Of a DNA stretch of 64,000 nt, positions 1-64,000 are shown in pieces. The translations under genes and the position numbers were made by a program. The stretch comes from Aliiroseovarius sp. M344 (GTDB lineage Bacteria; Pseudomonadota; Alphaproteobacteria; Rhodobacterales; Rhodobacteraceae). The stretch spans positions 1 to 64,000 of the forward strand of contig NZ_CP081154.1 in the NCBI RefSeq assembly GCF_025140835.1, in the 5' to 3' direction. The number at the start of each line of letters is the position of its first letter. Within the stretch, counting starts at the first letter, position 1. The notes beneath the pieces were generated by a model. The model searched no databases, was not told the DNA's origin, and saw nothing but the letters and a program-made list of their open reading frames with translations.

Positions 1-491
1 TCATCCAGCCATGTTTTCAACGCGGCGGTATTGGCGGGCAGTTCTTCAGCCTGTTCACCGCAGAAGTCCAAAAACGCCACGTGGTTCAGCTTGTTCACAC
101 CGGCCAGAACCGGGATGTCGCGCGCCAACGCCTCGGCGATCACACCGCGAAAGCCGCGCCCTTCTGCTTCGTGTTTGCCGAACTTGTTGATCAGCAACAG
201 ATCGGCACCCTCGACAAGCGCTGCCTCGGTATCGGCGACGGCGGTTTCCAGCGCCTCGGCGTTCAGACGGCAGCCCCGCGAAGCGGTGCCAAGATCCTGT
301 GAAATGCGGATGATCTTGCCTTCGGGCAGCACCTGCACATCCATGTCGCATTTGTGCCCATCGCTACGATCAGTGTCGATCTGAACCGTGCCGACAATGC
401 GCACGCCTCGCGCGGCCAACTGCCCGGCAATCTCGGCCAGCAGCAGGTTCGTTTCACCGCGCCCGGGTGCGATCGTATAACCAAGCCTCAT
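1..491 (-). CDS. DUF2478 NTPase-like protein, 3' end outside window
   Basis: The minus strand is open from an ATG at 491 to the left edge, about 163 residues, with no stop reached. The protein starts MRLGYTIAPGRGETNLLLAE and carries a glycine-rich N-terminal loop and the conserved stretch LLLINKFGKHEAEGRGFR near residues 107-124, typical of DUF2478, a predicted nucleoside-triphosphate-binding family often found beside molybdenum or other metal transport genes. The start codon overlaps the bioY stop (TGATG), so translation is probably coupled to the biotin ECF operon. Its function is unknown; a role in vitamin or metal handling is inferred only from the neighbours. Confidence 0.75.
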   Translation of the reverse strand, partial: MRLGYTIAPGRGETNLLLAEIAGQLAARGVRIVGTVQIDTDRSDGHKCDMDVQVLPEGKIIRISQDLGTASRGCRLNAEALETAVADTEAALVEGADLLLINKFGKHEAEGRGFRGVIAEALARDIPVLAGVNKLNHVAFLDFCGEQAEELPANTAALKTWLD

Positions 492-1036
492 CAGGCGCGC
501 GACAGAACGCTGGCCGGACGGGCCTTGGCCAAGGCGGCTGTCAGCATCCCGGCAATCGCGGCTTTCAGGATGTCACCGGGGATGAAGGCCGATACCAGCG
601 CGGTGGCCTCTGGCACGGTTTTGCCCAGCACCATCGACAGGCCCGCAATCCCGAAGATGTAAAGCACCACAATCCCCCCAATAACCGAGGCGACACCGGC
701 GCTGACCGCCAGCGGGCCCTTGCGCCATTTTTCGGTGATCAGGCCAGTGACGAATGCCGCAATCGGGAAGCCAACAAGGAAGCCAGCGGTGGGGCTGGTA
801 AACCCGCCCAGACCACCACGTCCACCGGCCAGAAGCGGCAAACCCAGTGCAACCAGAAGCAGGAACAGAAACACCGCCAGCGCGCCGCGTTTTGCGCCCA
901 GCACCGTGCCACACAGCATGATGCCAAGGCTTTGGGCAGTGATCGGCACACCAAAGGGCAACGCGATTTGTGGGATCAGACCCAAGGCCGCAATCAACGC
1001 GGCAAACAAGGCGATCAGGGTGACATTCTTTTCCAT
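491..1036 (-). CDS. bioY: Biotin ECF transporter substrate-binding component BioY
   Basis: This 181-residue, very hydrophobic protein has about six membrane segments and the BioY hallmarks FGVPITAQSLGIML (residues about 28-41) and the glycine-rich GLPLLAGGRGGLGGFTSPTAGFLVGF stretch, which is known to shape the biotin site. Its length is normal for the family. BioY is the S component of the energy-coupling-factor transporter and captures biotin in the inner membrane. The start lies 3 bases behind bioN and the stop overlaps the DUF2478 gene, so bioM-bioN-bioY-DUF2478 reads as one leftward operon. Confidence 0.93.
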   Translation of the reverse strand: MEKNVTLIALFAALIAALGLIPQIALPFGVPITAQSLGIMLCGTVLGAKRGALAVFLFLLLVALGLPLLAGGRGGLGGFTSPTAGFLVGFPIAAFVTGLITEKWRKGPLAVSAGVASVIGGIVVLYIFGIAGLSMVLGKTVPEATALVSAFIPGDILKAAIAGMLTAALAKARPASVLSRA

Positions 1037-1039
1037 GCT

Positions 1040-1651
1040 TCAGTCCTTCATAGCATCAAATCCGCCTCGCGCGCGCAGCGCGTCGGCGATGTGGTCCGCG
1101 TCGTCAAGCGCCAGGACCGTAAACGGTAGGATAATCCGCCAGCCGGGCCGGCGCGGGGACCGGGCGCGCCACGCGTCGATCAGTTTCGTTCCCTTGGCCA
1201 GTAGCACGGGCGTAAAACGGATGACCAGCGCAATCGCGGTCTCAAGATAGGTGGTTTTCAGACCCAGTGCGCGCAGTGGTGTGGCCAGCCAGCGCACCAC
1301 CGCGATCAGGTCCGACAATTGCGTCGTCATGGTGACCAGGGTGGCCAGCCCGACCGCAGTGACCATCCGCAACACTATCACCCCACCCTCATAGGGCGTG
1401 CGGGTCACGAGGTGGTAAAGCGACAGAATCAGCACGAAGGGCCACAGAACTTTCAGGGCGCGCAGTCCGGCACGGAAGAACACCTCACCGGGCAGCCGAT
1501 ACAGCGCCAGCATCGTCACAAATGCCGCCCCGTGAACCCACAGGCTTTGCGCCTTGAACAACAACACCGTCGCCGCACACAGCGCCGCCAGCTTTGCCCC
1601 GGCGGGCCAGTCATGGGCGCGCGTCCTAACGGGAGAGGTCAGAGATATCAT
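1040..1651 (-). CDS. bioN: ECF transporter T component BioN
   Basis: A 203-residue membrane protein with several transmembrane helices and, in the C-terminal half, the coupling helices with Ala-Arg-Gly/Ala-Arg-Ser type motifs (DAWRARSPRR about 167-176 and ADALRARGGF about 188-197) that dock EcfT proteins onto the ATPases. It is shorter than most EcfT proteins, as is usual for BioN. The 5' end overlaps bioM by 26 bases, which supports co-translation. With BioM and BioY it makes a dedicated (group I) biotin importer. Confidence 0.9.
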   Translation of the reverse strand: MISLTSPVRTRAHDWPAGAKLAALCAATVLLFKAQSLWVHGAAFVTMLALYRLPGEVFFRAGLRALKVLWPFVLILSLYHLVTRTPYEGGVIVLRMVTAVGLATLVTMTTQLSDLIAVVRWLATPLRALGLKTTYLETAIALVIRFTPVLLAKGTKLIDAWRARSPRRPGWRIILPFTVLALDDADHIADALRARGGFDAMKD

Positions 1652-2357
1652 CGCCTTCCCCTTGCTTGGTCATATCATCCGTAAAGGCCGCCAGAACATC
1701 GCCCGCAACACCCTGTGCTTGCAACGCCCCGCGATCCAGCCACAGCACCTGATCATAGCCCGCCAGATCACGCGGATCGTGCGAGACATGCACCAGCGTT
1801 CCGTCATAGCGGTCCAGATAGCGGGCCAACTGCATCCGGGTCGGAATGTCCAGCCCGGCGAAGGGTTCATCAAGGATCAGGATGCGCGGCGTCATCGCCA
1901 GGATCGACATCAGGCACACCAGCTGCTTTTGGCCTTGCGACAGGGAATGCACATGGGCGTCGCGCCAATGGGCCTTGCCGAACCGCTCCAACACCGCAAG
2001 CGCGCGGGCGTCGGGGTCATCTTGCCCCAGTTGGCGCAAGCCAAAGGCGACTTCCTCGATCACGGTCGGAAAGATGATCTGGTGATCGGGGTTTTGAAAA
2101 AGAATACCGACCAGCGCCAACGCCGCGCGCCGGTCTTTTGCCGGGTTGATCCCGTCAATGGTGACGGCGCCAGCGGTCGGTGCAACCAGCCCGGCCAACA
2201 GCCGCGCAAAGGTGGTCTTGCCCGACCCGTTGCGCCCGATGACGCCAATGCGCCGCGCATTCAGATCGACCGAGACGCCAGACAGTATCGCCCGCCCGTC
2301 GATCAACTGATCGACAGCGTCAAAACGGATCTGTGCGGTAACTGACGTATCTTTCAC
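1626..2357 (-). CDS. bioM: ECF transporter ATPase BioM
   Basis: A 243-residue ABC ATPase. Walker A is GRNGSGKTT (about 41-49), the Q-loop region reads FQNPDHQIIFPTV, the signature is LSQGQKQ, Walker B is ILILDEPFAGLD, and the H-loop is HVSHD. NPDHQ..FPTV after the Q-loop is characteristic of ECF-type ATPases. Only one ATPase gene is present, fitting a homodimer as in rhizobial and Rhodobacter BioMNY. It is the first gene of the leftward operon. Confidence 0.93.
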   Translation of the reverse strand: MKDTSVTAQIRFDAVDQLIDGRAILSGVSVDLNARRIGVIGRNGSGKTTFARLLAGLVAPTAGAVTIDGINPAKDRRAALALVGILFQNPDHQIIFPTVIEEVAFGLRQLGQDDPDARALAVLERFGKAHWRDAHVHSLSQGQKQLVCLMSILAMTPRILILDEPFAGLDIPTRMQLARYLDRYDGTLVHVSHDPRDLAGYDQVLWLDRGALQAQGVAGDVLAAFTDDMTKQGEGDDISDLSR

Positions 2358-2448
2358 GCGAACACTGGCCCTTTCGTCACCCGGTCACGCGCCTTTTAGC
2401 GGGGGACAGAACGGAATGCCGCAAGAAAATGCATTTGGCGTGCTTTTA

Positions 2449-2460
2449 CCTTACGTAAGG
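2449..2460. promoter_or_regulatory. 12-bp perfect palindrome between bioM promoter region and LysR gene
   Basis: CCTTACGTAAGG is a perfect palindrome directly before the stop codon of the LysR gene and about 92 bases upstream of the bioM start. It could be an operator for bioMNY or part of a transcript end. It does not match the alphaproteobacterial BioR box (TTATMKATAA). Function is not known. Confidence 0.3.
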
Positions 2461-3330
2461 TCAAGTGCAGAACTGCCGGGTCAGCGCCTCCCACTGGCGG
2501 CGGGTCACATCGCGATCCCCGGCTACCATCCAATAGGAGTTTTCCGACGGCAACACCTGCTCAGACACGCTGACAAGCCGCCCTGCGTCCAAATGGGCCT
2601 GCACCAAGGGAAGCGACGCCAAAAGCACGCCAGCGCCCGCCTCGGCCGCTGACAGGGCCGCTGTGAACGTATCAAACCGGATCTGCGGCACCGGCATCGG
2701 TGCATCCCCGGTGGCCGCCGCCCAATCGTGCCATCCACCACGTGGGCCAGACAATCCCAGCCGGGGCAAACCCTGCCAGCCGCCCTGCCCTGCGGTCTGC
2801 AGCAACGCGGGCGCAACAACCGGCGTCAGCGCCTCGTCATACAGCCGGGCCCGGTGGGCGATGTCCCAATCGCCATTGCCATAGCGGATGCGCACGCCTG
2901 ACGCCCCCGGCCCATCGTCAGAGGCCAGCACCATGGTTTTGAACGACAGCTCCACCTGATCGCCCAGCGTCAACCCCGCCAGACGCGGCGCGATCCACAA
3001 TTGCAGGACCGAGGCACTGGCCCAGACCGTCACCCGCCGGCGTTGAATGCCAAACAGCTCCTCCGAGCTTTGGCGCAGCGTGCCAAGCGCGTGGGTCACG
3101 TAAGGCAGCCATGCCTCGCCTTCGACCGACAACACCACGCCACGCGGCTGCCGAATGAACAGGGTCGCGCCCAACCGTGCCTCCAGATTGCCAATCCGCT
3201 GACTGATCGCGGCCTGTGTCAGACCCGTTTCCGCCGCCGCCGCGGTGAAACTGCCGGTGCGCCCCGCCGCTTCGAACGCGCGGACCCAATCGAGGGGCAG
3301 ATTTGAAAGTGGAGCGTTAACCATAACCAC
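2461..3330 (-). CDS. LysR-family transcriptional regulator
   Basis: A 289-residue protein with a standard LysR winged-helix N-terminus (LDWVRAFEAAGRTGSFTAAAAETGLTQAAISQRIGNLEARLG in segments, residues about 13-54), followed by a GcvA-like effector domain (TFTAALSAAEAGAGVLLASLPLV about 231-253). It is divergent from tmpA with about 94 bases between the two start codons, the usual arrangement for a LysR regulator of the adjacent operon. It is therefore the likely regulator of phosphonate degradation. The effector is not identifiable from sequence. Confidence 0.88.
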   Translation of the reverse strand: MVMVNAPLSNLPLDWVRAFEAAGRTGSFTAAAAETGLTQAAISQRIGNLEARLGATLFIRQPRGVVLSVEGEAWLPYVTHALGTLRQSSEELFGIQRRRVTVWASASVLQLWIAPRLAGLTLGDQVELSFKTMVLASDDGPGASGVRIRYGNGDWDIAHRARLYDEALTPVVAPALLQTAGQGGWQGLPRLGLSGPRGGWHDWAAATGDAPMPVPQIRFDTFTAALSAAEAGAGVLLASLPLVQAHLDAGRLVSVSEQVLPSENSYWMVAGDRDVTRRQWEALTRQFCT

Positions 3331-3358
3331 ATCCGTATCTCAGGGGCGTTTCCTCTAA

Positions 3359-5157
<1,799 letters not shown>

Positions 5158-5213
5158 GCCCCTGCCCTGCTGGGTGTTTGTGGAATGCCCGCTTTGCGGA
5201 CAACGCGGGCTTT

Positions 5214-5501
5214 CTAGAGCTCGGCTTTCAAGACGAAGTAAAGAAATGCGGCAAGCGCCAAGATCGCCAACAAACCGACTTGGAACCCTACAAAATCCAA
5301 AAAGAAAAAAGCTGCTAGGGCCGCGAATGCCAAACCAGACAAGAAAAACCACCACCCATTGAAAACGATGTCTAAAAATGAAGAGACGAGCCAAGGGATC
5401 AAGGACTGGTCTTGATCACGGTGGGTCTCGCGGTTTGTTTTGCGATGGTTCCGCGGTGCAATCTTTGCCAGTCTTTCCCTAAAATCGTTCTTGCTTACCA
5501 T
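5214..5501 (-). CDS. Small two-helix membrane protein, unknown function
   Basis: A 95-residue protein with a basic N-terminal third (KNDFRERLAKIAPRNHRKTNR) and two strongly hydrophobic segments (about 44-66 and 70-90) that fit transmembrane helices, with very short polar ends. It is convergent with tmpB. A longer minus-strand reading in another frame covers the same bases but lacks a protein-like composition. I do not recognise a named family. Confidence 0.55.
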   Translation of the reverse strand: MVSKNDFRERLAKIAPRNHRKTNRETHRDQDQSLIPWLVSSFLDIVFNGWWFFLSGLAFAALAAFFFLDFVGFQVGLLAILALAAFLYFVLKAEL

Positions 5502-5812
5502 TAACCCTATCCCGAAAAAAAAACGTAGGCTTGTAACTCTAGCGCGAAAAATCGGCTAAACTATGGCTTTCGTGATCATAGTTCATCGCTGCGAGCGACG
5601 ACACAACCATTTGCCCGCCCAGCAGACATAGTCCACCAGCCAAAGCTGCCCAAACAGCTGAACGTTTTTGTGCCATGTTTCCGAAGAGTAGTCTCTGTTT
5701 GCCTTGCCTCGTACTGGGTAGCTACGCGACAGGCAGACCTCTGCCATCCTGCAGAGATTTGGCAAAGTGGGTTCAAAGCTGTCATTGGCCCGTTCCACAA
5801 ATCCCAAACCCC
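5502..5812. other. Intergenic stretch without convincing gene
   Basis: There are short overlapping readings on both strands rich in Cys, Trp and Arg, which look random. An A-run (5515-5522) sits just upstream of the small membrane protein start. I see no RNA gene or repeat here. Confidence 0.5.
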
Positions 5813-6646
5813 TCAATGCCTAATCGCAATCTCTCCCACACTGCTATCAACGGACTGACACGCATAAAGAATCCGCGTCCTGAAATGCGTGTCCACGTAA
5901 TCCGCATGAAACCGGCTGGGCGCTTTCAGGATCAGCTTGTCGCCTTCTCGCGCCTCCCGCGTCAGGGCACGGAACCATGCGTTGAATAGGGTCTGATCCT
6001 CGGTGTGCAGCAGGGTTTGCACCGTCGACCACTCGGTCCCGTCTGACATGTCGGGTGGCGGTGCATCCGCCCCCCCTGCCCCGCCACGGGACGCCCCGAC
6101 CGGCAATGGCACGACGTTGTCATCCTTGGTCTCGTCCCGCGTCATCCGCTGTTCGTAGTCGGGCCCGATTGCCGCCCACTGGTCGCGCGTGGTGCGCAGG
6201 ATCTTTTCGATGTCCAGCTGGTATTGCGTGACCCGTCCCCGCGATCCCTGTCGTTTGACGACCAGCCAACCCATCGCGCGAAGCTTCGCCATCTCGCGTT
6301 TCACGGTGCGTTCATCGACCGACCACAGCCGCGCAATTTCGCGCTGGCCGACGGTCAGTTCATTGCGGGCCCAATTGTAGCGCGCTGTGACCAAGGTCAT
6401 CAGGCGCAACACCAACCGTTGCGGTCCTTTCCCTTCGGCCAAGGCAAACGCGCCCATCGCCGTGAGAAGATCATATTTCAACGCGGCCGCATGACGACCC
6501 GTTGCCCTGAGCTGCTGCATACCGCCCTCGGCTTGCCTGTTCTGTCCGCATTCGCGGTTGCCTCGATCCCGGAGAGTGTCCGGCCCGGATCTTTGCCCGG
6601 ATGTGTTATCATTCGCCGAATCTAACGTTCGGTCATTGGAAGGCAT
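5813..6646 (-). CDS. DnaA-like plasmid replication initiator
   Basis: A 277-residue protein. Residues about 97-135 form a winged-helix-like segment (LTVGQREIARLWSVDERTVKREM). Residues about 204-260 (WSTVQTLLHTEDQTLFNAWF, then KLILKAPSRFHADYV) match the DnaA domain I fold, which normally sits at the N-terminus of chromosomal DnaA. There is no AAA+ ATPase, so this is not DnaA. The same architecture, divergent from parAB, defines the DnaA-like replicon class of Rhodobacterales plasmids. A linker rich in Gly, Ala and Pro (about 183-200) separates the domains. It probably binds the adjacent origin at 6647-7022. Confidence 0.85.
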   Translation of the reverse strand: MPSNDRTLDSANDNTSGQRSGPDTLRDRGNRECGQNRQAEGGMQQLRATGRHAAALKYDLLTAMGAFALAEGKGPQRLVLRLMTLVTARYNWARNELTVGQREIARLWSVDERTVKREMAKLRAMGWLVVKRQGSRGRVTQYQLDIEKILRTTRDQWAAIGPDYEQRMTRDETKDDNVVPLPVGASRGGAGGADAPPPDMSDGTEWSTVQTLLHTEDQTLFNAWFRALTREAREGDKLILKAPSRFHADYVDTHFRTRILYACQSVDSSVGEIAIRH

Positions 6647-7022
6647 ATTACGTCGAACTCAACGCTTTTGCCAACTCTGTTACGATTTGCGTCCTTGGGT
6701 GCGATTCTGTCAAGCCCCTTGCCTCTTGGCCCCTCTAAACCTTTTCAAATCAAAAAAGAAAAAGGGTTTATTGGTATAGGGGGACACGCTGTATGTCCCC
6801 TATTACAGGATATATGTCCCCTATTAGGTTCGATTAGCACATCTTGTGTCCCTCTATTCAAGCCGGAACAGGCAGATTTCAGGGAAAATCGTTTAAAAAC
6901 AACGCTGTCCCCTTGGGGCGGTGTCTTGTTGCCCAATCAGCAATTCCCTTTTGCTTTTTTGCCGAATTCCGCGTAAATCAGAAAGCGCAGATAATTTACG
7001 TCCTATAAGAGCAGGAGTCAGG
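6647..7022. other. Putative replication origin (oriV) between initiator and parA
   Basis: This 376-bp non-coding stretch separates the divergent initiator and parAB genes. It contains an A-rich segment (about 6739-6772) beside a cluster of TGTCCCC half-sites, and ends with a ribosome site before parA. An AT-rich tract next to repeated sites is the common plan of iteron-type origins. I saw no clear DnaA box (TTATCCACA). Function as origin is inferred from position. Confidence 0.6.
6775..6921. repeat. Cluster of TGTCCCC(TATTA) half-sites in the putative origin
   Basis: TATGTCCCCTATTA occurs exactly twice in direct orientation, 21 bases apart (6792-6805 and 6813-6826), about two helical turns. 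An inverted near-copy ATAGGGGGACA lies at 6776-6786, a degenerate copy TGTGTCCCTCTATT at 6845-6858, and TGTCCCCTTGGGG at 6906-6918. The core TGTCCCC equals one arm of the palindromes in and behind parA-parB, suggesting that one protein (ParB or the initiator) binds both. Confidence 0.7.
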
Positions 7023-8327
7023 ATGTTTACCCACGAAGATTTGGCGCAATTGCAGGCACAATCGCTGAAAATGCAGGGATGGATCAGGCAGCAGACATAC
7101 TCACCCGAGATGGAAAAGACGCTGCGCCGCTTTTCATCATGGGAGGTGGCCGAGCTGATCTTTAAGGTCAATCAGTCCACCTTGCGCGGACGTCTGGCAG
7201 CAGACCCCTCCCTGCCCCAAGGGCTGGTTGAAGGCGACGGACGACAGCGATGGTACACGTTGGAAGAGATCAACGAGCTGCGCCGCCGCATTCGCATCAA
7301 CCGAAAATCGATGATGCCAAAACGGCCCGCGGGCAAGCGCGCGATTCGGGCGGCGGTGGCGAATTTCAAAGGCGGTGCGGGCAAATCCACCGTTGCGCTT
7401 CACTTCGCGCATGCCGCGGCATTGGATGGCTATCGCGTGCTTTGTGTGGATTTCGACCCGCAAGCGACGCTGAGCCATTCGATGGGCCTGACTGACGTGG
7501 CCGAGGAATACACCGTCTGGGGCGTCATGGCGCGCGACCTTATTCAAGAGACCGAGCGGATGAACAGCGCGGTTGCGGGAGCCGAAAGCGGAACCGCCCT
7601 GCCCCAACGCCGCCTGCCCGCCGCGATCACCGATATGGGCCTGTCCGATCTTCGCAACTCGGACTTCATTAAGCCGACATGTTGGCCGACGATCGACATC
7701 ATCCCCAGCTGCGCCAATGCGGCCTTCGTGGAATTTGCGTCCGCGCAGTATCGGCATGTAAACCCGGAATGGTCGTTTTTCGCTGCCGTCTCGCGGTTCC
7801 TCGATGGCCTTGCGGATGACGCCTATGACATGATCATTTTCGATTGCCCGCCCGCGATTGGCTATCAGTCCATGAACGCAGTATTTGCGGCCGATGTGCT
7901 CTATATCCCGTCAGGCCCAGGTTATTGGGAATATGACAGCACCACGTCCTTCATCGGTCAGCTCTCTGAGGCGCTGGAGGATTTGGCGCGGTTCACCAAT
8001 TCTGTCCCCGCGGGGACAATGTCGCTTCCCAAAGTGTTTGCCGACGTGCGGTTCCTGTTGACCCGCTATGAGGCGTCCAACGATTTGCACCGTGCGATGC
8101 GCACGGCATTTGGTAAGGTTTTTGGGGAACGCTTGGCCGAACATCCGATCGAGATGACGCGCGCGGTAGAGCAATCTGGCCGCTTTCTCAGTTCGATCTA
8201 TGAAATCGATTACCGCGATATGACGCGGGAAACTTGGCGGCGGGCGCGGGGGTCGTTTGACACCGCGTATGAAGAATTCAGGGACAACCTGCTGACCGCC
8301 TGGGACAAGCTGGAGGATAGAGCATGA
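7023..8327 (+). CDS. parA: Partition ATPase ParA (RepA-like, with N-terminal DNA-binding region)
   Basis: From ATG 7023, behind an AGGAG site, the product is 434 residues. Residues about 38-92 form a MerR-like helix-turn-helix region (WEVAELIFKVNQSTLRGRL, then RWYTLEEINELRRRI), as in large ParA/RepA proteins that autoregulate. The deviant Walker A motif is KGGAGKST (about 116-123), followed by VDFDPQATLSHSMG, and Walker B is MIIFDCPPAIG. The stop overlaps parB by ATGA. It drives segregation of the replicon. An upstream in-frame ATG at 6921 is open but lies in the repeat region. Confidence 0.93.
   Translation: MFTHEDLAQLQAQSLKMQGWIRQQTYSPEMEKTLRRFSSWEVAELIFKVNQSTLRGRLAADPSLPQGLVEGDGRQRWYTLEEINELRRRIRINRKSMMPKRPAGKRAIRAAVANFKGGAGKSTVALHFAHAAALDGYRVLCVDFDPQATLSHSMGLTDVAEEYTVWGVMARDLIQETERMNSAVAGAESGTALPQRRLPAAITDMGLSDLRNSDFIKPTCWPTIDIIPSCANAAFVEFASAQYRHVNPEWSFFAAVSRFLDGLADDAYDMIIFDCPPAIGYQSMNAVFAADVLYIPSGPGYWEYDSTTSFIGQLSEALEDLARFTNSVPAGTMSLPKVFADVRFLLTRYEASNDLHRAMRTAFGKVFGERLAEHPIEMTRAVEQSGRFLSSIYEIDYRDMTRETWRRARGSFDTAYEEFRDNLLTAWDKLEDRA
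8003..8018. promoter_or_regulatory. Candidate parS site inside parA
   Basis: TGTCCCCGCGGGGACA is a perfect 16-base palindrome within the parA coding region (encoding part of NSVPAGT). Two near-identical palindromes lie behind parB. Three copies in 1.5 kb around parAB make a centromere (parS) role likely. Confidence 0.65.
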
Positions 8328-9400
8328 GCAAACGTCGCGTCTTTGACATCGACTTCCCGGAAGCTGACACACCCGCGGCCGAGCCGCCCGCGGAACCGGC
8401 GGTCGAACACCGTCGCGGTCCGATGGCCTCGGCGATCTCGGAAAATGCCGCAGCGCTGGAGGAACGCAAAACGGTCGAGGCGAGCATACGCGCCGAAAAC
8501 GACCGGCTGGCCCACGAACATGTGCGGCTGAAAAAGGCGGGGCTGATCACGGATCTGATCCCGCTGGACGCCATACGGGCCGACAAGCTGACGCGCGATC
8601 GCAAACAGGGTCGGGACGAAGATCTGGACGAGTTGAAAGCCTCGATCCGCGACGTCGGCCTGTCAAACCCGATCCGGGTCGAGCAGGTGGGCGAGGGGGT
8701 CTTTGAGCTGGTTCAGGGGTTCCGCCGCTTGTCTGCGTTTCAGGAACTGTTTGATGAAACCGGCGACGAGCGCTTTGCGCGTATCCCTGCAGGGCTGATG
8801 GCGCATGGCGAAGAGCTTGAGTTGCTCTATCGCCGGATGGTCGACGAAAACCTTGTGCGGCGCGATATTTCCTTTGCCGAGATGGCGGAATTGGCGCGTG
8901 GTTATGTCGCCGATCCAGAAACCTCGGCGCAGGATGCAGATCAGGCTCTAACGGCGCTGTTTGGGTCTGTGTCCCGTCAAAAGCGAAGCTATATCAAACA
9001 TTTTATGGCACTACTGGACGCGATTGGCTCGCATTTGAAGTTTCCTGAGGCTATTCCGCGGGCTTTGGGTCTAATGCTGGAAAAACGTCTGATGTCCGAA
9101 GACGGGGCGGCTGCGAAGGTCAGAGCGGCTCTAGCGGCTGCATTAGTGACCACTCCTGAGGCGGAACTTGCGGTGTTGCGCGAACAGGCGTCTCCGCAAC
9201 CCTCGGCGCGCAAGCCATCCGAGCCAAAACCCAAGGGCGTCGCCAAGACAACATTCCGTCAGGATGTGAAGGGCGGCACGGTCCGCTGCGCCGCGTCCGA
9301 AGGCCGGATCGAGATGCGTATCGCGCGCGACTTTTCCAATGTGGATCGCCATCGGTTGGAGGAGGCTGTGAAGGCGTTCTTTCGCGAGTTGGACGGCTGA
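8324..9400 (+). CDS. parB: Partition protein ParB/RepB-like
   Basis: The product is 358 residues. After an acidic, Pro-rich N-terminus and a helical segment, residues about 76-140 hold the ParB N-terminal (CTPase) domain: LIPLDAIRADKLTRDR, ELKASIRDVGLSNPIRVEQV and the ELVQGFRRLSAFQEL box. A helix-turn-helix region follows (about 185-240). The C-terminal part (about 285-358) is basic, then forms a short conserved-looking dimerisation end (IEMRIARDFSNVDRHRLEEA). It is translationally coupled to parA and expected to bind the nearby palindromes. Confidence 0.92.
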   Translation: MSKRRVFDIDFPEADTPAAEPPAEPAVEHRRGPMASAISENAAALEERKTVEASIRAENDRLAHEHVRLKKAGLITDLIPLDAIRADKLTRDRKQGRDEDLDELKASIRDVGLSNPIRVEQVGEGVFELVQGFRRLSAFQELFDETGDERFARIPAGLMAHGEELELLYRRMVDENLVRRDISFAEMAELARGYVADPETSAQDADQALTALFGSVSRQKRSYIKHFMALLDAIGSHLKFPEAIPRALGLMLEKRLMSEDGAAAKVRAALAAALVTTPEAELAVLREQASPQPSARKPSEPKPKGVAKTTFRQDVKGGTVRCAASEGRIEMRIARDFSNVDRHRLEEAVKAFFRELDG

Positions 9401-9421
9401 CTGAATTGCGCCGGGGCAGGG

Positions 9422-9441
9422 GGTGTCCCCACGGGGACACC
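9422..9441. promoter_or_regulatory. Candidate parS site behind parB, copy 1
   Basis: The inverted repeat has arms GGTGTCCCC and GGGGACACC around AC and contains TGTCCCCACGGGGACA (9424-9439). It lies 21 bases behind the parB stop. A parB terminator is an alternative, but there is no T-run and the same palindrome recurs inside parA. Confidence 0.65.
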
Positions 9442-9459
9442 TTGCCCAAGCCGGGATCA

Positions 9460-9477
9460 CTGTCCCTGCGGGGACAG
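9460..9477. promoter_or_regulatory. Candidate parS site behind parB, copy 2
   Basis: CTGTCCCTGCGGGGACAG, core TGTCCCTGCGGGGACA (9461-9476), differs by one base in the left arm from the perfect site in parA. It starts 37 bases after the start of copy 1. Confidence 0.6.
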
Positions 9478-9599
9478 ATCGGGGGGAATGCCCGGGGTTT
9501 CGGGGAATTGCCCTTCACTTTGATGATTTCATAAATAAAACAATATTTTAGGCGATGATTGCCCCCGAAAACCGTATTGGGCGCGAAAACTTTGGGTTT

Positions 9600-10769
9600 T
9601 CAGTCCTGGCGCGACAGGGCAGGGGCCAAAACGGCCATCAAAATCGCCAGCGCCAGCAGGAATGCAAAACTGACCCGCAGAGAACTGACCTGCGCGATGA
9701 AGCCGATCACCGGTGGCCCCAGCAACAGCCCTCCGTAGCCAAGCGTGGCCAGACTGGCGACCGCTTTGCCGGGGGACAGAACCGGGTCGCTGGTGGCGCG
9801 GCTGAAAGCCAGCGGCATGATCACCGCATAGCCGACCCCCATCAATGCAAAGCCAAGCAATGCCGCAGGATAGGTGGCAATGCCGACGGCCAGACCCGCC
9901 CCCAAAGCGGCCGTGGCCCCCGCCAGCCGCGCGGTTTTAACCGGACCAAACCTGTGGGTAACGCGATCACCGCCCAGACGCATGATGACCATTGCCACCG
10001 AAAACACGGCATATCCAACCGCCGCCGAGGCTTCGGTCACGCCGGTGGTGGTTATCAGAAAGATCGCCCCCCAGTCCGCCATGGCCCCTTCACCAAGGGA
10101 CGCGCACATGGCTAGCAGCCCGACCAGCACCATCGGACCCTTTGGAAGGGTGAACAATGGCGCGTGAGCGGCGCTGGAGGCCGGTTCAGGAGCCCATAGC
10201 GGCGATCTGGAGGGCCTAACTGCCAACCAAAGGCTGATGGCTGCCACAACGCCGATCACAAGCGCACCGTGCGCCAGCACCGGCAAGCCAAGCTTGATCG
10301 CAACAAAGCCAGACGCGGCACCGATCCCTGCGCCCACCGACCACGAGGCGTGAAAGCGCGACATCATCGGGCGGGGCAGGTGGCGCTCAACCGCGCCCGC
10401 CCAGCTGTTCATGGCCACATCCATCGCGCCATGGGTGGCCCCGAAGAAGGCCAATGCAACGGCAAGCGATGCGAGGTTTGGTGCCAGCCCGATGCCAAGG
10501 ATCGACAGGGCGTGGAGGAATGCGACCCAGACGGTTGTGGTCGCCGCACCGTGCCGGTCAACCCAACGCCCGGCCAGCGGAAAGGCAGCAATCGCACCGC
10601 CGCCCATCAGCAACAACAACATGCCCAACGCGCCGGGATCCAGCGACAATTTCGCCGAGACGGTCGGAATGCGCGACGCCCAAAGGCCAAACAGCGTGCC
10701 GTTCAGAACGAACATCGCGATCACCGCATTGCGCGCGGCCAGTATGGCGGGGGCAGGGGGGATGGACAT
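9600..10769 (-). CDS. MFS transporter
   Basis: A 389-residue membrane protein with about 12 hydrophobic helices and the MFS loop motif GRWVDRHG (about 66-73) between helices 2 and 3. Conserved features such as GATHGAMDVAMNSWAG (about 109-124) and SRFHASWSVGAG match the YbjJ-like branch, whose substrates are unknown. It is convergent with parB and separated from it by the two candidate parS sites. No partner gene is adjacent. Confidence 0.88.
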   Translation of the reverse strand: MSIPPAPAILAARNAVIAMFVLNGTLFGLWASRIPTVSAKLSLDPGALGMLLLLMGGGAIAAFPLAGRWVDRHGAATTTVWVAFLHALSILGIGLAPNLASLAVALAFFGATHGAMDVAMNSWAGAVERHLPRPMMSRFHASWSVGAGIGAASGFVAIKLGLPVLAHGALVIGVVAAISLWLAVRPSRSPLWAPEPASSAAHAPLFTLPKGPMVLVGLLAMCASLGEGAMADWGAIFLITTTGVTEASAAVGYAVFSVAMVIMRLGGDRVTHRFGPVKTARLAGATAALGAGLAVGIATYPAALLGFALMGVGYAVIMPLAFSRATSDPVLSPGKAVASLATLGYGGLLLGPPVIGFIAQVSSLRVSFAFLLALAILMAVLAPALSRQD

Positions 10770-11421
10770 GCATGACCTCGTTATCTAGGGACGCGACACT
10801 GTATGGCACTGGCGGACCCGCATCCGTCACCAGAAAACCGCGACTGTCGACCCCTAAAGGTGCGATTGTCCTGCCAGTTGGACGGCCCAGATCGTTTGAA
10901 AACACCCCGACCCGAGAATACCTTGTGGCCACTGTGTGTGCTTGCGTCAAAGAGATTGCCCAAGCTAGTATCGCGGCACGGACGGGGTCAAGAAACCGCG
11001 GCGCGATCGGTACGGCCATCGAAGCCTTTGTTGGTAAGGTTGGACGGGTGGAGTGGAAAATCCTCGCAGCTATCGCGACCTTCGCGGCGGTATTCGGTCT
11101 TTTTCACCACATCGCCAAGCGACGGGGAAAGTGAGACCAGCTTTATAACACGACACTCATCAAGCCGAATTCGCGTCTGGCGCGGTAATCATTCCCGGCG
11201 GGCTGGTGTTGCGTGTCGACGGTTGGTGCGGCGTGTTTCCAGTGACGTATCCACATATCGCGAGGCTGAGCAAAAAGGGCTTAGAAAAATATAAAAAATT
11301 CAATAGGTTAGAGTGGCCTCATGGGTGTGGTTAGACGAGGTTTCCCCCGCGAGCAATCAGCCAGCAAGGCATGCCAGCATTCCTATGTCACGCGCTGAGC
11401 CCGAAATTAACGCGCTGGTAG
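10770..11421. other. Gap with one doubtful ORF
   Basis: A plus-strand reading from ATG 10772 to 11134 (120 residues) ends in a hydrophobic segment followed by a basic tail (FAAVFGLFHHIAKRRGK). That could be a small tail-anchored protein, but the N-terminal half looks random and it starts 3 bases from the divergent MFS start. The rest (11135-11421) shows nothing I recognise. The MFS promoter must lie here. Confidence 0.35.
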
Positions 11422-12402
11422 TCAGAATAAATGCAGGTTCAGAACGGCGGCTTCTTTACGGTTCAGGACCGGGCGGGCCGATCTCCAGGCCGTTGATGTG
11501 TCGAACGCTGCCAATTCGGGAAACAGCGCCAATACCCCTTGGCGCACGTCGTGCTCCAATGCATTCAACGCATTTTCGCCCGGGAAAAAGCTTTCGCTTT
11601 GGGCGCCATTCGCCGTGATGATCTGGTGTTGGTCAAACAGTAGATGGAAATAAGTGACAGTCCCATTTTCCTGCAGGCTGACGCCTTTGTTTGCCAAATG
11701 GTGCTTTGCAGCGACCAAAACCTCTGGCGTGCCGAAATACAAATCTGCGGCGGCGGCAACGATCAACATTCGGTGGTTCTGCGACACAACCAAGTCATCG
11801 TGATCTCCCAACACGCCCTTCTTGATAAGGATCGGTGCGTTCTTTCCCTTAGCAAGGACAGTGCGCCGACCGATCCAGCGCAAGGGCTGCAAACCGTGAT
11901 CACGTGTTTTGATCAGATCGCCCGGCTTCAGGTCGTCAATCAACCGGTCGCCATCGGCAGCTGCGATAAAAGTTCCGCTTGTGAAACACGGAACGAGATT
12001 GGCGTAAGCCGTGGCACCATCGGTATTGAATGTGCGAAATGTATAGGTGACGCCAGTCCGCAACGGGAAGTTGGACAACATCAGCCGGCCATAATCAGCA
12101 GTGCCGTTGGTCGCAATAAAATAGACAGTCCCGCTCGATCCATCCGAGCCGGTGATGGTATATTTATAACGAAGATCAACGGTATCACCGATGTCTATTC
12201 CGGCAACGGTTGAGGCGACGACATCCTGTTCGGCAGCGTCGAAACCACCTGTATGGGTTAGATCGCCAAAAACGGCGTCACCGGCGCCGTTGGAATCGTC
12301 GACCGTGATTTTTCCGGCGACCCGTATGGTGAAATTGCCGCTATGTGGGTAAGTGGCATCCCCGGTGGCGATATTGTAAACGATCTTGTTGTACTGCGGC
12401 AT
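11422..12402 (-). CDS. Hint (hedgehog/intein-type) domain protein
   Basis: A 326-residue protein in two parts. The first about 155 residues are beta-rich and acidic, with no signal peptide (MPQYNKIVYNIATGDATYPH). The second part begins CFTSGTFIAAADGDRLIDDL with the Hint start Cys, then IKTRDHGLQPLRWIGRR and VSQNHRML, all usual for the Hint domains found many times in Rhodobacteraceae secreted proteins. Such domains are self-cleaving in hedgehogs and inteins; in these bacterial proteins the role is not established. There is no RTX repeat in the N-terminal part. Confidence 0.8.
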   Translation of the reverse strand: MPQYNKIVYNIATGDATYPHSGNFTIRVAGKITVDDSNGAGDAVFGDLTHTGGFDAAEQDVVASTVAGIDIGDTVDLRYKYTITGSDGSSGTVYFIATNGTADYGRLMLSNFPLRTGVTYTFRTFNTDGATAYANLVPCFTSGTFIAAADGDRLIDDLKPGDLIKTRDHGLQPLRWIGRRTVLAKGKNAPILIKKGVLGDHDDLVVSQNHRMLIVAAAADLYFGTPEVLVAAKHHLANKGVSLQENGTVTYFHLLFDQHQIITANGAQSESFFPGENALNALEHDVRQGVLALFPELAAFDTSTAWRSARPVLNRKEAAVLNLHLF

Positions 12403-12574
12403 TTGGTAATCGCTAAATTTTTCTGTGAATCAACATTCGCAGATGCGCAAAGCTGTACTGAACAAAGAGTGCGGCAACTCGCTTGATTGCGACAGAACGT
12501 GTCGTAGCTGATCCGCTGGCAACGCTTTGCATCCGCTTGACTCGGCCCCCGCGTTTCTGACATGGAAGTTATGC

Positions 12575-12760
12575 GATCGGTTCCGTGTGTGCAGAGGCAC
12601 CACGGTAGTAATAGGGAATACGGTGAGGTGTAGCCATTAGGCGCCAAACCCGTAACTGCCCCCGCAACTGTGAGCGGCGAGCGAAGCTGAATTTGCCACT
12701 GGGGTTTGCCCCGGGAAGGCCAGCCAAGCGAAGACCCGCGAGTCAGGAGACCTGCCGGAC
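12575..12760 (+). promoter_or_regulatory. Cobalamin (B12) riboswitch
   Basis: The sequence shows the conserved elements in order: AATAGGGAATACGGTG (about 12610-12625), CCGTAACTGCCCCCGCAACT (about 12650-12669, B12 box region), GTGAGCGGCGAGCGAAG, GCCACTGGGG, CCGGGAAGGC, GCGAAGACCCGCGAGTCAGG and AGACCTGCC. Ends are approximate. It lies about 135 bases upstream of the DUF4198 gene, on the same strand, so the operon is expected to be switched off by adenosylcobalamin. Confidence 0.93.
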
Positions 12761-12895
12761 GCTGGGCATTTGCCCATATCCTACCGGACGCCGGGGTGCG
12801 CGTCTGGCCCGGCGGTCACCAGACCTTCCCGAGCCATTGTCCCCGTTGTTCCTTCTTTTGTGCAGGCACCCGCCCGCCAACCCAAAGAGGACGAC

Positions 12896-13681
12896 ATGAA
12901 ACTGAACCTTCTGGCCACCATTTTGGCCTTAGCCTTGCCGGTCACTGCGTCTGCGCATTTCCAGCTGAACTATACCGAAGAGGCGATGATTGACCGCCCG
13001 GGCGACGTGCCCATGGGTCTGATATTCTGGCACCCGTTTGAGAACGGCCATGTTATGGACATGGGTCAACCGCTCGAGTTTTTCATGGTGCATAATGGCG
13101 ACAAGGTTGATCTGTCAGATCGGCTGGAGCCTGCGCGGTTCAAGGGGGCCACGAACGAGGCCGCGGCGTATCGTGCCACTGTCCCCGTCAAACGCTCGGG
13201 CGACTATGTCGTGGTGACTGTGCCTGCGCCGTATTACGAGCAAAGCGAGGATATCTTTATCCAGCAGATCGCCAAGGTCGTTCTGAACCGCAACACGTTG
13301 CCCACCGACTGGGATCAACCGGTCGGGTTGCCCACCGAAATCCTGCCGCTGAACAAGCCTTACAACGTGATTGTTGGCTCGACTTTTTCGGGTCAGGTGT
13401 TGGCGGATGGTCAGCCTGTGCCCGGGGCCGAGATCGAAGTTGAATATATGGCGGCCGAACCTAACCTAGAGTTCTTTTCGACCTCTGATCCAACAGCACA
13501 CCCCATGCCGGGCGGGGCGGTGGTTGCGATTGCGGATGACAACGGTGTCTTCACCTTCGGCATTCCCAAAGCGGGCTACTGGGGTTTCGCCGCGTTAGGG
13601 TCTGGTCCGGTCACGGAACACGAAGGCAAAGAGCTGTCACAGGATGCGGTGATCTGGATCCGCGCCGAGGACCTGAAGTGA
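12896..13681 (+). CDS. DUF4198 periplasmic component of cobalt/nickel ECF transport
   Basis: From ATG 12896 (AGAGGA site) the product is 261 residues, with a signal peptide (MKLNLLATILALALPVTASA, cleavage before HFQLNY) whose mature end begins with His, a possible metal ligand. The DUF4198 family (NikK-type) accompanies NikM/CbiM systems. Beta-rich character and a C-terminal carboxypeptidase-regulatory-like domain (FTFGIPKAGYWGFAALG) fit a periplasmic metal-handling protein. The B12 riboswitch upstream points to cobalt rather than nickel. Confidence 0.82.
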   Translation: MKLNLLATILALALPVTASAHFQLNYTEEAMIDRPGDVPMGLIFWHPFENGHVMDMGQPLEFFMVHNGDKVDLSDRLEPARFKGATNEAAAYRATVPVKRSGDYVVVTVPAPYYEQSEDIFIQQIAKVVLNRNTLPTDWDQPVGLPTEILPLNKPYNVIVGSTFSGQVLADGQPVPGAEIEVEYMAAEPNLEFFSTSDPTAHPMPGGAVVAIADDNGVFTFGIPKAGYWGFAALGSGPVTEHEGKELSQDAVIWIRAEDLK

Positions 13682-13691
13682 GGGGGTTGTC

Positions 13692-14309
13692 ATGCATATC
13701 GTAGACGGCGCCCTGGCGAACCCGGTGGTGATCGGCGGCGCGATTGCGGCGGTCGGTGGCATCGCGATAGGCCTGAAACACTTGCCGTTGGAACGCATCC
13801 CGGTGGCAGGGGTGTTGTCGGCCAGCTTCTTTGTCGCCTCGCTGATCCATGTGCCCATCGGTCCAAGCTCGGTCCATCTGATCCTGAACGGATTGGCGGG
13901 GCTGGTGCTGGGCTGGGCGGCGTTTCCGGCGCTGTTTGTGGGGCTGTTGTTGCAAGCGGTGTTCTTTGGCTTTGGCGGGTTGACTGTGCTGGGCGTGAAC
14001 GCGGTGAATATCGCGGGACCCGCCGTCTTGGCGGGCCTGCTGTTTCGCCCGCTGGTGTCGCGCGGATCGCCCATGCAGGGCGCGATCTGGGGCGGGATCG
14101 GCGGCGGCTTTGCCATTGCGGTCACCACTTTGGCCGTGGCCTTTTCGCTGATGCTGTCCGGGGACGAGTTCACAGCGGCCGCGAAACTGGTGTTCATCGC
14201 CCATATTCCGGTGATGGTGGTCGAAGCCTTGCTGACCGGTGCTGCTATTTTCCTGGCCCGCCGGGTGAAGCCTGAGTTGTTCCTTGTGTCGAAAGGACGA
14301 TTGGCATGA
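13692..14309 (+). CDS. cbiM: Cobalt ECF transporter S component CbiM
   Basis: A 205-residue membrane protein beginning MHIVDG, the N-terminal metal-binding Met-His signature of CbiM/NikM in which the amino terminus and His2 coordinate the metal. About six to seven helices follow, with FFVASLIHVPIGPSSVHLIL (about 43-62) carrying further conserved His residues. It lies 10 bases behind the DUF4198 gene and overlaps the next gene by 4 bases. Confidence 0.92.
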   Translation: MHIVDGALANPVVIGGAIAAVGGIAIGLKHLPLERIPVAGVLSASFFVASLIHVPIGPSSVHLILNGLAGLVLGWAAFPALFVGLLLQAVFFGFGGLTVLGVNAVNIAGPAVLAGLLFRPLVSRGSPMQGAIWGGIGGGFAIAVTTLAVAFSLMLSGDEFTAAAKLVFIAHIPVMVVEALLTGAAIFLARRVKPELFLVSKGRLA

Positions 14310-14893
14310 TCCGGTCTGTGCTTCTGTTGCTGGTGTTTATGACACCGCTGCCTGCCATGGCGCATAACGTGATTGCCGCGGTCTTTCCGTCCGGCGATGC
14401 GATCGAGGGCGAGATTGGCCTGTCCAGCGGCGAAATGGCCGCCGATCTGGTGGTTGAGGTCTTTGACGAGGCGGGCAACAAGCTTGGCGAAACGCGCACC
14501 GACGCGGACGGGTTCTTTCTGTTCACCCCAAGCCAGCCCGTCACGCATATCTTTCGCGGTGATCTTGGGGCAGGGCATGTGGCCGAAACCATGATGAGCG
14601 CGGCAGATGTCGCGGCCATCCTTGGTCAAACGGCCGCCACTGACAGCGCCGGGGCCTCGGTTCTGTCCGGCGCGCCCGACACCATGGCGCAGACTGCCGG
14701 AATATCGGACGTTACCCGCGCCGAGATAGCGACCATGCTGCGCGACGAATTGCGCCCGATCCGCCAGGAACTGACAGCCTTCAAGAACAAGTCGAATTTC
14801 CAGTCCGTTCTGGGCGGGTTGGGCTATATTTTTGGGCTGTTCGGTCTGGGCTTCTATATTGCTGCGCGCCGTAAACTGGAGGCCCAGAAATGA
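14306..14893 (+). CDS. CbiL/NikL-like auxiliary component
   Basis: A 195-residue protein with an N-terminal signal segment (about 1-19, ending AMAHNVIAAVF) again followed by His, a beta-sandwich of carboxypeptidase-regulatory type (LVVEVFDEAGNKLGETRTDA), a helical linker and a C-terminal transmembrane helix (LGGLGYIFGLFGLGFYIAARR). This is the plan of NikL/CbiL proteins, which replace NikN/CbiN in many systems. Overlaps by ATGA with both neighbours show tight coupling. Confidence 0.8.
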   Translation: MIRSVLLLLVFMTPLPAMAHNVIAAVFPSGDAIEGEIGLSSGEMAADLVVEVFDEAGNKLGETRTDADGFFLFTPSQPVTHIFRGDLGAGHVAETMMSAADVAAILGQTAATDSAGASVLSGAPDTMAQTAGISDVTRAEIATMLRDELRPIRQELTAFKNKSNFQSVLGGLGYIFGLFGLGFYIAARRKLEAQK

Positions 14894-15678
14894 CCTATGT
14901 TCTGACCGGAGATGACAAGGCGATTTCCGGGTTTGGCGGGTTTCGGTCTGCCATCACCACGCTTGATCCCCGCATGCGCATCGTGGTCACGGTGATCTGC
15001 GCGGTCACCATTGTTGGACTGTCTGATCTGCGCGTGCTGTCCGGCGCGATGGTGCTGTCGATGTGGTTGTTGGCCATCTCGGGCCTGCCGTTTCAGAAAA
15101 CGTTGCGGCGCATGGCGATGATGGACACATTCATCATCTTCATGCTGGTGCTGTTGCCGTTCACCATGCCCGGCACGCCGATGTTCACAGTGTGGGGCGT
15201 TTCGGCCAGTTGGGAAGGTCTGTGGCGGGCTGTCGAGATTGGCCTGACGGCCAATGCGGTTATTCTGGCGGTGATGACCATGGTCGGCTCGATGGAGCCG
15301 GTGACGATGGGACATGCGCTGTTTGCGCTGAAAACGCCCGAACGGCTGGTGCATCTGATGATGTTCACGATCCGATATATCGATGTGCTGCGCGAAGAAT
15401 ATCTGCGGCTCAGAACCTCGATGAAGCTGCGCGGGTTTCGACCCGGCACCAACTGGCACACCTATCGCAGCTATGGCTATCTGGTTGGGATGATGCTGGT
15501 GCGCGCCATCGAACGGTCCGAGCGTATTCTGGCGGCGATGAAATGCCGGGGCTTTTCGGGCCGCATCGTGCTGCTGGATGAATTCCGCCTGACCCGCGCG
15601 GACCTGCTGTTTGCCGCCGCGCTGTGCACAGCCCTTGCGGCCCTTGTCTGGGCCGAGGTCGCATATGCCGTGCATTGA
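14890..15678 (+). CDS. cbiQ: Cobalt ECF transporter T component CbiQ
   Basis: A 262-residue membrane protein with five to six helices and the two EcfT coupling motifs: LRLRTSMKLRGFRPG (about 175-189) and AAMKCRGFSGR (about 216-226). These Ala/Lys-x-Arg-Gly-Phe helices contact the ATPase. It sits between CbiL and CbiO with ATGA overlap upstream and a 14-base overlap downstream. Confidence 0.9.
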   Translation: MTYVLTGDDKAISGFGGFRSAITTLDPRMRIVVTVICAVTIVGLSDLRVLSGAMVLSMWLLAISGLPFQKTLRRMAMMDTFIIFMLVLLPFTMPGTPMFTVWGVSASWEGLWRAVEIGLTANAVILAVMTMVGSMEPVTMGHALFALKTPERLVHLMMFTIRYIDVLREEYLRLRTSMKLRGFRPGTNWHTYRSYGYLVGMMLVRAIERSERILAAMKCRGFSGRIVLLDEFRLTRADLLFAAALCTALAALVWAEVAYAVH

Positions 15679-16315
15679 GCTGTCGGACATCCACTTTGCC
15701 TATCCCGGGCTGGACCCGGTGCTGGAGGGGGCTTCGATGCGGCTTCGTCCCGGCGAACGTGTGTCCCTGATCGGCCCGAACGGTGCGGGAAAATCCACGC
15801 TTCTGAAGATCATCATGGGGCTGCTACATCCCACACAGGGCACCATCACGGCCTTTGGCAAGCCGCGTGTGGCCGAGGCGGATTTTCACGAGCTGCGCCG
15901 CCGCGTTGGCCTTGTGTTCCAAGATGCAGATGACCAGTTGTTTTGCCCGACGGTGGCCGAGGATATCGCCTTCGGACCGCTTAATCTGGGCAAGACACGT
16001 GACGAGGCGGTGGCGGTTGTCGATGACATTCTGGCGCGGCTTAACCTGACCCATCTGCGCGACCGCGTGACCCACAAACTGTCAGGTGGCGAGAAGCGTC
16101 TGGTGACACTGGCGACGGTGCTGGCGATGGAGCCGGAGGTGTTGATTCTGGACGAGCCGACCAATGCGCTGGACCCGGACAACTATGCCCGCTTGGTCGG
16201 TATCTTGAAGGGAGTCGATCAGGCCATCCTGCTGGTCAGCCATGATCCCGAGTTCCGCGCCGAGATTGCGCCTGATGCGTATCGGCTGGAGAACCGGGTG
16301 CTGGAGCGGCAATAG
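15665..16315 (+). CDS. cbiO: Cobalt ECF transporter ATPase CbiO
   Basis: From ATG 15665 the product is 216 residues, somewhat short for CbiO but complete. Walker A is GPNGAGKST, the ECF-type Q-loop region VFQDADDQLFCPTV, the signature LSGGEKR, Walker B VLILDEPTNALD, and the H-loop LLVSHD. It is the last gene of the riboswitch-controlled operon and is convergent with the ynj-type operon after only 3 bases. Confidence 0.92.
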   Translation: MPCIELSDIHFAYPGLDPVLEGASMRLRPGERVSLIGPNGAGKSTLLKIIMGLLHPTQGTITAFGKPRVAEADFHELRRRVGLVFQDADDQLFCPTVAEDIAFGPLNLGKTRDEAVAVVDDILARLNLTHLRDRVTHKLSGGEKRLVTLATVLAMEPEVLILDEPTNALDPDNYARLVGILKGVDQAILLVSHDPEFRAEIAPDAYRLENRVLERQ

Positions 16316-16318
16316 GGT

Positions 16319-16951
16319 CTAGCCCAGTGTAATAACTGCGCCACCCGCCGCCTCGGCGTCCTCTCGATCATGGGTCACGAGCAGCACCGGCAAAGCCCGT
16401 GCCTTTGCATGGTCAAAGACCAGTTGCCGCACCTGCCCGCGCAGTTCCGCATCCAAACCTGAAAATGGCTCGTCCAGCAGCAATGCGTGGGGCTCTGACA
16501 ACAGCATCCGCATCAGCGCCACCCGCGCGCGTTGCCCGCCGGACAGGGTGGCGGGGTCACGGTCGGCAAAGCCGTCCAGCCCAACCTCGGCCAGAGCGGC
16601 GTCGATCTTGGCGCGGCGCTCGGTCCGGGTCCCGCCCTGGGCCAGGCCGAAGGCAAGGTTGGCCCCGACATTCAGATGCGGAAACAACAGCGCGTCCTGA
16701 AACAGGATGCCGACGCAGCGCTCGTCCGGGGGCAGGGGGGTCAGGTCGCGGCCCATCAGGCGGATGTGGCCCGCGAGCGTAAAGTCTCGGTCCAGCGTGC
16801 CTATGATGGCCGACAGAAGCGTGGATTTTCCCACGCCGCTTGGCCCCATGATCGTCAGCACCGCGCCGGGGGCGACATGGGTGTCGACGGATATCAGGCG
16901 CTTGCCGCCTTGGGTGATTTCTACCCGGTCCAGATGCAGCCCGTCAGCCAT
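16319..16951 (-). CDS. ynjD: ABC transporter ATPase, YnjD-like
   Basis: A 210-residue ATPase with Walker A GPSGVGKST, signature LSGGQRAR, Walker B ALLLDEPFSGLD and H-loop LLVTHD. Its size and partners (fused double permease, solute-binding protein, CDP-alcohol phosphotransferase) match the E. coli ynj operon. ThiQ-like ATPases are close relatives. The gene overlaps ynjC by 8 bases and is last in the leftward operon. Confidence 0.82.
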   Translation of the reverse strand: MADGLHLDRVEITQGGKRLISVDTHVAPGAVLTIMGPSGVGKSTLLSAIIGTLDRDFTLAGHIRLMGRDLTPLPPDERCVGILFQDALLFPHLNVGANLAFGLAQGGTRTERRAKIDAALAEVGLDGFADRDPATLSGGQRARVALMRMLLSEPHALLLDEPFSGLDAELRGQVRQLVFDHAKARALPVLLVTHDREDAEAAGGAVITLG

Positions 16952-18647
16952 TCAAAAGCCCCTTTCGGTTGCGCCATATCAGGGCGGGCAGCGCCAAGGC
17001 CAGAGCAAAGGGCACAAGTGCCGCCGCGGTCTGCATCAGACCGAAGACGCCAATCGCGCGACGATCCCCGCCCGAGGCCAGCGCGACGGCTTCAGTGGTC
17101 AGCGTCTCGATCCGGCCCCCACCGATCAACAGCGTGGGCAGGTATTGCCCGACAGAGACCGCGACCCCAACCGCAATGGCGGTCAGCAGTGGGGCCAGCA
17201 GCATCGGCAGACGGATACGCCAGAGCACGCGGTTCGGGCTGGCGCCAAGGGCTGCGGCAACAGTGGCTTGGCGACGGTCCCAAGTCTTCCACGGCCCCTC
17301 CAGCGACAGGCGCAGATAGGGCAGGACGAAGACCAGATGCGCGAAGGCGACAGGTGCGCGGCCCATGTCGAGACCAAAGTTCAGAAACAGGGTCTGAAGC
17401 CCCGGCAGGAAGGCGGTTTGCGGCACGATCAGAGGCAGATAGATCAGCCACATGCCGCGTTCGGTCAGGCGTAGGTTACGACGCTCCTCGGTCTCAAGGC
17501 AGCCCACGGTCAGAAGCATGCCGATGGTGACAGCGAGTGCCGCGATCAGGGCAGTTTCACCAAGCGCGTCCAGACTACCTGCGCGGTGGCGCATCCAGCT
17601 GCGCGCGGTGAACTGGTCGGGCAGGATGTCGGGGAAGGTCCAGAAGCCTGCGACGGACCAAACCCCAAGCCCAAGAAGACCCAACAGAAGCGCGAATGAA
17701 ATGGCGGTGCCAAGGGTGAAGCCAACGACGCGCAAGGGCTGGTCGTGTTGTCCGCGACGGCCCGCTTCGATCTGCGCGCAGGCCGTGCGCGCGATCAGCT
17801 TCTCGCCTAGGAACCAAAGCCCCACCGCACCGACAACCAGCGCCAGTTGCACCAAAGCGGCGGCGGCGGCTTGCAGGCGGAAGGCGATGTCGGGGTCCGA
17901 CATCCAACGCACGATTTGCACCGACAGGGTCGGGGGCGTCGACGGCCCAAGGATCACCGCCACATCAACCACGGACATCGACCATGTCAGGACCACCAGC
18001 ACGGGTAGGCGGATGCGGGCATAGACTGCCGGGAAGATCGCGAACATCCATGCCGAGATGCGCCCGTAGCCCATGCTTTGGCTTAACGCCATGCGGCGGC
18101 GGCCGTCGATCTGGCCCAAGGCCGCAATGGACATGAGAAGCAGGAACGGCACCTCTTTCATCACCAGTCCGGCGATCAGAGACAAGCCCCATGGGTCGTT
18201 CAGGATCAACAGGTCCGGCGGGCGTTCCCAACCCGTGAGCCATGGCGAGAACAGGCGTGCAATCCAGCCCGACGGTGCGATCAGGAAAGCCAGGCCAAAG
18301 GCGGCCGCGGCGTGGGGGACAGACAGGAAGGGCGACAGCAGGCGTTCAAGGATACGAAACCCGCGCGTGCCCGCCCAACCGGCAAGGATCAGCGCGGTGA
18401 TCGCCAGCGATAGGATCGCGGCGGCAAGGCCCGTCACCACCGACAACCGCACCGCCGGGCCGAACCCCGGCCAATCGAACAACGCGCGAAACGGGTCGAG
18501 CGATGGGCCGGATTGGCCCGCGGCTTGCAGATGCCCAAAGGCGGGCAGCACCGTGCCCCATACCCCCGCCGCCACCGGCCCCAGCAACACCAAAACGGTG
18601 AGCACGGGGAACAGAGGCAGGCGGGTTCGTCTGCGCAACCGGACCAT
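16944..18647 (-). CDS. ynjC: ABC transporter permease with two fused permease cores, YnjC-like
   Basis: A 567-residue membrane protein holding two copies of the binding-protein-dependent permease core. EAA-type loops are seen near RRMALSQSMGYGRISAWMFAIFP (about 182-204, broken from the canonical EAA) and AAALGASPNRVLWRIRLP (about 466-483). Fused permeases are found in ThiP, AfuB-like and YnjC proteins. The neighbours favour YnjC. The substrate is unknown. Confidence 0.82.
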   Translation of the reverse strand: MVRLRRRTRLPLFPVLTVLVLLGPVAAGVWGTVLPAFGHLQAAGQSGPSLDPFRALFDWPGFGPAVRLSVVTGLAAAILSLAITALILAGWAGTRGFRILERLLSPFLSVPHAAAAFGLAFLIAPSGWIARLFSPWLTGWERPPDLLILNDPWGLSLIAGLVMKEVPFLLLMSIAALGQIDGRRRMALSQSMGYGRISAWMFAIFPAVYARIRLPVLVVLTWSMSVVDVAVILGPSTPPTLSVQIVRWMSDPDIAFRLQAAAAALVQLALVVGAVGLWFLGEKLIARTACAQIEAGRRGQHDQPLRVVGFTLGTAISFALLLGLLGLGVWSVAGFWTFPDILPDQFTARSWMRHRAGSLDALGETALIAALAVTIGMLLTVGCLETEERRNLRLTERGMWLIYLPLIVPQTAFLPGLQTLFLNFGLDMGRAPVAFAHLVFVLPYLRLSLEGPWKTWDRRQATVAAALGASPNRVLWRIRLPMLLAPLLTAIAVGVAVSVGQYLPTLLIGGGRIETLTTEAVALASGGDRRAIGVFGLMQTAAALVPFALALALPALIWRNRKGLLNG

Positions 18648-18656
18648 ATTCAGGGT

Positions 18657-19865
18657 CTATTGCACGCCGTAGCGGGACTGCCAGTCATCAGCGATGCGGG
18701 TCATCCAGCTTGGGTGCGGCTCGTCCTGCACGCGACCAAGCTCGGCGGGGGACAGTGTGGCGATGCCAAGCTCAAGCGCGTCAAACCGGGCGCGGTCGTC
18801 GTCCGGCAGGGCGTTCATGTTCAGCACGGTGCCATAGCCCAGAACCTCGGGGTCTTGGGCGTTGGCTTGCGCTTCGGGCGACATCAGGAAGTCGGCCAGT
18901 ACCATCGCACCGGCTTTGGACCCGGAGTTATACGGGATCGCCACGAAGGAGGCGTTGCCAATGGTGCCTTTGTCCAGCACGAAGGTGCGCACGGTGTCGG
19001 GCAGTTCGTAGTTGGCGATCGCGGTCGAGGCTTCGGACGGCGAGAAGCTGATCGCCAGATCAACCTCGCCATCATTGATCAGCTGGATCTGGCGCGGACC
19101 GTTGGCGGGATAGGCACGGCCCTCGCGCCAGAGGGTCGGGGTCAGCTCTTCCAGAAAACCCCACAGCGGCGCGGTGACGGTCGCGTAGCTGTCGTCGGAG
19201 ACCGGGGCGGCAAGCGCGGCGGGGTCATCGGCCAGCTCGACCAGCATCTGCTTCAGGAACGTGGTGCCCAGAAAATCGGGCGGCTGTGGATAGGTGAAGC
19301 GGCCCGGATTGGCCTTGGTCCATTCAAGGATCGCGGCGGCCGAGGGCAGGGGGGCGGGGATGTCCGCCGTGTCATACATGAACACGACCTGTGCCATCGC
19401 CCATGGGGCTTCATAGCCTTCGACAGGGACGGTGAAGTCAGTGCGCACGGTTTTGCCCTCTGCATCAACATATTGCCAGTTGGGCAGATGTTCGGCGAAG
19501 GGTCCAAACAGCAACCCAGCTTCTTTCATCGAGGCGAAGTTGGCGCCGTTAATCCAGATCATGTCGATCGCGCCGTCATCATCCTGACCGGCCTGCATTT
19601 CAGACAACACGCGGGTGACGGCGTCGGCGGTGTCAGTCAGCTTCACATGCTCAAGTGTTACGCCATAGCGGTCTTTCACCTGATCCCCCGCCCATTCGAT
19701 GAACGCGTTGGTGGTGGGCGACCCGCCCCATGCGTTCCAATAAACGGTTTGGCCGTTCGCCTCGGCGACAACGGCATCCCAATTGGCAGGATCAGGGTCT
19801 GAGATTGCCGCAAGTGGCACAAAGGTCGAGGCCAGCAAGCTGGCGGCAAAAGCGAGGTGTTGCAT
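18657..19865 (-). CDS. ynjB: ABC transporter substrate-binding protein, YnjB-like
   Basis: The start at 19865 gives 402 residues with a signal peptide (MQHLAFAASLLASTFVPLAA). The mature part contains the conserved VYWNAWGGSPTTNAFIEW and WINGANFASMKEAGLLFGPF seen in YnjB proteins. It is a periplasmic extracytoplasmic binding protein of the thiamine/iron/polyamine fold class. Its ATG shares one base with the ynjF stop (TAATG). A longer upstream reading exists but would overlap ynjF and bury the signal peptide. Confidence 0.85.
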   Translation of the reverse strand: MQHLAFAASLLASTFVPLAAISDPDPANWDAVVAEANGQTVYWNAWGGSPTTNAFIEWAGDQVKDRYGVTLEHVKLTDTADAVTRVLSEMQAGQDDDGAIDMIWINGANFASMKEAGLLFGPFAEHLPNWQYVDAEGKTVRTDFTVPVEGYEAPWAMAQVVFMYDTADIPAPLPSAAAILEWTKANPGRFTYPQPPDFLGTTFLKQMLVELADDPAALAAPVSDDSYATVTAPLWGFLEELTPTLWREGRAYPANGPRQIQLINDGEVDLAISFSPSEASTAIANYELPDTVRTFVLDKGTIGNASFVAIPYNSGSKAGAMVLADFLMSPEAQANAQDPEVLGYGTVLNMNALPDDDRARFDALELGIATLSPAELGRVQDEPHPSWMTRIADDWQSRYGVQ

Positions 19866-20497
19866 TAGGTCTCCTGTTGGTCGGATGATACTTGGCCAAA
19901 GGCCTGATACGCGCCCCAGACGCGTAAAAAGGCCGTGGCAAAACAGAGGGTGCCGAACGCAAAGGCGAGCGGCATGAAATAGGTCGGGACAACGCACAGA
20001 AGGATGAAGAAGGCGATGGTTTCCGTGCCTTCCAGCAAGCCGTTGGAGTAATAGAGCGACTTCACCCCTTGGGCGCGGGTTTGCATGCCTTTCTTGGCGG
20101 CGACGATCGCATAGCCCAGAAAACTGGCGCCATTCACGTAGAAGGACAAAAGCAGAAAAGCACCCGCGATCCCGTTGGCGGCGGGATCGTACAGGATAAA
20201 GCCAAAGGGTACGGCACCGTAGAACAGAAAATCCGACGCGATATCAAGATAGCCGCCGAAATCGCTTTTTCGGGTCGCGCGGGCGACCGCACCATCCAAC
20301 CCATCGGCAAGGCGCGAGGTCAGGATCAGGCCCAACCCGAGCATAAATGCGCCGCCGGCAATTGCACCTGCTGCGGCCAGCCCAAAAGCCAACCCGACCA
20401 ACGTCACCGCATTCGCGGCAACGCCCAACCGGGCCAATCCACGCCCCAGCGTGTCCAGCGGCGGATCAATCAGTTTACGGGCATAGGCATCAAGCAC
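19865..20497 (-). CDS. ynjF: CDP-alcohol phosphatidyltransferase family protein, YnjF-like
   Basis: A 210-residue protein with about six helices and the CDP-alcohol phosphotransferase motif D-G-x2-A-R-x8-G-x3-D-x3-D, seen here as ADGLDGAVARATRKSDFGGYLDIASD (about 64-89) in which the expected Asp, Gly, Ala and Arg residues are present. It is the first gene of the operon and overlaps ynjB. The same association in enterobacteria suggests that transported substrate and lipid head-group chemistry are linked, but no function has been shown. Confidence 0.85.
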   Translation of the reverse strand: MLDAYARKLIDPPLDTLGRGLARLGVAANAVTLVGLAFGLAAAGAIAGGAFMLGLGLILTSRLADGLDGAVARATRKSDFGGYLDIASDFLFYGAVPFGFILYDPAANGIAGAFLLLSFYVNGASFLGYAIVAAKKGMQTRAQGVKSLYYSNGLLEGTETIAFFILLCVVPTYFMPLAFAFGTLCFATAFLRVWGAYQAFGQVSSDQQET

Positions 20498-20669
20498 AGG
20501 CTAACCTTTCGCAGTTCGTCGCGTGGGCGACATCCGTTTCGATATGTGGACCGACTTGGCCCACTTCGTCCATCCGCCAAACGGAATCGTGAGCGTCTGT
20601 CATCACCTCTTGAACCTTTTGGTCAAATCCCCTTCTGTGGGCAAACGACGTTGCGCGAAAGGGGACCCG

Positions 20670-21671
20670 ATGACACAGGACAAAATCCGCATTGGTTTGA
20701 ACGGGTTTGGCCGCATTGGCCGATCCATTCTGCGCATTCTGGCGGCAGACCCGTCAGGGTTCGAGGTCGCGTTTATCAATGACATCGAATCTTTGGACAC
20801 CTGCGCCTATCTTTTCAAATACGACAGCGTTTTTGGGCCCTATGCCGGGCAGGTCGATACCGGTTCGGGCGCGTTGATCATTGATGGGCGCGCAATCCCA
20901 TTTCATGGGTCCTCTGATATCAGTTCGATGGATTTGTCTGACGTGGATGTGGTGTTGGAATGCACCGGTATGGCAGGCAAACGCGCAGTGGCGGAACGTG
21001 GCTTGCAGGCCGGTGCGCGCAAGGTTCTGATCTCGGGCCCGTCGGACGAAGCGGATGTGACGATTGTTCTGGGGGCCAATGACGATAAGCTGGCCGGGCA
21101 AAAGATCGTGTCGAATGCGTCCTGCACCACCAACGCATTGGCGCCGCTGCTGAAGGTGCTCGATGACAAGCTGGGCGTGATCGGCGGGCATATGACCACG
21201 GTGCATTGTTACACAGGCAGCCAGCCAACCGTCGACAAACCGCGGGCGGACCCGGCGCGATCCCGTGCGGCGGCGTTGTCGATGGTGCCGACGACCACCA
21301 GCGCGCGCGATCTGGTGGGCGAGGTGTTGCCGCATCTGGCGCACCGCGTCGAGGCCCGCGCGATCCGCGTCCCAACCGCCAGCGTGTCGGCCATTGATCT
21401 GACCGTGCGCACCAAGACCGAAGTGTCCGTGGATGAGGCGCGCGCGATCCTGAAGGCCGCGGCCACGGGCCATGTTCTGGGTTGGACCGAAGAACCCCTG
21501 GTGTCCAGCGATCTGCGGATGCGGCCGGAAAGCCTTGTGATTTCGGGCCCCGAGACCTCGGTTTCTGCGGGCGGACTTTTGCGGGTCTTTGGCTGGTATG
21601 ACAACGAATGGGGATTTTCGCACCGGATGCTGGACGTGGCGCGGATGATCGCAAGGGAGGCTTCGGCTTAG
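20670..21671 (+). CDS. Divergent glyceraldehyde-3-phosphate dehydrogenase paralogue
   Basis: From ATG 20670 (GGGGA site) the product is 333 residues. The Rossmann start is IGLNGFGRIGRSILRIL, Asp in FINDIES fits NAD binding, the catalytic motif SNASCTTN has Cys152, and the His-containing TTVHCYTG replaces the usual HAYT. GWYDNEWGFS closes the domain. These substitutions and the lack of other glycolytic genes suggest a specialised aldehyde phosphate dehydrogenase rather than housekeeping Gap. A ProC-like gene follows after 11 bases. Confidence 0.85.
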   Translation: MTQDKIRIGLNGFGRIGRSILRILAADPSGFEVAFINDIESLDTCAYLFKYDSVFGPYAGQVDTGSGALIIDGRAIPFHGSSDISSMDLSDVDVVLECTGMAGKRAVAERGLQAGARKVLISGPSDEADVTIVLGANDDKLAGQKIVSNASCTTNALAPLLKVLDDKLGVIGGHMTTVHCYTGSQPTVDKPRADPARSRAAALSMVPTTTSARDLVGEVLPHLAHRVEARAIRVPTASVSAIDLTVRTKTEVSVDEARAILKAAATGHVLGWTEEPLVSSDLRMRPESLVISGPETSVSAGGLLRVFGWYDNEWGFSHRMLDVARMIAREASA

Positions 21672-21682
21672 AAAGGACGACA

Positions 21683-22447
21683 ATGGCACGCATTGGGTTT
21701 ATCGGCACCGGAAAGATCGCGTCGGCGATGGTGACCGGCCTGACCGGGCGCGGGCATCAGATCATGGTGTCAGAGCGCAACGAGGCCATGGCGGCGTCCT
21801 TGGCGGCGCGGTTTACTGACGTGATGGTCGCGCCCAATGATCAGGTCGTTGCTGAAAGTGATATCGTCTTTCTGCGCCTGCTGGCGGACATCGCACGCGA
21901 TGAGCTGCCAAGCCTGCCCTTCCGCGCAGATCACAGCGTGATTTCGGTGATGGTGGATGTGTCGGTGGCGGATCTGCAAACGCTCTGCGCCCCGGCGACA
22001 GAGATCGCAATCTCTATTCCCCTGCCGTCGGTTGCAGTGGGCGGCTCGGCTTTGCCGGTCTATCCCGACAGCGCGGCGTTGCGCGCGCTTTTTGGCGAAA
22101 CTGATGTGATTATTCCGTGCCGGGATGAAGTCGCGTTGAACGCCCATTTCGGGGCCTCGGCGCTGGCGTCCCCGATCCTTGATCAGATGCGCGAAGGCGC
22201 GGCGTGGCTGGCAAACATGACCGGCGACCCAAAAGCGGCCGAGCAATTTGTTGCAACCGTTTTCGCGGGGTTCTTGCGCAGTATGGCTGAAAATCCCGAA
22301 ACATCATTTGCCGATCTGTTGGACAGCTTGGGGACCGAGGGCGGGCTGAACGCAACGCTGCGGGCGCATATGCGCGACGCCGGTGCGCTGGGTGATCTGA
22401 CGGATGGGCTGGACGCTTTGAAGCCGCGCCTTGGGCTGGGCGAGTAA
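21683..22447 (+). CDS. ProC-like NAD(P)-dependent reductase
   Basis: From ATG 21683 the product is 254 residues with a Rossmann start (RIGFIGTGKIASAMVTGL) and a C-terminal helical domain in the position of the pyrroline-5-carboxylate reductase dimerisation domain. The family glycine-rich C-terminal motif is only partly kept (SLGTEGGLNATLRAHMRDAG), so the substrate may differ from P5C. It probably forms an operon with the GAPDH paralogue. The last 118 coding bases are repeated exactly at 26260-26378. Confidence 0.78.
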   Translation: MARIGFIGTGKIASAMVTGLTGRGHQIMVSERNEAMAASLAARFTDVMVAPNDQVVAESDIVFLRLLADIARDELPSLPFRADHSVISVMVDVSVADLQTLCAPATEIAISIPLPSVAVGGSALPVYPDSAALRALFGETDVIIPCRDEVALNAHFGASALASPILDQMREGAAWLANMTGDPKAAEQFVATVFAGFLRSMAENPETSFADLLDSLGTEGGLNATLRAHMRDAGALGDLTDGLDALKPRLGLGE

Positions 22448-22448
22448 G
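22329..22448 (+). repeat. 120-bp direct repeat, copy 1 (3' end of ProC-like gene)
   Basis: Bases 22329-22448 are identical to 26260-26379 at a spacing of 3931 bases. This copy is the intact end of the ProC-like gene, including its stop. The sequence then diverges completely. Confidence 0.95.
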
Positions 22449-22603
22449 CCGACGGAACACAGGCAGAAACCCTCCTCGTGTCGTTTTAAACCTCAAGGCG
22501 AGGTTTCGGGCGCGGTAAACCCGAGCCGCTTGTGCATAATTGGTACACTGGTGAACCAATCGGATCGGCCCGCTACTGAAAGCCCACACGAGGCACGACG
22601 GCT

Positions 22604-22783
22604 GATCTGTGGAACGGCTTAACGCTAGCATTCTGCCTGCCGGTCACATTGGATGTTGACTTGGTTGAGATCACATTGCAGTCGCTGCAGTTGATGCTGA
22701 CGGCGTTTGTCATCTCGCCAACCACCGCGTTGCCCTTGGGGGCGTTTCTAACCTTGCGCCGATCCGGGACCGTACTTTCCTAA
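22604..22783 (+). pseudogene. Fragment of tungstate-type ABC permease (TupB-like)
   Basis: A plus-strand frame without its own start reads DLWNGLTLAFCLPVTLDVDL, then VEITLQSLQLMLTAFVISPT and ALPLGAFLTLRR before a stop at 22781. This matches the start of TupB-type permeases (first helix, D-x-x-L-x-E-I-x-x-x-S-L and LPLGA). Only about 60 residues of some 230 remain. It is followed directly by a TupA-like fragment. Confidence 0.65.
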
Positions 22784-22799
22784 AAGGAGAAATCGTCGA

Positions 22800-22999
22800 A
22801 TGAAACGCATTCTGTCGGTCTTGGTTGCCACCCTTATGTCAGGGGTTGCCTGGGCCGATGAAATGAACTTTCCGTCGCCACCTCGCTCCACAATTCGGGC
22901 TTGTCAGGCATTCTTTTGCCGCAGATCAGGCAGGATACGGGGATCGATATTCAGTTGCTGGTGGTTGGCCCGGGACAGGCGATCCGGCCAAGGCGCTAA
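22800..22999 (+). pseudogene. Fragment of tungstate-binding protein (TupA-like), frameshifted
   Basis: A good ribosome site (AAGGAG) and a signal peptide (MKRILSVLVATLMSGVAWA) open the gene. A frame change near 22868 is needed to continue with SVATSLHNSGLSGILLPQIR and QDTGIDIQLLVVGPGQA, the T-S-x-x-x-S-G-L and TGI...VVG-x-GQA motifs of TupA. A stop at 22997 ends it after about 65 residues. It is a relic of a tungstate importer. Confidence 0.7.
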
Positions 23000-24100
23000 T
23001 TGACGGCTAAAAGATCGATGGTGAACCCTTTTTGTCTTCAACGCAAAAGCACCGTGATCCGAATTGGAAACGGGTTGTCGTTTGGTGAACTGGGCTTTGT
23101 CTTTGGCGCGCGCCGAAAATCTGGCCTTGGCTTGCAAAGGAACTGGTAATGAAATGTCTTAGCCCAGGTCGGTTCTTCAGAACGCCCTTGCACTATGACA
23201 CTGGGACAAAATGCTGCAAATAGGCTGTGTGAGTGTGGCGTCACTTACGGTAATCCCGGCCAGCTAAATAATAGAATGGTTGTGGTCGCGTAACTTGAAA
23301 GTATTTAAAAGATATCGTCAGTTTGGCAGTGTTCAGGTTTTTGAACATGTCTATGCAGAAGGCGAAACCAAAGAAGGTTCCACATGGCCTCGACTATTCG
23401 GTTTGCCGAGAGCATGAAAGCTTTTTGGGACAATTGAAGGAAGAACACTTCCACATGCTGCGTCACTTCTTCGGTGTATTCAGCTCATTCGAGGTTGAAA
23501 TGAAACGATTGGCGAACGACTTTCTGGTGGTCGACAACAACACAGCGGCAAGAGCGGTGAAGCCTGTCTGATTGGCTGGGTCCGGGCGGGGCGTCAGAAT
23601 CTTCCGGCGCGATCTCGCGCACCCAAAAGGAAAACTCGATTTTCCCGGATATGGAATTTCGTGCTGCTAGCGCCCTGACCGCCGAAACTCCTCCCAGTGA
23701 CCTTGTTGACTGGCGTAAAACGCCTAATCTCTTTCCGTTTGATGAAGCTAGAACGAAAACCGGCTGCGTGGCGCGGGCCTGTGCGCGGATATTCTAGGTG
23801 CCGCGGAACAGGTACATCCAGACCTACCCGGTAGATGAGGCGCGCGAAGTCAAAATCGGTACGAGATTCAAGTACCGTGCTAGGAAGTTCACCCTTGAGC
23901 CCCTCACACTTAGCGATCCGATAACTGAGATGCTAGAGACGCGCGGTCGGTCTCTTGCTATCTATGAGTTTGGAAGACGCCTGCTTGAGGGGAACGGTCA
24001 GACCTGCCAAGAGCACGCAATTGACTTCGGTAGGGGGCTTTGAGGGCCGTTTGCTACTACTAAGCTGGTGTGTCCAGCAGAATGCTAAAGGAGAAGCGCG
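23000..24100. other. Decayed region with two orphan ORFs
   Basis: Two plus-strand readings are open here. The one at 23323-23571 (82 residues, polar, ending AVKPV) has a leucine/phenylalanine-rich middle (FHMLRHFFGVFSSFEVEMKR). The other, 23798-24043 (81 residues), starts MPRNRYIQTYPVDEAREVKI. I recognise neither, and both may be gene fragments. Bases about 23122-23252 resemble 26870-26998 in diverged form. Dense stops and mixed frames suggest old debris. Confidence 0.4.
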
Positions 24101-24955
24101 ATGGGTCAGGGATCGACAAAAGCGAAGACCAAGTTAGAGGCCAAAAGGCGACTATACTGCTCCGGTTACTGGTTGCTCGCCGGCAACATGAAGCGATCCA
24201 AGAGCCATTACCACACCTACTTGCCCGGGACCCTCGATATGATCCGCGGCCACGACCTCGTATTCTACAGCGGTGATGAGCCAGAAATGGCCCATGTTAG
24301 GGAATTGTGTGCCGCGCGGAACATCCATCTGAAAGAGAGGTTTCTGACAATCGCCGATTTGCCAGCATATGGTCTAGCTCAGAATATGGTGGAAGCCTGT
24401 CGACGTATGTCGTTGGATAGCTTTGCGAAACCGCCTGAATACAATGCAGAAAAAGGGGTTGTCCATTACTGGCGGGACTTCCGCGGAAGTGGCGAGGAGG
24501 TTTTTTGTGCCATGCTATCGATTTGGCTGAGCAAAGTGTTTCTAACCTCGACCCTTGCGCAGTCCGAAGACGAGGAACGCCCAGTGGCTTGGGTGGATGC
24601 CTCGTTGTCGCGCTTCAAGCGTCACAGAAACGTTAAGGCGTTTCAACAGTTGGAGTTGCCATGTGACCGGCTGTCCCACTATGGCAATGCAATGAGATAT
24701 TATGGTGCTCTGCTGCCGCTCAACGCGAGCTTCCTGTCGGCCAATGCACCAGTTTGGCGCGATGTGGAGGCCGAGTTTTCCGAGGCTGCAAACCGCGCAA
24801 AAGGGATGGCTTATGGCCACGACGAAGAGACTATCTTCGCAGATTGCCTGTGGCGCCGCCCCGAGTTGTTTCATTGTATCGGCTCGTCAAACGTTATGGT
24901 GTTACAGTCGAAAGCGAAACATCTCATAAGTTCTGTGGTTCGAAGGATAGTGTAA
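24101..24955 (+). CDS. Orphan protein, possibly HtrL/YibB-like glycosyltransferase
   Basis: A 284-residue soluble protein. The opening YCSGYWLLAGNMKRS, then LVFYSGDEPEMAHVRELCAARN and later PVAWVDASLSRFKRHR, recall the HtrL_YibB family, which has glycosyltransferase-like folds with a W-x-D motif. The match is from general pattern only. It lies inside the repeat-bounded patch, and its reading frame is intact, unlike its neighbours upstream. The GTP/nucleotide-sugar relation to the EPS locus is speculation. Confidence 0.5.
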   Translation: MGQGSTKAKTKLEAKRRLYCSGYWLLAGNMKRSKSHYHTYLPGTLDMIRGHDLVFYSGDEPEMAHVRELCAARNIHLKERFLTIADLPAYGLAQNMVEACRRMSLDSFAKPPEYNAEKGVVHYWRDFRGSGEEVFCAMLSIWLSKVFLTSTLAQSEDEERPVAWVDASLSRFKRHRNVKAFQQLELPCDRLSHYGNAMRYYGALLPLNASFLSANAPVWRDVEAEFSEAANRAKGMAYGHDEETIFADCLWRRPELFHCIGSSNVMVLQSKAKHLISSVVRRIV

Positions 24956-25147
24956 AGTTGCTCACCTGACGCCTGACTGATACCGCAACATTTGCAAAGG
25001 TCTGCCGCCTTCTCGCCAGTTCCTTGGTCATCTGAATAATCTGTTCGACTTTTTTAGGTCGGACAACGCACAACAGTGGATAAATTTCAGCGGTTTGGCT
25101 TGCAAATCTATGCCGACGGCATTTGCAACAATCGCCAAAGACGTCAA

Positions 25148-25798
25148 TCAGACAGATAGATCATACCCAAGTGCTTTGGCGATCTCGGAGTCGGTGTGTT
25201 GCGTGATCCATTCCGTGTCGCCCGGTTTGAGATTGAAGCATTCATCGCGCTTGTTGGCTTCTGGTGTTGGCCCAATCGGGCGGGTTGGCAGCATTACTGT
25301 GCCCGGATCTACCTGCTTCAGACCCGCAGCCTGCGCAAACTTGCCAAGGTGCTGCCCCGGGTCTACTAGCATGTCGGACAAGCGTAGGAAATGAACCCGA
25401 CCCTGAACCTCTGGCCAGTTGAGCCACGAATAGTAAAACTGGTTCCAATATTCGGTGGGAGATGAATAGTAATATCTGGGCCGCACATTCCCGCCCGTGT
25501 TGTCATAGACAATGAAACGACGCCGAATAAACTCAGAGATATTGTCCCCGGCATCCAATTCGGGTCGCTTTTCCAACCAAAACCTGTATAGCGAGGCGTT
25601 TAATTTCAATGGATCCTTCGATAAGACAAGTATATGCACTTGTTTTGGAAGAGGGCATTTGATCTGCGTCGGTGGCACTCCGTGTTTCCAGAACCATTCC
25701 GAAAACACCGCGTCAGAGTGATAGTACTCGTTAAGCATGTGCGCGGCGAGGTTTGTACCCGAGCGGAAAGTTCCGACAACCAGAACTTTCTTCTTCAT
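25148..25798 (-). CDS. Sulfotransferase-family protein
   Basis: From ATG 25798 the product is 216 residues. The start MKKKVLVVGTFRSGTNLAAH has the 5'-phosphosulfate-binding loop (GTFRSGTN) of sulfotransferases. HILVLSKDPLKLNASLYRFW (about 54-73) fits the 3'-phosphate-binding region, where Arg-Asp-Pro is replaced by Lys-Asp-Pro. The first ATG of the open frame (25993) would add 65 residues of poor composition. It lies in the accessory patch and is one of three such genes in the window. Confidence 0.7.
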   Translation of the reverse strand: MKKKVLVVGTFRSGTNLAAHMLNEYYHSDAVFSEWFWKHGVPPTQIKCPLPKQVHILVLSKDPLKLNASLYRFWLEKRPELDAGDNISEFIRRRFIVYDNTGGNVRPRYYYSSPTEYWNQFYYSWLNWPEVQGRVHFLRLSDMLVDPGQHLGKFAQAAGLKQVDPGTVMLPTRPIGPTPEANKRDECFNLKPGDTEWITQHTDSEIAKALGYDLSV

Positions 25799-25967
25799 CA
25801 AAATCCGATTTTTCCATATATTTTTTACTGTTGAAATCCCCAATTGTGGTCTCCTACTCGAAATTTGGGGTACATTTCTGTTCTGCCCCGATAATACTGC
25901 ACCGGTATTGCGTACCAACTTTGTCACAGGACAGGCTGAGAGTATAGTTACATGAAATGCCGCTCCA

Positions 25968-26258
25968 CAAGTGGGAGTTTGGCGGCTGCACACTCAGTTG
26001 AGGCGCGAGGGCGGGGAAGCAAATTGGAAGAAACTGTATCGGCTCTACCGCGAACAAGGGTTAACCGTCCGTAAACGGGGCCGACGCAAGCCTGCGATCG
26101 GGAACAGAGTACCTATGGCGATCCCGCAGCGACCAAGCCAGAGGTTTTCGTTGGGCTTTGTATCAGATGCTCTCTCTGACGGCTGAAGGTTCGACATCCT
26201 GTCCGTCATCGAAAACTTCAGCCGCGAATGCCTAGCAAGCGTGCTCGACCATCGCTGT
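25968..26258 (+). pseudogene. IS3-family transposase (orfB) remnant
   Basis: The plus strand encodes RRLHTQ-like segments of IS3 OrfB: VWRLHTQLRREGGEANWKKL, YRLYREQGLTVRKRGRRKPA and PSQRFSLGFVSDALSDG, then a frameshift at about 26184 and RFDILSVIENFSRECLASVL. The first and last parts of the transposase are missing, and the remnant stops exactly where the second copy of the 120-bp repeat begins. No IS ends were found. Confidence 0.85.
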
Positions 26259-26259
26259 C

Positions 26260-26379
26260 TGGGGACCGAGGGCGGGCTGAACGCAACGCTGCGGGCGCAT
26301 ATGCGCGACGCCGGTGCGCTGGGTGATCTGACGGATGGGCTGGACGCTTTGAAGCCGCGCCTTGGGCTGGGCGAGTAAG
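26260..26379 (+). repeat. 120-bp direct repeat, copy 2
   Basis: Exact duplicate of the 3' end of the ProC-like gene (22329-22448), here with no gene in front of it, abutting the transposase remnant. It is followed by a hairpin that may have been the original terminator of the ProC-like gene. Confidence 0.95.
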
Positions 26380-26409
26380 TCTGAACGCAGGTTGTCGTGC
26401 CAAAAAGAT

Positions 26410-26440
26410 AAACGGGCCGGCGGGAGAAACCGACCCGTTT
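26410..26440. terminator. Hairpin with T-run, likely bidirectional terminator
   Basis: Arms AAACGGG (26410-26416) and CCCGTTT (26434-26440) enclose a loop with extra CGG/CCG pairing. A T-run follows on the plus strand and an A-run precedes it (T-run on the minus strand). It serves the small I9-like gene on the minus strand. Confidence 0.6.
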
Positions 26441-26501
26441 TTGATCTGCGCAGAGCGGCCACCCGGCACCGGCATTGCCGGCTACACCCCCGCAACGCAG
26501 A

Positions 26502-26759
26502 TCACAGGACCACGCTAGCGTCGTCGTCCAATGCAATTTTTGTCACCGTGTCATGGCGCAGAATATCTTCGATTTGGTGCGATGTCAGATCGGCCACAAG
26601 CAATTGAATCTCGATCAGGTTGTCATCAACCATCACACCATTTTTGTTCAGATGGTCCAGCAACGGTGTGCTGTCTTCGGTGCAGGAAATCAGCACAGGA
26701 TGCGAGTTTCTGGAAAAGCTTTCCATCCGGTCTTTCAGCTTCGGGTCTAGTTTTTGCAT
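26502..26759 (-). CDS. Small I9-like putative protease inhibitor
   Basis: From ATG 26759 (GGGG six bases upstream) the product is 85 residues without a signal peptide. The pattern SHPVLISCTED, then LIEIQLLVADLTSHQIEDIL and HDTVTKIALD resembles the beta-alpha-beta fold of subtilisin propeptides/I9 inhibitors, where the last strand runs before a V-x-x-I-x-x-D end. It lies downstream of an S8 protease gene on the same strand but behind that gene's terminator. Inhibition of that protease is an inference. Confidence 0.55.
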   Translation of the reverse strand: MQKLDPKLKDRMESFSRNSHPVLISCTEDSTPLLDHLNKNGVMVDDNLIEIQLLVADLTSHQIEDILRHDTVTKIALDDDASVVL

Positions 26760-27043
26760 GGTCATCCCCTTTGGCAATCAGTTCGGTTTTTGGTGCAGTG
26801 ATACGTTGAGGTTCATCAAAGGTAGCTCTGCGGTAGTCTCATCCTTGGTCATGGTGCGATCTGAGAAACCAGCCTGGGGTTTGGAAAGGAACAGGTGATG
26901 AAAATGGCTTTCACCAAACTGGCAACTCAGAACGCCAGTCTAATATGACCTAGGGGCATCATCGTGACGAAAGGGCGGCGTGAATGTTGCGTTATTAAGA
27001 TGGAAAAAGGGATGGTTCTGCGTGAATTCGGTGGGATCTGCGC

Positions 27044-27074
27044 AAGAAAAAACCGCCGGGCAGGGCCCGACGGT
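27044..27074 (-). terminator. Rho-independent terminator of the S8 protease gene
   Basis: Arms ACCGCCGGGC (27052-27061) and GCCCGACGGT (27065-27074) pair with one mismatch around AGG. The minus-strand transcript ends in a run of U (A-run 27046-27052 on the plus strand). It lies 20 bases behind the protease stop codon. Confidence 0.75.
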
Positions 27075-27094
27075 CGGTTGGACAGGCGGTGGCG

Positions 27095-28651
27095 TTAGTT
27101 CAGCGCGGCGGTAACGGCTGCTTTGGCATCCACCAGACCCGCACCAAAGAAAGTGCCAAACGCATCGGCATCCTCGTCATTGGCATTCATGCTGTCGGAA
27201 ATGAGCGGCAGGGTCGCCCCCATCATCGGCATATCTCGGCGTGCGGTTTCCACCAGCAGTGCCTTCAGGTCGCATCCATCGCGCGGGCCGGTTCCCTTTT
27301 TGGACAGCCGTTCCGCACGTCGCACCAGCGCGACCACGCCGCCGACAAGGGCGGATGCCCCCGAGGTGCCGCCAAACTGGGTATAGAACCCGCTTTTGGC
27401 CGCGCTGCCCGGAAGGTCAATGTCACCGTTGTCGGCACTGTCATAGCCATAGTTTCCGGCGATGTCGGTGCTGAGCAGCGCCTTCTTGCTATACGGCACG
27501 GTCATTGCTGTTGCCGATTTCAGATAGCCGATCTTTTCCAGCCGCTTGGGTGTTTCGCGCAGTTGGTGGCGGTTGAACACCTCCATATCATCGGACGGTG
27601 CAACCAGCGTCAGCCCGTCACCATAATTGGCATAGCCTGACCGATAGCCCTGACCCGACACAGCCCCAACGGCAATGATGCCGTTTTCGCGGTTGGCCAG
27701 ATTGGCGGGGAACAAAAGCTGGCTTTCGCCCTCGTTCCCGGCGGCGCAGACGATCGGGACATGTTTGCTGATCGCAACGAACAGCGCACGCACCACGCGC
27801 CACAGATGACGGCCGGTTTCAGACAATTGCGGTGCGGTGGGATCGTGGGGCGACGCCTTTTCGGTCAGCACCTCGATCCGGTGCAACAGGTCGGCGGCCT
27901 CGTGATTGGCCCAGCTTTGCAGCTCCGCCTTGAAATCGTCCTTGGGCGCAATGACCGACGCTTCGGGGTCTGGCAACCCGCGCGGCATTACGATCACGTC
28001 GGGCTTTTGGTTCCATGCGTAAAGCAGCGCGGCGATGAATTGCAGCGGGTCGTTGTCAAACCCGGTGCGCAGCGAAATTAGGGTGGAGAACGGATCGACC
28101 CCAAAATAAGGGATCACCCCGGTCGAGGGTTCATCACCCGGATCGCAGCAATGCTCCGGTCCGCCCACGATCAACCCGCTGACCGCGGTCCCGTGCGAGG
28201 CAAACTTGGCTTCCGCATCGCCATGCGGGCGCAGCTCGCCGGTGCTGTCGGTCATGTGTTGCACCACTTCGTCAAAGATGACGACCTCGTCCGCTGAAAG
28301 GCCGTCGAGGTGCAGGTTTTCAACATCAAGCCCGGCAAAGTTCTTTTGATCACCATCCGATCCCGTCGCCAGACGCGCGCCATAGGCCGTTCCGGTGAAA
28401 TCGAGCGACCGCGCAACATCCACACGGTCTTTCAGGTTGGGATGGGCAAAGCTGCATCCGACATCGATCAGCACAACGGTCGACGGGGTCGCGTCGGCCT
28501 TCGCGGCCAGTGTGTCCCACAACGTGTCGGCAAAGCCGGTTCTGGCGGCGTCCGGGGTCAGCACCCCCAGCGACACGAGGTGCCACAGATAGTAATAGGG
28601 GCCGTCTTCCACATGTGCAGCGTCCATGCATTTTGAAACTGTCTTGTTCAT
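27095..28651 (-). CDS. Subtilisin-like serine protease (S8), no signal peptide
   Basis: From ATG 28651 the product is 518 residues. The catalytic triad is Asp63 (VVLIDVGCSFAHPNL, DVG instead of the usual DTG), His153 (FASHGTAVSGLI) and Ser about 430 (GGTSGASALVGG, lacking the usual Pro). The oxyanion Asn is in IVCAAGNEGES. There is no signal peptide, no propeptide domain and no transmembrane helix, so it seems cytosolic or exported by an unrecognised route. It starts 13 bases behind the PAP2 gene. A longer start at 28807 would overlap that gene. Confidence 0.88.
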   Translation of the reverse strand: MNKTVSKCMDAAHVEDGPYYYLWHLVSLGVLTPDAARTGFADTLWDTLAAKADATPSTVVLIDVGCSFAHPNLKDRVDVARSLDFTGTAYGARLATGSDGDQKNFAGLDVENLHLDGLSADEVVIFDEVVQHMTDSTGELRPHGDAEAKFASHGTAVSGLIVGGPEHCCDPGDEPSTGVIPYFGVDPFSTLISLRTGFDNDPLQFIAALLYAWNQKPDVIVMPRGLPDPEASVIAPKDDFKAELQSWANHEAADLLHRIEVLTEKASPHDPTAPQLSETGRHLWRVVRALFVAISKHVPIVCAAGNEGESQLLFPANLANRENGIIAVGAVSGQGYRSGYANYGDGLTLVAPSDDMEVFNRHQLRETPKRLEKIGYLKSATAMTVPYSKKALLSTDIAGNYGYDSADNGDIDLPGSAAKSGFYTQFGGTSGASALVGGVVALVRRAERLSKKGTGPRDGCDLKALLVETARRDMPMMGATLPLISDSMNANDEDADAFGTFFGAGLVDAKAAVTAALN

Positions 28652-28664
28652 GTCGTTGTCCCCC

Positions 28665-29630
28665 TCAAATCCATTCCTGCTGCACCGCCTGATAGCGGTC
28701 GGCAAAAGCGTCTGCGAACAAAGGCGCAAACCGTTTGGCCAGAAGCTGACCTGCGGCGGTATCACTGGGATAATGCAGCCCGGCCCATTCGCGGTTCTGC
28801 GCCACATTCAACGCGGCTTCGGACAGAACCTGTGTGGCGGGATGCTCGGGCAGGATCGTGTTGAAGGCAAAGGCCAGTGTGTGGCACTGGAAGGAGTGGT
28901 TGCTGGGATAGGCTTCATGCGCCGGGTTTGCCAGCACCGGGCGCAGGCGTGGTTCAACCTGGTTGGGGCGCAGCCGCCCAAAGAGGCCCTTGTAGTAAAG
29001 GCCCACATATTCGGTGACGGTCAGCAGCTCTAAAAACAGCGCCTCGGTGCTTTCGAACCCGGCCAGTCCGTCAATACCCAGCGGACGAGTGAAGGCGGTC
29101 AGGTCCAGCGTGGCCTCTTGCAAAATATCGGGGATGCGCAGTTTGCGTTCGTCGATGTTGCGCTGCATGGCCAGCAGAAGCTGGGTTTCCAACCGGCTGT
29201 GATCGGGGCCGGGCGGGGGCGGCAGGATCACGTTGGTCCACTCATCAGGCAGACGCGCGTCCTGATCCTTGGCCCCCGCGCGGTGCAGGCGCAACAGGGC
29301 GTCCGTTGGCATCAAAGACCCGCTGCCGCCTTGGGCGCTGGGGGCCATAAGCTTGTTCTTATTTTTGTTTTTATTCTTGTTCTTGTTCTTGTTCTTGTTT
29401 TTATTCTTATTCAGGGCGGACTTGTTGAAGGCGGATTTGTTCAACACCATGCGCACGGCGCTGACGCCACCAGCCCCTTGAGCCCCCATCCGTTGCTGCA
29501 CCGAAATTTCGGCGACCTTGTCGGTGGCATCGTCAAACTGAAGGCCAGCGGGGCCCACGGTGATCTGGCTCAGGCTCAGAAATTCGGCAATGGACCCGCA
29601 TGCGTGGGTCGTGTCGGCCCGGTCTTTCAT
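28665..29630 (-). CDS. PAP2 / vanadium haloperoxidase-like phosphatase, soluble
   Basis: A 321-residue protein with the PAP2 triad motifs KGLFGRLRPNQV (about 214-225), YPSNHSFQCHTLAFAF (about 243-258) and REWAGLHYPSD (about 288-298). No transmembrane helices are evident, so it is closer to haloperoxidase-like soluble acid phosphatases than to lipid phosphatases. The N-terminal third is of low complexity and contains ten Asn-Lys units (about 74-93). It is placed between the SARP-type regulator (36 bases upstream) and the S8 protease. Confidence 0.83.
   Translation of the reverse strand: MKDRADTTHACGSIAEFLSLSQITVGPAGLQFDDATDKVAEISVQQRMGAQGAGGVSAVRMVLNKSAFNKSALNKNKNKNKNKNKNKNKNKNKLMAPSAQGGSGSLMPTDALLRLHRAGAKDQDARLPDEWTNVILPPPPGPDHSRLETQLLLAMQRNIDERKLRIPDILQEATLDLTAFTRPLGIDGLAGFESTEALFLELLTVTEYVGLYYKGLFGRLRPNQVEPRLRPVLANPAHEAYPSNHSFQCHTLAFAFNTILPEHPATQVLSEAALNVAQNREWAGLHYPSDTAAGQLLAKRFAPLFADAFADRYQAVQQEWI
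29352..29411 (-). repeat. Hexanucleotide tract encoding (Asn-Lys)10 in the PAP2 gene
   Basis: Twenty codons alternate AAC/AAT and AAG/AAA, read on the minus strand, interrupting the N-terminal region of the PAP2 protein. A shorter FNKSALNK copy lies next to it. The unit is six bases, so gain or loss of units would change length but keep the frame. Confidence 0.9.
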
Positions 29631-29666
29631 CTTGTCTTCCCCCCATTGGACGATCGGTTATCTATT

Positions 29667-31460
29667 TCAATCTTGGTCAAACCCGGCTTTGCTGAGCCCC
29701 AGCAGAAACTGGCGCCCGCCTTCGGTGGCCAGCCCCGGATAGCCAGAGCCGCGCAAAACCTCGGTCGAGAAATCGGGTTCGATCTCGGCCAGTTTCTGGC
29801 GCAGGCTTTCCACCATCTGCACGTTGCCCAGATGGGCGTGGCTGGAAATCAGATAGCGCAGGATCGAGTTGAACTTGGGTCGTTGCACCAGCGCCTTTTC
29901 ACCCGCAGCAATCGCAGCAGTGTGGTCGCCCGCCAATGCGGCGGCAATGCACTTGGTGGTGTCGAAATAATAGCTGATCGGCGTGTTCGATCCCAGATGC
30001 TGCGCCCAGGACGCCATCGCCAGCGATTTTCGCGTGTCGCCGGCATAGGCGTTCATCGTCGCATACAGATCCCAGCCGATGGCCTGTTCAGGGTCGATCT
30101 TCAATGCGCGTTCGAACAGCGACGCGGCCATATCAAATTCGCTGAACAGGTAGGAATGGATATGCGCGGCCAATGACAACACAAGCGGGTCAAACTCGTC
30201 TTCTTCCAGCGCACGGGTGGCGTAATACTGCGCTTCGGAAATTTGCGCGGCGGCGTCAGGGGTGAAGCGCTGCCCCACCTGAAACGACTTCGCAAACGCC
30301 ATCCACGCATAGGTCTGCGCGTTGGGTTGCAACTTCAAAAGGCGCGCCAGCTTGTCTTCGGCGCTGGACAGCTCGTTCACCGACAGGCCGAACATCTGAT
30401 AGATACATTCGATCAGTTGACCCGCCCCCGCCATCTGCGGCGATGTCGCCTGCATTTGCAAATGCCGCCCGATCTGGATCACCGCATGTGACACAAGCCC
30501 GTTCAGGGCAGGGCAGGCGGGTTGGGCGAAATCCTCGGGTGTGAAGGCTTGGCTTGATGACCAGACGGTCACGCCATCCTTGCCGGTCAGCAGCTCGACC
30601 GCCAACCGGACCGATGGGCCTTGCGCGATCTCGGACACACGCAGGACAAGCGGGATCTCTACGCGGCCAAATTCGCTGCGCATTTGCGACAGGGGTTGGT
30701 TTTCAAAGGTGCGCACGCTGGGCACCCGACCCATTTCGCGCAGATTGCGGGTCAGTTTGTCGATCAACAGTCCCGCATGGGCATCGCCCGCAGGCCCGCT
30801 TTGGACCCCGATGGCCCAACTGGCAATCTGCGCGGGTTGCACCGAATTGGTCACGTTCAGTTGCGTGTTGATCTTTGGGTCAGACATGGACCGGCCATTG
30901 GAACCGCGCGACAGGCCCAGCACGTCGGGCGAAATCTCGGGACGGGCGTCGACCTCTGTTTCCGTGTCGTGATCGGCCAGCCGTTGTTCCCAGATCTGGC
31001 GTTCCAATGTCAGCCAGCTTTCAAACTCCGGGTCGCATATGTCGAACCCTTCCAGAAAGTGTTCCGACACCGCATCAAGTCCCGCAGGTGTTGATACCTC
31101 GCCCCGTTCGACCTGATTGATCAGCTCGATCGCATCAACGCGGATGCGCGACAGGTCCAGCGAGACCGAGTATTTGTCGGCGCTGAGGATGTCCTTCATA
31201 TCCGCGCCAAAACATTTGCGGATGTCCAAAAGCGCCTGCCGCAAACTGGCGGATGCCTGATCTTCGCCCCGGTCGCTCCACAATTTGTCGCGCAACCAGA
31301 CCCGAGATCTGGACCCGCGCGGGGCAAGCGCCAACATCGCCAACACAGCTTTGGATTTCTGGTTCTTCGGGGTGAATAGACCGCCGGCACCATCCTGCAC
31401 GGCGAGGGGGCCGAACAGGAAGATTTCGAGGTCAGGATGGCTAGAGTGTTCAACGTCCAT
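29667..31460 (-). CDS. SARP/BTAD-type transcriptional regulator with TPR-like C-terminus
   Basis: From ATG 31460 (GAAGGA six bases upstream) the product is 597 residues. The first about 90 residues form an OmpR-type winged helix (LEIFLFGPLAVQ, then LAMLALAPRGSRSRVWLRDK and RQALLDIRKCFG), followed by a bacterial transcriptional activation domain (about 100-175). The central part resembles adenylate-cyclase/TolB-type sensor regions (VPSVRTFENQPLSQMR; FGRVEIPLVLRVSEI), and the C-terminus is made of TPR-like helices (LFERALKIDPEQAIGW). It heads the leftward PAP2-protease cluster and probably controls it. Confidence 0.82.
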   Translation of the reverse strand: MDVEHSSHPDLEIFLFGPLAVQDGAGGLFTPKNQKSKAVLAMLALAPRGSRSRVWLRDKLWSDRGEDQASASLRQALLDIRKCFGADMKDILSADKYSVSLDLSRIRVDAIELINQVERGEVSTPAGLDAVSEHFLEGFDICDPEFESWLTLERQIWEQRLADHDTETEVDARPEISPDVLGLSRGSNGRSMSDPKINTQLNVTNSVQPAQIASWAIGVQSGPAGDAHAGLLIDKLTRNLREMGRVPSVRTFENQPLSQMRSEFGRVEIPLVLRVSEIAQGPSVRLAVELLTGKDGVTVWSSSQAFTPEDFAQPACPALNGLVSHAVIQIGRHLQMQATSPQMAGAGQLIECIYQMFGLSVNELSSAEDKLARLLKLQPNAQTYAWMAFAKSFQVGQRFTPDAAAQISEAQYYATRALEEDEFDPLVLSLAAHIHSYLFSEFDMAASLFERALKIDPEQAIGWDLYATMNAYAGDTRKSLAMASWAQHLGSNTPISYYFDTTKCIAAALAGDHTAAIAAGEKALVQRPKFNSILRYLISSHAHLGNVQMVESLRQKLAEIEPDFSTEVLRGSGYPGLATEGGRQFLLGLSKAGFDQD

Positions 31461-32286
31461 TGGCATTCCTTCGGAAACCTTCGCGACCTGCGCAAAAGAT
31501 TGTTTCGAAATACTACCTAAACTCGGCATTTCTTGCAAAAATTGAACTGCAATCAACAGCGTGTTCCCTTGAGATGATGAACCTGAAGGAAAGCTAGGCG
31601 GTCGCCGTGATCACTGCGTGAATCAAACGTTAATTCAGCGGGCTAAGGTGCAGCCGCCGGTGCGTTGGGGTAAAAAACCGGTGGTTCAGCTCCTTTTTTG
31701 CGGTTTCGGCAAGAGTTTGGCGACCGAACACCATGGGCGTTGTAGGGGCGCAATTGTTGCAAAAGTGGAATAAGTGATTCGTTTTTTGGCGGATTGGCCC
31801 GGCGCGTGAGCTGGGGAGCAGCGTCGATGCGGCGTGGCCATCGGACAACAGCCACACGGGGCGCGCGCCGACAATTTTTTGGGCAAGGCAGCACAGTCGC
31901 CGAAAAGAAAAAACCACGTATAAACAACCATAAGGCGCAATCCGGCCTATCCCTTAGATCAGGTTTTTAGGTCAGCTTCCGCCTGCAAAAAAAGAGCTTT
32001 GTTTCTGCCGTATTCGGCACAGTCTCGCCGGTGAGGAAGTTTTTGATTTGAGGGACTCCCGTGTTGGTTGATTTTATGTATATTGACCTGACCACTCAGG
32101 ACAAAAGTATTGGTTGTGCGCCGACCCCTCGGCGAAAACACGCCCCCACTTTACAACCCTGAATTTTAGGCGCTCGCGCCTTAATTGTGCCACGAATCTG
32201 CCGCATGCTGAATCCTGCGGCAATATCTAAGGAAAAACGTTGGGTGACCTCCCTAGAAGTGGTCGGTCAATCGAACGGGAGTTAAT
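31461..32286. other. Long divergent intergenic region
   Basis: About 0.8 kb separate the regulator from the secretion locus. Short minus-strand readings (31630-31940) are not protein-like. The region should hold divergent promoters. A small inverted repeat CCTGA-CCAC-TCAGG lies at 32088-32101. I see no RNA gene or mobile element. Confidence 0.45.
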
Positions 32287-32484
32287 ATGGTAATCGGTGT
32301 TCTTGGTCTTGGGATGCTTGTTGGGCTTGGCACAGCCATTGCCGCGCTTCTGAATGGCTACTCGATCTGGATGGCACTGTGGTTCTATAGCTCAGTCGGC
32401 ACCTTTTCGGCACTTGTAAGCATCGCGATGCTTCGCCTGATCCGCGACTACATCCTGAATGGTTCGGACGAACAGGAAAACTGA
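32287..32484 (+). CDS. Small two-helix membrane protein ahead of the secretion genes
   Basis: The 65-residue product has two hydrophobic helices (about 2-25 and 28-50) and an acidic tail (NGSDEQEN). A GGGAGT ribosome site precedes the ATG. It lies 190 bases upstream of the ABC exporter on the same strand. I do not know a family name. Confidence 0.6.
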   Translation: MVIGVLGLGMLVGLGTAIAALLNGYSIWMALWFYSSVGTFSALVSIAMLRLIRDYILNGSDEQEN

Positions 32485-32674
32485 TCTGCCGCCGCCGCCC
32501 AAAACGTCGAAAACTGAAGAATGTCTGCACGTGCCCGGATGTTCCGCGGCGCGTTTTTTGTTGTCACGGCTCTGACTAATTTGGGTACGATCCCGTTCAG
32601 TTCTTGCATCCTTAAGCTCATGTGAACACACTAGGTGCAAAATAGATGCAGACAGGCGCACGGGGACAAAAATT

Positions 32675-34417
32675 TTGGCAGAACAGCTATCCGTGAAGAG
32701 AAAGAAAAACCCTTATAAGACGGAACTCTCACACCTGCGTCGGGCGTTTCTGACCGTCGGGCTGTTCAGCGCCGCGATCAACGTGCTGATGCTGACCGGG
32801 CCGCTTTACATGTTGCAGGTCTATGACCGCGTGCTGTCCAGCGGGTCTGTGGCGACCTTGCAGGGGCTGTTTGTGATCGTCGTGATCCTGTACGCCTTTC
32901 TTGGTATTTACGAATTTCTGCGCGCCCGCCTTTTGTCGCGCGCCAGCTATCGGCTGGATCAGAAAATCGGCAAGGATGCGTTCGGGTTCTGGCTCAGGTC
33001 CGGCTTTGTTGACAATAAAGAACACTATAATCCGGTGCAGGATCTGGCCATGGTGCGTTCGTTTCTTGCCAGCCCGGCTATTCTGGGGCTGTTCGATCTT
33101 CCGTGGATCCCCATTTTTCTGGCGGTTGTGTTCCTTATTCACCCGTGGCTGGGCTGGCTGACAGTTGCCGGCGCGGTGATTGTGATCATCGCCGCTATTA
33201 TCAACTGGTTTGCGTCGCGCGATCCGATCAAGAATGCCGGGGTCAGCGAAGGGGTTGAACGTTCATTCGTGGAACGTGCCCGCAGGAATGCCGAGGCCGT
33301 TCTGGCCCTTGGGATGCTGGACAAGGTGACCGACCGTTGGAGCGGCCTGCATGAAAGCAGCCTTGGTCATTATCAATCCGGCGGCGACCGATCCGAGGCT
33401 GTCGCGGCATTCTCCAAATCCTTCCGGCTGCTGTTGCAATCGACCTTGCTGACGGTTGGTGCGTATCTGGCGCTGTTGCAGGAGATCTCGCCGGGTATGA
33501 TCATTGCGACCTCGATCGTGGCAGGACGAGCCTTGGCGCCCCTCGATCAGGTGATCGGACACTGGCGCACAATCGGGCGGGCAGGGGACGCGCATCGGCG
33601 CTTGAAAGAGGCAATGGACTATCTTCCCGACCCGCAAAGCGGATTCGATCTGCCGGAACCGAAAGGCCATCTGGAAGTAAAGAATGTCACAAAGCTGACG
33701 CCCAAGAATTCTTTGGTCAGCGACCGCCCCCGAATTCTGGAACGGGTCAGTTTCGAGCTTGAGCCGGGCGATGGTCTGGGTGTGGTTGGCAGCAGTGCGG
33801 CGGGTAAATCCAGCCTGGCCCGCATTTTGGTGGGGCTGTGGGAGCCCGACCTTGGCGAGGTTCGGCTGGATGGCGCCACCCTGAACCAATGGCACAACGA
33901 TGATCTGGGCGGCCATATCGGATATCTGCCGCAGAAGGTCGAAATGTTGCCCGGCACGATTGCCGAAAACATCGCGCGGTTTGATCCAGCTGCACGGGAC
34001 GAGGATGTTATCGAAGCCGCACAGATTGCCGGCGTCCACGACATGATCCTGAAAATGCCGCAGGGCTATACGACCTTTGTCGGCACCACGGATCAGCCCT
34101 TGTCTGGTGGTCAGACCCAGCGGCTTGGTTTGGCGCGGGCCTTGTTTGGAAGCCCACGACTGCTGGTTCTGGACGAGCCGAACTCGAACCTCGATGCGAA
34201 GGGGGACGAGGCTTTGGCCAGCGCTGTGATCGGGATGCGCCGGAAAGGCTGCACCGTCTTGGTGATGGCGCACCGCCCCAGCGTCATTCAGGCCGTGAAC
34301 AAGATTCTGATCCTGCATGAAGGCAAGGTGGGTCGATTTGGCTTGAAAGAGGATGTGTTGCAGCACGCCGCACCGGCCAAGGCCTCTCCCACCCCCAATT
34401 CCGTGTTCGAGGTGTAA
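32675..34417 (+). CDS. Type I secretion ABC exporter (PrtD/PrsD-like)
   Basis: A 580-residue fusion of a six-helix exporter domain (about 25-320; FLTVGLFSAAINVLMLTGPL, LYMLQVYDRVLSSGS are typical of PrtD) and an ATPase domain with Walker A GSSAAGKSS (about 369-377), signature LSGGQTQR, Walker B LLVLDEPNSNLD and H-loop VMAHRPS. There is no N-terminal peptidase domain. The chosen start is TTG 32675; its ribosome site is weak and no ATG is near. It forms an operon with the fusion protein 3 bases downstream. Confidence 0.92.
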   Translation: MAEQLSVKRKKNPYKTELSHLRRAFLTVGLFSAAINVLMLTGPLYMLQVYDRVLSSGSVATLQGLFVIVVILYAFLGIYEFLRARLLSRASYRLDQKIGKDAFGFWLRSGFVDNKEHYNPVQDLAMVRSFLASPAILGLFDLPWIPIFLAVVFLIHPWLGWLTVAGAVIVIIAAIINWFASRDPIKNAGVSEGVERSFVERARRNAEAVLALGMLDKVTDRWSGLHESSLGHYQSGGDRSEAVAAFSKSFRLLLQSTLLTVGAYLALLQEISPGMIIATSIVAGRALAPLDQVIGHWRTIGRAGDAHRRLKEAMDYLPDPQSGFDLPEPKGHLEVKNVTKLTPKNSLVSDRPRILERVSFELEPGDGLGVVGSSAAGKSSLARILVGLWEPDLGEVRLDGATLNQWHNDDLGGHIGYLPQKVEMLPGTIAENIARFDPAARDEDVIEAAQIAGVHDMILKMPQGYTTFVGTTDQPLSGGQTQRLGLARALFGSPRLLVLDEPNSNLDAKGDEALASAVIGMRRKGCTVLVMAHRPSVIQAVNKILILHEGKVGRFGLKEDVLQHAAPAKASPTPNSVFEV

Positions 34418-34420
34418 CCG

Positions 34421-35737
34421 ATGGCTGATCGCAAAATGCCCAACACAAGCAAGATCAAAACCGGCCTTGCCGCCCCCGTGTATCTGGGGGCGCTGGCCAG
34501 TCTGGCGCTGCTGCTCGCAGGCTTTATCTGGATGTCCACCACTCTGATCACCAGTGCGGTGATCGCGCCGGGCAAGGTTGTTGTGCGCGGTTTGCCCAAG
34601 CAGGTGCAAAGCCTAGATGGCGGCGTGGTCGCAGAAATTCTGGTCAAGGATGGTGACGTCGTGCGCAAGGGCGACGTTCTGCTGCGCCTTGATCCCAGCC
34701 TTTTGCTGATTAATCAGGAAATATACCGCAACCGTCTGTCGGAAGTGGTCACCCGCGAAGCGCGGTTAGACGCTGAATACCAAGAATTGGGCGCCCCGAC
34801 ATTTGAGATCGACAGCGCCTATCTGGACGGGATCGACCTGACCCAGCACTTCAAAGGCCAGCGCGAGATCTTCACCGCGCGGCGCGAGGTGCTGAATGGT
34901 CGCAAGGAACAACTGGCCGAACGCATCTTGCAGTTTGGCAACCAGATCTCAGGCGTCGAAGCGCTGATCAAGTCAAAGCAGGATCAGTTGGAATACGTCA
35001 GTCAGGAATTGGAAAACCTGCAAGGGCTGAACAACGAAGGTCTGATCCGCGAAAGCGAACTGCTCGAACTGCAGGGCAGGGAGTCCTCGCTTCTGGGCCA
35101 GATTGCCGAGCACCAGTCAGAACTGGCGCGGATCTATAACTCGATCCGCGACACCGAACTTGAGATCCTGCAAGCGGATCGCGAGTTCAAGGAACAGGTG
35201 GTGACCGAGTTGCGCACCACCACCGCCGAGCGTGAAGAACTGATCTTGCAGATCGTGACTGTCGAAAAGCAACTGGAGCGGATTGATATTCACGCGCCGA
35301 CCGACGGCATCGTGCACGAGCTACAGGCCACAACCGAAGGCGGCGTGGTCGCCCCCGAGGCGACGATCACCCAGATCGTGCCAACGTCTGACGGGGTCGA
35401 GTTCAAGTTGCAGGTGGACCCCCGTTCGATCGATCAGGTGTTTGTCGGGCAGGTGGCGAAAGTGGTGTTTCCCGCCTTTAACCAACGCACCACGCCGGAA
35501 TTGTTCGGAACAGTGTCCGGGATTTCGCCCACTTCGGTCGAAGACCCACAGACCGGAGAAAGCTATTTTCGCATCGATCTGACGCTGACCACCGAAGAAA
35601 TCGCGCGTCTGGGGGATGTTGATTTGATCCCTGGTATGCCGGTCGAAGCGTTCCTGCAAACCGGCGAGCGGTCGGTGCTGACCTATCTGACAGAGCCTTT
35701 GGTGCAGCAGCTAAAACGCGCGTTCCGCGAGGGCTGA
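34421..35737 (+). CDS. Type I secretion membrane fusion protein (HlyD/PrtE-like)
   Basis: A 438-residue protein with one N-terminal membrane helix (about 26-48), a biotinyl-lipoyl-like half (VQSLDGGVVAEILVKDGDVV), a long helical hairpin (about 150-285, rich in Glu, Gln, Arg, Leu) and the return half (VIHAPTDG-like DIHAPTDGIVHELQAT, about 288-303), ending with the conserved VEAFLQTGERSVLTYLTEPL of type I adaptors. It bridges the exporter and outer-membrane factor. Confidence 0.92.
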   Translation: MADRKMPNTSKIKTGLAAPVYLGALASLALLLAGFIWMSTTLITSAVIAPGKVVVRGLPKQVQSLDGGVVAEILVKDGDVVRKGDVLLRLDPSLLLINQEIYRNRLSEVVTREARLDAEYQELGAPTFEIDSAYLDGIDLTQHFKGQREIFTARREVLNGRKEQLAERILQFGNQISGVEALIKSKQDQLEYVSQELENLQGLNNEGLIRESELLELQGRESSLLGQIAEHQSELARIYNSIRDTELEILQADREFKEQVVTELRTTTAEREELILQIVTVEKQLERIDIHAPTDGIVHELQATTEGGVVAPEATITQIVPTSDGVEFKLQVDPRSIDQVFVGQVAKVVFPAFNQRTTPELFGTVSGISPTSVEDPQTGESYFRIDLTLTTEEIARLGDVDLIPGMPVEAFLQTGERSVLTYLTEPLVQQLKRAFREG

Positions 35738-35884
35738 CCTCAACTTCGGTCATTTGTGCTGTGATTAATATGTCAACCTAAGCGACCAGTTTGCCCCGGT
35801 CGGCACTATTCCTTGGTGAAAAATGGGTTTTGTGCCAGTCTGCGCCATAATAACCGTGAAAAATAACAGTCGCATAGATGGCTG

Positions 35885-37339
35885 ATGAGGCAGACGGGTA
35901 GCATTATGACACATAAAAACGGGCGCTCTGCGCCGGTCTTGGGATTCGTTTTGACGGCCACAATCGGGCTTTCCGGCTGTGCTACGGACGAGACCTATAA
36001 CCTTCCATTCTTCAAATTCGCCAAGTCCTATTCCAGCGTTTCATCGCAAGCGGTTCCTGTACCGTTGGCGAACGAAACATGGTGGATGGGGTTCAAGGAT
36101 CCGGTTTTCAATGAACTGGTAACGCGGTCCTTGGCAGGCAATCTCGACCTTGAGATCGCCCGCGAAAAGGTGATCGAGGCGCGGGCCAACCGTGATGCAG
36201 TGCCCGGTTTGTTGAATGTGTCGCCAACCGCGACGCATCGGTATGGTCAAAGCCCGGGCGGCACCGCCAGCCACACCAGCAACGCGCGGCTTAATCTGGA
36301 CTGGATGCTGGACCCTTACGGCCTGCGTCGCCAACAGTTGCAAGCGGCCAGCGCCCGCGTTGACATTGCGGACGCGGAAGAAGACGCGGCCCGCCTGACG
36401 CTTTTGCTGAACTTGTCCAATGCCTATGTGGACTTGCGCTATAGCCAGCGGTTGTTGAATCTGCGCCGCCAGCAGTTGGCATCGCGCCGCAACGCGGTCA
36501 CGCAAACCAAACAGCTGTTTGATCGCCGCGCCGCCACCAAGCTGGACGTTGTGCAGACAGAGGCTTTGGTTGCCGAAACTCAAACTCAGATCCCGGCGCT
36601 GATTGCCGCGATCCGAGCGTCCAAGACTGAACTGGCCGTTCTGTCCGGCGTCGCCCCCGGTCGTCTGGGCATTGATCTGGACCGCAACGCCAAACAGCCG
36701 CGCCCGTCAAAGGCACTGAAGACCGGCGTGCCCGCAGATATCCTGCGCAATCGCCCCGACATGCAGATCGCCGAGCGCAGCTATTACGAAGCGGTGACGA
36801 ATGTTGGCATCGCGCGCGCCGAACTTTACCCCTCGCTGTCGCTGAGCGGTATGGTTGGCTATGGCGCGTCAAGCGGCACAGACGGTCTGGAATATTTCGT
36901 CGGGCCAACGATCAACTTTCCGTCTTTGCCACTCAAAGCCAGCAAGTCCCGCGTTGCCGCACGTCATTCACGTGCCCGTCAGGCCTATGCCGGTTGGCAG
37001 TCAACGGTATTGTCGTCAGTCAGTGAAGTGGAAGCCGCTTTGGCTGCGTATCAAGGCAGCCGCAGCGCGGTTGTTGAATCGCAGCGCCGCGTGCGCCTGA
37101 ACAGCGAAGCGCGCGATCTGACCCAGGAGCTATTGAAGCGGGAAGGCGCGACCATCCGCGACCTGATCAACGCAGAAGAACGAATTGCGGATGCAGACAC
37201 GGCCCTTGCTGACAACCTGCGCCAACTTGCCCGTAACTATGTGCGTTTGAACATCGCTTTGGGGGCTGGCAGCAAGGTTGGTGAGCCGGAAAAGAGAATC
37301 GGTCAGGTCGATCAGGCCGCTGATTCAGGAGAAAGTTAA
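35885..37339 (+). CDS. NodT-type outer-membrane channel lipoprotein
   Basis: A 484-residue TolC-family protein with a lipobox (LSGC, about Cys32) after the signal segment, then two outer-membrane efflux repeats (LVTRSLAGNLDLEIAREKVI; NRPDMQIAERSYYEAVTNVG; ARAELYPSLSLSG). The lipidated NodT/OprM branch is more common with RND pumps than with type I exporters, which usually use TolC proper. Its position directly behind the exporter and adaptor suggests it is their channel here. Confidence 0.88.
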   Translation: MRQTGSIMTHKNGRSAPVLGFVLTATIGLSGCATDETYNLPFFKFAKSYSSVSSQAVPVPLANETWWMGFKDPVFNELVTRSLAGNLDLEIAREKVIEARANRDAVPGLLNVSPTATHRYGQSPGGTASHTSNARLNLDWMLDPYGLRRQQLQAASARVDIADAEEDAARLTLLLNLSNAYVDLRYSQRLLNLRRQQLASRRNAVTQTKQLFDRRAATKLDVVQTEALVAETQTQIPALIAAIRASKTELAVLSGVAPGRLGIDLDRNAKQPRPSKALKTGVPADILRNRPDMQIAERSYYEAVTNVGIARAELYPSLSLSGMVGYGASSGTDGLEYFVGPTINFPSLPLKASKSRVAARHSRARQAYAGWQSTVLSSVSEVEAALAAYQGSRSAVVESQRRVRLNSEARDLTQELLKREGATIRDLINAEERIADADTALADNLRQLARNYVRLNIALGAGSKVGEPEKRIGQVDQAADSGES

Positions 37340-37600
37340 ACACATTGCTGCCATATTCACGGTGTGTCCGGTGACTTTCAAAGAAAAAAGCCGGCCTACA
37401 TTCCAAAAAACGAAAAACGTGTCAAGTAGCAAAACAAGGCTATTTGGGAAACAATTCGTTCATTTAAGCGACATTCCACTTACAGTTCATAATTTAGGCC
37501 CGATTTCGCCCCATCTCCGCTGATTATCAACATGAGTATGAAATCTTTACTTCGACCGCATAAGAAGCAGTCGCAACGGGACAATGACTAGGAGAAGCAG

Positions 37601-39553
37601 ATGGCGACCTTTTACGTAAGAAGCTCTGCAGAACTTGAGAACGCACTTAGTGCAGCTAATGGTGGGGACGTCATTACTTTGGCAAGTGGTGACTATGGCG
37701 CACTGAATCTAAGAAACGCGACGTTTAGCTCGGAAGTGAAAATCATTTCGGAGAATCCAAATGATATGGCCAGCTTTTCGTCGATGAATCTTGTCGGCGC
37801 ATCGAACTTGACCTTCGAAAGCGTCAAATTTGATTATACCTATAAGACGGGTCAAAGCGTGATGAGCAGACCGTTCAGGGTCACGGACAGTTCGGATATC
37901 AAATTCGACAGTGCCGTGTTTGAGGGTGATTTCGTCAGCGGTACGGGAACGACCGCGGATGGTGCGGGCGCTGGCCGGGCATTGATGTTGAGTTCATCAC
38001 AGAACATTGACATCGTGAACTCCGAGTTTTTCGCTTGGTGGAAAGCGATTTCGATGGGTGGCTCTGAAAACGTCAATCTGATCGGCAACGACATTCACAC
38101 CATTCGTTCAGATGGTATCGTAATTGGTCGTTCGACTAATGTTCTTGTCGAAAACAACTACATCCACGATTTCGGCGGCGCGGCAGGGTCTGGCGACCAC
38201 CGCGATATGATCCAGATCATGCGCGCCCAAGGTGAAGGTGCGCACAATGTGACCATCCGCGATAACATTTTCGACGTGGGCGAAGGCGATTATACGCAGA
38301 CAATCTTTGCAGGTTCTGACAAAGCAAATGCGAGCGACCCAACGCATTGGCATACCAACCTCGTGATCGAAGGGAACCTGATCTACAACAACCATACGCA
38401 CGGCATCAGTGTCGCCATGACGGACGGTTTGACAATCACCGACAATACTTTGGTTGCCATCCCGCGGGACAAGACAGGTGGCGTGACGATTCCCAAGATC
38501 CACGTTTCTTCTGATAGCCGGGATGTCACGATTGAAGGCAACGCTGCGGCTGGTGTATCTGGCAACAATGCTAGTTCTGACTGGAATGTAGCTAACAACC
38601 TGATCATCCAGAACACGTCGCCCAACCAATCTGGGTATTATGACGATGTTTTCGTCTTTCACGCGACATCCGCAGAAGATGGGTACAATCAGTACGGCGT
38701 AAAACCCGGAGGCTTGCTTGATACCATGAATGTGGGATCGTCGCTGTCGGATATGTTCCCGATTTCCTATGACGCTTGGGTAAACGGCACTTCTACTGTG
38801 CCAACTGACACCACGGGTGGAACCAACAATCAAACACCTCCAACCGAACCGGATACCGGTGGCGAGACTGGTTCTGAAACTGGCGGAGAAACAGGAACCG
38901 GCGGAGATACGACCGACACGGGCCCGAATACCGGAAGCGGTGGCACGGTTATCGATGGGCTCATGGAGTTCGATGACTATATTCTGGATTTTGCCGATCT
39001 CAGCGGCGGAAGTTTGATTGGCGATGCAGCGGTGATTGATACGCCCACGGGTCAGGCGATCAAGATGGACGGTGACGGTGATGTCGTCAAACTTGGTCGA
39101 TTGAGCGAGTTTGAAGAGTCAGAGCAACTTGCTTTCACGATCTCTTATGCACGCGACGAAGCGGACGGCAGCACACAGCGCCTTGTATGGAACGGGGGGC
39201 ATGTCGGTCTGACGATCTCTGGCGATGGATTGGCAGCCCATATTGGTAACACCGAAGGGAAATTCACGTCTGGTTTCCGCGTCGACAACCTTGGCCTGAA
39301 CGACACCGACACCCACCAGATCACTGTGTTGGTGGATGAGAACACCGACCATCTTCAGATCATTGTCGATGGGGAGTTGGTGCATGAGGAAACGGATGTC
39401 GACTTTGACTTTTCCGAAAATCGCGAAACCGGTTGGCAGCTCGGCTTCAAACACAACCGGACAATTGATGGAGAGATTTACGATTTCGCTGTCGATGATG
39501 ATGTACAGTTTGTAGAATCACCGGTTTTTGATGACTATCAAACCCTCGCTTAG
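37601..39553 (+). CDS. Right-handed beta-helix protein, probable type I secretion substrate
   Basis: A 650-residue protein with no signal peptide. Residues about 4-400 show parallel beta-helix rungs (NVTIRDNIFDV, NLVIEGNLIYNN, GLTITDNTLV) as in polysaccharide lyases and mannuronan epimerases. A linker of Gly, Thr, Glu and Pro follows (about 405-450), then a LamG/concanavalin-like domain (about 460-635). No GGxGxD RTX nonapeptides are seen. The acidic, hydrophobic C-terminus (VFDDYQTLA) may be the secretion signal. It follows the type I genes and precedes the EPS locus, so an EPS-modifying or -cleaving role is inferred. Confidence 0.8.
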   Translation: MATFYVRSSAELENALSAANGGDVITLASGDYGALNLRNATFSSEVKIISENPNDMASFSSMNLVGASNLTFESVKFDYTYKTGQSVMSRPFRVTDSSDIKFDSAVFEGDFVSGTGTTADGAGAGRALMLSSSQNIDIVNSEFFAWWKAISMGGSENVNLIGNDIHTIRSDGIVIGRSTNVLVENNYIHDFGGAAGSGDHRDMIQIMRAQGEGAHNVTIRDNIFDVGEGDYTQTIFAGSDKANASDPTHWHTNLVIEGNLIYNNHTHGISVAMTDGLTITDNTLVAIPRDKTGGVTIPKIHVSSDSRDVTIEGNAAAGVSGNNASSDWNVANNLIIQNTSPNQSGYYDDVFVFHATSAEDGYNQYGVKPGGLLDTMNVGSSLSDMFPISYDAWVNGTSTVPTDTTGGTNNQTPPTEPDTGGETGSETGGETGTGGDTTDTGPNTGSGGTVIDGLMEFDDYILDFADLSGGSLIGDAAVIDTPTGQAIKMDGDGDVVKLGRLSEFEESEQLAFTISYARDEADGSTQRLVWNGGHVGLTISGDGLAAHIGNTEGKFTSGFRVDNLGLNDTDTHQITVLVDENTDHLQIIVDGELVHEETDVDFDFSENRETGWQLGFKHNRTIDGEIYDFAVDDDVQFVESPVFDDYQTLA

Positions 39554-39588
39554 CACCGGGCGTTTGGGACCCATTCTATAAACATGCA

Positions 39589-39629
39589 ATGAACCAGTCG
39601 CGTTAAACACACGTGGCTGGTTCATTTTT
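39589..39629 (+). terminator. Rho-independent terminator behind the beta-helix gene
   Basis: Arms ATGAACCAG (39589-39597) and CTGGTTCAT (39617-39625) pair perfectly and are followed by a run of T to 39629. It separates the secretion locus from the sulfotransferase gene. Confidence 0.88.
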
Positions 39630-39697
39630 GTTGAGGAAACGGCAAATATGCTATTTGTCTAAGAAGGAAATTTGAAAAATTTACTGAGAGCAGCAAA

Positions 39698-40510
39698 TTG
39701 ATTATATCCGACAAACACAGTTTCGTTTTTATTCATATCCCGAAATGCGCCGGGACCTCGGTAAGAAAGTCCATTCTTCCGTTCCATGATGGTGGTGAGT
39801 GGGCTTTGAAAACGCTTGAGACGCATCCCGAGTATGGCGAACTCGATTATCGCCACTTACCTCTTAATCTGCTTGCAAAGATCAATGCGGATGTCTTCCA
39901 GAAGGTCAAAAGCTACGACAGTTATGCTATTGTGCGCGACCCTTTTGCGCGTTTCAGGTCTGCAATTTCCCAGCGGGCAAAAATGTATCTTGATACAGAA
40001 CTGCCGCGGCTATCAGAGGACGAACTGCTTGGACACATCCAGTCTGTTATGGATTATCTGAATGGAAACCCCAGCGTCATTCCATCGGAATACACCCATT
40101 TCATACGGCAATCAGACTATATATTTCTGGACGATGAGCAGATCGTAAATAACCTGTTTCCGCTGGAGCATATTGATCAGTTATTTAAAGCCGTTCGCGA
40201 AAAATTTGGGGTGGAACAGCTCGACGTCGCCCATGCCAACCAGACACAGGTTTTTGTGCATCCTTCGCTAAAGCACTTTGCCTATAGAGGCAGCGATTTG
40301 GCACGGAGTATTCTTCCTGCTGATTGGTACAACAACCTTAGGAAATCCATGCGCGGTATGCTCATGACGCCTAAAAAAGGCATTGAAGCATCGGCTTTTG
40401 ATGCCCCCCAAGTCCGTTCGTTCATCGAAACCTACTATGCCAAGGATATTGCCCTTCACCGGGAGTCACTGCAGGCTTTCGAAACCAAGCGGGCAGGAGC
40501 CGTCGGCTAG
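39698..40510 (+). CDS. Sulfotransferase family 2-like protein
   Basis: A 270-residue protein. HSFVFIHIPKCAGTSVRKSI (about 7-26) is the PAPS 5'-phosphosulfate loop of the family that includes carbohydrate 2-O- and HNK-1 sulfotransferases, and SYAIVRDPFARFRSAIS (about 75-91) the 3'-phosphate site. The start is TTG 39698 with AAGGAA/GAGAG-like sequence upstream. Its 3' end overlaps the convergent GT32 gene by 4 bases. It likely sulfates a sugar of the exopolysaccharide. Confidence 0.85.
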   Translation: MIISDKHSFVFIHIPKCAGTSVRKSILPFHDGGEWALKTLETHPEYGELDYRHLPLNLLAKINADVFQKVKSYDSYAIVRDPFARFRSAISQRAKMYLDTELPRLSEDELLGHIQSVMDYLNGNPSVIPSEYTHFIRQSDYIFLDDEQIVNNLFPLEHIDQLFKAVREKFGVEQLDVAHANQTQVFVHPSLKHFAYRGSDLARSILPADWYNNLRKSMRGMLMTPKKGIEASAFDAPQVRSFIETYYAKDIALHRESLQAFETKRAGAVG

Positions 40511-41358
40511 AAGTCCTCGTGCAGCAACTTCGAAACCGTGTCCAGTTTCTCCCCGCTCCAATTCCAGCGCAGCTTCTGAACGGGCGCGACTCCCTGTTCC
40601 AGCAACTCAGCAACCTGATCAAGGTCGCGGTCTCGAAACACGCTGTCGTGAACAAGATGCGGGCCAAAGCTGCTGATGGTGGGCACACGGCGAAGCGCGC
40701 GCCTGAACTGCGGGCTGGCGTAGGAAAGAGTTTCGAACAGCGTGTGCAACCAGAAGTATTGGCGGGTCTCAGTGCGGTCGCGCCAGTAATCAAAACTGTA
40801 TTTTTCCCATTCCGAAATAATGGGATTTCCGGGTGTGGCGGCAAGAAACCAGCTTGCGATTTCGCGAAAATAACTTGGCCACATGAACCATTTTGAATCC
40901 GGTGTCCAAACGAATGCAAAGAACCCGGATTGGGCCACCACAGGCAACCAGTGTTCCAATGGTTTTACGCAATAGCTGGTGGCATCGACCCAAACCCCGC
41001 CATACTGGTTCAGCAGGCGCAGCCTGAGCAAATCAGAAAAGGCCTGAACAGTAATGCCAGAAGAAAGCTCGGGAAACTCGACATACTGCGAAACGGTGTC
41101 CTCGTTCAAAACAACCACGTCCCAATCGGGGTTTTTCTTTTTCCACGAGTCTACGCAAAGCTTGACGATCGGAGGGGCATTCTCGAAATCGTTGTCCCAA
41201 TACATCCAGATTTTTTTAGGTATCAAAACCGGGGCACTGTCATTGAAACCGTCATGCTTGGACCTGCCAAGCTTGAACTGCACGCGCCGACCAAACGAAC
41301 GCAAACGTTTGATTTGATCAACGATCGCAAAAATGGCGATCCTAGTTTGGGTTGGCAA
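40507..41358 (-). CDS. GT32-like capsular polysaccharide glycosyltransferase
   Basis: A 283-residue protein with PKKIWMYWDND (about 47-57) and FSDLLRLRLLNQYGGVWVDA (about 106-125), the latter containing the R-x-x-x-L-x-x-x-G-G-x-x-x-D signature of Gly_transf_sug (DxD-like) enzymes. LDTVSKLLHEDF ends the protein. It is cytoplasmic and uses nucleotide sugars. It stands alone on the minus strand between two plus-strand EPS genes. Confidence 0.85.
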   Translation of the reverse strand: MPTQTRIAIFAIVDQIKRLRSFGRRVQFKLGRSKHDGFNDSAPVLIPKKIWMYWDNDFENAPPIVKLCVDSWKKKNPDWDVVVLNEDTVSQYVEFPELSSGITVQAFSDLLRLRLLNQYGGVWVDATSYCVKPLEHWLPVVAQSGFFAFVWTPDSKWFMWPSYFREIASWFLAATPGNPIISEWEKYSFDYWRDRTETRQYFWLHTLFETLSYASPQFRRALRRVPTISSFGPHLVHDSVFRDRDLDQVAELLEQGVAPVQKLRWNWSGEKLDTVSKLLHEDF

Positions 41359-41596
41359 TTTGATGTCCTTCTAGAGTAATGTGGCTGATCTTATCGCAAT
41401 CTTGGTGTTTTCGCCAGAATGGTTCTGGCTGGTCATCGGAGTATTCGACCAAGTTCGGTTTATTGTCGTGAAACGGGCTTTTTTTTTCTAACCTGTGCCT
41501 ACAAGATGCAGGAATGGGCGGGATACGGTCTGGAATCAGTCCAATCTAATTTTGATTGCCACAAAGGACGAGCGGCGCAGCTAACATTAGAGAGTT

Positions 41597-42970
41597 ATGG
41601 CACGAACGATAGACACAATTCAGCCTGACAAGGCCGAGGCCTCGGTGAAGACCGCAGACAGGGTGCTGATTGCCTTGTTGGTCTTCTCGTTTGTGATGCC
41701 GTTCTATTTCTTTTTCGGCGAACTTCGGCTGAGTATCTATCGCATCTATCTCTTGGTTTTTGCTGGTCCGATCTTCTATCGCTGGATCAAAGGGGATGCC
41801 GGAAGAATTCGCGCGATCGACGTTTATGTAATACTGGCGTCATTCTGGGTCGTGTTGTCGCTTATGGTCGTTCACGGTGCCGAAAAGGCAGAATTTGCCG
41901 GAATAACTGCCATCGAAACGCTGATCCCCTATTTGACGGCGCGGGTGCTTATCCGGAGTTATGCAGCCTTCAAGACCTTCGTGTGGTGGCATTTCGTGGC
42001 CATCATGATCTTGTTGCCCTTTGCCATCTACGAATCCGTGACAAACAAGGCCATCCTTATTGATTCATTTCGCGGAATTTTCAGCGTCTACGTAAATGCC
42101 AATCATGAACCGCGGCTTGGATTGTATCGTGCGCAAGCGTCGATGCCACATCCAATCCTGTTCGGGGTATTTGCTACGCCAGCTTTTGCTTTGTCGTGGT
42201 ATGTACTTGGAAATGAAGGATCTTTTTTCAAGAAATTCTCGCGCCCCGTGATCGCGGGTGCGAACGTTTTCACGTCACTGTCGTCAGCGGCGTTTCTTGG
42301 GATCGTATTGCAGATTATCCTGATGGCGTGGGACAGGGTACTGATCTCGGTCAAAAGTCGCTGGGTGATTTTTGGCGTGATTTTTGGCACCTTGTACACC
42401 GTGCTCGAACTGTCGTCGAACCGCAATGCGTTTCAGATTATTGCAAGTGAACTTTCGTTTTCATCAGGAACCGCTTATAATCGGATCCTGATTTTCAACC
42501 ATGCAGTGGACGACATCGCGCGCAATCCGATATTCGGAATCGGGCTGAATGACTGGACGCGGCCATATTGGATGAAGCCCAGTATCGACAACTTTTGGCT
42601 TGTGCACACGATCCGGCACGGATTGCCAATGTTGGCCTTCATGTCTTTGGCGATCCTGACGCTCTTCGTGCAATTGGTCATGAAACCATTGTCGGGAAAG
42701 CACGCGGATGCGCGCACCGGGTTTCTGATCGTGCTGGCCAGTCTGATCTTGTGTGCTTCAACTGTTCACCTGTGGGACGCGACTTACTGTTTGCTTATGT
42801 TCTTACTGGGTGCCGCTGTATGGATGTTGGATTACGACCCGGCCGAGGAAACGACGTTCGAAAGCACTCCCGCCGACCAATCCGGTATCCGTACACAAAT
42901 GCGATATACGCGTTTCGGCAAGAAACCGATGGATCAAGACAGCGCTTACGCCCGATTCAATCGGTCCTGA
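41597..42970 (+). CDS. O-antigen ligase/polymerase-like membrane protein (Wzy-type)
   Basis: A 457-residue membrane protein with about 10-12 helices and one long periplasmic stretch (about 285-345) including RNPIFGIGLNDWTRPYWMKP and DNFWLVHTIRHGLP, the G-x-G-x-x-x-W and H-N-x-x-L-like signature of Wzy_C/O-antigen ligase proteins. It probably polymerises the repeat units in the periplasm. The C-terminal tail is polar. Its end overlaps the convergent deacetylase gene by 14 bases. Confidence 0.83.
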   Translation: MARTIDTIQPDKAEASVKTADRVLIALLVFSFVMPFYFFFGELRLSIYRIYLLVFAGPIFYRWIKGDAGRIRAIDVYVILASFWVVLSLMVVHGAEKAEFAGITAIETLIPYLTARVLIRSYAAFKTFVWWHFVAIMILLPFAIYESVTNKAILIDSFRGIFSVYVNANHEPRLGLYRAQASMPHPILFGVFATPAFALSWYVLGNEGSFFKKFSRPVIAGANVFTSLSSAAFLGIVLQIILMAWDRVLISVKSRWVIFGVIFGTLYTVLELSSNRNAFQIIASELSFSSGTAYNRILIFNHAVDDIARNPIFGIGLNDWTRPYWMKPSIDNFWLVHTIRHGLPMLAFMSLAILTLFVQLVMKPLSGKHADARTGFLIVLASLILCASTVHLWDATYCLLMFLLGAAVWMLDYDPAEETTFESTPADQSGIRTQMRYTRFGKKPMDQDSAYARFNRS

Positions 42971-43637
42971 ACAGCCGTTTTCGCGCCATTCCAATGGACC
43001 TGCGCAGTTTCTTTGCCAGGGGCATGACGGCGTTCAAGGCATCGGAGAGTTCAGATGCGCTCATATTGCCGCGCAGCGAAGTGCGCGCTTTGATAAAGCC
43101 GTCGGACCCCATGTGCCCGCCATCGCTGGTCCATATCGTCTGATACCCAGCAGATTTCAGCGCTGCGATGACCCGTCTGTCATATCGACCAAAGGGGATA
43201 CCCGCTTCCGTAATCGGTTGACCGCAAATGGTTTCCAATTGTGTGCGAGAGGCAACAAGCTCTTTGTTCAACTCGGCATCAGACAAACTGGGCCAGGCGA
43301 CATGGTCGATGCCATGGCTGCCAATCTTCATCCCCGCGTCAATCAGCTTGCGCAGATCTTGGCTACCGAGTGACCCTGGTTGGTCCAGGCGACCCGTCAG
43401 GACAAAGAACCTCGCGGTCAAACCCCGATCCAGCAGGGCTGGTAGCGCGATGGAAATGTCGGACCGGTTCCCGTCATCGAAGGTAATGAAATACTCCGTC
43501 GTGCTGGGCGCGTGGGCAACATGATCCAGAACACGTTCAAACTGTGGGACCGAGACCCAATACGGGACTTCGTCGTCTTCCAGCATCCGTTCGGGTGTGC
43601 CAATACCGTGAAAGTTCAGGCAGATTGCAGTATTCAT
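42957..43637 (-). CDS. Polysaccharide deacetylase (NodB-type)
   Basis: A 226-residue enzyme with the NodB motifs: TFDDGNRSD (about 49-57, metal-binding Asp pair), SHGIDHVAW (about 108-116, metal-binding His pair) and GIPFGRYDRR (about 147-156). It removes acetyl groups from amino sugars. In exosortase-type EPS loci a deacetylase of this class is a regular member. It is last in a leftward operon and overlaps the FemAB-like gene by ATGA. Confidence 0.9.
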   Translation of the reverse strand: MNTAICLNFHGIGTPERMLEDDEVPYWVSVPQFERVLDHVAHAPSTTEYFITFDDGNRSDISIALPALLDRGLTARFFVLTGRLDQPGSLGSQDLRKLIDAGMKIGSHGIDHVAWPSLSDAELNKELVASRTQLETICGQPITEAGIPFGRYDRRVIAALKSAGYQTIWTSDGGHMGSDGFIKARTSLRGNMSASELSDALNAVMPLAKKLRRSIGMARKRLFRTD

Positions 43638-44701
43638 CGCTTACCTTTCAATTTGGAATAGGCGTGCTCGGCCAACAGGATCAATCCCGTGCTCAAACCG
43701 CCCGGCCGATACTCGAACGGGCCTGGTGCAACAACGTCCACCCCGCCTGTGCGCAACTTAAACCGGGTGACTTCTGGGTTCGAAGTCGGGTCGATGCCCC
43801 CAAGATCGAGCCACCGCACCCCTTTGCGCTTGCATGCAAGAACGGCCTGCCACATCAAAAAATAGCCAGCATTCAACTGGCGCCCGCGATGTGTCGTGGC
43901 CCCGAAAAGATAGACCGCGTTCGTCCCTGTCAACCCGATAGTCATGCCCGCAACATCATCATCGCCAACCCGCGCGATCAGCACGTCATGCTGAAAATCA
44001 GGTCCCGTAAGATCATAGTAGAAATCAGGCGGAATATCTGGCTGGAACCCCTTTACAGACTGAACTTCACGGTACATCCGGTCGAACCGAGCACTTTCCT
44101 GGATCAGGGGCGCTGTGTGCAATGTGCAGTCGCTCTTCATCGCCTTGCGCAGAAGGTTGCGCCATTTGCCGTGAAGTTGGCGCATCAGCATGTCTTCATC
44201 GGCGGAGCAGTCGACAATCACACTGCGATATGAATGTGCGCGGGCTGTGTGGGTGTATCCCAACGTGCTGGCATGTTCCGCGATTGCCTCACCCATGTCG
44301 GGAGCAACAACAGGGAAACGGAGTCGGAGAACATGCCCGGTTTTGTCGAAATGGCGCGTCAAGGATTCCAGAATTTCATGAACACGGCACGCCGTCACAG
44401 CTGGCTCGCCTTGGCGGTATATCATCGGACCGGCGGGGGCCCATGCGATCCCCTTGCCCAGACCAGGGATGGTCTTGAGACGGAAACCGACGGCAGCAAC
44501 CAGGTTTCCTGTCCTGTTGTACACGCCAAGATACAATGCCACGGCGCCAACCCGGTCAACCGCAGCTTGGCTGTATGTCAGGCTTTGCTCGAAACTGAGA
44601 TCGCTGAATTGCGCACAGATGTCGGGCCACTTCCCGGGCGCGATTTCGGCGATGGTCAAGCCGCCTGTCTGTTCATCTGTGTTCATGACAATTTCATTCA
44701 T
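43634..44701 (-). CDS. FemAB/GNAT-like acyltransferase 1
   Basis: A 355-residue protein of the FemAB fold: an N-terminal domain (WPDICAQFSDLSFEQSLTYS) and a C-terminal acetyltransferase-like domain (AGMTIGLTGTNAVYLFGATT, then LMWQAVLACKRKGVRWLDLG). The family transfers amino acids from aminoacyl-tRNA or acyl groups to sugars and peptidoglycan precursors. FemAB-related proteins are regular in EPS loci of the XrtA type. It overlaps the deacetylase gene by 4 bases. Confidence 0.8.
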   Translation of the reverse strand: MNEIVMNTDEQTGGLTIAEIAPGKWPDICAQFSDLSFEQSLTYSQAAVDRVGAVALYLGVYNRTGNLVAAVGFRLKTIPGLGKGIAWAPAGPMIYRQGEPAVTACRVHEILESLTRHFDKTGHVLRLRFPVVAPDMGEAIAEHASTLGYTHTARAHSYRSVIVDCSADEDMLMRQLHGKWRNLLRKAMKSDCTLHTAPLIQESARFDRMYREVQSVKGFQPDIPPDFYYDLTGPDFQHDVLIARVGDDDVAGMTIGLTGTNAVYLFGATTHRGRQLNAGYFLMWQAVLACKRKGVRWLDLGGIDPTSNPEVTRFKLRTGGVDVVAPGPFEYRPGGLSTGLILLAEHAYSKLKGKR

Positions 44702-44726
44702 CGCTTCGATACCCGGAAAGCTCTGC

Positions 44727-45941
44727 TCAGACCCGCGTACGGATCCAACTGTTCCATAGACCTCCCACGTGGAGCCCTTTGCGACGTAGCCAGGGGGCGG
44801 CTTTATTGTACCATATCCGATAGTACAGAAAGTTCAGGGCTTCGCCATAACGACGCAGTGCGTTCATCTTGAACCGTCCGATCATGGTTGGACGTGAGAC
44901 TAGAAACCGGTGCATTTCGACTGTTTCGCCTTTTAAGCTGGCCTTGTAGTCATATTCTCCCGCCCCGCTGTCAATGATGTCGATCCCATCGTTGATCAGA
45001 TTCTCGATCCGCTCGAACTGTGCATGCAGACCAATATCAAGCCGAAGCTCTGACCAGTCATTGTTGCGAGAAGGCACTAAAGCGTGACAGCTTTTTCCCG
45101 CCGCGAAGCAGAAAAGGCCTGTCACTATCTCTTGATCGGGTGTCTGTTGAACATACAGGCGTACACCAGCCCGATCCGTGCCGCTTTCACTCAGATCGGC
45201 ATAGAAATCGTGGCTGCCGCGCCAATCCGCAAAGTGACCAAGTTTGCCTTTCGCTTGCCATTGCGCTTCGTGGGCGCTGGTGAATTTCCCGAGCATCTTC
45301 CGCGTGCTGCGCCCGTTGAAGATCCGCGTGCTGACATTATGGTCGTCTTCCAGCACACGCTTTGTCTTGCGATACTTGTTGCGACGATTGCGTGACAGTG
45401 TTTTCAGATAGTCCTCAAAGCTGCTGGGCAGCCGTATGATCGTGTGGTTTCGCGCTTTGCTGTCCGGGTTCAAGCTGGCTATCGCATTCGAATCGAGCGT
45501 GGCCCGAACACGGTCTGCCAGATTAAATGCGTTCGATATCGGGGCTAGGCTTACGCAATCACATCGGTGATGTTCGAAGAACTGGTCAACGATCTGGTCA
45601 AGCATCGCCCTTTCATGTTCCGCAAGTATCGGCAGGCGCATGACGCCAAAGAGAGGGTGCGGTCCTGCCAACTGAGCAACCTTCACCGGCAACCCGAAAG
45701 GATAGATTGTGTCGATCACGAAGGGCAGCACACCAACCAGGCCGTCACCCCAAAAGGCGCAGCCCGCAATGGCATGCCGATTTTTGGCAAAGTGGCGCAC
45801 CCAACGCTCGACCCAGGCCGGAGTAAACCACATATCCGAACCTGTAGTGGTCGCCAGGTGATGCCAGTCATCCAGGGAACTCGCGCTTGTCTGATGCAGA
45901 TCGACCCAAGTGATCGACAGGTCGGTTGCTGTCCCACTCAT
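44727..45941 (-). CDS. FemAB/GNAT-like acyltransferase 2
   Basis: A 404-residue protein with the N-terminal pattern WHHLATTTGSDMWFTPAWVE, RRNKYRKTKRVLEDDHNVST in the middle and a C-terminal acetyltransferase-like half with HALVPSRNNDWSELRLDIGL and IDIIDSGAGEYDYKASLKG. That is the BcsL/CelD-like branch (Acetyltransf_6) seen in cellulose and EPS loci. It starts 4 bases inside the GT2 gene (ATGA) and lies 25 bases upstream of the first FemAB-like gene. Confidence 0.8.
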   Translation of the reverse strand: MSGTATDLSITWVDLHQTSASSLDDWHHLATTTGSDMWFTPAWVERWVRHFAKNRHAIAGCAFWGDGLVGVLPFVIDTIYPFGLPVKVAQLAGPHPLFGVMRLPILAEHERAMLDQIVDQFFEHHRCDCVSLAPISNAFNLADRVRATLDSNAIASLNPDSKARNHTIIRLPSSFEDYLKTLSRNRRNKYRKTKRVLEDDHNVSTRIFNGRSTRKMLGKFTSAHEAQWQAKGKLGHFADWRGSHDFYADLSESGTDRAGVRLYVQQTPDQEIVTGLFCFAAGKSCHALVPSRNNDWSELRLDIGLHAQFERIENLINDGIDIIDSGAGEYDYKASLKGETVEMHRFLVSRPTMIGRFKMNALRRYGEALNFLYYRIWYNKAAPWLRRKGLHVGGLWNSWIRTRV

Positions 45942-46906
45942 GCCGGTTCAGTTCCTGTCAGGTGATATCTTATCGACGCGCCGGCAAGGCGCACACGTGC
46001 CTGATACTCAGTATTCCGGCCAAGAACCCCCAGAAGGCCGAAAACGGTCCCGCGCAGGGCAGCGCTGGTTACGAAAATACATCGTGTCACCAGGACGCCA
46101 AGTTTTCCATGATGCTTCTGAACATAGATCATTTTGCTTTTTTGCATTTGCACGAACATGCGGGACTTGATCTGCGAGGTGCTTTTTGACCCGCCGTCAA
46201 GATGCAGGATCCTGGCGACGGGTGCGAACACGCAACGCCATCCCGCGTCGCGGATGCGTCTGCACCAATCTGCCTCTTCGCTATAGACAAAATACGCTTC
46301 GTCAAGCAGGCCGACTTTCTCGAATACGGGCCTTGGCACCAACATGAACATCCCGGATACGACGTCCACATCCCGTTCGCTGCGTCTGTCCCAGAGCCGG
46401 TATTCCGGAACGGCAAATCTTTTGACCCGCGGCGCCCATTTTTGCAAGCCAAATTCAACGATGGCTAGGTTGATAGGCGAGGGTTCTGCGAAGCTCGTTC
46501 TCTGGATTGTTTCCTCATCCTGATAGACCTGACAGCCGACACAACCCACGTCGGGATGATCTTCCAGCCATGCGCACATCGTGTCAATGGCGTGATCCAG
46601 GACGATGGTATCCGGGTTCAGCAGCAACAGCTTCTCGCCACGGGCAATGACCAATCCCTGATTGTTGGCCGCGGCAAACCCCTTGTTGGTTTTGTTAGCG
46701 ATCAAGGTAACGTCTGGATGCTGCGCGCGCACCATGTCTGCTGAACCATCAGACGAGGCATTGTCGACCACGATCACCTCGTGTAGCAACGTCGTTTGCG
46801 CGGCGATCGACGCCAGACAATCGTGCAGAATGTCACGTGTGTTCCAGTTTACGATAACAATCGACACAGCAGGGACGTCCTGCGCTGGATTGTGAAGCGA
46901 TTTCAT
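45938..46906 (-). CDS. GT2 glycosyltransferase (rhamnosyltransferase-like)
   Basis: A 322-residue protein starting VSIVIVNWNTRDILHDCLAS with the GT-A motifs VIVVDNASSDGSADMV, NKGFAAANNQG, LLLNPDT and DVVSGMFMLVPR, followed by the E-x-D-W motif EEADWCRRIRDAG. This is the WcaA/RfbF-like family that often moves rhamnose. It is the first gene of the leftward operon GT2-FemAB2-FemAB1-deacetylase. Confidence 0.9.
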   Translation of the reverse strand: MKSLHNPAQDVPAVSIVIVNWNTRDILHDCLASIAAQTTLLHEVIVVDNASSDGSADMVRAQHPDVTLIANKTNKGFAAANNQGLVIARGEKLLLLNPDTIVLDHAIDTMCAWLEDHPDVGCVGCQVYQDEETIQRTSFAEPSPINLAIVEFGLQKWAPRVKRFAVPEYRLWDRRSERDVDVVSGMFMLVPRPVFEKVGLLDEAYFVYSEEADWCRRIRDAGWRCVFAPVARILHLDGGSKSTSQIKSRMFVQMQKSKMIYVQKHHGKLGVLVTRCIFVTSAALRGTVFGLLGVLGRNTEYQARVRLAGASIRYHLTGTEPA

Positions 46907-47078
46907 GACAAATTCTGTCCTAGGTATTGAAAATTAAAAATGACTTGGTCCGATTAGTGGAACATGAACTTTGAAAGTAATCTACAGTAGCACATTACAA
47001 ATGTCCGATGTGACGACAAGTTTGCAGCCGTGTTCAGTGACGTCAAGGTTGCTTGCCGGAAACAGAGAGTGAACGGGG

Positions 47079-48077
47079 ATGGAGATCGAATGTCTGAACA
47101 GCTTGACCGCTGGGCAAGCTCGGGACTGGGCCGCATTTTTGAAGTCAGCTGCGCATCAGCATCCACGTCAGGATATTCGCTTTGCGCATGTTGAACGCGC
47201 TTTGGAATGGGTGTGGGGCAGCAAAACGCCGTCGGTTTGTTTCATTGTGGGACCCCCGCGATCAGGCACCTTGTTGCTGTATGAAATGGTCGTCACGCAA
47301 TACAGCTGCGGATACTTGTCCAATTTTGCCAAGCGGATGTATCGCACGCCGGTGGTCGCCACATTCCTGTTGCGAAAAGCGATTCGGGATCGCAGCGGCG
47401 CTTTTGACAGCACATGGGGCGAGCTGGATGGGAATGCAGCCCCCAGCGAAGCCGGTCGGATTTGGTGTTTCTGGATGGCCTACGCCGCCCCGTATCACCA
47501 GAACGCACGGGGTATGCCAAGCGGTCGAATACGTCGCAAAATGCCGGCAATCGTGCATATTCTGGGCGGGTCGGTCATCATCAAGAATCCGATCCTGCAA
47601 GCTGACATACCGCAGCTTCTGCACTTGTTCCTAGAGGCAATTTTCCTGCATATCGACCGCGATTTTGCGAATAACGCAAGGTCGCTGAAGCGCTTGCGCG
47701 AGGTGCGGGAGGGCGAAGATGAAGCTGGTTGGGTATCCTTGCGTCCGTCCGGGTGGGAACGCTTTACCAAGGCCGATCCAATGACGCAATCCTGTGCGCA
47801 GGTTGTGCTGAGCCATCAGGATATCGAAACAGAACTTTCCGAGCAACGTAGCACTCAGCGCGTTCTGCGTATCGCTTATGAGGATCTATGCGCGGCACCC
47901 AATGACACGCTGTCCGAGTTCGAGCGCTTTGCCCGCGCGAACGGTGTTGCCCTCATGCGAAAGTGTGGCGCAGCTTCGCCCAAAGGCCTGACGCCGCGTC
48001 ATCAGCCCATGGATGAAACGCAGCGCCAGATTGAATTCTGTCTCAGAAAATTGCGTGCGGAAATTAAACCCGCCTGA
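47079..48077 (+). CDS. Sulfotransferase-like protein with N-terminal extension
   Basis: A 332-residue protein. CFIVGPPRSGTLLLYEMVVT (about 54-73) is a clear PAPS 5'-phosphosulfate loop. FLEAIFLHIDRDFANNARSL (about 187-206) fits the 3'-phosphate site, with Asp-Arg-Asp in place of Arg-Asp-Pro. The first about 45 residues (LTAGQARDWAAFLKSAAHQH) resemble the start of FemAB-type proteins and may be a leftover fusion. The DegT-like gene follows after 12 bases. Confidence 0.75.
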   Translation: MEIECLNSLTAGQARDWAAFLKSAAHQHPRQDIRFAHVERALEWVWGSKTPSVCFIVGPPRSGTLLLYEMVVTQYSCGYLSNFAKRMYRTPVVATFLLRKAIRDRSGAFDSTWGELDGNAAPSEAGRIWCFWMAYAAPYHQNARGMPSGRIRRKMPAIVHILGGSVIIKNPILQADIPQLLHLFLEAIFLHIDRDFANNARSLKRLREVREGEDEAGWVSLRPSGWERFTKADPMTQSCAQVVLSHQDIETELSEQRSTQRVLRIAYEDLCAAPNDTLSEFERFARANGVALMRKCGAASPKGLTPRHQPMDETQRQIEFCLRKLRAEIKPA

Positions 48078-48089
48078 TGGAGTCCCCAT

Positions 48090-49286
48090 ATGACAAGCCT
48101 GCACGGCCCAAGCACCGACAGTGATCTCTATTGCGGCGCGCCTGCGCTGTCCGTTCGGTCGCTTCTCAGCCGTGATCCGGCCGGCGGAATAGATGAGCTG
48201 TTTCACGGGCGCCGCGCTTTCATGTCTTATAATACACGGGTGGCCATTCACGCAGGTGTGCAGATGCTTGGACTGCGCCCGGGCGACGAGGTGTTGGCCC
48301 CTGCGTATAACTGCGGATCTGAGATTGATCCGCTGACCGCGCTTGATCTGAAGGTGAACTTGTATTCAGTCGGTCCGGACCTAGCCGCCGACCCTGATCG
48401 GATTGAGCCCTTGATTTCCAACAAAACGCGCGCGATCTACGTCACTCACTATTTCGGAGAGCTCCAACCCCATATGGGTGCCTTGCGCCAGTTGTGTGAC
48501 CGCTACAATCTGCGGCTGATCGAAGATTGTGCCTTGAGCCTTCTGAGCGGAAGATCTCCGGTCGAGGGGCGGCACGGGGACATTGCTGTGTTCTGTTTCC
48601 ACAAGTTCATTCCAAGTCCGCAGGGCGGTGTACTGGTCGTCAACGCGACAGATCTGCATCTGTATGATCCGTTCAGGGTAAAAGTACCGCTGGCAGTGCT
48701 ATTCAAATCCGTGGCCCGAACTGCCGCGATTTCGATATTGCGGCCTGCCAGGTTTGATCGCACGATGCGAAAACGCCGATTGGCGCGGGCAACCGGACCG
48801 AAGAAACAAGCGGGGCAGGGCAGTTTATCGGACATTCCTAGTCATTACTATTTTGATCCCAAGCTCGCGGGGTGTGGGCTGGACAGGCTGACCGCGCGCG
48901 CCGTGAGATCGGTATCTGTGGAAGATGTCATCGCTGCGCGTCGTCGTAACTGGCTCGTGCTGGCGTCGTGCATCGACGGCGTACAAGGTGCCACACCGGT
49001 GCTGCCACAGATCGCGGATACGACATGCCCTCAAAATTTTCCCGTTTATGTTCAAGACCGCGATGAGGTCGCACGCCGGCTTCAGGCGCACGGGATCGCG
49101 GCGACACCTTGGTGGGCCGGATACAACCGCAATCTGGATTGGAGCGGTCAGCGCGAAGCCATTGCGTTGAAGGAATCGATCCTGGGGTTGCCGGTTCATC
49201 AGCTCTTGACGCCAGATCATCAACGCCATATCGCCCGGACCTTGCAGGAAGTCCTTTGGATTGTCTCTAGCGAACACGGAAGTTAG
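48090..49286 (+). CDS. DegT/DnrJ/EryC1-type aminotransferase-like protein
   Basis: A 398-residue protein of the PLP fold type I class: RAFMSYNTRVAIHAGVQMLG, GDEVLAPAYNCGSEIDPL, TRAIYVTHYFGELQPH, LIEDCALSLLSG (PLP-binding Asp) and FCFHKFIPSPQGG with the expected catalytic Lys. The C-terminal half binds the sugar substrate (NFPVYVQDRDEVARRLQAHG). Such enzymes make amino sugars, but the usual family GT...H(K) spacing is loosely kept, so a non-sugar role is possible. Confidence 0.8.
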   Translation: MTSLHGPSTDSDLYCGAPALSVRSLLSRDPAGGIDELFHGRRAFMSYNTRVAIHAGVQMLGLRPGDEVLAPAYNCGSEIDPLTALDLKVNLYSVGPDLAADPDRIEPLISNKTRAIYVTHYFGELQPHMGALRQLCDRYNLRLIEDCALSLLSGRSPVEGRHGDIAVFCFHKFIPSPQGGVLVVNATDLHLYDPFRVKVPLAVLFKSVARTAAISILRPARFDRTMRKRRLARATGPKKQAGQGSLSDIPSHYYFDPKLAGCGLDRLTARAVRSVSVEDVIAARRRNWLVLASCIDGVQGATPVLPQIADTTCPQNFPVYVQDRDEVARRLQAHGIAATPWWAGYNRNLDWSGQREAIALKESILGLPVHQLLTPDHQRHIARTLQEVLWIVSSEHGS

Positions 49287-49321
49287 AACCCACGTGGTCG
49301 CGGCAGGCCAAGCCGGGTATC

Positions 49322-50854
49322 TCAGGCCTCTTTGCGTTTCAGTTTTCTCCGCAGCCGACCCACAAGCGCAAACAACAGTGTTTCAAAACCCTCGGGCCGA
49401 CCAACCATCGCCCAAAGCGCAATATGCAAGCTGACATATGTGACAATACCAATGGCGATTTGCAGGATGATTGCTATCAGCGGGTGAATATCCGGCCAAT
49501 ATGTCCCCGCGAGTGCATTCAGACCAATAATAACTCCAGCCATTGCCGCACAGGACAGAAAACTGCGCCAGGCGACAAGAAGCGGGTCTAGAAACCCGCC
49601 AGTTCCATAGCCTTTCGCAAGTAAAAGTGTGATCAGCAAAGCGGCCACGCTGCAAAGGGCGGCGGCCACGAGAGCGCCATAAAACCCGTATTTGACGCCA
49701 TAAGTCATCAGAAACGCCGAGAGAACCATCAGCAACAAGCTGCGGAAGAACAAACGACGCACGGACCCGTCCACCAATGACGCGGCCTTCACATTGGCCT
49801 GAAGCGCCTGCAAAGCCTTGAGCGGTGCCAGAATCCAGATCACATGGGCCGACATGCGCCATTTTTCACCCAGTGCATAAACAATCGTGTCTTCCGCGAT
49901 AAGGGCGGCGCCAACGGCCAGCGGCAGAACCAGTGCCAGAGTCAGAGCATTCAACATGACAAATGCGCGTTCTTTTTGGCCCGCGGATCTCGAAATATCA
50001 GCCAATCCCGGATAGACCACGCGCTGAACCGGGGCAAAGAACTGCGTGGTGGCAATGCTGGTAACTCGACTGCCTAGTCGGAATATCCCGGCGTCCGCAA
50101 GGCTCAGTTGTGCACCGATGAACAAGAGCGGTATCTTGCTGGCAACCACCAGGAACATCTGCGCCCCCATCGCCCAAAGGGAAAACACGAGGCTGTCGCG
50201 CCAACGAGCTAAGGAAAGCCTTGGCAAATGGGGCGCAGCGACATAGGTGTAAGCATTGTGGACTATTGTGGTGATGAATCCCGCGATGATGAGCGACCAG
50301 AAGGTCGGCCACATCCAAACCAGAACAATGGCCGCGATCGAATACACGATGCGGCTGATTGTTTCTTCGATAACGGCATAAGAAAACTTCAGATCACGTT
50401 CGTATGTGACGATCTTGGGGTTTCGAGTACCGATCAGAAAAGAGTAAGCGGCCACGGCCGGAAGGATACTCGAAAGCTCGCCCAGGTCGAAAAAGACCAG
50501 GATCGGTCCGAAGAACCAGGCGATGACAGCTCCCACCAGCCCCAGCAGGAACTGTATGGTAAAAATCGTGTGGATATGGTCTGGCGTGACGGATTCCAGC
50601 CGGATCAGCGCCATGGAAACCTGGCGTTGCAAGACCTCGAAGATCGTTGTGAATACCAGGAAATAAGCAATGATCCCAAAGTCTGTCGGGGTCAGCAATC
50701 TGGCGGTGACGCCCAGCGATACTATTCCAATGCCCTGCCGGAACAACGAGGACGCGAACAGTGAAGCTGCCCCCACTGCAAGCGATGAACCGCGGTGGCG
50801 ATCAGGCTTTTTTTGATTTGGTTCGGCGTTCGTAGTCAAACCTGTTTCCTTCAA
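49322..50854 (-). CDS. Wzx-type polysaccharide flippase
   Basis: A 510-residue membrane protein with about 12-14 helices and the MATE/PST family start (LAVGAASLFASSLFRQGIGI, LLTPTDFGIIAYFLVF), typical of the lipopolysaccharide/oligosaccharide exporter family. It moves lipid-linked repeat units across the inner membrane. Together with the Wzy-like protein and chain-length determinant it makes a Wzx/Wzy-dependent export pathway. Confidence 0.88.
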   Translation of the reverse strand: MKETGLTTNAEPNQKKPDRHRGSSLAVGAASLFASSLFRQGIGIVSLGVTARLLTPTDFGIIAYFLVFTTIFEVLQRQVSMALIRLESVTPDHIHTIFTIQFLLGLVGAVIAWFFGPILVFFDLGELSSILPAVAAYSFLIGTRNPKIVTYERDLKFSYAVIEETISRIVYSIAAIVLVWMWPTFWSLIIAGFITTIVHNAYTYVAAPHLPRLSLARWRDSLVFSLWAMGAQMFLVVASKIPLLFIGAQLSLADAGIFRLGSRVTSIATTQFFAPVQRVVYPGLADISRSAGQKERAFVMLNALTLALVLPLAVGAALIAEDTIVYALGEKWRMSAHVIWILAPLKALQALQANVKAASLVDGSVRRLFFRSLLLMVLSAFLMTYGVKYGFYGALVAAALCSVAALLITLLLAKGYGTGGFLDPLLVAWRSFLSCAAMAGVIIGLNALAGTYWPDIHPLIAIILQIAIGIVTYVSLHIALWAMVGRPEGFETLLFALVGRLRRKLKRKEA

Positions 50855-51036
50855 AATTCAAGAAATATGCGCGCGTCGCGTGACAAATGCCAGAACACTT
50901 GATCAGCCAACAGGAAAAGAAAAGGGGAATAAACGAAGCGTGAAACCAAGGTCATGGCATGCTTTCGCATTTTATATGGGGCTTCTTGGACATGCAAACA
51001 TCCGGATCAGATTATTCGGGCACCGCCGATCGGGGT

Positions 51037-52431
51037 TCACCTGACCGAGAACTCGCGGCTCAACGTCAGGAAAAGCTCGTTTGACTCACGATCCGGCTCC
51101 CCGGTTTCTGAGCGGCGGCGGTATTCATAGCCCGTTGACAAACCCCAATCCGGCGTCAGATCGTAATTGTAGGTTGCGTTGACCCCCGACACCTTGGTGG
51201 TGTCGACGCTGCCAATCTCGCTGATTTCGGCATAATCCAAACCAATTGAGAGTGAGGAGGTCCGTGTCAGGTCCATCGCATAATCCAACGAGGCCCGCGT
51301 AGAGAGATTTTCAACGCCTTCATCAGTACTGCGGACGCTGCGATCGATCGAGGCTGTGATCGTGCCCCTTGGCAGTTCATGCGTAATGCCGAGATTGCCA
51401 ACCCAATTCACCACGTCTGTTTCACCCTTGGTTACTCCGACACCGATGATGAACTCTCCGTTTGGGCGTTCAAATCTGCTGGTTACGTCAAGGGTGTTTC
51501 GACGACCAGACGTCGCAAGTGCGCTGGTAATTCCTGCACTGACATTGCCGGTGGGGAAATCGCGCGACAACCGGAACGACCCTGTAATTCCGTCGATAGA
51601 TGTCGTTGAAGAGGTGGTCGTGTTTTCTTCGATCTTCCGATAGCCAAGGTTTAGAGTCGCGATGGTAATCGCGTCTATTTCATAGGTCAGGCTGCCTGAA
51701 GCACCGATCGTACGACGAGATCTTTGTTCAGGGTTATCCGCGTCATATTGTTCCCAGAATGCGGTCAGCCGGCTTTCAAGAACAGGCGAAAACTGCAATC
51801 TAACGAACGCTTCTGCGCTATTCGTTTCACTATCGTAGAGTGCGCCATCAGTCACATCTTGATAGTCTGCGCGACGATGCTCGAATGAAAGCCCATATCC
51901 AAGTGGATCAACCCGCCCGCTTTCAAAGCTTACCCGTCCACCATAGAGCACGCGTGCACCGCCTGATGAAATCAGATCCTGCTCATCGATGTCATCATCA
52001 GGGTCATCATCAATCAGCCGCAGCGGGTCAGAGAAATTCAGAGAGATTTTCCGGTAGCTTGCTTCGGCTTCCACTAAGCTGTTTGCGCTTTCCAGCCGAT
52101 AAGACAAGACCGCTGACGGGTCGTCTATGTCGGTTGTCGCAGATCGTCCTGGCACCCAAGCGGTGCGGACGGTCGCGCCGATATCGAAGCTAAGGCGCGC
52201 ATTTGGTGTTTCAGAGAGCGCGCCAAACGTCAGCCGATTGTCCCACAGCGTAGTGGTCCCGGGAGAAACTTCACGAAGCCCCAGATTGTCATTCGACCTT
52301 AGGCTGGAAGAAACACCGAAACTCAATGCCAGACCGCCGGGCGCAGATTCTTGGCTCGAGGCCGGCGTGAGGCCCGTTGCTATTACTGCTGTGCCTGTAA
52401 GTAGGGCGGTTAGTTTTGATTTTTTGCCCAC
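51037..52431 (-). CDS. Outer-membrane beta-barrel protein of the EPS locus
   Basis: A 464-residue protein with a signal peptide (about 1-26, GLTPASSQ end) and a series of amphipathic strands with alternating Thr, Ser, Arg and aromatic residues (RLTFGALSETPNARLSFDIG; SGLTYEI-like repeats), ending in a C-terminal aromatic-poor strand LFLTLSREFSVR. The size and placement resemble the barrel proteins of exosortase-associated EPS loci (PEP-CTERM system outer-membrane type). It lies 26 bases behind the Wza-like gene. Confidence 0.78.
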   Translation of the reverse strand: MGKKSKLTALLTGTAVIATGLTPASSQESAPGGLALSFGVSSSLRSNDNLGLREVSPGTTTLWDNRLTFGALSETPNARLSFDIGATVRTAWVPGRSATTDIDDPSAVLSYRLESANSLVEAEASYRKISLNFSDPLRLIDDDPDDDIDEQDLISSGGARVLYGGRVSFESGRVDPLGYGLSFEHRRADYQDVTDGALYDSETNSAEAFVRLQFSPVLESRLTAFWEQYDADNPEQRSRRTIGASGSLTYEIDAITIATLNLGYRKIEENTTTSSTTSIDGITGSFRLSRDFPTGNVSAGITSALATSGRRNTLDVTSRFERPNGEFIIGVGVTKGETDVVNWVGNLGITHELPRGTITASIDRSVRSTDEGVENLSTRASLDYAMDLTRTSSLSIGLDYAEISEIGSVDTTKVSGVNATYNYDLTPDWGLSTGYEYRRRSETGEPDRESNELFLTLSREFSVR

Positions 52432-52457
52432 TTTTTTACCTCTGGTTTGCCTTTACC

Positions 52458-53060
52458 TTACTCGAAAAGCTTCCGTTGGGGAATAATGATGACATCACCT
52501 GGCGCTAGCTGCGTATTGCCGCTGATGCTACCGGACCCACCGTTCGTGAAGTAGTTGTATAGATAGATTTTATTCTCGCGGCGCAATTGGATGCGCTTTC
52601 CGGCTGCAAAGCGGGTCAACCCACCGGCCTGTGCGATCGCCTGCAGAATTGTGATGCGGTTTACAGTTTCGATCTTTCCTGGGCTATTGATTTCGCCCGA
52701 GATGAAGATGTCATGTGTCGCTGGAGCAACCGCTGAACTTGGAACGACCGTCGCCAGTGATGCTACTGACACATAGACATTTGGCTTCGCCGCGAAATTC
52801 GAGGCCATTCCATTGGCCAGAGCGCTTGCGACCTGAGCCGTGGAAAGTCCCGAAGCCCGCAGTGTGCCGGAATATGGAAAGCTGATAGATCCATCGGGAA
52901 GAACCAAAACTGATCTGTTCAGGCTGTTGTCTTCAACAACCTCAACCTGCAACGTATCGCCTGGCTTAATCTTATATCCAGACTGCGCAGATGCTGCAGA
53001 GCTGAGTCCCACACATGCTGCGAACAGCACGGCAAAAAGAGTGATCAGAGTTCTAAGCAT
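52458..53060 (-). CDS. Polysaccharide export protein (Wza/SLBB-type)
   Basis: A 200-residue protein with a signal peptide (about 1-25, ASAQ end), the Poly_export start YKIKPGDTLQVEVVEDNSLN, LPDGSISFPYSGTLRASGLS and one SLBB domain (DIFISGEINSPGKIETVNRI, about 118-137), ending in PGDVIIIPQRKLFE. There is no lipobox Cys, and it is much shorter than Wza, like many alphaproteobacterial versions. It probably forms the outer-membrane exit of the polymer with the barrel protein. Confidence 0.9.
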   Translation of the reverse strand: MLRTLITLFAVLFAACVGLSSAASAQSGYKIKPGDTLQVEVVEDNSLNRSVLVLPDGSISFPYSGTLRASGLSTAQVASALANGMASNFAAKPNVYVSVASLATVVPSSAVAPATHDIFISGEINSPGKIETVNRITILQAIAQAGGLTRFAAGKRIQLRRENKIYLYNYFTNGGSGSISGNTQLAPGDVIIIPQRKLFE

Positions 53061-53340
53061 AGCTAGTCTCCCTACGCGTCAATCAATAGAACACTAAGAT
53101 AACGCGACAGATTTTCTAATTGAAACTTTATTTGGTTGAGCGAGGTGATTTTCGAAAAATAAGCCTAAATGATGCCAACTTGCGACGTTTTTGCGAAGAA
53201 CATCAGAGGTTTCGTAGGTGCAAATTGTGGATTCATCTTCGTTTCAGCGTTCTGTACGGTCCCGCAGTTCATTCATAGAGCGAGCGATTCTTTCTCAAGT
53301 CGACCGATGCTCTTACGATTTGCAGGGATTTAACAGTTTA

Positions 53341-53369
53341 CCCCGCAGAACCTGACCGGTTCAGCGGGG
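53341..53369 (-). terminator. Hairpin behind the sugar transferase or before the Wza-like gene
   Basis: Arms CCCCGCAGAACC (53341-53352) and GGTTCAGCGGGG (53358-53369) pair with one mismatch. The minus-strand side that follows (TAAACTGTTAAA) has a weak U-rich end. It lies 25 bases behind the sugar transferase stop. Confidence 0.55.
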
Positions 53370-53393
53370 ATCAATGAGTGGAATAGCTAGTCG

Positions 53394-54083
53394 CTAGTGG
53401 CCGGTGCAGCGCAGTACGACTCCGACGGTTTTACCAAGAATTTCGATATCTTTTTTGAGAGTAAGATCATAGTAATACTTGGTGTCGAAGGTTGCACGCT
53501 GGGCAAATGTCGTCTCGTTGCGGTCAGATACCTGCCAAGGGCCAGTGATCCCAGGGCGCATGGCATAATAAGCAGCGCCAGGATACAGAGCTTTTTGATC
53601 TTCCATCATCGGGCGCGGACCCACGATTGACATGTCGCCGACCAGTACGTTCCACAGTTGCGGCAGTTCGTCCATTGACGACTTGCGCAGGAACTTCCCG
53701 ATTTTGGTGATCCGCGGGTCATCTTTCAGCTTCTGAGTGCTGTCCCATTCGGCCCGAGCCTCAGGGTTGCTGGCCAGATACGCTTCCAGACGCTGGTCAG
53801 CATTGATGACCATCGAGCGAATTTTAACCATCTTATAGATACGACCGTCTTTACCGATGCGGCGTTGACGATAGAACGGCTTACCGCCGTCAAGAGCTGC
53901 TAATAGCAGCATGATACCGATAAGAGGTATGGCTATGGGCGCGGCAGCAACGACAAAAGCGATGTCAAACAGGCGCTTGAATTGATCGCGATAGCGACGG
54001 TTGGAAGATTTGGCAACGTAGTAATTTTGACGTTTGACCAGCTCGTTGCTGGAACTTGAAAAGTCTTTAAAATGCGTCGTCAT
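53394..54083 (-). CDS. Priming sugar transferase (ExoY/WcaJ-type)
   Basis: A 229-residue protein with one N-terminal membrane helix (FDIAFVVAAAPIAIPLIGIM, about 37-56) and the bacterial sugar transferase core: KPFYRQRRIGKDGRIYKMVK, SSMDELPQLWNVLVGDMSIV, GPRPMM and PGITGPWQVSDRNE. It transfers the first sugar phosphate to undecaprenyl phosphate and so starts EPS assembly. It lacks the long N-terminal membrane domain of WcaJ, like ExoY. Confidence 0.93.
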   Translation of the reverse strand: MTTHFKDFSSSSNELVKRQNYYVAKSSNRRYRDQFKRLFDIAFVVAAAPIAIPLIGIMLLLAALDGGKPFYRQRRIGKDGRIYKMVKIRSMVINADQRLEAYLASNPEARAEWDSTQKLKDDPRITKIGKFLRKSSMDELPQLWNVLVGDMSIVGPRPMMEDQKALYPGAAYYAMRPGITGPWQVSDRNETTFAQRATFDTKYYYDLTLKKDIEILGKTVGVVLRCTGH

Positions 54084-54611
54084 TTTCCTTACACCTCAAA
54101 TAATGCAGCAGCCTGACATGGGAAACCCACGAGATAAAATAATCTCTATGTCGTGCAGGCCTAGCAGCTTGCGAACCAGCCGTTCAGTCGAAAAATGACC
54201 AACGACTCTCCTTACCCCAGATGGACATTAACACATTATTGTCCAATTTGTAGCACAATTCCGCCCACCTCGCAGTCTTGCGCATTAAGTATTTGGAAAC
54301 TTTTAGTTTTACAAGCATCCTAATGCCTCATTTGGCGGAAATATTGTTTCGCCTGAGCACATAATACGTAACGCGTGCCTTTTTTATTGATAATTACTTA
54401 CGCGCATTTAGCAAAATTGGGCATATTTGCCCGACATCGATTCTTTTCTGCTGATCCAAGAAGATATTTCAAGTTCGGGTTGCAGGAAGAAGCACAACAT
54501 CAAATTTGTAGCGCGTCCTGTTATATGCAAGAAACAGGCGCGCTTTGACATTATTTGGCCACACCATTGCTTTAGCCAATGGTAAATTAATTCGGGAAGC
54601 AAGATAGGAAT
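54084..54611. other. Long AT-rich divergent promoter region of the EPS locus
   Basis: About 530 bases lie between the divergent sugar transferase and ExeA-like genes, and look markedly AT-rich compared with the surroundings. A TTGACA box lies at 54545-54550. The inverted repeat ACCATTG (54563-54569) / CAATGGT (54577-54583) sits about 30 bases upstream of the ATPase start and could be an operator. No protein-like reading was found. Confidence 0.5.
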
Positions 54612-55550
54612 ATGAATTCCAACGAACTCTACACGGGGCATTTCGGGTTAACCGAACGACCGTTCACTTTGGTGCCGGACCCGAGCTTCCTGTTCTGGTC
54701 TAAGCAGCATAAGCGTGCCTACGCCGTTCTGGAATTCGGAGTGATGTCTAGAGCGCCGATTACCTTGATTACGGGTGAAATCGGATCCGGGAAGACGACC
54801 CTCATCCAAAAGCTGCTTAGCCAGATGGATGAAACTGTACGTGTCGGCTTGCTTTCAAACGTTCAGGGCGACCGGGGTGAGCTGCTGCAATGGGTCATGA
54901 ATGCCCTGAACATCCCGTTCGAGCCATCGGAAAGCTATGTCACGCTGTTTCAGCGTTTTCAGGAAAGCATCGTCAAAGAATATGCAGAAGGACGCCGTGT
55001 CGTTCTGATCATCGACGAAGCGCAGAACCTCTCTACCGAAGGACTCGAGGAGATGCGTATGCTGACGAATATCAATGCCAACAAAGATGAATTGATACAG
55101 TTGATTCTTGTCGGACAACCGGAATTGAAGGGCATTGTGCAGAGCCCGCAGATGCGCCAGTTGGCACAGCGTGTGGCAGCAAGCTTTCATTTGGAAGGCA
55201 TGGATGAATCCACGATGCGTGCCTATATCAAACACAGATTAAAAGTGGCTGGTGGCACGGGTCGGGAGATCACGCCGCTGGCCTGTGGCGAGATATTCAA
55301 AGCCACCAAAGGTATTCCACGGTTGGTTAATCAGTTGTGTGAGTTATCACTGCTTTATTCTTGGAGCGGTGAACGGGCGCGTGTCTCGGTAAATGCTGTT
55401 CGCAGCGTTCTGGAAGACGGGGTTTTCTTCGCCAGCAATTTAGCGGATGAGGAAACCGGCGACGAGCCAAAGTCGGACGATGACCTGACAAGGCCGTTGT
55501 TTCTTCGCCAGGGGCGGCGCGTGGACATTCCTAGCAAGAAAACAGGATAG
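54612..55550 (+). CDS. ExeA/GspA-like AAA ATPase of exosortase-type EPS loci
   Basis: A 312-residue ATPase with the start YTGHFGLTERPFTLVPDPSF (about 7-26), typical of XrtA-associated and ExeA-like ATPases, Walker A GEIGSGKTT (about 56-64), Walker B VVLIIDEAQNLS (about 133-144) and sensor RLVNQLCE. No peptidoglycan-binding domain is attached. In related EPS clusters this ATPase sits beside the chain-length and kinase genes, as here. Confidence 0.88.
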   Translation: MNSNELYTGHFGLTERPFTLVPDPSFLFWSKQHKRAYAVLEFGVMSRAPITLITGEIGSGKTTLIQKLLSQMDETVRVGLLSNVQGDRGELLQWVMNALNIPFEPSESYVTLFQRFQESIVKEYAEGRRVVLIIDEAQNLSTEGLEEMRMLTNINANKDELIQLILVGQPELKGIVQSPQMRQLAQRVAASFHLEGMDESTMRAYIKHRLKVAGGTGREITPLACGEIFKATKGIPRLVNQLCELSLLYSWSGERARVSVNAVRSVLEDGVFFASNLADEETGDEPKSDDDLTRPLFLRQGRRVDIPSKKTG

Positions 55551-55649
55551 AACAGGTGGCGTTTAGCGCCCTATATATATTACGTTAGCAAAAGGAATCT
55601 GATGCGCGCTTTTCAGATTCACGGCCATCGGAGTGAGGAATAACTGGCA

Positions 55650-57197
55650 ATGGCTTCCGCAAATATCAATTATTACAGATCTATTTTTATTCGGCGGTTG
55701 CCATATTTTTTGGTTGTAGCGACCGTTATTGGTGCGGCGTCGGTCATTATGGCAATGAGCCTGCCGCCCGCCTTTGTCTCTCGTATGATTCTAATTGTGG
55801 AATCTCCGCAGATCCCGAATGACCTGGCCGCTTCGACGGCATCGACACCGGCACCAGAGCAGCTGCAGATTGTCGAACAGCGGCTTATGACACGTGCCAA
55901 CCTGCTGGACATTGCCAACAAGACACAGGTGTTTGAAAATATCAACGCCATGACGCCGGATCGAATCGTGCAGGCGATGCGCGCCCGTACATCAATTCGC
56001 AGTTCTGGCCGACGCAGCGAAGCTGCCCTGATGACGATCGAATTTGAAGCCCTTTCGGGTCGCAAGGCTGCTGGTGTCTTGAACGAGTATCTTTCCCTGA
56101 TTCAAACCGAAGACGTGCAGTCGCGTACCGGCCGGGCGACCCAGACGCTTGAGTTCTTCGATCAAGAGGTCAGCCGGCTGAATGAAGAACTGGCAGAGCG
56201 CAGCGCGGCGATCCTTCAATTCAAGACAGAAAACGTGAACGCCCTGCCCGAAAGTCTGGATTTCCGCTTGAACCAACGCAACATTCTACAGGAACGCCTA
56301 GCACAGTACGACCGCGAAGCCTCAGGTCTCGAGCAACAGCGCGAGCGCTTGTTGCGTGTCTTCGAGGAAACAGGTGATGTCGGCGGGTTTGGGGGGGCTG
56401 CCTCGTCGCCTGAACAACAGCGGCTCGACGCATTACGCAACCAATTGAACGATGCGCTTGCGGTGTATTCCGAGGAAAACCCGCGCATTTTGCTTCTGAA
56501 ATCACGCATTGCCGTTGCGGAAGAGGCTGTACGCAACTTGCCAGACGCCAACGAAAACCTATCGGCCGAAACCACAGGCAACGCAATGCTAGATGTTCAG
56601 TTGGCCGAGATCGGCTCGCGTCTGAAGGTGATCGAACAACAGCGTGATGCGTCGGGCAAGCAGCTGGCGGATATGATCCAAACGATTGAACAGACACCGC
56701 GAAACGCCATCAAGCTGGACGAGCTGCAACTGGATTACCAGAACATCCAACTTCAGTATAATACTGCAGTCGATCGCTTGTCGCGCGCCAGTACCGGCGA
56801 GCGCATCGAGGTTTTGTCGCGTGGGCAACGTATCTCGGTCATTGATCCTCCGGCTGTTCCAAACCAACCCAGTAAGCCGAACCGTAAATTGATTGCGGCA
56901 GGCGGAACATTTGTCGGAATACTTGCAGGCTTGGCGCTGGTGTTTTTGCTTGAAATACTGAACCGCTCAATCCGTCGGCCCGAGGACTTGGTTTCAAGGC
57001 TGGGCGTTACGCCACTTGCGACCATTCCGTATATTACTGTGGTAGGAGAGAATTCGCGCCGCAGATCCCTGCGTATGATAAGTGTGTTTCTCATCGTGAT
57101 CGGGGTGCCGGTGGCTGTTTATGCTGTGCATGTGCTTTACCAGCCGCTCGATTTGGTGGCGGAACGGCTTATGGATAAGATTGGAGTGCGCTGGTGA
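55650..57197 (+). CDS. Polysaccharide chain-length determinant (Wzz/GumC-type)
   Basis: A 515-residue protein with an N-terminal membrane helix (about 17-38), a long periplasmic coiled-coil region (about 150-330, rich in Glu, Gln, Arg), the proline motif PPAVPNQPSKPNRKL before the second helix (about 417-440) and a further helix near the C-terminus (about 475-500). There is no fused kinase; the separate kinase gene follows 41 bases downstream. It controls polymer length and export. Confidence 0.9.
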   Translation: MASANINYYRSIFIRRLPYFLVVATVIGAASVIMAMSLPPAFVSRMILIVESPQIPNDLAASTASTPAPEQLQIVEQRLMTRANLLDIANKTQVFENINAMTPDRIVQAMRARTSIRSSGRRSEAALMTIEFEALSGRKAAGVLNEYLSLIQTEDVQSRTGRATQTLEFFDQEVSRLNEELAERSAAILQFKTENVNALPESLDFRLNQRNILQERLAQYDREASGLEQQRERLLRVFEETGDVGGFGGAASSPEQQRLDALRNQLNDALAVYSEENPRILLLKSRIAVAEEAVRNLPDANENLSAETTGNAMLDVQLAEIGSRLKVIEQQRDASGKQLADMIQTIEQTPRNAIKLDELQLDYQNIQLQYNTAVDRLSRASTGERIEVLSRGQRISVIDPPAVPNQPSKPNRKLIAAGGTFVGILAGLALVFLLEILNRSIRRPEDLVSRLGVTPLATIPYITVVGENSRRRSLRMISVFLIVIGVPVAVYAVHVLYQPLDLVAERLMDKIGVRW

Positions 57198-57238
57198 TTT
57201 ATAAAACTTCGGCATTCCTTGAAAAGGACTTGGTTTGA

Positions 57239-58057
57239 ATGGAAAAACTTCAAGCTGCTATCGAGAAAGCGCGTGCGCAGCGCGAGAAGACTGAACCGCG
57301 CGCAGTCGAGCCCGAGAAACGTCAACCCCGAGGCGGTAAGCTTCCTGCGGGATGGGCCGAATTGAAACCAATCCACGTCTCGGAAAGCCATGCTCGCGAC
57401 AACCGGTTGATCTCGGCACTGGGTGGCAAAGAGGCCGGGCCGTTCGATCTTTTGCGGACACGCATTCTGCAGCAGGCGGCCAATAACGATTGGAAACGCA
57501 TCGCGCTTGTGTCGCCGCACAGTGAATGTGGCAAAACGACCACCGTCGCAAATCTGATTTTCAGCTTTGGGCGACAAGCAGACCTTCACACCGTCGTTCT
57601 GGATCTTGATCTTCGCCGGCAAGGATTGGCCAGAGTATTGGGCGTAAGCAGTTCCAATAACATGGGTGACGTGTTGAAAGGCGAAGTCGACTTTGTTGAA
57701 CATGGCCGACGGTTCGGAGACAATGTTGCAATCGGTCTGAACAGCGGCAACATCGAGGGTGCGTCTGAAATTCTGCAAAGCCAAAAGGCAAAGTCTGTTC
57801 TGGACGATATTCAAAAAACTTTTCAGCCTGATTTGATGGTTTTTGATATGCCGCCCTTGATGGGAACGGACGACAATTTCGGTTTTCTTGGTAACGTCGA
57901 TTGCGCCCTGCTTCTGGCCGAAGCCGAACGCACAACGGTCGAGCAGGTCGATATTGCCGAGCGGCAATTGTCTGAGCTGACCAACGTTATGGGCATTGTG
58001 CTGAACAAAAGCCATTTCATCGACGGGGCTTATGGATATGGATATGGCTACGCCTGA
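57239..58057 (+). CDS. Bacterial tyrosine autokinase (CpsD/Wzc kinase-type)
   Basis: A 272-residue P-loop kinase. The Walker A-like motif is SPHSECGKTTTVANL (about 90-104), Walker A' is VVLDLDLRRQG, and Walker B is LMVFDMPPLMG. The last residues (DGAYGYGYGYA) are the tyrosine cluster that BY-kinases phosphorylate in trans. The last 26 bases overlap the downstream glycosyltransferase gene. It regulates EPS polymerisation through the chain-length protein. Confidence 0.9.
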   Translation: MEKLQAAIEKARAQREKTEPRAVEPEKRQPRGGKLPAGWAELKPIHVSESHARDNRLISALGGKEAGPFDLLRTRILQQAANNDWKRIALVSPHSECGKTTTVANLIFSFGRQADLHTVVLDLDLRRQGLARVLGVSSSNNMGDVLKGEVDFVEHGRRFGDNVAIGLNSGNIEGASEILQSQKAKSVLDDIQKTFQPDLMVFDMPPLMGTDDNFGFLGNVDCALLLAEAERTTVEQVDIAERQLSELTNVMGIVLNKSHFIDGAYGYGYGYA

Positions 58058-58910
58058 CGCTGCCATCATCATTCCCCATTACAATGACCCAGAACGACTG
58101 GCGCGATGTCTGCAGGCGCTGCAGCGTAATGATCTGTCCGGGGTCGACATACTGGTTGTGGACAACAATTCGCCGCAACCCCTGACCGCGGAGCAGGCTC
58201 GATTCCCCGAGGTGCGGTTCGTGGTTGAAACCGAAAAAGGGGCTGCCGCCGCGCGCAATCGCGGCGTCGCGGAAACCAAAGCTCCGCTTCTATTCTTCAT
58301 AGATGCCGATTGTGTGGCTGCAGATGACTGGGTCGCCAAGGCCCATGAGGCTGCGCCCACAGCCGATCTTATCGGAGGCCGGGTCGATGTGTTTGACGAA
58401 ACCCCGCCACCGCGCAGTGGCGCCGAGGCATTCGAGGCGGTGTTTGCTTTCAACTTCCAAAACTACATTGAAGTGCAAGGATTTACCGGGTCCGGTAATC
58501 TTGTCACGACGCGCAAGGTGTTTGAGGATGTTGGCGGGTTTCGCGGTGGCGTTTCTGAGGATCTTGATTGGAGCACGCGTGCCGTGTCCAAGGGATACAA
58601 GCTGATCTATCGCGAGGATCTGGTGGTCAGCCACCCGTCGCGGTCCGATTGGGCAGCGCTGCGCCACAAGTGGTTGCGCCTGACGCAAGAGCTGTTTGGC
58701 GTTAATGGCAACACGCCGCGTGATCGCGTGAAATGGGCATTGCGCGCCTTTGCGATGCCTGTCAGCGCTATCGTTCACGCGCCCAAAGTTCTTGGCAGTG
58801 AAAAACTTAATGGGCCGGTTGAAAAGCTGCGCGGTTTGGGCACGCTATTTCGGCTGCGGTTTCAGCGTATGATCTGGATGCTGCAGCAGGCAGCCGGCCA
58901 GGAAATTTAA
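58032..58910 (+). CDS. GT2 glycosyltransferase
   Basis: A 292-residue protein with the GT-A start AAIIIPHYNDPERLARCLQA, DILVVDNNSPQP, GAAAARNRGVAE, LLFFIDADC (DxD) and EDLDWSTRAVSKGYKLIY. Three close in-frame ATG codons (58032, 58038, 58044) lie within the tyrosine-tail codons of the kinase gene, so the exact start is open. Its end overlaps the convergent rhomboid gene by 4 bases. Confidence 0.9.
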   Translation: MDMDMATPDAAIIIPHYNDPERLARCLQALQRNDLSGVDILVVDNNSPQPLTAEQARFPEVRFVVETEKGAAAARNRGVAETKAPLLFFIDADCVAADDWVAKAHEAAPTADLIGGRVDVFDETPPPRSGAEAFEAVFAFNFQNYIEVQGFTGSGNLVTTRKVFEDVGGFRGGVSEDLDWSTRAVSKGYKLIYREDLVVSHPSRSDWAALRHKWLRLTQELFGVNGNTPRDRVKWALRAFAMPVSAIVHAPKVLGSEKLNGPVEKLRGLGTLFRLRFQRMIWMLQQAAGQEI

Positions 58911-59572
58911 CGGTCACTGGATCTTCTCGTCTGGCGAAACCTTTCGACCTTCGTCAGGCCTGAAGCCGACAACCATCCAGCGAGGAAACCACCAAGATGA
59001 GTTTCCCACGCCAAAAGCCCGCCCAAAAGCAACCACAGGATCAGGTTCAGAACGCCTAGTATCAGGATCGTTTTCAGAACTGGCCACTGATCCAGCCCTA
59101 ACCGCCGCCGATCAGACCACCGCCAATACATGATCGCGCCCACCAACCCGAACAGTGCCCCTGATGCGCCGACCATGGGTCGGGCTGACAGGGTCAGAGC
59201 TCCGAACAGAAGCGCTCCGCCGATCGCAGAAAATAGATAGATCAAGATAAAACCTTGTATCCCGGCGCGGGCAACCGCCATACGCCCGATCAACCAAAGC
59301 GTCAGCATGTTGCCCAACAGATGGGCCATACCACCATGTAGGAAGGCATAGGTCAGAAACATCAGCCATGGCTGGGCCGCATAGTTTGGCCGCCAGTTGT
59401 GTAGAAGCCCCGCCCAGAACGCGCCATTTTGGTAGATCAACGGGCGCCACTGCTTTGTGCCTAGGAATCCCTGATCTGAGGCAAATAACACCACCTCAAT
59501 CGCCACATTCAGGACGATCAGGCCAAGGATCAGGCCCTTGGCGGTTGGGGTAAGACGCGGGTTTGCGAGCAT
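58907..59572 (-). CDS. Rhomboid-family intramembrane protease
   Basis: From ATG 59572 (AAGAAGG upstream) the product is 221 residues with about six helices. The motifs are AFLHGGMAHLLGNMLTLWLI (about 74-93, His and Asn), GASGALFGLVGAI with the catalytic Ser of GxSG, and a late His in THLGGFLAGWLS. It is a serine protease acting inside the membrane. In this EPS setting a target might be a membrane-anchored component, but this is open. A longer start at 59614 is possible. Confidence 0.9.
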   Translation of the reverse strand: MLANPRLTPTAKGLILGLIVLNVAIEVVLFASDQGFLGTKQWRPLIYQNGAFWAGLLHNWRPNYAAQPWLMFLTYAFLHGGMAHLLGNMLTLWLIGRMAVARAGIQGFILIYLFSAIGGALLFGALTLSARPMVGASGALFGLVGAIMYWRWSDRRRLGLDQWPVLKTILILGVLNLILWLLLGGLLAWETHLGGFLAGWLSASGLTKVERFRQTRRSSDR

Positions 59573-59708
59573 GGTGCAGAATTGCCTTCTTGCCAGGGGA
59601 TGCACAAGGCGCAAATAGGTCTGTTTGCTGGTAGAGTGAGCGAGAGCTTGCTATTATTGCCGCTCCGTTAAATTATTTTAAAACGCCATTACCGCGGGTC
59701 CTACACAT

Positions 59709-60182
59709 ATGAAAACATATTCTTCCCCCGGAACTGCCCGTCGTATTCTAGCTGTGGCGTCTGCAGGTGGGCATTGGCATCAACTGGGGCAAGTCTGCGC
59801 ACGGTTCGACCCCGATCATGTCACCTATGTGACAACTATGGACGGGTTGCCGCAAAAATCCGGGTTCAAGCGATTTTCCCTAGTGCAGGATTGCAATAAA
59901 AACGCGCCGCTCAAAGCTTTGCTGTGCACTGTTCAAATGGCGGGTGTGTTGATGCGAACCCGCCCGGATGTCATCATCACCACCGGCGCCTTGCCCGGCG
60001 TAATTGCGCTTGTGCTGGGGTGGATGTTCCGCCGTCGGACCATTTGGGTCGACAGCATTGCCAATGCGGAAGAAGCGTCGTCCGCGGGCAAACTGGCAAA
60101 ACGGTTTGCCACGCTGTGGCTGTCGCAATGGGAAAGCGTGGCGAAGGCAGAAGGTGGCAGGTACGAGGGGTCTGTTTTATGA
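59709..60182 (+). CDS. Alg14-like glycosyltransferase subunit
   Basis: A 157-residue protein starting RRILAVASAGGHWHQLGQVC, the Alg14 signature (A-S-x-G-G-H), with VDSIANAEEASSAGKLAKRF later. It is the membrane-docking half of a split GT1/GT28 enzyme; together with the Alg13-like partner it transfers a sugar (GlcNAc-type in eukaryotes, varied in EPS loci). The stop overlaps the next ATG (ATGA). Confidence 0.9.
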   Translation: MKTYSSPGTARRILAVASAGGHWHQLGQVCARFDPDHVTYVTTMDGLPQKSGFKRFSLVQDCNKNAPLKALLCTVQMAGVLMRTRPDVIITTGALPGVIALVLGWMFRRRTIWVDSIANAEEASSAGKLAKRFATLWLSQWESVAKAEGGRYEGSVL

Positions 60183-60655
60183 TTTTCGTCACTGTCGGTA
60201 CACAATTGCAGTTTGAACGCTTGGTTTCCATGATAGACGACCTGGCTGGCGAACTGTCGCTGGATGTGTTCGCCCAAACAGCTGACCCAGCAACGGACTA
60301 TACACATATCAAGCACGCCCCGTTTCTGACGCCGGATGAGTATGATGATCTCATTTCACGGGCAACTGTTTTGGTGGGGCACGCCGGGATCGGTACAATT
60401 CTGACTGCGAAGAAGGTGGAAAAACCAGTAATCGTTATGCCGCGCATGGCGTCGCTGGGCGAACATCGCAACGAACATCAACTGGCCACCGTGCGCCATT
60501 TAGATGGACATGAAGGTGTATATATCGCCCGTGACCGTGCGCAGCTAGCGGCGTTGTTGCAAATGTCCGACCTTGCTCCAGCGCGGTTCAGCGAAACCCC
60601 CGAAAAAACGCGGTTGCAGAACTATCTGCATGATTTCGTATATGAGACATCGTAA
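60179..60655 (+). CDS. Alg13-like glycosyltransferase catalytic subunit
   Basis: A 158-residue protein starting MIFVTVGTQLQFERLVSMID with ISRATVLVGHAGIGTILTAK and PVIVMPRMASLGEHRNEHQL, the C-terminal GT28 nucleotide-sugar-binding region. It is translationally coupled with the Alg14-like gene. The pair is the last EPS gene set before the NRPS-PKS. Confidence 0.9.
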   Translation: MIFVTVGTQLQFERLVSMIDDLAGELSLDVFAQTADPATDYTHIKHAPFLTPDEYDDLISRATVLVGHAGIGTILTAKKVEKPVIVMPRMASLGEHRNEHQLATVRHLDGHEGVYIARDRAQLAALLQMSDLAPARFSETPEKTRLQNYLHDFVYETS

Positions 60656-60930
60656 ACGCACGTTGAGCTGCGAGTTGTGAATCCAATCTCGTGCAAGTGA
60701 TCGTTCGGGTTTCTGACATACACATTAGATGTCATTGCTATTTATCGTATTTTCCTGATCTGCCTAGACTTTAGCACTCAGCGAATAAACAGTGCCGCCT
60801 AAGATCGACGATTGTTCACACAACGGATTATTCACGTGTGTTTTCGCGGCTAGCTGGTATCATTTCTGTGTATTATTGCTCTAGTTGCCTTTTTCTTACA
60901 TTTTTGACTCATTAATATCAAAGTTAGCGG
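60656..60930. promoter_or_regulatory. AT-rich leader region of the NRPS-PKS gene
   Basis: The 275-base stretch is more AT-rich than its surroundings and holds no convincing ORF. It likely carries the synthase promoter. I could not identify a specific operator. The ribosome site before ATG 60931 is weak. Confidence 0.4.
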
Positions 60931-63900
60931 ATGTCAGATTCAGTCGTTTCCCATTTTCGTGCCGTGGCAGACTCGCATAGTGATCATGTTGCGTTAAGTC
61001 AGGGTTCCAAGGCGCTTAGCTATCATGATCTAGATAGGCGCACAGATGCGCTTGCCGCAAAGCTAGCAAAGGCTGGTGTAGCCACTGGCGATCTTGTTGG
61101 CATGGCCGGTCAACGCTCGTTCGACACAATAGTTGCTGCGCTCGCCATACTGAAAGCCGGGGCTGGGTATGTGCCTTTGCCGGATTATTACTCTGATGAT
61201 CGCATCCGTCTGATCGCACAAGACAGCGGGTTGGCGGCGGTTGTTGGGGACATTCCGGCACTGAAGGAATCCGCTTTAACGCAGATTTCTGCAGACCCGA
61301 AAGTTGGGGAAGAATCAAATTCCAAGCCTTTGAAAATCAAGCACGATCCAGAATCAGTTGCTTATGTCATGTATACATCGGGCACCACAGGTGTGCCCAA
61401 AGGCGTTGTCGTGCCACATCGCGGGATCATCCGGTTGGTGCGGGATCAGAATTTCATGAAGCTCGGGTCGGACGAGCGGATATTACAGAACTCTCCCATC
61501 GCGTTCGACGCTTCGACGCTTGAGATCTGGGGGGCGCTGCTGAACGGGGGCACACTGGTCCTGCCGGACAGCGACGACACGTCACTGCGCGGATTGGGCG
61601 CGATCATTCGCGATCAGAAGATCACCAGCATGTGGCTGACGGCTGGCTTGTTCCATGCCATGGCCGATGAGCGGCCAGAGGATTTCAAGCCCTTACGCCA
61701 GCTCTTGACCGGTGGCGACGTCGTGTCGCCGGACAAGGTTGCCAAGGTGCAGGCGGTCTGCCCGAAGCTGAAGGTGATCAATGGGTATGGTCCAACCGAA
61801 AACACCACGTTTACCTGTTGCCACCCGATCACCAAGGCGCAGGCGAAAGCGGGCAAGCCCTTGCCAATCGGAAAGCCGATAAATGGCACGGAAGTCTTTG
61901 TTCTGGATGGAGATTTGCAGCCCGTCGAAGATGGATCACAAGGCGAATTATGCGCTGCTGGCCTGGGTTTGGCGCTGGGATATCTGGGGCAAGAGGCGCT
62001 GACGAACGAGGTGTTCGTGTCCGCGCCATGGGATCCATCGATTCGCCTTTATCGCACGGGTGATCTGGTCGAACGCGACAAGAAAGGCGTCATTCGCTAT
62101 CTGGGACGCATCGACAAACAGGTCAAAGTGCGGGGTTACCGGGTCGAGCTTGGCGGTATCGAAACCGCGCTTGAGCAGTTCAAAGGTATTCGTCAGGCTG
62201 CCGCGATCGCGCGCGCCGGGGCGGACGGGGCCGACAAGACCCTCGTCGGCTACTACGTGGCGGACGGTGATTGCGATGTCGGTGCGCTGCGCGAACATCT
62301 GAAAACACAGCTGCCGGACTATGCTGTGCCGGCCCATCTGGTGGCCTTGGATGAGCTGCCGTTGAACGATAACGGCAAGGTGGACCGAAAAGCGCTGGAA
62401 CAGCGCAAGATAAGTGTGACGCAGAAAACATCCAGACGATCAGGGGGTAAAGGGGTAAAAGACCTTGTTGTCAGCGTTCTGTCAGATGTTCTTGAAGTCG
62501 ATGGTGTGGATGTCAACACCAATTTCTTCGACCTTGGCGCATCGTCCTTGCATATCGCGCGCGTACACGAACGCCTGCAGGACAAGCTGGGCCGTGATTT
62601 TCCGATCTCGGACTTTTTCCTGCATTCGACCGCTGCGGCCTTGGCCGACCATTTGTCGGACCCCGAGACGGTCGCACAACCAGTCCCGCGCGAAGCGAAA
62701 GTGCGCGATCTGTCTGACAGTGGTCCAATTGCCATTGTAGGACTGGCTGGTCGTTACCCCGGCGCGATGGATGCGCAAACCATGTGGCAGGGGCTGCTGG
62801 ATGGGCGCGAGATGATCTCGCATTTCACCGAAGACGAGCTGGATGTCGATCCGTCCAAGGATGATCCCGACGCGCCATACGTGCGGTCTCGTGGTGCGAT
62901 GCAAGAGCCGGATATGTTTGATGCCCGCCATTTCGGCATCCCGCCGAAAGAGGCCGAGCGGCTGGACCCGCAGCACCGAATCCTGCTTGAGGTTGCCCAG
63001 ACCGCGCTTGAGAATGCAGGCCACGATCCGGCCCGGTTTGACGGGCGCATTGGTGTCTTTGCCGGGTCAAGCCAGAACTCCTATTTGCTGAACAACCTGC
63101 TGTCGCCTCCGGGCGCCGCACGCGACCTGGCGATGGGATATCCGGTCAAGGATTTCGCAACGCTGTTTGGCAATGACAAAGATTTCATCGCGACGCGTGT
63201 AGCCTATAAACTTGGCCTTCGCGGGCCGGCCATAACGGTGCAATGTGCCTGCTCGACCTCACTGGTAGCGGTGGCACAGGCCTGTCAGGCGTTACAACGT
63301 GGCGATGCGGATATGGCGCTTGCAGGCGGTGTGTCTGTCACGTTCCCGACCAAACGGCCCTATATGTATCTGCCCGATGGCATGGCATCGGCGGATGGTC
63401 ATTGCCGGACGTTCGATGCTGATGCCACTGGCACCGTCTTTGGCGATGGGGCAGGGCTGGTTGTTCTGCGCCGGTTGGATGACGCATTGGCCGATGGCGA
63501 CAATATTTTTGCCGTGATCAAAGGATACGCGATCAACAATGACGGTCACGACAAGGCGGGCTATGCCGCGCCGTCGATCAAGGCGCAGACAGATGTGATC
63601 CGGGCCGCTCATGCGGCTGCTGGCGTCGAGGCGCGATCCATCGGGTATATCGAGGCGCATGGCACAGCGACGCCTTTGGGCGATCCGATCGAATTTACGG
63701 CGCTACAAACAGCGTTCGCCAGCAGCACCGAGGACAAAGGCTTTTGCGCCCTGGGTAGTGTGAAAACCAACCTTGGCCATTTGGACATCGCAGCGGGTGT
63801 GACGGGTCTGATCAAGACCACTTTGTCGCTGAAGAACGAGGTGATCCCACCGCTTCTGCACTATAAGAAACCAAACCCAAGGATCGATTTTGACAGCTCG

Positions 63901-64000
63901 GCCTTCTTCCCGGTGGCGGAAAAACTGGACTGGAACGGCACAGACGCGCCGCGCCGCGCGGGTGTGTCTGCTTTTGGCGTGGGCGGTACAAATATCCACA
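60931..64000 (+). CDS. Hybrid NRPS-PKS synthase, 5' part only (A - carrier - KS)
   Basis: From ATG 60931 the frame is open to the right edge (1023 residues). An adenylation domain spans about 1-490, with VMYTSGTTGVPKG near 144, FDASTLEIWG, NGYGPTENTTFT, LYRTGDLV and NGKVDRKAL. A carrier domain follows (about 505-570) with the phosphopantetheine Ser539 (DLGASSL). A ketosynthase starts at about 603 (IAIVGLAGRYPGAMD) and has Cys774 (VQCACSTSL), His910 (EAHGTATPLGD) and His950 (NLGHLDIAAG). There is no condensation domain, so this is a loading module: an amino acid is activated, loaded and extended with a ketide unit. It starts 275 bases behind the Alg13-like gene. Confidence 0.95.
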   Translation, partial: MSDSVVSHFRAVADSHSDHVALSQGSKALSYHDLDRRTDALAAKLAKAGVATGDLVGMAGQRSFDTIVAALAILKAGAGYVPLPDYYSDDRIRLIAQDSGLAAVVGDIPALKESALTQISADPKVGEESNSKPLKIKHDPESVAYVMYTSGTTGVPKGVVVPHRGIIRLVRDQNFMKLGSDERILQNSPIAFDASTLEIWGALLNGGTLVLPDSDDTSLRGLGAIIRDQKITSMWLTAGLFHAMADERPEDFKPLRQLLTGGDVVSPDKVAKVQAVCPKLKVINGYGPTENTTFTCCHPITKAQAKAGKPLPIGKPINGTEVFVLDGDLQPVEDGSQGELCAAGLGLALGYLGQEALTNEVFVSAPWDPSIRLYRTGDLVERDKKGVIRYLGRIDKQVKVRGYRVELGGIETALEQFKGIRQAAAIARAGADGADKTLVGYYVADGDCDVGALREHLKTQLPDYAVPAHLVALDELPLNDNGKVDRKALEQRKISVTQKTSRRSGGKGVKDLVVSVLSDVLEVDGVDVNTNFFDLGASSLHIARVHERLQDKLGRDFPISDFFLHSTAAALADHLSDPETVAQPVPREAKVRDLSDSGPIAIVGLAGRYPGAMDAQTMWQGLLDGREMISHFTEDELDVDPSKDDPDAPYVRSRGAMQEPDMFDARHFGIPPKEAERLDPQHRILLEVAQTALENAGHDPARFDGRIGVFAGSSQNSYLLNNLLSPPGAARDLAMGYPVKDFATLFGNDKDFIATRVAYKLGLRGPAITVQCACSTSLVAVAQACQALQRGDADMALAGGVSVTFPTKRPYMYLPDGMASADGHCRTFDADATGTVFGDGAGLVVLRRLDDALADGDNIFAVIKGYAINNDGHDKAGYAAPSIKAQTDVIRAAHAAAGVEARSIGYIEAHGTATPLGDPIEFTALQTAFASSTEDKGFCALGSVKTNLGHLDIAAGVTGLIKTTLSLKNEVIPPLLHYKKPNPRIDFDSSAFFPVAEKLDWNGTDAPRRAGVSAFGVGGTNIH

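Follow-up and report, generated by a model that had tools for sequence, protein, structure and literature searches.

A widespread gene trio of TPR regulator, repeat-tailed PAP2 phosphatase and protease in Aliiroseovarius sp. M344 and other Pseudomonadota

Class A non-specific acid phosphatases are exported enzymes; PhoN and PhoC, which belong to the PAP2 superfamily, are examples, and we take their active-site motifs to be K-x6-RP, PS(N/G)H and NR-x3-G-x-H-x3-D. The PAP2 protein of the locus described here has fold and active-site motifs in common with them, and only the superfamily fold in common with the vanadium-dependent haloperoxidases. However, class A relatives have hydrophobic starts, whereas the PAP2 proteins of this module lack such a start, carry a repeat tail and are linked to a regulator, REG, and a protease. 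Across the module REG has its TPR part and its front domains in common with SARP/BTAD regulators and TPR-bearing class III cyclases; what sets it apart is that either front can occur next to the same pair of partner genes. Bacterial gasdermins are encoded in operons of protease-activated effectors, which likewise pair a target-like protein that stays the same with proteases that can be exchanged. By comparison with the gasdermin operons, the module has a phosphatase instead of a pore former, a repeat tail, and no defence context that we could find. A likeness to RiPP clusters is seen in the Rhizobium copies and in locus L084, where the trio is followed by a homologue of an HExxH peptide hydroxylase (just below the model cut-off in L084) and, where seen, also by a ThiF homologue. 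Unlike in RiPP clusters, these two genes were noticed only there, most other loci showing only the starts of neighbouring ORFs, and neither a leader nor a core peptide could be recognised; a scan that took in six proteins flanking our four turned up no RiPP maturase among them.

The locus lies in the first 64,000 nucleotides of contig NZ_CP081154.1 of Aliiroseovarius sp. M344, the stretch analysed here and called the window. A first-pass annotation had proposed four minus-strand ORFs as one cassette and knew of no described system of this make-up; all four ORFs are present, the literature likewise gave no description, and the trio formed by three of them appears to be an undescribed system. 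The features are the following:

29667..31460, minus strand: REG, the regulator and first gene of the trio (ATG start, 597 aa)
28665..29630, minus strand: soluble PAP2 phosphatase (321 aa; Pfam PAP2, 1.3e-9)
29352..29411, minus strand: (NK)10 repeat array within PAP2 (residues 74-93)
27095..28651, minus strand: S8 protease of type S8a (518 aa; Pfam Peptidase_S8, 1.7e-20, 74 bits)
27051..27075, minus strand: terminator-like hairpin (11 pairs, T-rich tail) directly after the protease gene
26502..26759, minus strand: I9-like small protein (85 aa), a genus-level neighbour outside the core

The start of the protease was set at MNKTVS because the start of the longer, 570-aa ORF would overlap PAP2. 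The hairpin, which like the (NK)10 array had gone without mention in the first-pass annotation, divides the gene of the 85-aa protein from the other three; it is among the two longest stems of the 11 terminator-like sites found in the region, against 8.7 expected from shuffles.

A conserved trio of regulator, phosphatase and protease

The module set comprises 56 loci chosen for REG beside PAP2 (REG relatives were found in 56/56 by profile search), and a protease is present in the same locus in 55 of them, the exception being L076. These counts are not independent, since near relatives occur among the loci (7 Aliiroseovarius, 4 Phaeobacter, 4 Rhizobium). Loci L001-L013 are shorter stretches of loci that were used at greater length, L017 is taken as the same locus as L027 because their contigs are equally long, a second match in G805 was left out, and so was L098 (Bosea), in which PAP2 is split into two annotated ORFs with no REG match nearby. 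Among the 54 loci with a match to one of three protease profiles, the three genes lie all on one strand in 48 and are rearranged yet still together in the other 6; the linkage is thus not only a matter of operon inertia. The module sits on plasmids as well as on contigs of chromosome size, and its carriers, well-studied symbionts and marine bacteria among them, span at least two classes of Pseudomonadota; both Rhizobium johnstonii 3841 and Phaeobacter gallaeciensis DSM 26640 have copies. It seems nevertheless to have escaped description. Within the genus it is patchy (7 of 21 Aliiroseovarius genomes), and RP-C (repABC), sought as a sign of a plasmid origin of the window, had no match in the whole M344 genome. 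Conservation of the trio as a module reaches well outside this strain, so that the co-occurrence on which the cassette idea depended is borne out in many other genomes for regulator, PAP2 and protease; the I9-like protein, proposed as fourth member, falls outside the conserved core, its profile matching in 8 of the 44 module loci searched.

REG probably consists of a SARP/BTAD-type DNA-binding front followed by a C-terminal TPR part, with a middle part that we take to be TolB_N-like. In the window its Pfam matches are weak (TPR_14, 0.001; Trans_reg_C, 0.063) and BTAD is not among them; the SARP/BTAD label thus comes from relatives, namely those in Rhizobium annotated as “SARP family transcriptional regulator” and the REG of L076 with a BTAD match of 7.7e-23. 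Across the module the front varies between DNA-binding and class III cyclase types while the TPR part is kept; an automatic count gives a cyclase front in 14 loci, and L077, missed by that count, looks cyclase-like by eye.

The protease slot is filled, judging from Pfam or catalytic motifs, by unrelated folds, either subtilases (S8) or G1 glutamic peptidases; per locus the types number 20 S8a, 28 S8b, 5 G1 and 2 other S8. Those same two kinds of evidence carry the S8b and G1 calls, since 14 and 5 of the proteins concerned went into the respective profiles, whose matches are therefore by construction. The DVG and GTSGAS motif variants reported in the first-pass annotation are present in the window protease, which nevertheless looks catalytically intact: an alignment of 14 S8a sequences that takes in the window protease shows no variation at Asp63, His153, Asn306 and Ser430, nor in an N-terminal LWHL motif. 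Catalytic residues are likewise kept in the 14 aligned S8b sequences, with one Asp-to-Glu change (L107), and what we presume to be the G1 catalytic motifs, matched by eye, are kept in 5/5 aligned G1 proteases.

According to the earlier reading the protease lacks a propeptide and a signal peptide, and both points are supported. No propeptide domain lies ahead of the catalytic domain, and only 62 residues, among them a YYYLWHL motif, come before the catalytic Asp, by eye too few for an I9 domain. A crude measure, the peak hydrophobicity over 13 residues within the first 70, gives 1.21 (PAP2) to 1.68 (protease) for the four window proteins, and by hydropathy none of 11 module proteins scored shows signs of a signal peptide; for 15 acid-phosphatase relatives without REG, with the peak taken before the catalytic motif, the values are 1.77 to 2.85. 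The protease seems intracellular. The type I secretion genes at 32675-37339 were considered as an export route and rejected; they adjoin the trio only in 7 Aliiroseovarius of 14 loci.

The repeat tail of the phosphatase

The window PAP2 has the PAP2 domain and its catalytic motifs, and we regard it as a soluble protein of the class A acid-phosphatase fold. Its residues 1-107 have low model confidence and are taken as a disordered tail. In all 56 module PAP2s a perfect repeat with a unit of 2-4 residues lies N-terminal to the catalytic domain, NK in the window and NR, SR, TGN, GGA, NSF, DAR, NAE, QTQ or EGGG among others. At a threshold of 12 residues or more, the repeat is found in 56/56 module PAP2s versus 0/15 PAP2 relatives without REG, and in none of the 56 REG proteins or of 21 proteins matched by the S8a profile. 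A survey of 44 PAP2 loci gave repeat and REG both present in 29 (these include the window and one genus mate), both absent in 15, and no mixed case. Repeat counts were taken from six-frame DNA only, as the protein collection shows at most short runs: in the 120 listed of 282 relatives, runs are no longer than 11 residues or the protein starts downstream of the array, and the repeats seen in 68 relatives are mostly (NK)5. We think that this collection cuts or excludes long repeats; some of its PAP2 relatives may truly be without an array, and P0076, P0097, P0116 and P0130 have imperfect ones.

The repeated peptide is, by its codons, under selection. The window (NK)10 is written in mixed codons, 7 of 20 differing from the commonest, and in 1331 array codons there are 581 synonymous deviations versus 10 amino-acid deviations, although possible single-base changes in the arrays are missense by 3.18 to 1. 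The unit itself changes at least 25 times on a quick tree of 46 rows, which has 16 weakly supported forks and long branches for L085 and L076, and from which near-copies were left out (L015, L016, L019, L020, L021, L094, L099, L102, L103, L104). The tail is thus an evolutionary puzzle, with a peptide near-invariant within each protein, its DNA scrambled, and the unit shifting between lineages. A selective force that holds all units alike, no matter which unit, would amount to a constraint of a new kind, testable because two unrelated folds fill the protease slot.

Protease type tracks the PAP2 clade, with 4 changes for 5 classes, the minimum. S8a rows have two-residue units only and G1 rows [T/A]-[G/S]-N units only, while in the S8b clade a single protease type accompanies widely varying units (GGA, NSF, NAE, QTQ and others).

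Possible roles of the tail

We tentatively propose, as the likeliest reading but at somewhat less than an even chance, that the repeat tail is the target of the protease, whose action there either switches the phosphatase or frees PAP2 from the TPR protein. The proposal builds on the co-occurrence of the three genes, the intact catalytic residues, the repeat in 56/56 PAP2s, the selection on the peptide and the unrelated protease folds, all shown above. On this view REG would receive a signal through its TPR part and answer via its front domain, by DNA binding or, in other members, by cyclic-nucleotide synthesis, and would control both PAP2 and protease. The second gene would provide the class A-type phosphatase, whose N-terminal tail, flexible and made of a short peptide repeated perfectly, would be the substrate of the protease; this protease, the product of the third gene, would work in the cytosol, where all three proteins would stay, and cleavage of the tail would switch the phosphatase. 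Under this proposal identity among the units is required, since the tail would be read in any register, by the protease, by the TPR groove or by both. Given the variety of units in the S8b clade, gating by the protease further needs an enzyme that either follows each new unit or ignores side chains. The match between protease type and repeat type counts against it, being what common descent alone would give, as do L076, in which repeat and REG occur with no protease by the profiles used and the short EGGG array has identical codons, and some database relatives with imperfect or no visible arrays. A bolder version, which we consider unlikely, makes the tail a lineage-private peptide word, read by co-inherited protease and TPR sensor and replaceable if all copies change together; if true, this would be a self-consistent peptide code gating an enzyme inside bacteria.

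The uniformity of the units would also suit a self-assembly tag, by which phosphatase molecules would be kept in store as filaments or condensates until the protease dissolves these. A period of two or three residues would then shape the chain into a regular helix or extended strand, its faces all identical, able to pack only with its like; units of 2, 3 or 4 residues are perfectly in phase, many have a small residue every third place, and identity within arrays with freedom between lineages is what homotypic packing would select. As the units share no chemistry (NK, DAR, NAE, QTQ, NSF) and the model gives the tail no structure, though a single chain could not show assembly, we hold this to be somewhat unlikely. 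The same locus holds a TPR regulator, a protease and a multi-copy precursor, and RRNPP-type TPR regulators sense pheromones; the units, which differ between lineages, could accordingly be freed by the protease as di- to hexapeptides and sensed by the TPR part of REG. This is very unlikely, because no exporter or importer conserved next to the three genes was seen (type I secretion genes adjoin them in Aliiroseovarius only), signal peptides are not apparent from hydropathy, peptides of two or three residues, GGA for one, make poor private signals, and the precursor is fused to an enzyme. That the array is a functionless slippage microsatellite whose genes merely travel together would explain why closely related species differ in copy number (Aliiroseovarius, 7 to 10; Phaeobacter, 5 to 6), yet is exceedingly improbable: codons are scrambled while residues are kept (572/1301 array codons deviate, and adjacent identical units number 44/434 versus 52.0 expected by shuffling), and repeat presence tracks REG exactly in the 44-locus survey. 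As a full account slippage is already refuted, unless the codon pattern has another cause.

The first-pass annotation leaned towards a conflict system, and abortive infection could be pictured in which an insult activates the protease and this in turn a broad phosphatase depleting nucleotides or other phosphates. The patchy distribution in the genus and the frequent location on plasmids speak for it, and a sensor with a swappable front, a protease and an enzyme recall protease-activated effectors such as the gasdermins. However, the four window proteins have no PADLOC match (2023 library, up to E 1), and in the records examined neighbours are annotated as metabolic, transport, plasmid-maintenance, regulatory, mobile or hypothetical, none as defence. 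In viral contigs the PAP2 profile matched 113 weak relatives, and the 80 kept, at 24 to 40% identity, include none with REG, S8a, S8b, G1 or a 12-residue repeat; in PHROGs the only match is a generic protease one, for the S8 protein. The leaning thus finds no backing; a defence role is neither shown nor favoured, and we rate this scenario as rather improbable.

The I9-like neighbour

The 85-aa protein had been called I9-like, and the best solved matches of its predicted structure are indeed subtilisin propeptides, which supports an I9 prodomain fold. By sequence it has no match in Pfam up to E 1 and no I9 chain among PDB sequences up to E 10. In this lack of an I9 family match it differs from stand-alone I9 inhibitors (POIA1) and subtilisin prodomains, and unlike them it is paired with the S8 protease by position only. 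In Aliiroseovarius it may serve as a detached prodomain of the protease, in the part of a chaperone or an inhibitor. An I9-like domain within S8b N-termini was a by-eye idea that we discarded, profile comparison with the 85-aa family giving a probability of 0.2 (the S8b alignment A5 being poor). The profile matches come from 7/7 Aliiroseovarius loci and from L027, where the gene immediately follows that of another S8 protease, one whose N-terminal region is longer. Upstream of the 85-aa gene in the window, AGGGG resembles by eye a ribosome-binding site.

Layout of the cassette in the window

The window's contig has 178,736 bases, in a genome of 3.39 Mb and 2 contigs. The first-pass annotation had set a regulator, a phosphatase, a subtilisin-like protease and a small I9-like protein side by side on one strand; ORF reading and comparison of loci bear out the existence of all four genes, with corrected starts.

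29667..31460, minus: large regulator (REG), of a family with a SARP/BTAD-type DNA-binding or class III cyclase front and a TPR C-terminal part
28665..29630, minus: soluble class A-type phosphatase (PAP2) with a repeat tail, array (NK)10
27095..28651, minus: S8 protease of the subtilase type termed S8a
27075-27051: terminator-like hairpin 3' of the S8 gene
26502..26759, minus: small I9-like gene, encoding an 85-residue stand-alone protein with a subtilisin-propeptide fold
26440-26410: terminator-like hairpin 3' of the small I9-like gene

Because the gaps between them are of 36 bases (REG to PAP2) and 13 bases (PAP2 to S8), the members of this trio are very likely carried on a single transcript. 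The small I9-like gene starts 335 bases past the S8 stop and seems to be a separate unit. Terminator-like hairpins number 11 in the region against 8.7 expected from shuffles; the pattern arises in shuffled DNA too.

A type I secretion set (ABC transporter, HlyD, TolC-like; 32675-37339) begins divergently next to REG and is followed by a right-handed beta-helix protein gene (37601-39553); among 14 loci compared, the set adjoins the trio only in the 7 from Aliiroseovarius. Downstream of the small I9-like gene lie a sulfotransferase-like gene (25148-25993) and an orphan gene that matches no Pfam family (24101-24955), a stretch with a GC of 0.49-0.55, lower than the value of about 0.60 in the trio.

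Regulator and repeat-tailed phosphatase across genomes

Searched against 195 genomes (its own included), the window S8 protein matched 13 at E 1e-20 or better, of which 7 are among the 21 genomes of the genus and 6 come from other genera, and the order and strand of REG, PAP2 and S8 are identical in 14/14 loci read (the window; L014, L015, L016, L018; L019-L027). The PAP2 profile A1 matched 20/385 genomes of the class and 30/398 of the phylum (E 1e-15 or better). In 44 PAP2 loci drawn from A1, REG beside PAP2 and a peptide repeat occur together in 29, which include the window and one genus mate, are both missing in 15, and are never found one without the other; REG was sought within 1.5-kb flanks, except at L053, for which the longer locus L085 showed the REG. 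Counted by genome, the module is present in 13/385 of the class set and 21/398 of the overlapping phylum set, both lower bounds since A1 derives from the NK/NR/SR branch; G516 and G719, two genomes among the 21, lie outside the class. The module also sits on annotated plasmids of Rhizobium johnstonii 3841 (pRL12), Phaeobacter, Roseibium, Palleronia, Terrirubrum, Microvirga and Paracoccus and, by profiles on an unannotated record, in Paraburkholderia phymatum (Betaproteobacteria). Two genomes each hold two REG-PAP2 copies with different units: G370 (L040, L048: NAE, GGF) and G497 (L033, L049: EGGG, GSF).

All 56 module loci have a REG relative by profile. Its front is a class III cyclase in 14 by motif, with Pfam in agreement where scanned (L024, L072, L089, L095); 9 are truncated by the end of the locus, and the assignment of the remaining 33 to the DNA-binding kind rests mainly on exclusion, L077 among them resembling a cyclase. 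Of those among the 33 that were scanned, L080 and L093 have a Pfam match to Trans_reg_C and L076 one to BTAD; L018, L022, L078, L082 and L083 show no front domain. L024, with its cyclase front inside the window's own S8a branch, is a telling case.

In 56/56 module PAP2, the catalytic part is preceded by a perfect peptide repeat with a period of 2, 3 or 4 and a length of 12 to 48 residues (median 21); the longest runs are 7 residues in 15 PAP2 without REG, 7 in the 56 REG and 8 in 21 proteins matched by the S8a profile. A less redundant set of 46 rows contains 24 kinds of unit. Codons are mixed: 572/1301 differ from the commonest codon at their position, and neighbouring units have identical DNA in 44/434 cases against 52.0 expected with codons shuffled. 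Over 1331 array codons, counted with arrays extended across units with one mismatch, 10 amino-acid deviations stand against 581 synonymous ones, while the possible single-base changes are 3.18 missense to 1 synonymous; the crude ratio of about 0.005 that these figures give is biased to purity, arrays being detected as perfect runs, and counts related loci separately. Imperfect arrays exist in some database relatives. Closely related species differ in copy number (7 to 10 within the genus, 5 or 6 within Phaeobacter), and whole arrays switch unit with codons still mixed, as in the sisters L057 (AGV) and L058 (TGV). Of the 120 database relatives listed for the repeat PAP2 (P0076-P0195), some begin past the array and the others have no run longer than 11 residues; such tails may be hidden by gene callers or by filters of the collection.

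The protease slot

A protease is found in 55 of the 56 loci where REG adjoins PAP2: S8a in 20, a second subtilase type (S8b) in 28, glutamic peptidases (G1) in 5 and further S8 in 2 (L079, L081, each divergent from REG); in the locus of L076 none was found. Since 14 of the S8b proteins went into the S8b profile, and the 5 G1 proteins into the G1 profile, those profile matches are true by construction and the assignment rests on Pfam and motifs. Pfam places Peptidase_A4 in 5/5 G1 proteins, which keep the eqolisin motifs as judged by eye, and Peptidase_S8 in the S8b of L078, L080, L082, L087, L088, L089 and L090; the S8b of L083, L085 and L086 have no Pfam match, yet can be aligned with the rest, with Asp, His, Asn and Ser conserved. 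In 14 aligned S8b, L107 alone deviates, with Glu in place of Asp. Gene order or strand differs in 6/54 loci (L062, L079, L082, L085, L088, L106), the genes remaining together. A tree made from the part of PAP2 that is C-terminal to the array requires 4 changes of protease type, the minimum for five classes, and 25 changes of unit.

L027 (G109) has a second S8 protease gene (17283-19228), whose product is longer in its N-terminal region, 5' of the I9-like gene. On Parasedimentitalea marina pW43B (L101, 2396-5225), PAP2 and S8b appear as shorter, separate ORFs with the array (NSF)7 intact.

Possible working of the module and its neighbours

The module is almost certainly real and functional, and an absence of function is hardly credible. 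Three things stay constant across it: a protein with TPR, a protease of one sort or another, and a phosphatase whose tail is self-similar. Since the protease is S8 or G1 and the tail-bearer is always PAP2 within the searches made, most of which used PAP2 as bait, it looks as if the protease is the tool and the phosphatase its target. In the simplest account, held tentatively and at somewhat less than an even chance, the tail would be the protease's handle and its cutting would alter the phosphatase. Self-assembly of the tail is the best rival, though rather doubtful; use in conflict, which overlaps with the protease-handle account, is unlikely, and peptide signalling more unlikely still.

No NCBIfam model was reached above cut-off by the window's REG, PAP2 or S8, and no description of the combination was found in those parts of the open-access literature reached by multi-term queries on its parts and on HExxH/ThiF peptide modification, which other wording could escape. 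We know of no kind of system that combines REG, a repeat-tailed PAP2 and a protease, and therefore rate this one a new kind, each protein family on its own being already known.

In Rhizobium and G737, the trio is followed by homologues of an aKG-HExxH-type peptide hydroxylase and of ThiF, in Rhizobium with a small ORF too (L092, 9760-12377; L102; L103; L104, ThiF out of view; L084, 1844-4070); these neighbours are perhaps an undescribed modified-peptide cluster. On a plasmid of Palleronia sp. THAF1 (L097, 8362-12119), a heme peroxidase family gene, with a short PDPDPDP run at its start, and a C1 peptidase gene come after the trio.
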